Below are positions 1-34,549 of a stretch of DNA of 34,549 nucleotides, piece by piece. How positions within the stretch are numbered: position 1 is the stretch's first letter; each line of letters starts with the position of its first letter. This DNA comes from an uncultured bacterium (GTDB lineage Bacteria; Patescibacteriota; Minisyncoccia; Minisyncoccales; UBA5738): contig CAINCQ010000002.1 in the NCBI GenBank assembly GCA_903847095.1, forward strand, positions 1-34,549, written 5' to 3'. A program made the position numbers and the translations under genes. The notes beneath the pieces are model-generated. The model was not told the origin of the DNA. It ran no database searches and saw only the letters and a list, made by a program, of their open reading frames with translations.

Positions 1-294
1 CAATGGCCGTTACAATGGGTTGCAATATCGAGAGGTGGAGCAAATCCCATCAAAAACGGCCCCAGTTCGGATTGAGGTCTGCAACTCGACCTCATGAAGC
101 CGGAATCGCTAGTAAACGTGAATCAGCTACGTCACGTTGAATATGTTCCTGAGCCTTGTACTCACCGCCCGTCACGCCAAGCGAGCTGGGGACAGCCGAA
201 GTGCCCCGCGAGGGGAGCTAAGCTGGATTCAGTAAGAGGGGCGAAGTCGTAACAAGGCACGGGTAGGGGAACCTGCTCGTGGATCAATTAATTT
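1..294 (+). rRNA. rrs: 16S ribosomal RNA, 3' partial
   Basis: Conserved blocks GGAATCGCTAGTAA, CTTGTACTCACCGCCCGTC, GAAGTCGTAACAAGG and helix 45 GGGGAACCTGC...GGATCA; 5' end cut by window edge; 3' end estimated. Confidence 0.95.
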
Positions 295-430
295 ATTTTT
301 TGAGTGTCGGCTATAGTTGAGGAGTGAGAATTCTCTTCTTGACAATAAGACGCTGATCAATCCGTCTTTAAAGATTGGTCAATATAGTAGTTCGGGACGA
401 CTTCAAGTAATCCTTTGTGGCTTTCAAAAA

Positions 431-457
431 AACACCCGTGTTCCGGGCGTTTTTTTG
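431..457 (+). terminator. Intrinsic terminator downstream of 16S
   Basis: CACCCG-tgttc-CGGGCG stem (one A:C mismatch) followed by TTTTTTT. Confidence 0.7.
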
Positions 458-630
458 TTTTTAAATCGTATTATGAGGTTTTAACCTTGTTTTTTTTAAA
501 TCATTGACTTTTTGAAAAATATGTTTATCCTAAGATAAGCCAAGGAGGCAGGATCATCGGTAAAAAAATAATAATCGGCCATACCTATACGCTGCGCAAG
601 AATTGCGAAGCGGAGCTGACTTCAAGTCTC

Positions 631-831
631 GTGCAAAGAAGCGAAAGAAGGTTGAGTCTCGAAAAAGGAAGAAAGTTTAAGGTGGACGCGATCGGGGATG
701 AGCGCACGGTTGGAAAGGATTGCCATTGCCGGTTGATATTCGACGTCATCGGTTATTATTTCCCGCCAGACGGAAAAAATCCGATCCGGGTGAGGGTAAT
801 GAGCGAAACGTTCGGTGAGGCCGTTAAATGA
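631..831 (+). CDS. Small hypothetical protein; reading frame is open upstream to an AAGGAGG at 542-548, so the real start may be near 553-568
   Basis: Open frame; upstream TTGACT-16-TATCCT promoter-like sequence and SD; TGA stop embedded in a terminator stem. Confidence 0.5.
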   Translation: MQRSERRLSLEKGRKFKVDAIGDERTVGKDCHCRLIFDVIGYYFPPDGKNPIRVRVMSETFGEAVK

Positions 832-853
832 GGATCAAACCTCATTTTTTTGT
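828..853 (+). terminator. Intrinsic terminator overlapping stop codon
   Basis: ATGAGG-atcaaa-CCTCAT-TTTTTT. Confidence 0.8.
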
Positions 854-978
854 TGAACAAAAATCAGGCAAATTTCTTTAGTCAAAAACCCCAATTGTTT
901 TTGTCTGAATAATCCGCGGTTTTTTGCCGCGAAATCAAGAGCGATTTGTTTAACAAAAAAGGGCGGTTGTTCCGTCCT

Positions 979-1221
979 TTATCCGGCCAGTTTTTCGGCC
1001 AGGTTGTTATATCGCGCGAACAGCGATTCGGTGTTTGAATTTACCGCCACTTCGTTTTTTTTGTCGAAAAGCAGATCGCCGGCCTCCACCATTAAATCGA
1101 TGGCCGTTTCCCGGCTTTCCTCCGTTTCTTCGTTCCAGGAGCTTTCCGCTTTGTCGATCAGGCGGGCGACTATCGTTATTACGTCATTCTCATTCATACC
1201 GGTCAAGGAATTTCCTAACAC
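979..1221 (-). CDS. Small acidic hypothetical protein (start probably ATG near 1198)
   Basis: Complete ORF MNENDVITIVARLIDKAESSWNEETEESRETAIDLMVEAGDLLF...; a minus-strand terminator-like hairpin plus T tract lies at ~953-978. Confidence 0.5.
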   Translation of the reverse strand: MLGNSLTGMNENDVITIVARLIDKAESSWNEETEESRETAIDLMVEAGDLLFDKKNEVAVNSNTESLFARYNNLAEKLAG

Positions 1222-1279
1222 CTTATTCCATTTTTGGCAAGTTTTTTGATCGGATAAACAGCTTTTTATCTAAATTAAT

Positions 1280-1308
1280 ATTGACAAATAAATACTTATA
1301 GTTTATTA
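1280..1308 (+). promoter_or_regulatory. Sigma70-type promoter of the 1330 gene
   Basis: TTGACA-17-TATTAT followed by a short leader with AGAGGCG before ATG 1330. Confidence 0.7.
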
Positions 1309-1329
1309 TAATCACAAGAGGCGATTTAA

Positions 1330-1665
1330 ATGTGGAAAGAGCAAGACTTGGAGTATTTCCTTAAAATGTCCCGGCACGGGCTTGAAGTGGCTCAGGAAGA
1401 AGCCGGTGAAAAAAAATTTTCGGACTCGCTCGCGTTGACCGCCCGGGAATCGGGTAGCCAAGGTATTCAAGCTCTTCTGATGATTTTCAAAGTTTTTGAA
1501 TGTAGCTTCGAAGAAGCGCGGTACTTCGCCGAGCAAAGCGAGATATATTACAATAAGGCCAAAACAGGCGGAGAAAAGCAATCGGCCATGTATGGCAATT
1601 TGGCCATTGCCTATGGTGTTCAGGCGCTTATTAAGTATTTCGAACACAAAAAGCGAACAGGTTAA
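1330..1665 (+). CDS. Small helical hypothetical protein (111 aa)
   Basis: Promoter, SD AGAGG, ATG start; TAA stop sits in the loop of terminator GAACAGG-TTAA-CCTGTTC-T8. Confidence 0.7.
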   Translation: MWKEQDLEYFLKMSRHGLEVAQEEAGEKKFSDSLALTARESGSQGIQALLMIFKVFECSFEEARYFAEQSEIYYNKAKTGGEKQSAMYGNLAIAYGVQALIKYFEHKKRTG

Positions 1666-1680
1666 CCTGTTCTTTTTTTT
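1655..1680 (+). terminator. Intrinsic terminator with stop codon in loop
   Basis: GAACAGGTTAACCTGTTCTTTTTTTT. Confidence 0.85.
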
Positions 1681-1707
1681 GGTCATGGATCTTTCCGGCG
1701 ACGCTAC

Positions 1708-1735
1708 TTGACAGGCGGGATATCTTTTCTATACT
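1708..1735 (+). promoter_or_regulatory. Strong sigma70-type promoter of ncRNA candidate
   Basis: TTGACA (1708-1713), 16-nt spacer, TATACT (1730-1735). Confidence 0.75.
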
Positions 1736-1741
1736 GAGATT

Positions 1742-2012
1742 GGGACCGCTGGTATGTGCAGATGACCGAAGCTACGTGCTAATGACCGATGGTAATATTT
1801 CGCGCAACGCGGAATTAAACTAGCCAGAGGCTCCTAAGCGGCCTGATGGAGATTGACGGAGTCCGCCAGAAATGGCCTTCTCTATAGTGTAACCCGGGCG
1901 GGCTTGCTCGCGCCACCAGGGTTTTCGCACCGCTGATCGAGGGATACCTGCCAGGAACGTGCAACTTCAAACCCGGTTGCGCAAACGATTATCCATAATT
2001 GTTCTTGGTCCA
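1742..2012 (+). ncRNA. Unidentified structured non-coding RNA candidate (~270 nt)
   Basis: Starts about 7 nt after TATACT; no convincing plus-strand ORF; many hairpins; 5' GGACC can pair with 3' GGTCC (2007-2011); T-rich tract follows at ~2028. Confidence 0.6.
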
Positions 2013-2147
2013 TTCTCCATCATTATATTTTTTTCCTATTCATAGCTCATTCTTTCGGGTTTTTAAGCCAGGCGCCGATTTATCAAGGCGCTTTTCTTTT
2101 TGCGTTGATGGTTGACAAAAGGTATTTTTTATGATTAAATTAACGCG

Positions 2148-2648
2148 GTGATTATAGTGGGACAGTATATTATTGAAGTATTCGTGGTTTTGGTAAGGTT
2201 TGTGGTTTTTCTCGCTTTCCTGGCCATGCTTCACAGTATTTTCGGTAACTATCTGATAGCACGGTACGTTCTGTCGCTTTATCACAAGAAAAACGGGGAA
2301 AGAATGATTCCCGTGGAAACCGTTTTTTCCGGGAAGCCGGGTTATGTCAACGACGCAAAAAAACCAGGCGAGCAATTTACCCGGGAATTTTACCGGATAC
2401 CGATTTTCATGGGAGTTAACGGCGCTTGCAGCAAGGCCGCGCAAATATACCGCCGCTATCGGCAATTCCATGGCGCGACCTTGGTTAGTCTGTCCGACCT
2501 TGGCGAAGCGGACGAAGGCATAAAGAAGCGTCTTCAGCACGCGATGATCGATCATGAACTTGATGGCTTGGCCATCGATGCGTGGATCTTTGAGCTAAGG
2601 GAGGAGCGGATCAACCGCCGGAACTGGCTGTGGCGCATCTTTAATTAA
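2148..2648 (+). CDS. Hypothetical protein with N-terminal transmembrane segment (GTG start)
   Basis: ORF MIIVGQYIIEVFVVLVRFVVFLAFLAML...; TTGACA at 2112-2117; terminator ATGGGG-aacaaa-CCCCAT-T7 right after the stop. Confidence 0.7.
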   Translation: MIIVGQYIIEVFVVLVRFVVFLAFLAMLHSIFGNYLIARYVLSLYHKKNGERMIPVETVFSGKPGYVNDAKKPGEQFTREFYRIPIFMGVNGACSKAAQIYRRYRQFHGATLVSLSDLGEADEGIKKRLQHAMIDHELDGLAIDAWIFELREERINRRNWLWRIFN

Positions 2649-2673
2649 TGGGGAACAAACCCCATTTTTTTGC
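2649..2673 (+). terminator. Intrinsic terminator
   Basis: ATGGGGAACAAACCCCATTTTTTT. Confidence 0.85.
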
Positions 2674-2718
2674 GGCCGCAGTTTTCATTTGATACAATAG
2701 ACCTAACAGATAAAACGT

Positions 2719-3300
2719 ATGAATAATAATCCCGGTCCGATCCCCAAAAAGGTGGATGATTTTTTAAGGCAGTCTGACGCTAAATTCGAATTGGTTAGGC
2801 ATAAAAAGGTTTATACGGCTTACGACAAGGCCGCTACTTTAAAGATCAAACCGTCGGCCGTAGGAAAGGTGTTGGTGATGAAGGTGGAAAATGAACCGGT
2901 GATCGTTATTGTCGGGGCCGATAAAAACCTTGATATCGAAAAGATCAAAAAAACACTGAAAGCGAAAAAGATCGATTTCGTGTCCGAAATAGCGATCAAG
3001 GAAAAATTCAAAGGTATCGACGCGGGGGCCATTCCGCCTTTCGGCGTTGTTTGGAAAGTGAAAGTCTTGGCGGACAAAGGATTGCTGGCCCAGCCAAAGA
3101 TCATTCTTTCGGCCGGGAAGTACGAGTGGTCGGTTCGGCTTACGCCCGCCGCGTTCAAAAAAATTTCACCGGACCTGGTTACCGGATTTTTCTCCAAAGC
3201 CAAGGAAAAGAAAGCTAAACCGAAAAAGAAACCCGCCAAGAAACCGGCAATCGGAAAAAAAGCCGGGAAACCGGCCCCAAAGACCCATAAGAAAAAATGA
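2719..3300 (+). CDS. YbaK/EbsC-like aminoacyl-tRNA deacylase domain with Lys/Pro-rich basic C-terminal tail
   Basis: YbaK-like core (VYTAYDKAATLKIKPSAVGKVLVMKVENEPVIVIVGADKNLDIEKIKK... GAIPPFGV) followed by KAKPKKKPAKKPAIGKKAGKPAPKTHKKK. Confidence 0.8.
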   Translation: MNNNPGPIPKKVDDFLRQSDAKFELVRHKKVYTAYDKAATLKIKPSAVGKVLVMKVENEPVIVIVGADKNLDIEKIKKTLKAKKIDFVSEIAIKEKFKGIDAGAIPPFGVVWKVKVLADKGLLAQPKIILSAGKYEWSVRLTPAAFKKISPDLVTGFFSKAKEKKAKPKKKPAKKPAIGKKAGKPAPKTHKKK

Positions 3301-3878
3301 TCTATTACAAGTTTGTCGCTTCGTTTAAAAAAAAGACAGCCAAAAAAATGGCCGAGGATTGCTCCGGGTTTATAAAACCCAAATCCAAATTTCTTGATCT
3401 TGGCTGCGGTTCCGGAATCGTATCCCGGGAGTTTAAGGAGAAATTCGATCTGGATCTTATTGGCGTCGATATCGTCGATAATCTGGCTGTTGAGATGGAA
3501 TTGAAGCTAATTGACGGCAAGACCCTTCCTTTTGATGACGGGTCTTTTGACGCCGTTCTGATCAGTTATGTTTTGCACCACGCCGACGAGCCGGTCCGTT
3601 TATTGAAAGAAGCCAAAAGGGTAGTTAAGGCTGGCGGGAAAGTGATCGTTTTTGAGGATCTTTATAAAGGTATTCTGGCCAAAATAATCTGTAAGATCCA
3701 TGGATCGACCTATGGTTTTTTATTCGAGCATCATGGAGGGAAAGAGCGGATCAATTTTAAAAACCAAAAACAATGGGAGGAAATATTCCGAATGTTGGGT
3801 TTTAAGCTGGTTTATGGCTTACGCGTATCGGCCAATATCCACCCGGTGGAAAAGCGGATGTTTGTCCTGGAAAAATAA
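3297..3878 (+). CDS. Class I SAM-dependent methyltransferase
   Basis: Motif I FLDLGCGSGIVSREF, ISYVLHHADEPVRLLKEAKRVVKAGGKVIVFED; ATGA overlap with the preceding gene. Confidence 0.88.
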   Translation: MIYYKFVASFKKKTAKKMAEDCSGFIKPKSKFLDLGCGSGIVSREFKEKFDLDLIGVDIVDNLAVEMELKLIDGKTLPFDDGSFDAVLISYVLHHADEPVRLLKEAKRVVKAGGKVIVFEDLYKGILAKIICKIHGSTYGFLFEHHGGKERINFKNQKQWEEIFRMLGFKLVYGLRVSANIHPVEKRMFVLEK

Positions 3879-3944
3879 CGGCCGGAGAGGTTGCAAAATC
3901 GACCGAATAGTGTAAAATCTGAATGTGCAGTTTTTGAGCGTGTA

Positions 3945-3975
3945 GCGTAGCTAAGTGGCATAACGCCGTCCTGAT
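3945..3975 (+). pseudogene. tRNA-Ile 5'-half fragment (ends at anticodon)
   Basis: GCGTAGCTAAGTGGCATAACGCCGTCCTGAT nearly matches the 5' half of the intact tRNA at 4008; the acceptor strand does not match. Confidence 0.75.
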
Positions 3976-4007
3976 GAAATAATTTTACAATTTAATAGTT
4001 TTTTGGT

Positions 4008-4082
4008 GGGCGCGTAGTTAAGTGGCATAACGCCGTCCTGATAAGACGGAGGCCGAAGGTCCGATTCCTTCCGCGCCCACCA
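4008..4082 (+). tRNA. tRNA-Ile (GAU), CCA encoded
   Basis: GGGCGCG/CGCGCCC acceptor; anticodon arm CCGTC-CTGATAA-GACGG; T arm GAAGG-TCCGATT-CCTTC; 3' ACCA. Confidence 0.9.
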
Positions 4083-4131
4083 AAAAAACTAATAATCTGT
4101 AGGTAAATTTATTTCCGTTCTTGAAGAACGA

Positions 4132-4216
4132 AAGACGGAGGCCGAAGGTCCGTATTTGAGCGATAGCGAAAATCAAGGTTTTGCGTAGCAGGTTCTTATT
4201 CCTTCCGCGCCCACCA
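4132..4216 (+). pseudogene. tRNA-Ile 3'-half copy interrupted by ~45 bp
   Basis: AAGACGGAGGCCGAAGGTCCG (4132-4152) + 45 bp + ATTCCTTCCGCGCCCACCA (4198-4216) reproduce the tRNA 3' half. Confidence 0.75.
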
Positions 4217-4259
4217 AATACCCAAAATCTACGCAAGTTTTTTCTGCCTTGAGGGCAGA

Positions 4260-4288
4260 AAGACGGAGGACAAAAGCTTGATTCCTTA
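4260..4288 (+). pseudogene. Degenerate tRNA-Ile 3' fragment
   Basis: AAGACGGAGGacaaaagctTGATTCCTT, partial match to the same tRNA region. Confidence 0.5.
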
Positions 4289-4469
4289 GAAAAAAACAAA
4301 GCGGGCGATATCCGCCGCCGGGCAGATAGGGATCGGCTGGTTTTGGAGTGGGATGTATCGCGGCGATAACGGTAATATTTAGCTTTCTCGATCGATGTTA
4401 TTTTCCGGGCCGGAACTTCAAGCGGTTTTGCCTAAAATCTTAGGTGAACGCGGGGCGGGGGAGTAACTG

Positions 4470-4493
4470 AAGCCGGCTGGGGCCGGTTTTTTT
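4470..4493 (+). terminator. Intrinsic terminator
   Basis: CCGGC-tggg-GCCGG-TTTTTTT. Confidence 0.7.
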
Positions 4494-4726
4494 GCGTTCG
4501 TCGGAAACTCGTCTTGCCTTCAAGCCGCCGCGAATTATTCATACCGGGTGGCGCGTTTTTTGGGGAGTGGCGGGCCGAGAAAAATCCTTTTAAAAAAAGG
4601 TAATTTTAGGCTTGGATTATCCACAGTTTGATGGTTTCATCAAGCGCTTTTTTCTAGTATAATAAACGCATAGGCCTAAGAAGGTCGAGTTTGTTGTAAT
4701 AGGAACAAAAAAGCCCAAAAAAAAGA

Positions 4727-7700
4727 ATGGTTCGGCGGCATTTAAAGATCGTTAAAGCGGGATTAACAGCAGCGTTTTTTTTGTTGCTTTTTTGGGTTGT
4801 AGGCGGACAAAACCTTATCACTCTGGCCGAAGATATTACGCCGTCTGGCAACGAGGCTGTCACGGAAAATCCGGTTTCAGCGGGGCAAGCGGTTAGCGGG
4901 GAAGTTAAAAGCGATCCGGCTCCGGCTCAAGATGTCGTTTTGCCGGAAGCCGCCGGTTTGCCGGCCGCGGTGGCCGGGGCAACTACGGAAAATCCCGAGC
5001 CCGACGCGCAGCCGAAAGACCAAGGCACAACGCCGGCAGAAGCAACTCCAACGAAAACAACTCCGGAGACGGATACCGTTCCGCCGGCCGAAGATGCCGG
5101 AAGCGAACAACCGCCGGCCCCAACGGTTCCGGAAAAAACTTCGGATGCGGTGCCGGAAACAACTCCGGCGGTAAACGTGCCCTCGGATGATGCGTCCAGT
5201 CCGAAAATTTCCGATTCTCCGGCTCAACAGCCCGCGACGGAAAAATCTTTGGAAGCTCCGGCTTCGGAACCGGACGCGCCAGGAAATGGAGCGCAAAAAA
5301 GCAAGGAAGCGCCTCTTCTTAATTTGTCAAAAAATGAAGACCAGGAGGTCATAATTTTGCCCTCCGCCATCGACGATAACCCGGCGACCGGCGCCGGAGA
5401 ATGGGAGAACTTTGGCGCGGCTTTCAATCATGATCTGGCGGATAACGCGACCCCCGGGGATTTTAACGAAAACAATTCCGCTTATTTAAAGATCGGGGCC
5501 GGTGATTCCGGGAAGCTCAAGACGATCACTTTTACCAAATTCGGATTATCCGGCAGTCAAGTGATCACCAATCTTCAGTTGCGCGCCTCGCTGGCGGTTT
5601 TGGCTCCGGTCAACAACAGCGGTGCGCAAATCCAGGTTGAAATGAATCCGGGTACCGGCAATAGCGATTCCTGGATATCGCTGGGGGAGATTCCGGCCGA
5701 CAAGGAGATTTCCAACGCCGCCAACGGCGGTTTTTTCCTGTTCTCAATGCCTCTGCCGGAGAGTTTAAGTGATCTTGAAAAAGCCAAAATACGTTTCAGC
5801 TATCAATCGCGGGAAAACGAACAGGTGGCGATTTATCTAGACTCGGTTTGGCTGGAAGCGGTTTGTCAAGCCTTTATCGGACCTAAATTAACGGATATTC
5901 TGCTTAAGTACCCGGTAGTAGACGAAAAGATACCGGTGGAAAATTTAATCCCCAAAAATCCCCTGCCGGTGCCCTTGGCCGGGGAATTGAGGTTTTTTCC
6001 GACGGCGTTGGATAATGAGCCGGTAAACAAATCTTTGGGCTGGCAGAATTCGGAAGCGGCTTTCAAGCGGGATCTTTCGGAAATTTCCGCAACGTCCGAT
6101 TTTAACCAGGACAATTCGGCCACCCTTCAGTTCGATAAAGATGGCACCGCCGGGCAGTCCAAAGCGGTCACGTTCACTGTTTTTGATGGCATTCGGGATG
6201 TCGCGGATAAAACCATTACCAATTTGCAGTTGCGCGCCTCGCTGGCGGCAATGGCCGGAAAAAACGAGGGCGGCAATGGCCAGATCGAAGTTGATTATCT
6301 GTCGGGTAAGGAGGGCGCATCGTGGATATCTTTAGGTTCCATTCCGGTTGGCGAGGGAATTTCCAACGCCGCCAACGGCGGTTTTTTCCTGTTTTCCTTG
6401 CCGCTGCCGGAAAACTCCGGCGACCTGGCGGCTGCCAAAGCGCGCTTCAGTTTCAAACCGCAAATTGGCGCGCAGGGGACGGTTTATCTTGACGCGCTGT
6501 GGCTGGAAGCAACTTACGAACCGCTTCCGACCAAAGAGGAAGTAATTGATGAAAAGAGGCAAAAGATATTGGATCGATTCTTCAAAAATAACGAAAATCC
6601 CACTTTTGTGTTCGCCAGCCTCGAAGATAAGAAGAATTTTTTCCAAAAGATTTTTTCCTGGGCAAAAGGCGAAAAAAAAGAAGTAACCGCCAAGCTGATA
6701 AATCCGCGCGAGGAAGAAACCGGCAACGGGATAACGATCGACGGCCAGACGGTAAAAATCGATAATTTAGACGCGCGCCAATTCCGCCCCGGCCGGTACA
6801 AGATAAAAATTTCGGTTAAAGAGGGCGACCAAGCGACGGAAGAGGAGCAGGAATTCGAATGGGGCGTATTGACGGTAAACAGCGATAAATCCATTTATAA
6901 AATTGGCGATACCGCTCAAATCGCTCTTGGCGTTTTGAATAAATACGGCCATACGGTTTGCGATGCCCAGGTTGTTTTATCGATAACCGACCCGGGCGGA
7001 AATACCACCTATCCGGAGGTGGCCTTCAGCGATGATTGCGAAATAGGCAACATAACCAACAAACCCGATTATACCGCCTCCTTTGCCACTGCGGCGGCCG
7101 GGACTTATAAGATCGACGTTATTGCCACTACCCCGGAAAGCACGCAAGAAATCACCGATTCTTTCGAGGTTAAGGATAGCGTTGATTTTGACGTATCGAG
7201 AACCGGGCCGACGCGCATTAATCCGACCGCCGAATATCAAATGCGGCTCAGGGTCGTAGCCAATAAGGATTATGCCGGTAAAATAATCGATTACGTGCCG
7301 GTGGATTTTGAGATCAATGCGCCGTCCGGTAACGATAATGCCTCAACGACGGTCGAGATTGACGGCAACCTGAAGAAAATATCCTGGGACGCGGATCTGA
7401 AAACCGGCCAGGTCTATAATTTTGGCTACACTTTTAAGGCGCCGGAGATCAGCCCTTATATTTTCCTGCTTGGGCCGTTGCGGATCGGAGATTTTTCCGA
7501 ACTGCGGCAATGGCAGATCGCATCCGATGCGGTTTATTATTCGGTTTCCAGCACCAACTGGGATGCCGATGGCGTTACTTGGTCTTTGAGTTCGGGCGGT
7601 TCGTCGACCAGCGCTCACCCCATCGCGGGCGATACCGCGATCGTTGAATTGGGCCACGCGGTTGTGGTAAACGCGAACGCGGCTTGCGCAACGTTAACTT

Positions 7701-10700
7701 TTGGAAGCGGTACCTCCGCCAACAATACGGTAACCATCAACGCTTCCTTGTATACACTGGCCGTGTCCGGCACGATTACCATTCCCAAGGCTAATACCGG
7801 TTACTCAAACACAATGGCCGTTGCTACCGGTATTTTAACCGCCGGGACCCTGGCTTTCACCAACGGCGGCGCCGCCGGCACCACACAACAGGTTACGATT
7901 TCCACCGGACATGCGACAATTACCGGCGATGTTACCCAAAGCGGCAGTACCGGCAGCGCTTCCATTATTTTTAGCAGTACCGGGACTTTGACCTTGGGCG
8001 GCGCGCTGTTCACTTTATCCACGGGCACCATGACGCAAGTTGCCGCCTCAACCGTGGAATATCACGGGACGGTCAACCAGACGATCCAAACATTTTCTTA
8101 TCGTAATTTAACGATCAGCAACAGCGGCGGTGCCGTGGCGGCCTTGGCTACGGCCACTCCTATCGTTAACGGAGCATTAACGGTCAATGCCGGGTCGATT
8201 CTCGACGTTTCGTATGCTTTGGGAGGAACCACCAAGCCCACCAGTTTGGCCTTGTATTGCGGCGCTACCACCGGCTCCGACATTACGGGTTCGGGCTCAA
8301 TAGCTCTGGGAGGAAATGTCACCGTGACAAGTGCTGGTACCGGTACCGACGGCGCGGTTGTTGTTCCGTCGATCGCCTTAGGCTCGACGCGGACTTTTAC
8401 GGTGGCTGACGACGGGAGCGCGGCCAATACCGATTTAACCCTTTCCGGGGCGGTTAGCGGTTCCGGTCTTGGGATTACCAAAGCCGGCGCCGGCCAGATG
8501 TATCTTTCGGCGAACAATACTTATACGGGAGCCGTAACGATCAGTGCCGGAACTATCATTGCCAATACTTTGGCCAATTCCGGGTCCAACAGTTCCTTGG
8601 GCACCGGCGGCGGAACGCCGGAGATTTCGATGGCGGCCGGCACAACTTTGCGATATGTCGGATCGGGGCACTCCTCCAGCCGCGCGATCACGCTCACGGG
8701 AACCGGGGTCACTCTTGACGCTGAAGGCTCCGGAACAATGACGTTGAGCGGCGCGGTGAGCGGCAGTACTTATGCCCTGGTGCTCGACGGGGCCGGTAAT
8801 GGGGCGGAAGGCGGGGTGATTGGCACAAGCACGGGTACCGTTACTAAAAATGGCGGCGGTACCTGGACCGTTTCCGGGAACAGTACGTACACTGGTTTAA
8901 CTACCATTAATGTAGGTACGCTAAAGCTCGGCGGCGTGGGCTCCGGATCGTATTCACCCTTGGGAACCACCGGCTCGGGCACCGTGGTTGCCGCCACCAG
9001 CGCGGCCTTGGATCTGGGCGGTTACCAGCTGGTGACCGCCGAAGCGCTGACTCTCAACGGCACCGGCGTATCCAACGGCGGCGCCTTGATGAATTCCGGC
9101 GCGGGAACTACTTACAGCGGCTTGATTACTCTGGGTAGCACCGGCGTCAGTATTTGTGGCGGTTCGGGCACGATCAACATCAGCAACGCCAGCACGATCG
9201 CCGGTTCCGGTTTTGCTCTGACGCTTTGCGGCGCGGCCGGCGGAACACTGGGCAGTATTCTGGGCACGGGCGCGGGTACCCTGACCGTCAATGCCAGCAA
9301 CGGCACCTGGATCCTTTCCAACTCCAATACTTATACCGGCCTGACGACGATCAGCGCGGGCACGCTTAAGCTGGGCGGTGATACGCCTTTGGGAACCACG
9401 GGAGCGGGCACCGTGGTTTCCGTCACCGGCGCGGCCCTGGATCTGGGCGGTTTTACGCTGGGTACTTCCGAAGCGCTGACTCTCAACGGTACCGGCGTAT
9501 CCGCCGGCGGCGCGTTGATGAATTCCGGCGGGGCAGCTACTTACACCGGTTTGATCACTCTGGGCAGCAGCGGTGTCAATATTTGCGGCGGTTCGGGTAC
9601 GATCAACATCAGCAACGCCAGCACGATCGCCGGTTCCGGTTTTGCTCTGACGCTTTGCGGCGCGGCCGGCGGAACACTGGGCAGTATTCTGGGTACGGGC
9701 GCGGGCACACTCACTGTCAGCAACGGCACCTGGATTGTTTCCAATTCCAATACTTATACCGGTTTGACCACGATCAGCGCGGGCACGCTTAAGCTGGGCG
9801 CTACGGGTGGTGCCACCTACACGCCGCTGGGAACCGTCGGCGGGGGTGTCCAGGTTTCCGCCACCGGCGCGGCCCTGGATCTGGGCGGTTTCCTGCTGGG
9901 TACTTCCGAGGCCTTGACTCTCAACGGTACCGGCGTATCTGCTGGCGGCGCGCTGATGAATTCCGGCGGAAACACTACTTATAATGGCGCCGTCACTTTG
10001 GGCAGCGCCAGCGTCATCGGTACAACCGGAAATATAATTTTGGGCGGCGGTATGACCGGGGGCGGATATGGGTTGACCAAAGTGGGCGCGGGCAGTTTAA
10101 GTTTGGGCAGTGGGACCGTGGCGTTGGGCGCGCTGACGGTCGGCGCGGGAACGCTCGTTTCAACTTCCGGCACCATGACTGTGACCGGCGACTTTGCCAA
10201 CAACAGTACTTTTACCCATAATTCCGGAACGGTTAATTTCAGCGGCACAGCGCAAAACATCAGTGGTTCCGGATCTTTGGCTTTTAATAATCTGACTTTA
10301 TCCAATTCCGGCACCAAGACTTTTTCCAAGCTTTTTTCGGTTGTGGCCAACCTGACGCTTAACGGTGCTCAAGCCAGCTTGGCAACCGGCACTACTTCTA
10401 CGTCAAACCAATTATATTTTGTTGCGGCTCTCCAACCGCCCGGTACTTTTGGTTCCACGAGCTCTGCGGCTACTTATAAAAACGATACTTATTTTGCCGC
10501 GACCAACGGTATTGTAAGCGTTGCCGCCGGAGGTTGCGTGCCCGGAACCTGGCAAGGGTCAACCAGTGCTTGGGCTACCCCGACCAACTGGTGCAACAAT
10601 ACTTTACCGGACGCGTCGACCGATGTTATCATTCCGTCGGCCGGCACTCAGCCGATCATCAGCGCGGCCGGCAGTCTTTGCAGAAACATCACTATCAACA

Positions 10701-13700
10701 GCGGCGCTTCGCTAACGATATCCGGCACTTACGGTTTAACGGTTAGTGGTAACTGGGTGAACAACGGCGGTACTTTTACCGCGAACAGCAGTACCGTAAC
10801 TTTCAATGGCGTTTCCAAAACCATCGGCGGCAGCAGCAGTACCACTTTTTACAACGTATCCACCAGCGGCAGTGCGACCATTACCACCGCTTACGCCACC
10901 ACCATCGGCGGCGCGCTTTCCATTGCCGACGGCACCACCTTTACCGCCGCGGGTTTTGACCTGACGGTGACCGGAACAACTACCGTAGGCGGAGGATCCA
11001 CCGGCAGTTTGGTCATCAGCAATGCCACCGGCGCCAAGACCTTTACCGGCGATGTGACTATCGCCGCGGGCGCGACCTGGAACAACTCAGCTAACGAAAT
11101 AGTCAGCTTTGGCGGATCGCTGGCCGTCAATTCCGCAGCGAGCAATATCACCTGGGGCACCGCGGCCCAGACCTTTACCGGCGCGAGCAAATCGATCACT
11201 ACTACCCAGACGTCGCAAACCTATATCATTCCTTACCTGTCGGTTACCGGAACTTTGACCAACAGTCTGGCCAGCACCAATGAGTTGACGGTTTCCACAA
11301 CCTTGGATGGCAACGGTGGATTGACCCAAGGTGCCAATGCCAATCTGAATATCGGCGGCACGTCGGGCATCACCACCCTGACTGCCAGCGCCTCGGGCAA
11401 CACCGTGGACTACACCGCCGCGGCCCAGACCGTGCACAGCAACACTTATTACAACCTGACGCTCTCGGGCAGCGGCACCGATGTTTTGCAATCCGGCACC
11501 ACGGCCGTCGGCGGCGACTTGATTTTGAGCGGCACAGTTGCCACCGCGACGGCGGCGAATTTAACCATTAGCGGTGCCCTTGGGATTAATAACGGCACCA
11601 CTTTTACCGCCGCGGGCTATGACTTGACGGTGACCGGTACTACCGTTGTGGGCGGCGGATCCACCGGCAGCTTGGTGATTAATTCGGCCACCGGCACCAA
11701 AACATTTGGCAATGTGACCATTTCCGCGGGCGCGACTTGGAACAATTCGGCCAATGAAATCGTCAGCTTTGGCGGATCACTGGCCGTCAATTCCGCGGCG
11801 AGCAATATTACCTGGGGCACCGCGGCCCAGACCTTTACCGGCGCGAGCAAATCGATCACTACTTCGCTGACGTCCCAAACCTACATCATTCCTTACTTGT
11901 CGGTTACCGGGTCTTTGACCAACAGTCTGGCCAGCACCAATACGTTGACCGTTTCCACAACCTTGGATGGCAACGGCGGATTGACCCAGGATACCAATGC
12001 CAATCTGAATATCGGCGGCACGTCGGGCATCACCACCCTGACTGCCAGCGCCTCGGGCAACACCGTGAATTACACCGCCGCGGCCCAGACCGTGCACAGC
12101 AACACTTATTACAACCTGACCTTATCGGGCAGCGGTACCGATGTTCTGCAAACCGGTACCACCGCCATCGGCGGCAACCTGACTTTGAGCGGTACGGTGG
12201 CCACGGCGACGGTAGTGGGCTTGACCGTAACCGGCAATGTTTCCCTCGGTAACGGCACCACCTTTACCGCCGCGGGATTTGACCTGACGGTGACCGGAAC
12301 GACCACCGTAGGCGGGGGATCCACCGGCAGTTTGGTAATCTCTTCGGCCACCGGCGCCAAGACCTTTACGGGCAATGTGACTATCGCCGCGGGCGCCACC
12401 TGGAACAATTCCGGCAATGAAATCGTCAGCTTTGGCGGATCATTGGCGGTCAATTCCGCGGCGAGCAATATCACCTGGGGTACCGCGGCCCAGACCTTTA
12501 CCGGCGCGAGCAAATCAATTACCACTAATTTAACTTCTCAAACCTATATCATTCCTTATCTGTCGGTTACCGGAACTCTGACCAACAGCTTAGCCAGTAC
12601 CAATACGCTGACGGTTTCTACCACTTTGGATGGAGGCGGCACGCTGACCCAGGATACCAATGCCAATCTGAATATCGGCGGCACGTTGGGCATTACCACC
12701 CTGACCGCCAGCGCCTCGGGCAACACCGTGAATTACACTGCCGCGGCCCAGACTGTGCACAGTAACACTTATTACAACCTGACCTTATCGGGCAGCGGTA
12801 CCGATGTTCTGCAAACCGGTACCACCGCCATCGGCGGCAACCTGACTTTGAGCGGTACGGTGGCCACGGCGACGGTAGTGGGCTTGACCGTAACCGGCAA
12901 TCTTTCTCTCGGTAACGGCACCACCTTTACGGCCGCGGGTTTTGACCTGACCGTTACCGGTACCACCACCGTAGGCGGGGGATCCACCGGCAGTTTGGTG
13001 ATCAACAATGTCAGCGGGACCAAGATCTTTACCGGTTTGGTAACCGTGGCCGCGGGCGCGACCTGGAACAATTCGGGTAACAGCGCGATTACTTTCCGCG
13101 GTGGTATCACCACCAGCGGTGCTTTCACCGCCGGTTCGGGCGTGCAAACCTTTGATACCAACGCGCAAAATCTGACCTGCACCGCGGCCAGTCTTTCTCT
13201 TCCCAATATGACGGTGACCACGATCACGGTAACCGATAAATGCACTGGGATCTATCCCTTGACCGTGAGCACCGCGCTATCGGGCACCGGCGGCCTGACC
13301 CAGGATACCAATGCCAATTTGTACATCGGCGGTACCTCGGGTATCACTACCCTGACTGCCAGCGCCAGTGGCAACACCGTCAATTATTCCGGCACCGCGC
13401 AAAACGTACACAATAACAGTTACCAGAATCTCACTTTATCCGGCTCGGGCAACAAGACCTTTGCCGGTGCCACCACGATCGCCGGAACGCTGGCCATTAC
13501 CGATACCGCGCTGGCCAATTTTGCGACCGGCGCCAACTCCACGGCCAACGCGCTGACCCTGGGCGGAGTCAGCGAGCCTTCCGGGACCTGGGGTTCCACT
13601 CTGGCCGCCAAAACCTACATCAACGATACCTACTTCGCGTCTTCCACCGGTTATGTGACCGTGGCCACGGGCTGCACGGCCGGCAACTGGCTGGGTACGA

Positions 13701-16700
13701 CCAGCACCGATTGGAATATCGCTTCCAACTGGTGCGGGGCAATTCCCGGGGCGACAACCGACGTTACCATTCCTTCCGGCGGCAACCAGCCGTCCATCGG
13801 CGCGGCCAACGGATTGGCGCGCAACCTCACCATCAACAGCGGCGCGACCTTAACGATCTTAAGCACCAACGGCTTAACGGTCAGCGGTAACTGGGCCAAC
13901 AACGGTGGAACCTTAACCGCCAATTCCAGTACCGTAACATTCAACGGTGTTTCCAAAACCATCGGCGGTTCGGGCAGTACCACTTTTTACAACGTATCCA
14001 CCGGCGGTTCGGCGACCATTACCACCGCTTACGCCACTACTATCGGCGGCGCGCTTACCATCGCCGACGGCACTACCTTCACCGCCGCGGGTTATGACCT
14101 GACGGTGACCGGTACCACCACCGTAGGCGGGGGATCCACCGGCAGTTTGGTGATCTCTTCGGCCACCGGCACCAAAACTTTTACCGGCGACGTGACTATC
14201 GCCGCGGGGGCGACCTGGAACAATTCGGGTAACGAAATCGTCAGCTTTGGCGGATCACTGGCGGTCAATTCCGCGGCGAGTAATATCACCTGGGGTACCG
14301 CGGCCCAGACCTTTACCGGTTCCACCAAATCGATCACTACCACCCAGACTTCCCAAACCTACATCATTCCTTACTTGTCGGTTACCGGGTCTTTGACCAA
14401 CAGTCTGGCCAGCACCAATAAGCTGACGGTTTCCACTACTCTGGATGGCGCCGGCGCGTTGACCCAAGATACCAATGCCAATCTGAATATTGGCGGTACT
14501 TCAGGAATTACCGGCTTGACTGCCAGCGCCAGCGGCAACACCGTGAATTACACCGGCACCGCGCAAAACGTTCATAACAACAGCTACCAAAACCTGACTT
14601 TATCCGGCTCGGGCAACAAGACCTTTGCCGGGGCAACGACAATCGCCGCGGGACTGGCCATTACCGATACTGCGCTGGCTAATTTTGCGACCGGCGCTAA
14701 TTCCACGGCCAACGCGCTGACCCTGGGCGGAGCCAGCGAGCCTTCCGGAACCTGGGGTTCCACTCTGGCCGCCAAAACCTACATTAACGATACTTACTTC
14801 GCGTCTTCCACCGGTTATGTGACCGTGGCCACGGGATGCACGGCCGGCAACTGGCTGGGTACGACCAGCACCGATTGGAACATCGCCTCCAACTGGTGCG
14901 GGGGAATTCCCGGGGCGACGACCGATATTACCATTCCTTCCGGCGGCAACCAGCCGTCCATTGGCGCGGCCGGAGGATTGGCGCGCGACATCACCATCAA
15001 CAGCGGCGCGACCTTGACGATCTTGAGTACTAACGGTTTAACGGTCAGCGGCAACTGGACCAACAATGGCGGAACCTTTACGGGTAACAGCAGCACGGTT
15101 ACTTTAAACAAAGCCGGAGGAACCACCCAGGCAATTTCAGGCGACACCAGTTTTTATAACCTTACCGCGACCGCGACCGCGGCCCGCACCCTGCAGTTCG
15201 CGGCGTCATCGGTTACTACGGTTACGCATTTATGGACAGTTACCGGTGCCAGTAACCAGTTGATAACGTTAACTTCATCGACAACGTCCCAATGGAGCGT
15301 TAACCCAACATCGGCTTCGATCTCTTACGTTGATTTGAATTATTCCAACAATACCAGCGGCAGTTTGATTTGCGCGACTTATTCGCAATCGACCTATAAC
15401 AATAATACCAATTGGGCTACGGGCGCCGGAAGCAGCTGTAACGCGGTTCCGACCTTCAATACCGGATTTGAACCGCACGAAGATCCCGTTTCTTACACTA
15501 CCACGCCAACCGACGTCGGCGATTACGTGACCTTTAAAGCTAAGGCTACCGATACCGACGGCAATCAATGGTATCTGGCCATTTGCAAAAGCGACGCCAT
15601 TACTACCAACAGCAACGCCGAGCCCACCTGTACGGGCGGGGACTGGGAGATATCTTCGGCTACCGATTCTGATACCGTCGCGACGGCCGCTTACCAGATT
15701 ACGGCCGGAGAAACCAGCGAGTCATACGATTGGTACGCGTTTGCCTGCGACAAGGTCGCGACATCCCCGGGATGTTCGCCAATGTCGAATAGCGGCACGG
15801 CAACAAATAACGGAACGCCGTTTAGCGTGAACCACGCGCCGGGTTTTACCGCTTCATCCAACGCGGGCAATAAAAATCCGGGCGCGCAGCAAACGGTCAC
15901 GGTTTCCAGCGGCCAATACAGCGACGGCGATAGCGCCGGCAGCCAGGATCAGGTGAAATTGTACGTGTGTCCGACGCAGGCGTTCACCGACGGGGCCAGT
16001 CCGCACTGCAACGTGACCGAATTATGCAGTTCCAGCCTTACTACTCCGGGCAGTCCCATGACCTGTAATTTTAATCTTGCCAATCCCCTTGCGCACGGTA
16101 CCAAGCATTATTATCCCTATGTTGCCGACAGTCATGGTTTGGCGAGCGGCGGAGCCGGTCAGGGCGAAGACAAAACTTATTCGGCGAACGATGTAGCACC
16201 GATAGTTTCGGGCACGCCGACATTCAACGGTTTATCGTCCACCATCGATCTTACCAACGAGGGCGGTACCACCGATATAGTGGTTACCGGCGTCGCCAGC
16301 GACGATAATCTTTGCGACGACCTGGACGCGGCCAATACTTTTGCCAATGCCTGGCTGACATCTTATACCGGCGCCGCTTGCGTTACGAACGCGGGCGCCG
16401 ATGCCAATAAATGTTATTTTCACGCAACCTGTACGCAGACCGGAAGCGATTCTTGCGCCCACGATGGCGTTGATAAAACCGCCGGTTTTTCGTGCACGAT
16501 CCATTTCCAATATTACGCCAATCCGACGGATACCGATTCGCCCTGGGACGGCGACAGCTGGACTGCCACCTTTATCCCGGGCGATGGAACGGGTCCTAGC
16601 GCTACCACCGGTAATTCCGGCGCCAAAACCCTGGACAGCTTCCTGGCCATGTCGTTAGAGACGGGATACGACGCGATTTCTTATCCTAACTTGAACGTGG

Positions 16701-17062
16701 GCGACACCACCGATCCTTTGTTGGAAAAAACCCACGTCGTGGCCAGCGGCAACGTGAGTCTGGACGCCACGGTTTCCGGCACGGATTTGACGAAAAGCGG
16801 GGCCAGCATCGGAGTGGGCTATCAAAAATACGGGCTGGGTACGAGCGCGCCGGCCTGGTCGGCGGGTACCGTGCTGTCGGCCAGCGACGCCGCGGTGGAT
16901 CTAAATTGTTGCAAAAGCGGTTATACCCAAACCCCGGCTTCGGCCCGCATCTGGTGGGGGATCAACATACCGTCCGGCAAACCCAGCGGATCGTACTCCG
17001 GTTCCAATACCATTACGGCGGTGGAAAATGCCTGGTCAAATAGCGGCGACTGGTGCGAGTAG
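4727..17062 (+). CDS. Giant secreted/surface repeat protein (4111 aa) with autotransporter-type beta-strand repeats and Cys-containing C-terminal module
   Basis: N-terminal hydrophobic signal; Pro/Ala/Thr-rich linker; two tandem ~180-aa domains; repeated NTYTGLTTISAGTLKLG motifs; long Gly/Ser/Thr-rich beta repeats; ends NTITAVENAWSNSGDWCE. Confidence 0.9.
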   Translation: MVRRHLKIVKAGLTAAFFLLLFWVVGGQNLITLAEDITPSGNEAVTENPVSAGQAVSGEVKSDPAPAQDVVLPEAAGLPAAVAGATTENPEPDAQPKDQGTTPAEATPTKTTPETDTVPPAEDAGSEQPPAPTVPEKTSDAVPETTPAVNVPSDDASSPKISDSPAQQPATEKSLEAPASEPDAPGNGAQKSKEAPLLNLSKNEDQEVIILPSAIDDNPATGAGEWENFGAAFNHDLADNATPGDFNENNSAYLKIGAGDSGKLKTITFTKFGLSGSQVITNLQLRASLAVLAPVNNSGAQIQVEMNPGTGNSDSWISLGEIPADKEISNAANGGFFLFSMPLPESLSDLEKAKIRFSYQSRENEQVAIYLDSVWLEAVCQAFIGPKLTDILLKYPVVDEKIPVENLIPKNPLPVPLAGELRFFPTALDNEPVNKSLGWQNSEAAFKRDLSEISATSDFNQDNSATLQFDKDGTAGQSKAVTFTVFDGIRDVADKTITNLQLRASLAAMAGKNEGGNGQIEVDYLSGKEGASWISLGSIPVGEGISNAANGGFFLFSLPLPENSGDLAAAKARFSFKPQIGAQGTVYLDALWLEATYEPLPTKEEVIDEKRQKILDRFFKNNENPTFVFASLEDKKNFFQKIFSWAKGEKKEVTAKLINPREEETGNGITIDGQTVKIDNLDARQFRPGRYKIKISVKEGDQATEEEQEFEWGVLTVNSDKSIYKIGDTAQIALGVLNKYGHTVCDAQVVLSITDPGGNTTYPEVAFSDDCEIGNITNKPDYTASFATAAAGTYKIDVIATTPESTQEITDSFEVKDSVDFDVSRTGPTRINPTAEYQMRLRVVANKDYAGKIIDYVPVDFEINAPSGNDNASTTVEIDGNLKKISWDADLKTGQVYNFGYTFKAPEISPYIFLLGPLRIGDFSELRQWQIASDAVYYSVSSTNWDADGVTWSLSSGGSSTSAHPIAGDTAIVELGHAVVVNANAACATLTFGSGTSANNTVTINASLYTLAVSGTITIPKANTGYSNTMAVATGILTAGTLAFTNGGAAGTTQQVTISTGHATITGDVTQSGSTGSASIIFSSTGTLTLGGALFTLSTGTMTQVAASTVEYHGTVNQTIQTFSYRNLTISNSGGAVAALATATPIVNGALTVNAGSILDVSYALGGTTKPTSLALYCGATTGSDITGSGSIALGGNVTVTSAGTGTDGAVVVPSIALGSTRTFTVADDGSAANTDLTLSGAVSGSGLGITKAGAGQMYLSANNTYTGAVTISAGTIIANTLANSGSNSSLGTGGGTPEISMAAGTTLRYVGSGHSSSRAITLTGTGVTLDAEGSGTMTLSGAVSGSTYALVLDGAGNGAEGGVIGTSTGTVTKNGGGTWTVSGNSTYTGLTTINVGTLKLGGVGSGSYSPLGTTGSGTVVAATSAALDLGGYQLVTAEALTLNGTGVSNGGALMNSGAGTTYSGLITLGSTGVSICGGSGTINISNASTIAGSGFALTLCGAAGGTLGSILGTGAGTLTVNASNGTWILSNSNTYTGLTTISAGTLKLGGDTPLGTTGAGTVVSVTGAALDLGGFTLGTSEALTLNGTGVSAGGALMNSGGAATYTGLITLGSSGVNICGGSGTINISNASTIAGSGFALTLCGAAGGTLGSILGTGAGTLTVSNGTWIVSNSNTYTGLTTISAGTLKLGATGGATYTPLGTVGGGVQVSATGAALDLGGFLLGTSEALTLNGTGVSAGGALMNSGGNTTYNGAVTLGSASVIGTTGNIILGGGMTGGGYGLTKVGAGSLSLGSGTVALGALTVGAGTLVSTSGTMTVTGDFANNSTFTHNSGTVNFSGTAQNISGSGSLAFNNLTLSNSGTKTFSKLFSVVANLTLNGAQASLATGTTSTSNQLYFVAALQPPGTFGSTSSAATYKNDTYFAATNGIVSVAAGGCVPGTWQGSTSAWATPTNWCNNTLPDASTDVIIPSAGTQPIISAAGSLCRNITINSGASLTISGTYGLTVSGNWVNNGGTFTANSSTVTFNGVSKTIGGSSSTTFYNVSTSGSATITTAYATTIGGALSIADGTTFTAAGFDLTVTGTTTVGGGSTGSLVISNATGAKTFTGDVTIAAGATWNNSANEIVSFGGSLAVNSAASNITWGTAAQTFTGASKSITTTQTSQTYIIPYLSVTGTLTNSLASTNELTVSTTLDGNGGLTQGANANLNIGGTSGITTLTASASGNTVDYTAAAQTVHSNTYYNLTLSGSGTDVLQSGTTAVGGDLILSGTVATATAANLTISGALGINNGTTFTAAGYDLTVTGTTVVGGGSTGSLVINSATGTKTFGNVTISAGATWNNSANEIVSFGGSLAVNSAASNITWGTAAQTFTGASKSITTSLTSQTYIIPYLSVTGSLTNSLASTNTLTVSTTLDGNGGLTQDTNANLNIGGTSGITTLTASASGNTVNYTAAAQTVHSNTYYNLTLSGSGTDVLQTGTTAIGGNLTLSGTVATATVVGLTVTGNVSLGNGTTFTAAGFDLTVTGTTTVGGGSTGSLVISSATGAKTFTGNVTIAAGATWNNSGNEIVSFGGSLAVNSAASNITWGTAAQTFTGASKSITTNLTSQTYIIPYLSVTGTLTNSLASTNTLTVSTTLDGGGTLTQDTNANLNIGGTLGITTLTASASGNTVNYTAAAQTVHSNTYYNLTLSGSGTDVLQTGTTAIGGNLTLSGTVATATVVGLTVTGNLSLGNGTTFTAAGFDLTVTGTTTVGGGSTGSLVINNVSGTKIFTGLVTVAAGATWNNSGNSAITFRGGITTSGAFTAGSGVQTFDTNAQNLTCTAASLSLPNMTVTTITVTDKCTGIYPLTVSTALSGTGGLTQDTNANLYIGGTSGITTLTASASGNTVNYSGTAQNVHNNSYQNLTLSGSGNKTFAGATTIAGTLAITDTALANFATGANSTANALTLGGVSEPSGTWGSTLAAKTYINDTYFASSTGYVTVATGCTAGNWLGTTSTDWNIASNWCGAIPGATTDVTIPSGGNQPSIGAANGLARNLTINSGATLTILSTNGLTVSGNWANNGGTLTANSSTVTFNGVSKTIGGSGSTTFYNVSTGGSATITTAYATTIGGALTIADGTTFTAAGYDLTVTGTTTVGGGSTGSLVISSATGTKTFTGDVTIAAGATWNNSGNEIVSFGGSLAVNSAASNITWGTAAQTFTGSTKSITTTQTSQTYIIPYLSVTGSLTNSLASTNKLTVSTTLDGAGALTQDTNANLNIGGTSGITGLTASASGNTVNYTGTAQNVHNNSYQNLTLSGSGNKTFAGATTIAAGLAITDTALANFATGANSTANALTLGGASEPSGTWGSTLAAKTYINDTYFASSTGYVTVATGCTAGNWLGTTSTDWNIASNWCGGIPGATTDITIPSGGNQPSIGAAGGLARDITINSGATLTILSTNGLTVSGNWTNNGGTFTGNSSTVTLNKAGGTTQAISGDTSFYNLTATATAARTLQFAASSVTTVTHLWTVTGASNQLITLTSSTTSQWSVNPTSASISYVDLNYSNNTSGSLICATYSQSTYNNNTNWATGAGSSCNAVPTFNTGFEPHEDPVSYTTTPTDVGDYVTFKAKATDTDGNQWYLAICKSDAITTNSNAEPTCTGGDWEISSATDSDTVATAAYQITAGETSESYDWYAFACDKVATSPGCSPMSNSGTATNNGTPFSVNHAPGFTASSNAGNKNPGAQQTVTVSSGQYSDGDSAGSQDQVKLYVCPTQAFTDGASPHCNVTELCSSSLTTPGSPMTCNFNLANPLAHGTKHYYPYVADSHGLASGGAGQGEDKTYSANDVAPIVSGTPTFNGLSSTIDLTNEGGTTDIVVTGVASDDNLCDDLDAANTFANAWLTSYTGAACVTNAGADANKCYFHATCTQTGSDSCAHDGVDKTAGFSCTIHFQYYANPTDTDSPWDGDSWTATFIPGDGTGPSATTGNSGAKTLDSFLAMSLETGYDAISYPNLNVGDTTDPLLEKTHVVASGNVSLDATVSGTDLTKSGASIGVGYQKYGLGTSAPAWSAGTVLSASDAAVDLNCCKSGYTQTPASARIWWGINIPSGKPSGSYSGSNTITAVENAWSNSGDWCE
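10931..12960 (+). repeat. Three tandem ~660-bp coding repeats (period 660-663 bp) plus the start of a fourth; another copy at ~14060-14640
   Basis: GGCACCACCTTTACCGCCGCGGG...GACGGTGACCGG recurs at ~10931, 11594, 12254, 12917 and ~14070; units encode near-identical ~220-aa sequences. Confidence 0.9.
13390..15110 (+). repeat. Higher-order ~1164-bp direct repeat inside the giant gene
   Basis: FAGATTIA...TYFASSTGYVTVATGCTAGNWLGTTSTDWNIASNWCG...GNQPSIGAA occurs twice, with aaaacctacat(c/t)aacgatac at ~13610 and ~14774. Confidence 0.85.
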
Positions 17063-17201
17063 CGGAAGCGCTTCGCGATCGGTTTTCCGCTCATCGTTTG
17101 GGCTGTTGATAACTTTATTGCGAATTAATTTCGGCATAGTATAATAAATAATTAATGTCCATTATTTATATTGGATCAGATATAAGTTTCCTTTTATTAT
17201 T

Positions 17202-18956
17202 ATGACAAAAAACAAAATCCGTTTGACGCGATTGATGGCCGGAATTCTCGCCTTGGCCATGACTCTTTTCCCGGTGCCGATATTTACCGAGGCGGATTTC
17301 GCGGCGCCGGTAACGACGGTTTCAGTGGCAAATACCGCTCCGACGATCAGTGTTGCTTACGAATCGCCGACTTCCGATAATACGACGCCGACCGATGTGG
17401 GCGACAATGTAACTATTTACGCTACGGGGAGCGATGTTAATGGCGACCAATACTGGCTGGCGGTTTGTAAGGGAGCGGGGATAACGAAAGGTACCAGCGG
17501 CGGCGCTCCGACTTGCAATACGGCGGCGTGGAAAATCGCGACTTCAAAACAGACGCAAGCCGTGGCGACTTCCGTCAGCTTTACGATTACTTCCGGTGAA
17601 ACGCTGGAAACGTACGATTGGTATGCCTACGTCTGCGACGATAATGCCGGGGACCAAAAATGTTCGGCCGCGGATCAGGGAAGCGGCGCCTCGGGTTCGC
17701 CTTTCAAAGTTAACCACGCGCCGGGTTTTACCGGTTCATCCAACGATGGCGCAAAAAATCCGGGCGCGCAACAAACGGTCACGGTTTCCAGCGGCCAATA
17801 CAGCGATGGCGATAGCTCCGGCAGCCAGGATCAGGTGAAATTGTACGTGTGTCCGTCGCAGGCGTTCACCGACGGAGCCAGTCCGCATTGCGATGCAACC
17901 GAATTATGCAGTTCCAGTCTTACCACTCCGGGCAATCCCATCACCTGCAATTTTAATCTTGCCAACCCGGTTTCGCACGGTACCAAGCATTATTATCCCT
18001 ACGTTGTCGATACTCACGGCTTGATGAGCGGCGGCGCCGGGCAGGGCGAAGACAAAACTTATTCGGCAAACGATATAAGGCCGACTTTCGCCTCGACGCC
18101 GACCTTGAACGGCGGGAGCGCCATTGGTCTTACCCACGAGAAGACTACCAATAATATCGATGTGATTGGTACGGCCACCGATGATAATGGTTGCGGTGAT
18201 TTGGTTGCGTCCAATACATACGCGGATGTCTGGCAGACCTCATTGACCAGAACCGGTTGCGACAGCGGCGGCGAAGCCAGCGGCAACAACTGTTATTACC
18301 ACGTGACGTGTGCGCTTGATACGGCAACCAACGATTGCACGGGAGGTAGCGACAAGGACGCGGGTTTTAAATGCACTGTTGCTTTCCAATATTACGCCAA
18401 TCCCACCGATACTTATTCGCCCTGGTCTACGGATAGCTGGACTGCCACTTTTATCCCCGGCGACGAACAAACGCTAAACGGGACGGGAGAAAAAAATTCC
18501 AACACGGTGGTAATGAACAGCTATTTAGCGATTGGCCTGGCCGACTCTCCTTATAATGCCATTGCTTACGGAAGTGTGGCGGCTGGCGCTCATACCACGC
18601 CTAATCTGCTTGATTTGACGCACATGAAAGCCACCGGAAATGTGAGTATAGACGCCAGTATTTCGGGCGATCCGATGACGGGACCGGGTACCAGCATACC
18701 GGCCAATAAGCAGAAATATGGCATCGGAGCATCCGCGCCGCTCTGGGGAGCCGGCGGAAACGCGGTACTTTCGGGAACGCCGACCCTTACCGCGCTGCAT
18801 ACTTGCAAAAGCGGATACACTCAGACGCCGGGCTGGAAATCGGTTTATTGGGGAATTGATATTCCGGCCGGACAGGTGGCCGGAGATTACACCGGATCAA
18901 ACACGATTACGGCGGTGGAGAACAATTGGTCGGGCTCCGGTTCTTGGTGCGAATAG
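17202..18956 (+). CDS. Secreted paralog of the giant protein's C-terminal module (584 aa)
   Basis: Signal peptide; VNHAPGFTGSSNDGAKNPGAQQTVTVSSGQYSDGDSSGSQDQVKLYVCPSQAFTDGASPHC... and terminal NTITAVENNWSGSGSWCE match the C-terminus of the upstream protein. Confidence 0.9.
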   Translation: MTKNKIRLTRLMAGILALAMTLFPVPIFTEADFAAPVTTVSVANTAPTISVAYESPTSDNTTPTDVGDNVTIYATGSDVNGDQYWLAVCKGAGITKGTSGGAPTCNTAAWKIATSKQTQAVATSVSFTITSGETLETYDWYAYVCDDNAGDQKCSAADQGSGASGSPFKVNHAPGFTGSSNDGAKNPGAQQTVTVSSGQYSDGDSSGSQDQVKLYVCPSQAFTDGASPHCDATELCSSSLTTPGNPITCNFNLANPVSHGTKHYYPYVVDTHGLMSGGAGQGEDKTYSANDIRPTFASTPTLNGGSAIGLTHEKTTNNIDVIGTATDDNGCGDLVASNTYADVWQTSLTRTGCDSGGEASGNNCYYHVTCALDTATNDCTGGSDKDAGFKCTVAFQYYANPTDTYSPWSTDSWTATFIPGDEQTLNGTGEKNSNTVVMNSYLAIGLADSPYNAIAYGSVAAGAHTTPNLLDLTHMKATGNVSIDASISGDPMTGPGTSIPANKQKYGIGASAPLWGAGGNAVLSGTPTLTALHTCKSGYTQTPGWKSVYWGIDIPAGQVAGDYTGSNTITAVENNWSGSGSWCE

Positions 18957-19146
18957 TTTTTTTCCTGGCAATTTTGCGAAATATCTGGTAAAGAGCGATC
19001 ATACTGTCGAATTAACGCGGGCGGAGGTTTAACTTTTTTATAGACCGCTGATTTTCCCAAGGAACCTAAAAGGGAGCCGGAAGCGAGCTTCCCGGGGGTC
19101 GCGGAAAGAGGGTAAACCCTTGGTTTCCGGTCTCGCAGAGCCGAAA

Positions 19147-19225
19147 GGAGTATTCAGGTACCGTTAATCTTTGAGGATGCTTTCTCTGGCCATTAGGCAG
19201 GGTTTAAAACCACGTCGGGCGAAAC
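19147..19225 (+). ncRNA. Structured leader element, copy A
   Basis: GGAGTATTCAGGTACC...TTTGAGGATGCTTTCTCTGG...CGTCGGGCGAAAC aligns to copy B at 19330-19413. Confidence 0.5.
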
Positions 19226-19329
19226 GCTATCCGGAACATATAATTGATTATTTTATAGATCACGGGCTTGCCCGTGGAACATAAAATGTAGCCAGAGGCT
19301 ACCTTCCCGCATTATGCGGGAAGAAATGA

Positions 19330-19413
19330 GGAGAACTTAGGTACTCCGGAAGTACTCTTCGAGGATACTTCCTCTGGTCGGAGGGCGTGGTTTCATACCA
19401 CGCCGGGCGAAAC
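19330..19413 (+). ncRNA. Structured leader element, copy B
   Basis: GGAGAACTTAGGTACTCCGGAAGTACTCTTCGAGGATACTTCCTCTGG...GGCGTGGTTTCATACCACGCCGGGCGAAAC; three consecutive hairpins. Confidence 0.5.
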
Positions 19414-19442
19414 AACATTTGGAAAATATATATTTGATTTTT

Positions 19443-20363
19443 ATGTCGAACTATAAGTTGCCATATTTGGTTGGAATCTTTTGTTTATATTTACTGCTGG
19501 TTTTGCCTTGCCCGGCTGGCGCGTTTGGGATTTCGCCTCCGCACGTGGTCAACGACCGTCTTTTTCCCGGGGCTCATTATGAACAGCAAATAACGCTTTC
19601 GCGCACCGACGAGGAAAAAGGCGTGAAATGCAAAGTGGAATACGATATTCCCGGTTTTGAAAAATGGATTACGCTTGATCCGGGAAACGAATTTGTGATT
19701 CCGGCGGGAGAGAGAGTAGCTAAACTGGTGGTAAAAGTGGACGTGCCCAAAGACGCGAAGCCCGGGCGGATAACCGGGAATTTGCGGATCACGGCTGCGC
19801 CTTTGGAGCCGGTAGTCGGCAAGATCAATATTGTTCTTGGCGCCCAGGTAGCCATCGATTTGGTCGTGACCAGCGAAAAATTCAGCGAAATGTCGGTGCT
19901 CCAGGTAAAAATCAACGACATCGAACCCGGGTGGAAAGTGAAAGTGGACATGAAAGTCGCGAATAAGGGAAACCAGCCCATTACGCCCGACCGGGTAGTG
20001 ATCGATGTTTATGATTCCAGCTTTAAAAATTTAATTTTATCGGCCCATCAGGACAGGCTGGCCAAAGTAAAAGCTTTCGAAACAAAGGAAGTTTCAGCTT
20101 ATTTCGACCAAAAAAAGCTGGAAGTCGGCCAATATTGGGGAGACGTGAAGGTTTACCGGAATGGGGAGGTTGCCTGGGAGGAAAAGGCGATTTTCACGGT
20201 TCAACCGAAGGGAACGCTTCCGCCTCAGCCCAAAGAGCCGGCATTCGATTTGGACACCATGCCTTTATGGATAATTTATTCGGTAGTTTCGGCCGTTGTT
20301 CTTATTCTGCTCGCGGTTATTTTTATTACGATAAAAAAGATCAGAAGAAAAAAACATAATTGA
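19443..20363 (+). CDS. Exported protein with beta-sandwich-like ectodomain and C-terminal TM anchor plus basic tail (DUF916/WxL-locus-like)
   Basis: Signal peptide; FGISPPHVVNDRLFPGAHYEQQITLSR...PAGERVAKLVVKVDVPKDAKPGRITGNLRI; C-terminal LWIIYSVVSAVVLILLAVIFITIKKIRRKKHN. The track opens it at 19419. Confidence 0.75.
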   Translation: MSNYKLPYLVGIFCLYLLLVLPCPAGAFGISPPHVVNDRLFPGAHYEQQITLSRTDEEKGVKCKVEYDIPGFEKWITLDPGNEFVIPAGERVAKLVVKVDVPKDAKPGRITGNLRITAAPLEPVVGKINIVLGAQVAIDLVVTSEKFSEMSVLQVKINDIEPGWKVKVDMKVANKGNQPITPDRVVIDVYDSSFKNLILSAHQDRLAKVKAFETKEVSAYFDQKKLEVGQYWGDVKVYRNGEVAWEEKAIFTVQPKGTLPPQPKEPAFDLDTMPLWIIYSVVSAVVLILLAVIFITIKKIRRKKHN

Positions 20364-20378
20364 TCTGTGGCGACCGAT

Positions 20379-21875
20379 ATGATTTTTTGGTTGAAAAAAA
20401 ATGCGCTATTGCTGTTGTTTTTTACGCTGGCAGGATTGATTGGCAATCCTGTTTTTTTGTCCCAGCCGGTTTTCGCGCTTGGAATACCCACGTCGATCAG
20501 TATTACGGTTTGCGGCGATCACATAAAGCAAGGAAATGAGTTTTGCGATGAGGGAAGCGATAATAACAAAGTTTATGTTTATGGCGCCAATCCCAAGTAT
20601 TGCAATGTTGATTGCGCTTCCTTTGCTCCGGCCTGCGGCGATACGGTAATTCAGAGCGGGTTTGGCGAGATTTGCGACAGTGCTTCCGGCAGTTGCATGG
20701 TCGGATTATATTCAGGGACTAAAGCCTGCAATGATACATGTGATGCTTGGCTTGATTGCCAAGCGACGGAATACTGCGGAGACGGTATTAATAACGGCGG
20801 GGAAACCTGCGACGGCGGTACCCAAAATTGCACGATCAACGGTTATAACGGCAAAAAAGCCTGTCTTGGCGATTGTACCGGCTGGGGAGATTGCGTAGCC
20901 AGCGACAGTTGCGGGGACAAAATAATCAACGGCGGCGAGATTTGCGACGGCGGTACCCAAAATTGCACGATCAACGGTTATAACGGCAACAAGACTTGCA
21001 ATTCATCTTGCAGTGGGTGGAACCTTTGCCAGACAAGCGAATATTGCGGCGATGGTATCAAGAACGGAAACGAACAATGCGATGGCGGTTCAAGCTGTAC
21101 ATCATTGTGTCAAATAAAGTCTGGTGGAGGTGGCGGCGGTGGAGGAGGTGGAAGTTCGTCGAGCGTAGCTACCAAAGTCATCATGGAGGGCAAGGCGTAT
21201 CTTAAAAGCTCGATTACGATTTTAAAAGACGGCAAAGTTACCACAGTTACGAATGCCGATGAAAATGCTGACTTTAGAGTCGAAATAAGCGATGTAACCC
21301 CGGGTGTTACGACTTTTGGCGTTTGGGCCAAGGATAATGAAGGGCGAAAATCCATTACGTTCAGCTTTACGGTCAATGTTCAAGCAGGTACCACTATCAC
21401 GATCAGTGATATTTTCCTTCCTCCAACCATCGAACTGGATAAGACGGCGGTGCAAAAAGGCGAGATGATAACGATCGAAGGCACGACTGCTCCCTTAAGC
21501 AGAGTTGATATTGTGGTCCAGTCGGCTCCGCCCGGGATTACCAAGACGGTCGCGACCGAAAAGAACGGGATTTATTCTTACAATTTCGATACGAGCGTTT
21601 TGGAAGAGGGCTCCCATCTGGCCAAGGCCAAAGCAACATCGCCGGGAGGGTTAATGGGCAGTTATTCGCAAAGCATGACGTTCACGGTGGGTAATACGGG
21701 TTTTAATTGTCCAAAAAATTCGGATATCAACCGGGACAAAAGGGTGAACTTGGTCGATTTAAGCATTCTGCTTTACAATTGGGGAGTGCCGAAAAACGCC
21801 AATGCCGATATTAATTGCGATAAAAAGGTGAATCTTATCGACTTTTCCATAATGATGTATTATTGGACCGGATAA
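20379..21875 (+). CDS. Secreted Cys-rich-repeat protein with poly-Gly linker, Ig-like region and C-terminal type I dockerin
   Basis: CGDGInNGGEtCDGG repeats (Myxococcus Cys-rich/DUF4215-like); G10 linker; C-terminal DINRDKRVNLVDLSILLYNWG...DINCDKKVNLIDFSIMMYYW duplicated Ca-binding loops. Confidence 0.85.
   Translation: MIFWLKKNALLLLFFTLAGLIGNPVFLSQPVFALGIPTSISITVCGDHIKQGNEFCDEGSDNNKVYVYGANPKYCNVDCASFAPACGDTVIQSGFGEICDSASGSCMVGLYSGTKACNDTCDAWLDCQATEYCGDGINNGGETCDGGTQNCTINGYNGKKACLGDCTGWGDCVASDSCGDKIINGGEICDGGTQNCTINGYNGNKTCNSSCSGWNLCQTSEYCGDGIKNGNEQCDGGSSCTSLCQIKSGGGGGGGGGGSSSSVATKVIMEGKAYLKSSITILKDGKVTTVTNADENADFRVEISDVTPGVTTFGVWAKDNEGRKSITFSFTVNVQAGTTITISDIFLPPTIELDKTAVQKGEMITIEGTTAPLSRVDIVVQSAPPGITKTVATEKNGIYSYNFDTSVLEEGSHLAKAKATSPGGLMGSYSQSMTFTVGNTGFNCPKNSDINRDKRVNLVDLSILLYNWGVPKNANADINCDKKVNLIDFSIMMYYWTG
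20808..20990 (+). repeat. Two identical ~47-bp segments, 135-bp period, in Cys-rich repeats
   Basis: TGCGACGGCGGTACCCAAAATTGCACGATCAACGGTTATAACGGCAA at ~20808 and ~20943. Confidence 0.85.
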
Positions 21876-21934
21876 ACCGATTCATCCAAACGGAAGTTTA
21901 GAAATTTTTTTGGAAAAATATATAATTTATAAAA

Positions 21935-22915
21935 ATGCCAGCGTTAAAATCAGCCATTATAATACTGATTTCCCTTTTCTGTTTTTTGTTTTCCGGCGCC
22001 AACGCCGTTTTTGCGGCGGTCGTTTATTTGGATCCGCCCCAAGGAAATTTCCAGTTCGGCCAGACTTTTATCGTTTCGGTCAAGATCGATACCGGAGGCG
22101 AATGCGTAAATGCGGCCAAAGTGGATATCGCTTTTGACCAGAATGTAATGAGGTTTGTTGATTTTGACCGGGGAAATTCCATCATTTCTTTATGGATGGA
22201 CGCGCCCAGCGGTCAAACCGGATCAAGCGGAAAGATCTCGTTTAGCGGTGGCATGCCCGGCGGTTATTGCGGAGAGATAGCGGGCGTTTCCGGCGAAAGC
22301 AACGTTTTGGCCAAACTTGTGTTTAAAACCGCGGAAATGAGAGTGGTCGCGGATACGGAGCCGGTTTCTGCGACAGTGGATATTTCGGATAGTTCGGAGG
22401 TTTATTTGCATGATGGAGCCGGGACAAAAGCCGCGCTTGTCGCGCGCGGCGCGGTATATAATTTTTTTCAACATACAGGGTTGCCCCGCGACGAATGGCA
22501 GGAAGCAATAAGAAACGACAATACACCTCCCGAACAGTTCGAATTAAAATTGTCCCGCGATCCCTTGATGTTCGATAACCGGTATTTCATTACTTTTATT
22601 ACTACCGACAAACAAACCGGTATTGACCGCTACGAGGTATCCGAAACACCCTTGGGCTCAAAACAAGAAAAGGATCTTTGGGTGGTGGCCGTGAGTCCCT
22701 ACGCATTGAAAGACCAGGCTCTTGGCAGTAAAATAAAAGTGAAAGCCGTTGACAAAGCCGGCAATGAAACTATTGCCGAATTTACTTCTGGCGTAGCGCC
22801 AACTCCCGTAAGGCCGGTCAATTTGGTTTATATGCTCGCGTTCTTAGTCGCGGTTATTGGCATCGGCTGGTATCTGGTCAAAGCGTTCAAAAAAAGATCA
22901 AAGCGCCATGAATAG
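21935..22915 (+). CDS. Membrane-anchored cohesin-like domain protein
   Basis: Signal peptide; VVYLDPPQGNFQFGQTFIVSVKIDTGGECVNAAKVDIAFDQNVMRFVDFDRGNSIISLW... cohesin-like pattern; C-terminal TM and basic tail. Confidence 0.78.
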   Translation: MPALKSAIIILISLFCFLFSGANAVFAAVVYLDPPQGNFQFGQTFIVSVKIDTGGECVNAAKVDIAFDQNVMRFVDFDRGNSIISLWMDAPSGQTGSSGKISFSGGMPGGYCGEIAGVSGESNVLAKLVFKTAEMRVVADTEPVSATVDISDSSEVYLHDGAGTKAALVARGAVYNFFQHTGLPRDEWQEAIRNDNTPPEQFELKLSRDPLMFDNRYFITFITTDKQTGIDRYEVSETPLGSKQEKDLWVVAVSPYALKDQALGSKIKVKAVDKAGNETIAEFTSGVAPTPVRPVNLVYMLAFLVAVIGIGWYLVKAFKKRSKRHE

Positions 22916-24704
22916 GGGAAAAAAAATAAAAAATTACCGAGCATTTTTTGGATTTTTTCCGATCAAATTCTTTGTTTGCCTGGTTTTGTTTTTTTTGAGC
23001 CTGTTTTCTGTTCCCGCCGGGGTTTCAGCCGGCGGCGTTTCTTTGTATATTTTTCCTCCCAGCGGTACTTACAAAATAGGCGATACTTTCACGCTGTCGG
23101 TGAGAGTCGGAAGCGCGGAAGAGGCGATCAATGCGGCCGAGGGTACCCTGATTTTTAATCCAGCCGAAGTCCAGGTATTGAATGTGTCGAGCTCCGGATC
23201 CATATTCAATCTTTGGACCAGTGAACCGTCTTTTTCGAACAGCGATGGAACGGCTAATTTCAGTGGCGGTTCCGCAAAGAGTTTTACCGGAGCGTCGGGA
23301 ACGGTAATGACACTTAGTATGAAAGCGAAAGCCAGCGTTACCACGCAGGTTGGTTTTTCTTCGGGATCGGTGCTGGCCGCCGACGGAAAAGGGACCAATC
23401 TAATCTCGCAAATGAACGGCGGTTCGTATACTTTTTCGCCGGTAATGGTTATCCCTCCTCCGGAGCTTACTCCGCCCGAGATCGAGCAGCCCAATGAAAA
23501 GAACAACGTTCCTTACGCGCCTGTGGTAACTTCGGCGACGCACCCGGACCCGAATCAATGGTATGCCAACAATAGTCCGGAATTCAGCTGGACGGTCCCG
23601 GAGGGAATTACCGCGATTCGATTCTCGCTCGACAATAAGCCTTACGGCGCGCCTGGAGATAGTAATTCGGCCGATATTTTTTCCACAAAAAAGGAAAACC
23701 TGGCTGATGGTATTTGGTATTTTCATATCCAATTCAAAAATAGCGACGGTTGGGGGTCGATTCTGCATCGCAAGGTTATGGTCGATAAAGCTCCGCCCGA
23801 ACCATTTAATGTTTCGGTAGACAATGGTGGAGATCCCACTAATCCGGCGCCGCTTTTAAAGATCGAAACAAGCGACAAGTCGTCAGGTTTAGCCCACTAT
23901 GAATTGAAGATTGGGAGTGCTCCGTTGGTTTCGCTTTCATTGGATGACGTAAAAGACGGTATTTATAAAATTCCGGTACAGGAGCCGGGTATTAAAACGG
24001 CGATCGTCAAGGTGTATGACTTGGCCGGCAACGTTGCTATGGTCACGGTCGAGATTCCGGTTGAGCCTTTGGAAAAACCCGTAATCAATCCTTTGCCGGA
24101 GTCCATCAGAGAGGGTGAAGTTTTGATTGTCCGCGGATCATCGAAATATCCCGATGCCAGAATAGTCCTAAGCGTAAAAAAGGAAGGAGAGGAGCCAACC
24201 GAACAGGAGACAATTACCGATTCCAAAGGTGATTGGGTTTTGGTTTATGAAAGAAGCGTGACGAAAGGCGCTTACCAGATATGGGCAAAAATAGCGGACC
24301 GGCGCGGGGCGGAAAGCATGAGTACCGGAATAGTGACGTTAGCCGTTCTTCCGCCGGTCATCATTAGGATCGGTTATTTGGTCGCCGATTATTTCGGAGC
24401 TTTTATCCTGGTGCTGGGGTTGATCGCCATCCTGGTGCTGGCGGTTTGTTTTGGCCTGTATTTGATAAAACGGATGCGCCGGCATTTAAGGTCAAAAACC
24501 GAAGAGCTTGCCTATAAGATCTACATATCCTATGAGGTGTTGTTGAAAAATATTCACGACGAAATCGAATACCTTGACGGCAAGCCCGGCCTTTCGAAGA
24601 CCGAATCGGCAGTGAGGAATAAATTGCAGGAGGCTTTGAATGAGTCGGAGAAATCGGTAAGCAATGTCATTAAAGACATAGAGAAAGAACTCAAAATAAA
24701 ATAG
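22908..24704 (+). CDS. Membrane-anchored cohesin-like/Ig-like domain protein with cytoplasmic helical tail
   Basis: Start ATGAATAG overlaps the previous stop; YIFPPSGTYKIGDTFTLSVRVGSAEEAINAAEGTLIFNPAEVQVLNVSSSGSIFNLW...; Ig-like segments; TM IGYLVADYFGAFILVLGLIAILVLAVCFGLYLI; charged C-terminal helix. Confidence 0.78.
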   Translation: MNRGKKIKNYRAFFGFFPIKFFVCLVLFFLSLFSVPAGVSAGGVSLYIFPPSGTYKIGDTFTLSVRVGSAEEAINAAEGTLIFNPAEVQVLNVSSSGSIFNLWTSEPSFSNSDGTANFSGGSAKSFTGASGTVMTLSMKAKASVTTQVGFSSGSVLAADGKGTNLISQMNGGSYTFSPVMVIPPPELTPPEIEQPNEKNNVPYAPVVTSATHPDPNQWYANNSPEFSWTVPEGITAIRFSLDNKPYGAPGDSNSADIFSTKKENLADGIWYFHIQFKNSDGWGSILHRKVMVDKAPPEPFNVSVDNGGDPTNPAPLLKIETSDKSSGLAHYELKIGSAPLVSLSLDDVKDGIYKIPVQEPGIKTAIVKVYDLAGNVAMVTVEIPVEPLEKPVINPLPESIREGEVLIVRGSSKYPDARIVLSVKKEGEEPTEQETITDSKGDWVLVYERSVTKGAYQIWAKIADRRGAESMSTGIVTLAVLPPVIIRIGYLVADYFGAFILVLGLIAILVLAVCFGLYLIKRMRRHLRSKTEELAYKIYISYEVLLKNIHDEIEYLDGKPGLSKTESAVRNKLQEALNESEKSVSNVIKDIEKELKIK

Positions 24705-24883
24705 AATACGGCTGCCGTGCCGGCCATCGACAAGCGCTCCTTTAAGCTTCTCAAGATAGACTTTCTTTGACAAAAGTTGTTTTGTGTTGTAATTTAGAGG
24801 AGCTATGTGCTGTCGCTATTTAAAAATACAGGGGAGGGATCGGAATAAATTCAGCCGGTAAGACCATAGGTATCGTTGAAGGA

Positions 24884-25630
24884 ATGTCGAGTTACGGATC
24901 GATCAGGTTCCAGGCGGGTGATTATTTTTCCGTGGCGCGCCTGGATAAAAAAACGGGAAGCATCGAATGTGTCGTGAAAAGATTTTGGTGGCCGGCCCGG
25001 TTTTATAATGCCCACCCTTATTTTCCGTTGTCGCGGTTTGTCCGGTCGATGACGAGGATGATGGTGCTTTTGTCGGGAAAATCCGTCGCGGTTATTGTTG
25101 TTATGTTGTTGGTGGTATCCGCCATAATGCTTCAGGCAATGCTCGTTTCACCGGCAAACGAAATGGCCGTTAGCCGGACCATGGAAACCGGGGTTGGATT
25201 GCTCTACGCTCCGATGGTATTGTCGATCCTTATCGGGTTAAAAAGGCAGGCAGGTTGGCACGGAGCGATGAATATGGCGCTGGCAGCCTATAACGAAGGC
25301 GGAAAAACCGATTTGCTGTCGGTTGCGAAAGAGGACTACATTTACTCTAAATCCTCCGATCGCTTCTATATTCCTTTGTCGGCGGCCGGCGTATTGTCTT
25401 CCGGCCTAGCCGCGGTTTTAACCGCAAACCGGGATTTGACGTATATGTTTGTAGCCGAAGTATTTCTTTGGTTAGACTTTGTCAAAGGGTTCGGCGCGAT
25501 ACCGATTTCATCGCAAGCTTCGCGGCTTTTCCAAAAATGGATTTCCGCGAAACCTCCGGAAGGTATCCAGTTGCTGGTTGCGCAACGAGCGATGAAAGGG
25601 CTTATCGAAGCCCAACGGGAAAGCCGATGA
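24884..25630 (+). CDS. DUF1385-like membrane protein; probably starts upstream of this ATG
   Basis: (IGIVEG)MSSYGSIRF...HPYFPLSRFVRSMTRMMVL..., several TM helices, GWHGAMNMALAAYNEG resembling DUF1385 WHGAEH-type motif; frame open upstream to 24824. Confidence 0.6.
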   Translation: MSSYGSIRFQAGDYFSVARLDKKTGSIECVVKRFWWPARFYNAHPYFPLSRFVRSMTRMMVLLSGKSVAVIVVMLLVVSAIMLQAMLVSPANEMAVSRTMETGVGLLYAPMVLSILIGLKRQAGWHGAMNMALAAYNEGGKTDLLSVAKEDYIYSKSSDRFYIPLSAAGVLSSGLAAVLTANRDLTYMFVAEVFLWLDFVKGFGAIPISSQASRLFQKWISAKPPEGIQLLVAQRAMKGLIEAQRESR

Positions 25631-25721
25631 AAGTCCGACCGGGCTTTCTTTTTTTATCCGGTACTGGACAAAACCGTATTTTATGGTATTTTTTGGCTAG
25701 CTTATTGAGGAGGAAAATGTT

Positions 25722-26129
25722 TTGCAAGACGAATTAAGACGATTGCGGGATCAGAGCGAGGAAGTTTTCGAAGATCTTTTGATCGTTGACGCGCGGATCA
25801 AATTGGGCAGTTCCGAAGAAGCGGTGTTCTGGTTTGCCGGTGTTTCGGAAGAGGTAAGGCGAGCTGTTTTGCTTTCGGTGAATTTGGGTATGATTATATC
25901 CTATACGAAAGCCGGTTATTGCGACCGATGTATTCTCAAACGGCTTTGTCGTTCGCCATACTCGCTTTTTATGCTTTTCGACAAGATGGAAGGCGCTCTT
26001 ACTGACTTGGGCTGCGAGATCGCGGAAATGGAAGCCAAAGGGATGGTTCCAAAAGAAATTGTTGAAATATTGAGAAAGAAGCATGGGACGCCGGATCATC
26101 ACGGATCCAGAACCGAAATAAAAACATAG
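25722..26129 (+). CDS. Small hypothetical protein, TTG start
   Basis: GAGGAGG 8 nt upstream of TTG; terminator AGGGCGG-aaaaat-CCGCCCT overlaps the stop. Confidence 0.65.
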   Translation: MQDELRRLRDQSEEVFEDLLIVDARIKLGSSEEAVFWFAGVSEEVRRAVLLSVNLGMIISYTKAGYCDRCILKRLCRSPYSLFMLFDKMEGALTDLGCEIAEMEAKGMVPKEIVEILRKKHGTPDHHGSRTEIKT

Positions 26130-26226
26130 GGCGGAAAAATCCGCCCTTTTCTTGACTTTGCGCCGATAATGTTTAATATTTACCATTGTGACTAGCTGTT
26201 TTAAAAATCGTTAAAGAGAGGATGTC

Positions 26227-26742
26227 ATGAAGAAACTGGATAATATTGATATATTGGGTTCGGATGGAAAGCCCGCGCCGCCGAATGTCAAAAAGGAACT
26301 CATTGTTTTACTGGCGTCTTTTGATCTTTGCGTTAACGGGAACGGATTGCCGTATGAAGCCCTGGAAATTGCCCGCGTGCTTTCCGCGTTTTTTGCGGAA
26401 AATAAAGTTTCCTGCAAACCCGGCTGTTCTTTTCCGGATTGGGCCGACGCGCTGGTAAAGTTTTATTTGGCCAATGGCATGATCAAGATGGCGATTGAAG
26501 CCACTGCGATTCGCGGCCGGCCTCTGGACGTAAAAGAACTGGATATCTATCGCTTGGCCCTTGTCAAAAAAAAGGCCTATCAAGCCCAATGCCTTGAGTT
26601 GGCCGAGATGTTAAGCCAGACCGGAATGATCGTGCAGGCGGCAGCCGCGGCGAAGCTTGCCGGACAGAATTTACCGGATAGCAGTTTGAATTCGATACGC
26701 CAGCAAATCCTTATGGGAAATCCCAATTTGAATTGTGATTAG
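26227..26742 (+). CDS. Small helical-repeat hypothetical protein
   Basis: SD AGAGAGG; two repeats containing IRGRPLDVKELDIY and LAGQNLPDSSLNSIRQ; terminator AGAACGG-ataaag-CCGTTCT. Confidence 0.7.
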   Translation: MKKLDNIDILGSDGKPAPPNVKKELIVLLASFDLCVNGNGLPYEALEIARVLSAFFAENKVSCKPGCSFPDWADALVKFYLANGMIKMAIEATAIRGRPLDVKELDIYRLALVKKKAYQAQCLELAEMLSQTGMIVQAAAAAKLAGQNLPDSSLNSIRQQILMGNPNLNCD

Positions 26743-26891
26743 AACGGATAAAGCCGTTCTTTTTTGTTATCGGCTCCGCGCCTTAGCGTTGCGCCAAGGG
26801 AGAACAACAGTGTTGTTATCACGTCTTTTGGTTGATTTTTTGGGAGAAAAGGATTACGATTCCGACAGTTTTACCAAAGAGGTGTTGCTTG

Positions 26892-27377
26892 ATGCAATTG
26901 GAAAAGGATTTGCCGTTGAAAATGGAAAAAAAAGACTTGGAACGCCTGGCGGCCATCGATGAATTGTTCGATGTTTGTATCGAAGAAGGTCTTGAACGGA
27001 TATGTTTGCAGCTGGCCGATCTGGGCATATCGAAGAAAAAAATCGATCTTATGATCGAAATTTATCTTAATGCCGAAGACGCCGTACTGGAAGAAAGCGC
27101 AATTCTTAAAAAATGCTTGAATCTGGCGCAGAAAGGCGCATCGGCCAGATCGATTGAGCTGATCATTGCCAAGTGCCTTAAGCTGGGCAAACTGGAATAC
27201 CTTCCCGCCTTGCTTACGGTTGCCGGGCGCCAGCTTACCGTTGAAGAAATCGAATCAATTCACAAACATGTTCCGGCTTGGATTGAAATGAATAGGAAAT
27301 TTGCCCAAGGAATGCAAAATTTAAATACTTCCCTGGAACGTTTTCACGACAGTTTGGTTAGCGTGAAAAAAGGATAA
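26892..27377 (+). CDS. Small helical-repeat hypothetical protein, related to 26227 and 31141 proteins
   Basis: SD AAAGAGGTG 7 nt before ATG 26892; VAGRQLTVEEIESI motif; terminator GAACGG-ataaaa-CCGTTC. The track start 26832 lacks an SD. Confidence 0.65.
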   Translation: MQLEKDLPLKMEKKDLERLAAIDELFDVCIEEGLERICLQLADLGISKKKIDLMIEIYLNAEDAVLEESAILKKCLNLAQKGASARSIELIIAKCLKLGKLEYLPALLTVAGRQLTVEEIESIHKHVPAWIEMNRKFAQGMQNLNTSLERFHDSLVSVKKG

Positions 27378-27426
27378 AAACCAGAGAACGGATAAAACCG
27401 TTCTTTTTTGTCGCTTTTTTTGTTTT

Positions 27427-28758
27427 TTATCTTTTCGCGGTTGGTTTTAGCCAGAATAACAAAAAAACCGAAACCAGGCAGAGGATTCCCGCGATCAAAA
27501 AGGAATCGGAATAGTTTCCAATTTCAAGGGACTTGGAAAGAATGGCGCCGGATTTATCGATTGCTTGGTAGGTCCACGTGTGTACGTCTTTGATCAGTTT
27601 TGGCGCCAGCCACGGTCCGAACAAGCCCCCGGCGCCATAAGCCGTGAACATCAATCCGTAATTCGCGCCCACGTTTTTTACGCCGAAACGATCAGCGGTT
27701 AGGGCGGGATAAAGGGCGAGAAAGCCGCCGAAACAAAAACCAACGGTTGCCACCGCGGCCATGAATAGAGGATAAGTTGAAAATGAATTCAGGGAGAACA
27801 TCGCTAACGCGCACAAGACAAAGATCACCGCTAAAGTTTTCTCGCGTCCGATACTGTCGGAAGCCTTGCCCCAAATGATCCGCCCCAGGCTGTTAAAGAT
27901 CGATACGGCTATGACCGCTGTCACGCCCGCAGTCAGAACTCCGGAAATTACTTCGCCAGGTATCATTGCCCACAAGTTGGGAAATCCGGCGGCGGAGATC
28001 GATTGCCAGATATTGGTAATATTCATGATCACCAGCAGTCCCGCGGTGCACCCGGAAAAATAAGTAGCCCATAATATCCAAAACTGGCGCGTTTTCAGCA
28101 TTTCTTTGGGAGTGAATTCCCTCACGGAGCTGGTGTTGGCGTTCGTAACTTTGGGCGTCCATCCCGCGGGGCAGTAGCCGGCGGGAGGATTGGTCATTAC
28201 GCGGGATCCGACGATGATCGCGAAAAAAAAGATTAAACCAAGGTAAGCGAACGTATCCATGATACCGTTAGCGGAAATAAAATAGTTGGCCAATGGCGTA
28301 AAGATCAGACCGCCGGCGCCGAATCCCGCCACTGCCAAGCCGGTGATGAAACCGCGTTTGTCGGGAAACCACTTGATGCAGGTAGCGATCGGGCAGACGT
28401 AAGCCGCGCCGATGCCGATGCCGCCCAAAACCCCGAATCCGAAAACAAACTGGCCCAGCGTAGTTGCTTTGGCCGCGATCAACATTCCGACGCCCAGGAG
28501 AACGGCGCCCCAGGTGGCGGTGATTTTGGGGCCGGCCTTATCCTGAATCCGTCCCGAAACGATCATACTCAAGGCGAAAAAAGCCAGGACGATTTGGGAG
28601 GGGAGGGCGAGGTCGGTGGCCGACCAAGCCGGGAAATGGCTTTTTAAAGCCGGTTTAAAAACGCTGTAAATATAGATCGCGCCCAAGCTTGCCTGGATAA
28701 GCAAAGCGCCGGCCACCACCAGCCAGCGGTTAAAAGTAATTCCGGGTGTTGTAAGCAT
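27427..28758 (-). CDS. MFS transporter, OFA (oxalate/formate antiporter-like) family
   Basis: NRWLVVAGALLIQASLGAIYIYSVFKPAL...GIGIGAAYVCPIATCIKWFPDKRGFITGLAVAGFGAGG; 12-TM style. Confidence 0.88.
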   Translation of the reverse strand: MLTTPGITFNRWLVVAGALLIQASLGAIYIYSVFKPALKSHFPAWSATDLALPSQIVLAFFALSMIVSGRIQDKAGPKITATWGAVLLGVGMLIAAKATTLGQFVFGFGVLGGIGIGAAYVCPIATCIKWFPDKRGFITGLAVAGFGAGGLIFTPLANYFISANGIMDTFAYLGLIFFFAIIVGSRVMTNPPAGYCPAGWTPKVTNANTSSVREFTPKEMLKTRQFWILWATYFSGCTAGLLVIMNITNIWQSISAAGFPNLWAMIPGEVISGVLTAGVTAVIAVSIFNSLGRIIWGKASDSIGREKTLAVIFVLCALAMFSLNSFSTYPLFMAAVATVGFCFGGFLALYPALTADRFGVKNVGANYGLMFTAYGAGGLFGPWLAPKLIKDVHTWTYQAIDKSGAILSKSLEIGNYSDSFLIAGILCLVSVFLLFWLKPTAKR

Positions 28759-28875
28759 ATTGTTCCTATTTTATCAGATTGATGGTGATAGGCAATGAAT
28801 CGCGCCAGACCGTTTTTTTGTAAACTTTTGTTAAAGTAAATACAATCGAATATAATATAAAAAGGGTTATAAATT

Positions 28876-31068
28876 TTGCGGTATGTATTTCGTAAATCAG
28901 GGTATATGATCGCGTTTTATTCATTTTCGGGAAAACCTATGATCATGATCGGAAAAACAAAAAAAAGAATGGCGGAATTGTTGAAAAAAGACAGCGTCAA
29001 ACTATTTTTATCGACCTGCCTGGCTTTGTTCATGGAGCTGGCGGTTATTCGCTGGGTATCTTCGGAGATCAGAATCTTTTCTTTTTTGAAAAACATCCCT
29101 TTGATCATGGCTTTTTTGGGTTTGGGGCTTGGGGTTATGCTTGAGAAAAAGAAGGCCAGCATTAAACCCGTTTTGGTTTACGTGATAGCGGGTTTCGCGA
29201 TCATTTTGGCCTTGGCCCCGTTTTTGTCGATATCCGATATTCCGATCCCGACCCAAGGCAACGACCTTTGGATCTGGGGTTCTTCGGAGAGCGGTTTTAA
29301 CGCTTTCCGGTCTTCACTAATGGTTTCTTTGTTTTTTAATTTCATTTACGCGGCATGCGTGGTTCTTTTCATCACCCTTATTTTCATCACTTTTTTCGGG
29401 ATAGGAGAGATCATCCATGAACAGTTGAAGAACTTCAAATCTTTGAAAGCTTACAGTATCGATCTTTTAGGCAGTATCACCGGGGTGATAATGTTTACGG
29501 TCCTTTCCTTTTTCCAGCTTTCCCCTTTTTGGTGGCTGCTGGTGGGTTTTTCGATCTTGTTTATGCTTTATCCTCCGTCGTCCCGTTCTTTGGCCGCGGC
29601 CGTTTTGGCGCTGGTCGTTACGGCCGGGGGCGTAAGCGTGGCCTATTGGTCGCCCTACTACCGGATAGAAATGACAAAAGTTTATGACAGCGTTTCATCC
29701 GGCGTTTTTTATTATTCATTGAACGTGAATCATGCCTATCATCAGCATATGGCCGATTATTCCGCCGGATTTTTTGAAAAACATCCCGATTCCGGGCTTA
29801 AAACCACAGCCGATTCGTATAATTTGCCCTACAAATTCATCAATAATGCCGGCCGTACCCTTATTGTCGGGGCGGGCGCCGGCAATGACGTTGCCGCGGC
29901 CTTGCGTCACAACGCCAGCCAGGTGGACGCGGTCGAGATCGATCCCAAGCTTATTGAATTAGGGAAAGAATTCCACCCCGAAAAACCTTATGACAGTGAA
30001 AAGGTAAACGTTTACGTTGATGATGCGCGGAGCTTTTTTGAAAAAAACGACAATCAATACGATACGATCGTCTACGGCCTGCTCGATTCCCATACGGCCG
30101 CGTCCGCTTTTTCCAATATCAGGCTCGATAATTATGTTTATACTATCGAAAGTTTTAAAGCGGCGAAAAGCCATTTGAAAGAGGGCGGTACGCTGGTTTT
30201 GAGTTTCGCGGCCGGAGAACCTTGGATTTTGGCGCGGATATCCGCGATGCTTGAACAAACCTTCGGATACGAGCCGCTGGTATTCAAAAGGCCCAGCGGC
30301 GGGGACGGGGGAGTGTTCATTATCGGCAGCGCGCTCAACCTGGCTCCGCTCGGGGATCCCGATGTAAAAGACCTGGTAGTCCGGTTTCCCGCGGAGGCCA
30401 AGATCAGGATCCCGACCGACGATTGGCCGTATCTGTATTTGCTGAAGCCGTCGATACCGCTGCTGTACTTAGGGACTTTGTTTTTAGTGATCCTGGTATT
30501 TTTCGCGATCGTCTATTTTTTCATCGGAAAGGAGATTTTTTATCCGTTGCTGACTTACAAATTCGAGTACTGGCATTTCTTTTTCCTGGGCGCCGCTTTC
30601 CTTTTGATCGAGACAAAAAGCATCAGCCAGCTGGCCCTGCTTTTTGGTTCGACCTGGATCGTCAATTCGGTGGTGATCTTTGGTATTCTTTCAATGGCCT
30701 TCATTGCCAATTTGGTCGTGATGCGCAGGATCAGGATTCCTTTGTGGGCCATTTCATCCGGTCTGTTCGTTTCGCTTCTTTGCGGTTATTTTGTTCACGC
30801 CAGTTCGTTTTCCGGGGAGCCGTTCCTGACGAAATTTTTGCTGGCCGGGTTTTTCATCGCCCTGCCGATCTTTTTTTCCGGTTTGTTGTTCTCAAGCTCC
30901 TTTAGCAAGATTTCCAATGTCTCGTTCGCCTTCGGCGCCAATTTGTTCGGCGCGTTTTTCGGCGGGATCCTGGAAAACCTTTCAATGGTGATCGGTATGA
31001 ACGCGCTGGTCTTTTTGGCCATGGCTTTTTACGTCCTGGCTTTGAGATTCCGTCCGGCTAAGGGATAG
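28876..31068 (+). CDS. Polytopic membrane protein with central spermidine-synthase-like methyltransferase-fold domain
   Basis: Multiple TM helices flank TLIVGAGAGNDVAAALRHNASQVDAVEIDPKLIELGKEFHPEKPYDSEKVNVYVDDARSFF; TTGTTA-17-TATAAT promoter upstream. The start could be 28939 or later. Confidence 0.82.
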   Translation: MRYVFRKSGYMIAFYSFSGKPMIMIGKTKKRMAELLKKDSVKLFLSTCLALFMELAVIRWVSSEIRIFSFLKNIPLIMAFLGLGLGVMLEKKKASIKPVLVYVIAGFAIILALAPFLSISDIPIPTQGNDLWIWGSSESGFNAFRSSLMVSLFFNFIYAACVVLFITLIFITFFGIGEIIHEQLKNFKSLKAYSIDLLGSITGVIMFTVLSFFQLSPFWWLLVGFSILFMLYPPSSRSLAAAVLALVVTAGGVSVAYWSPYYRIEMTKVYDSVSSGVFYYSLNVNHAYHQHMADYSAGFFEKHPDSGLKTTADSYNLPYKFINNAGRTLIVGAGAGNDVAAALRHNASQVDAVEIDPKLIELGKEFHPEKPYDSEKVNVYVDDARSFFEKNDNQYDTIVYGLLDSHTAASAFSNIRLDNYVYTIESFKAAKSHLKEGGTLVLSFAAGEPWILARISAMLEQTFGYEPLVFKRPSGGDGGVFIIGSALNLAPLGDPDVKDLVVRFPAEAKIRIPTDDWPYLYLLKPSIPLLYLGTLFLVILVFFAIVYFFIGKEIFYPLLTYKFEYWHFFFLGAAFLLIETKSISQLALLFGSTWIVNSVVIFGILSMAFIANLVVMRRIRIPLWAISSGLFVSLLCGYFVHASSFSGEPFLTKFLLAGFFIALPIFFSGLLFSSSFSKISNVSFAFGANLFGAFFGGILENLSMVIGMNALVFLAMAFYVLALRFRPAKG

Positions 31069-31140
31069 CGGTTATTTTTTTTGTTTGACTTTTCGGGTAA
31101 ATCGAATAAAATCAATCAAACTCGTTTTAGAAGTGGTGTT

Positions 31141-31602
31141 ATGGAGAGCAAGCAAGAAATTGAATTGAAAGAAGCCAAGCAGAAAGAGCTGGCGGCTTTG
31201 ATTGAAACGTACCTTCGGATGCATGCTTTTTTTGGCGCGGTTAGCCTTGCCCGGCTGGGTGTTTCCCAACCGACGTTGGATCTCATCAGAAAAGCCTGTC
31301 CGAACCAAACAAGAATCAGGATCGAATTGGCTGAAAACACGGCGAAACTCGGTTTTTTGGCAAAAATCAGCCAGGAAGATCTGGATCTTATCGTTAAAGA
31401 AAGCGTTGCGTCGGGGAACCACATTTCGCTTTTCGAGGCATTAAAATATTCGGGTCGGGAAATTACCTTGGAGGAGACCAGGCAATTAAGGGAAATTTGC
31501 GAAGCCAATATTAATCTGATCGGGCCGCAGGTTTTGAAAATCGAAGAGTTATTGCAGAAAGCCGATTTTTTATTAATTCAGGCTGCGGGCAGGTCGCGAT
31601 AG
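31141..31602 (+). CDS. Small helical-repeat hypothetical protein
   Basis: MESKQEIELKEAKQKELAALIETYL...YSGREITLEETRQLREI; TTGACT-16-TAAAAT promoter; terminator AGAACGG-ataaa-CCGTTCT overlaps the stop. Confidence 0.65.
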   Translation: MESKQEIELKEAKQKELAALIETYLRMHAFFGAVSLARLGVSQPTLDLIRKACPNQTRIRIELAENTAKLGFLAKISQEDLDLIVKESVASGNHISLFEALKYSGREITLEETRQLREICEANINLIGPQVLKIEELLQKADFLLIQAAGRSR

Positions 31603-31666
31603 AACGGATAAACCGTTCTTTTTTCTTGTAATTTCGCCTGTTTTTGATAAAGTGATAATGTCTTTC

Positions 31667-31739
31667 GGGCCTTTAGCTCAGTTGGTAGAGCGCCTCATTT
31701 GCATTGAGGAGGTCACCGGTTCGAGTCCGGTAAGGTCCA
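31667..31739 (+). tRNA. tRNA-Ala (UGC), CCA not encoded
   Basis: GGGCCTT/AAGGTCC with G3:U70; anticodon arm CCTCA-TTTGCAT-TGAGG; T arm ACCGG-TTCGAGT-CCGGT; followed by CAT rather than CCA. Confidence 0.95.
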
Positions 31740-33254
31740 CATTTGACGATTAACAGTTAAAAAATCGCACGGCCCGCCTACGGCGGGCGTTTGTTTTGCC
31801 CGGCTCTCCCCTTGATTTTGAAGGTAATTCCACGGCGATTTCAATTCCACGGCGAATGTTTGGTTCTCAATTTTGCGGTCCGAGCCGATATTTTCAAGAA
31901 ATGCGCGCATTTCTTGAAAATTGTTACCGGAGGCCAGTATTTGTGCTTGATTTGCTTCTAAAATCCAGTTCCGGGCGAGTTCGAGCCAACGATAACTATC
32001 TCTCTGGAAATCAGCCATTTTTTCCTCAATATCCTTTTTTTGAGCCATCAGTTTATTCTTTCTTTCCCGATATTCCGGGAGTTCAAAGCTGCTGTCCAGA
32101 TAAGCATCAGTCAAGCGGGAGATTTTTAATTTTACGCCCGAAAGTTCATTTTTTAGCTTTTGGGTAAAAAGCTTGGAAGGCTGGCGGCCTTCAATTTCCC
32201 ATTGGCTCAATCTTTCAAGATATTTGTCGCGCCATTCATCGGATAGGGAAACGGTTTTAATAAAATCTTTGACTTGTTTCGCCAATTCATCTTCGCGCAC
32301 AAAACGCTGGGTGCAGTTGTGCGTTTTGCTTTTGCGGCTACAACGATAATAAACATATTCTTTGCCGTTCTTTTTGATTTTTCTCTCAATGGTTATCGAA
32401 TAGCCGCATTCGCCGCAAATAGCAAAACTGGGAAATAAAAATCCTTTGGGCTGGCGTTTTTTGCGCGTTCGTCCGTTGGCGATCATTGCCGATTGGATTT
32501 GATCAAAAGTTTTTTTCGAGATCATCGGTTTGTGACTTCCTTGATGGATTTCGCCTCGGTATTTAAAATGGCCGTAATAAAAAGGATTGGTAAGAATGTC
32601 GCTAATGGTAGACAAATGTAAAGGTTTTCCGCTTTGGTTGGCCAAGCCAACGGAAAACATTTTTTCCCGCATCGTTGTTAATGTATATTTGCCAACGGCG
32701 TAAGCCTCCAAACATTCTCTAACTTTTTTAAAAGTCTTTATATCCGGCTCAATGGTTCTTAGTTTGGGTTCGTTGAAATATCCCAAAGGAGCTTTTGCCG
32801 ACAGTTCGCCGCGCCGTATCTTTTGGCGTATCCCGCGCAAAATGTTCTCCCGAAGGTTGTCGGTGTAATACTTGGCCTGCCCAAATGCCACGGAAAGCAT
32901 GAATTTGCCCTGCGGGGTCGGTTCAAACCAGAAAGTGGGGAATCGTAAGGAAACGATCTTTCCGGTGTCTACAAGGTATATAATCCGCCCACCGTCGATG
33001 CTATTTCGCGCCAATCTGTCCGGGTGCCACGCCAAAATGCCTATACCATCCGCTTTTTCGATTTTTTCCATCATTTCTCCGAATTTCTCACGGCCCGGGA
33101 TCTTTGCACTTTTGGATTCGGTGATCTCTTCGATAACATTCAAGCCATCCTTATGAGCAAATTCCCGAAGCTCGAAAAGCTGTGCCTCTATACTCATTAT
33201 CTGATGATCTTCGTCCTCGGTAGATTTTCGAGCGTAAAGAAAATATTGAAGCAT
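31713..33254 (-). CDS. Large serine recombinase / site-specific integrase
   Basis: YARKSTEDEDHQIMSIEAQ...GILAWHPDRLARNSIDGGRII resolvase domain, recombinase domain, zinc ribbon CGECGYSI...YRCSRKSKTHNC, coiled coil. The C-terminus reads into the tRNA-Ala gene. Confidence 0.92.
   Translation of the reverse strand: MLQYFLYARKSTEDEDHQIMSIEAQLFELREFAHKDGLNVIEEITESKSAKIPGREKFGEMMEKIEKADGIGILAWHPDRLARNSIDGGRIIYLVDTGKIVSLRFPTFWFEPTPQGKFMLSVAFGQAKYYTDNLRENILRGIRQKIRRGELSAKAPLGYFNEPKLRTIEPDIKTFKKVRECLEAYAVGKYTLTTMREKMFSVGLANQSGKPLHLSTISDILTNPFYYGHFKYRGEIHQGSHKPMISKKTFDQIQSAMIANGRTRKKRQPKGFLFPSFAICGECGYSITIERKIKKNGKEYVYYRCSRKSKTHNCTQRFVREDELAKQVKDFIKTVSLSDEWRDKYLERLSQWEIEGRQPSKLFTQKLKNELSGVKLKISRLTDAYLDSSFELPEYRERKNKLMAQKKDIEEKMADFQRDSYRWLELARNWILEANQAQILASGNNFQEMRAFLENIGSDRKIENQTFAVELKSPWNYLQNQGESRAKQTPAVGGPCDFLTVNRQMWTLPDSNR
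31890..31921. repeat. Perfect 32-bp palindrome
   Basis: ATTTTCAAGAAATGCG|CGCATTTCTTGAAAAT, fully self-complementary. Confidence 0.95.
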
Positions 33255-33316
33255 AGTGTGTATATGTAACTTATAGTCTGTAGTCTTATTTTATACAATT
33301 GTTAGAATAAAGCAAA

Positions 33317-33529
33317 ATGGAAGACGACATTCAACTAAAATTAGGGAAGAGAATTAAAGCTCTAAGAAACTTAAAAGGTGTTTCTCAGGAAGTGCTTGCT
33401 TTGCATTCCGGCCTTCATAGGACATATATTAGCGACATAGAAAGAGGCGTTCGCAATGTGTCAATTAAAAATATCGAAAAAATAGCTAAAGCTTTAAATG
33501 TTAGTATCGCCGAAATCTTCAATACATAG
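33317..33529 (+). CDS. XRE-family HTH regulator (restriction-modification C-protein-like)
   Basis: KLGKRIKALRNLKGVSQEVLALHSGLHRTYISDIERGVRNVSIKNIEKIAKALNVSIAEIF. Confidence 0.88.
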   Translation: MEDDIQLKLGKRIKALRNLKGVSQEVLALHSGLHRTYISDIERGVRNVSIKNIEKIAKALNVSIAEIFNT

Positions 33530-33561
33530 GGAGACGGATTGTTACTACAGACAAAAAGTTT

Positions 33562-34549
33562 ATGGAAGATAAAATCCCGCAAAGTACGATCGATTCAATC
33601 GCTAAACATATTAGTGAACGAAATACAAAATCTTACAATATTCCTACAGTTGGCAATGAATTAAACATCGAAACGCCGCAGATATTTGAGATTATCCCAT
33701 TCAATGAAATTGATGAGGGGGAAAGAAAATTTTATGCCATAGATGGCAGCATTAATAGTCATTCATTCTATAATGGTGTTTCTGTTGGGCTTTATCGCGC
33801 GGGATATGTTTGTTTTCAGTCGGGGAAACAAGTGCGCATGAACGATCTTACCGATCCTCTAATTTTGGGCAAGTCTTATATACCGGAAAATATTTTGGTA
33901 ATTAAACAAGAACACATTGAGGCAATTTATGATGAGTTGCTAAAATTAGATCCAGTCAAAAAATTTATTGATTTTTTAGGGGGCAAACCGGAAGATATAT
34001 TTCCTTTTGGCCGTGAAGAGCTGTGTCGGTCTTTTTCTAACGTCCTTTCCTTTTGTCAGGAGGTGCTAGAATGGTCATTAGTCTATGAAATATTAAATCG
34101 CCCGGATCTTTGCGCTGGCGATTTCGTTTTGTTCGATGGTGACTTAAGGTCTTTGCAAATCAAGCAAGATGCAATAGTTCAACTCGGCAAATTAGTTAAT
34201 GAGAAAAAAGTCTTTTTCGTGGCAATAACTAAAAATTCCCCGATTAAAATGGAACTTTCGTATACTCTTCGGCAAATCGATGATTATATGCAAGACAAGC
34301 TGAAGCCGCAATATCCATTTAACGAAAAAGATCCAAAGCGTCAAAAATTATGTTGTTGGTTTGAGGTTCCTGGATCGGTTTTAATGAACGCCTATGGTTC
34401 GTCTGGTGGGATGTTTGTTCGTAAAGCAATAAAAGGAGGTCGTGGCGTTGGTTTATTCTTCGCGGCAAGGCTTGATTATGTTGAGAAACTTCAAAATTAT
34501 GATTGGGTTATTGCTGACGTAAATATTTTTGATGCTATTCCGGGTATAG
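33562..34549 (+). CDS. NurA-like nuclease domain protein, 3' truncated by window
   Basis: Open frame to window end (absent from ORF track): RKFYAIDGSINSHSFYNGVSVGLYRAGYVCF...GDFVLFDGDLRSLQ...KVFFVAITKNSPIK...GRGVGLFFAARLDYV, resembling NurA DGS/DG-motif architecture. Confidence 0.6.
   Translation, partial: MEDKIPQSTIDSIAKHISERNTKSYNIPTVGNELNIETPQIFEIIPFNEIDEGERKFYAIDGSINSHSFYNGVSVGLYRAGYVCFQSGKQVRMNDLTDPLILGKSYIPENILVIKQEHIEAIYDELLKLDPVKKFIDFLGGKPEDIFPFGREELCRSFSNVLSFCQEVLEWSLVYEILNRPDLCAGDFVLFDGDLRSLQIKQDAIVQLGKLVNEKKVFFVAITKNSPIKMELSYTLRQIDDYMQDKLKPQYPFNEKDPKRQKLCCWFEVPGSVLMNAYGSSGGMFVRKAIKGGRGVGLFFAARLDYVEKLQNYDWVIADVNIFDAIPGI

Follow-up and report, generated by a model that had tools for sequence, protein, structure and literature searches.

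The window, a stretch of 34,549 nucleotides, begins contig C2 of a bin (G000; 1.35 Mb, 42 contigs, 96% complete; the bins analyzed here are drafts), and the first feature on its + strand is a bacterial 16S rRNA gene of which only the 3′ end is present, positions 1-294 matching Rfam family RF00177 (253.8 bits, E 5e-77; match 1228-1533). The 3′ domain of the gene occupies 1-286, and its 5′ part forms the end of another contig of the same bin, C20, which overlaps the start of C2 by exactly 76 bases. The joined C20 and C2 gene aligns to the intact 16S of G001, another bin of the same genus (g1), with 96.2% identity over 1784 nt and no break. Helix 45 (258-281, +; CACGGGTAGG-GGAA-CCTGCTCGTG) is paired throughout around a GGAA loop, and its pairs are kept in the Rfam alignment, which bears out the initial annotation in describing the helix as intact and compensated. 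The anti-Shine-Dalgarno (anti-SD) is among the most conserved bacterial motifs. Here it is missing, as had also been claimed: GGATCA (281-286) is followed by ATTAATTTATTTTTTGAGT where CACCTCC is expected, and the 16S continues after helix 45 as GGATCA-ATTAATTTATTTTTT, with an AU-rich 3′ tail (287-305, +) replacing CACCUCCUUU. Further downstream on the same strand lie a conserved trailer (306-410) and a probable intrinsic terminator read from the sequence, a GC-rich hairpin with a T run (428-457). No 23S gene follows the 16S and this terminator; the 23S is found at G000:C30:5727-8732, unlinked to the 16S on C20 and C2, and tRNA-Ile(GAT) (4008-4082) and tRNA-Ala(TGC) are located downstream of the 16S, not in a 16S-23S spacer.

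An assembly error or misjoin at about position 286 had been put forward for the unusual tail, and the split of the 16S gene over two contigs would fit it. The relatives rule this out, and we see practically no chance that it is correct. In G001, the tail is identical, the 16S is unbroken inside a 78-kb contig, and identity to the window is 95.7% through tail and trailer; the single-contig genome G002, from the same family, carries a nearly identical tail, as does G004. Moreover, the leader on C20 pairs with the trailer on C2 in a single covarying stem, an independent tie between the two contigs. As in the SD-scarce organisms of class iv (PMC10783764), CCTCC is absent from the single-stranded 3′ tail of the 16S, and the variant is common to close relatives, indicating that it is not a sequencing error. 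The suggestion that the true tail lies elsewhere found no support, since neither the leader, the 16S nor the trailer of G000 contains CCTCC, which also rules out an alternative anti-SD within them.

Comparing the rrs tails of relatives, as had been advised, showed that the loss extends beyond the genus: of the 29 tails that could be read across the order, the window's among them, not one has CCTCC. In a sample of 287 genomes from the phylum, those outside the class as a rule carry CCTCC, replaced in occasional cases by a close variant. Within the class (241 genomes, 146 tails listed, assigned by reading the tails), 61 have CCTCC, 17 a one-letter variant xCTCC, 9 a degenerate form such as CTTCT, and 59 none, showing that the anti-SD eroded in several lineages with the intermediates still visible. 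Five members of the class (G443, G460, G448, G369 and G343) have tails like GGATTTTCTCCTTTTAAGGA, in which a UCUCC variant precedes a sequence complementary to it; the residual anti-SD of such tails could fold back on itself. In one genome of the order, G012, inserted sequence seems to split the 16S near helix 44/45, making its tail unreadable; the SD excess of G012 is also among the strongest in the order (92 vs. 32, by the spacing control described below).

The tail is followed by a highly structured trailer. It opens with a conserved GUCGACU element (here GUCGGCU, 306-312), identified from the trailer alignment and included in our covariance model R1, and continues with a hairpin that has a long covarying stem and a GAAUUC-type loop (313-346; 8 of 10 pairs changed on both sides, 94% of cells paired), then with an H-type pseudoknot (347-380; stem A 347-352/363-368, stem B 355-361/374-380). 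Compensatory changes affect 5 of the 6 pairs of stem A and 6 of the 7 of stem B, a score matched in none of 500 shuffles. Across 25 aligned trailers, 90.2% of pair cells are standard and 19 of 23 pairs have changed on both sides, with 118 double-change cells compared with 33.5 +/- 5.7 after shuffling (0/500), and slid structures score far lower. The R1 model matches the window at 306-380 with 69.5 bits, whereas a search of Rfam for the trailer family gave no match at or near the gathering score. Finally, positions 392-410 form the 3′ arm of a pre-16S processing stem, pairing with the leader TTTTTTGAAGTTGTCTCGA located upstream of the 16S on C20; tested over its 19 bp, this stem is 94.5% paired, with 35 double-change cells compared with 9.6 for shuffled partners (0/1000). 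Such complementarity of leader and trailer, with compensatory changes, is that of the ordinary bacterial processing stem flanking the 16S, a substrate of RNase III; unlike in the ordinary case, a conserved hairpin and pseudoknot are inserted here between the predicted mature end and the stem.

R1 matches 35 of the 241 genomes of the class and, in the phylum sample, members of this class only. The element is present in G504, G494, G393 and G514, all of which have an intact anti-SD, and so predates the loss. In members bearing the anti-SD, the precursor tail, anti-SD included, folds with the trailer into a hairpin of about -12 to -14 kcal/mol; the same fold is weak in the window (-1.5 kcal/mol). 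The very strong conservation and covariation immediately after the tail might be taken to mean that the trailer is retained in the mature 16S as an added 3′ domain that takes over the role of the anti-SD in initiation. We regard this as highly improbable: the trailer leads on to a leader-trailer stem of the kind usually seen at precursor ends that are removed, and its occurrence in relatives with intact CCUCC led us to reject it as an SD substitute. Most probably the trailer functions in maturing the 3′ end of the 16S, its pseudoknot being an apparently undescribed rRNA-maturation element.

A tail without anti-SD raises the question of the SD motifs themselves. Four had been listed in the window: those at 25707 and 26215 do stand at SD distance before candidate starts, while those at 542 and 24831 precede no ATG, GTG or TTG at SD spacing. 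Genome-wide enrichment, proposed as a check, was measured by counting GGAGG, AGGAG or GAGGT at -17 to -4 of ATG-start genes over 629 kb of G000 and 655 kb of G001. Motifs precede 12.8% of genes in G000 vs. 1.3% in the background and 8.7% vs. 1.0% in G001, compared with 2.4% vs. 0.9% in G002 and 5.7% vs. 2.2% in G504, whose anti-SD is intact; the listed members of class iv have SD:antiSD interaction in 2-8% of genes (PMC10783764). The motifs peak at -14 to -10 and are found on most G000 contigs, including C20, which bears the 16S; on the G001 contig holding the 16S, just 2 of 88 genes have one. Close to the start codon, upstream regions are rich in A, which reaches 0.4-0.5 at -6 to -3.

The motifs are unevenly distributed among genes. 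Core genes of G000, i.e., those with homologs in G002 or G504, are essentially devoid of them (5/135, 3.7%), while they are found in 65 of 411 other genes (15-16%): 20 of the 137 shared with G001 only and 45 of the 274 without homolog in the samples. The SD-bearing genes are thus mostly accessory. These genes do not form a single paralogous family, as they fall into 67 separate families, and we rejected the idea that they are mobile or phage genes after scanning 30 of them, in which the matches were to ordinary enzymes, SPFH proteins and glycosyltransferases and many genes had no Pfam match. Among 187 orthologs with a common start in G000 and G001, 13 have an SD motif in G000 and 17 in G001, with 9 in both compared with 1.2 expected (hypergeometric P 2e-8), at an upstream identity of merely ~0.41 (41-42%). 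SD pentamers recur in the partner species in 55% of cases vs. 28% for other purine pentamers (p=3e-4). Several of the ortholog pairs with SD motifs lie on matching contig stretches, making vertical inheritance likely.

To extend the comparison to the class, AGGAGG located 4-8 nt before ATG was counted against the same pair 24-28 nt apart; this spacing control was used because a reversed-pattern control is biased by the frequencies of ATG and GTA. The median ratio is 1.82 in genomes with an intact anti-SD (n=61) and 1.89 in those lacking it (n=59; p=0.94), the genomes not being phylogenetically independent. In the family of the window, an excess is seen in G000 (98 vs. 43) and G001 (61 vs. 24), and none by this control in G002-G004. 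A search of G000 for bS21 (PF01165) gave no match, this family being highly divergent here; weak PF01165 matches are found in 49 of the 61 anti-SD-intact and, somewhat more rarely, in 36 of the 59 anti-SD-absent genomes (p=0.027).

Taken together, these results make it very probable that a lineage of Patescibacteria underwent a genuine and old loss of the anti-SD and relies mainly on SD-independent initiation. The tail is genuine and common to all readable members of the order, in a 16S whose helix 45 is intact and whose leader and trailer are conserved, and the core genes essentially lack SD motifs; their initiation must be SD-independent. The unusual initiation that the initial annotation had listed as its last option is thus supported by core genes without SD, together with other genes that truly retain the motif. 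Most starts would be selected without pairing between rRNA and mRNA, by an unstructured A-rich start region with the initiator tRNA and initiation factors, while the hairpin and pseudoknot of the trailer, older than the loss, may help bring the ends of the pre-16S into contact and cut them. Judging by the distribution of Era, the class is probably Paceibacteria. Era, a GTPase reading GAUCACCUCC, is mostly absent in Paceibacteria (PMC12641178), which would be in keeping with a weaker constraint on the tail.

Loss of CCUCC has precedents, having been reported earlier in a few other CPR lineages, among them Campbellbacteria, Wolfebacteria, Absconditabacteria and Peribacter (PMC10783764). Like these, the organisms studied here are reduced bacteria with a tail devoid of CCUCC and core genes devoid of SD; unlike in these, the loss is found in every readable tail of an order of many families, and SD motifs are conserved in the accessory genes of one genus. 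A diverged tail after an intact helix 45 is also found in the anti-SD-less bacteria of PMC6107228 (Chryseobacterium, Mycoplasma, Carsonella and others), which reportedly also lack a recognizable SD, whereas g1 retains AGGAGG at SD spacing. In Flavobacterium johnsoniae, most genes likewise start without SD pairing, due to a pocket of bS21, bS18 and bS6 (PMC9976891); however, Flavobacterium possesses CCUCC and hides it, while here there is no CCUCC to occlude.

If SD reading had simply been lost, the motifs would not be expected to persist and be conserved before ~9-13% of the genes of g1, and this counts against the loss reading. One candidate, that the new tail acts as a shifted anti-SD, was rejected, as upstream complementarity to the AU-rich tail was borderline compared with shuffled tails and alike in the four genomes tested. 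It is conceivable that a second 16S gene with CCUCC, also raised in the initial annotation, was missed by the assemblies, and that a minor population of ribosomes reads the SD-bearing accessory genes. The conservation in two species of motifs complementary to the canonical tail would agree with this, and the exact 76-base overlap at which the window's gene is broken, resembling a branch of an assembly graph, leaves it a small opening; we nonetheless consider it improbable, since searches of G000 and G001 found a single 16S in each, with the G001 copy unbroken in its 78-kb contig, and a second gene would have to be missing from two independent bins.

A serious possibility, though we would not bet on it, is that the g1 motifs are relics or imports, brought by accessory genes from SD-using bacteria and kept for a while, unread. 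The preponderance of accessory over core genes among SD carriers and the class-wide SD excess, independent of anti-SD state, point to this. Against it stand the 9 of 13 SDs shared in orthologs despite the low upstream identity, the conservation of SD pentamers beyond that of purine controls, and the matching contig stretches suggestive of vertical inheritance. More tentatively, and on balance unlikely, the motifs may still be read and selected in g1 without a 16S anti-SD, GGAGG before accessory genes being recognized elsewhere on the ribosome, by another RNA or by a protein; such reading would amount to a two-class translation programme in this genus. That SD motifs are equally common with or without the anti-SD, and conserved in one genus lacking it, runs counter to the published rule by which SD disappears together with the anti-SD, and it makes what SD does beyond 16S pairing open to testing. 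Returning to the loss itself, a class in which the anti-SD is intact, half-eroded or gone is a natural experiment on how initiation changes.

The rest of the window holds several unusual loci. A giant adhesin-like cluster adjoins the 16S gene: a single ORF of 4111 residues (4727-17062, +), with a signal-like start and many autotransporter-type repeats, is followed by more large surface-type proteins (17202-24704), the only Pfam match being a weak one to MG2. Several ORFs of 135-181 aa (25722-27377 and 31081-31602, +) are helical with similar-looking repeats, possibly constituting a lineage-specific family; the one scanned had no Pfam match. Finally, a large serine recombinase (31667-33254, -; Resolvase/Recombinase/Zn_ribbon_recom) overlaps tRNA-Ala(TGC) (31667-31740) at its 3′ end, and the locus looks like an element integrated at this tRNA gene.
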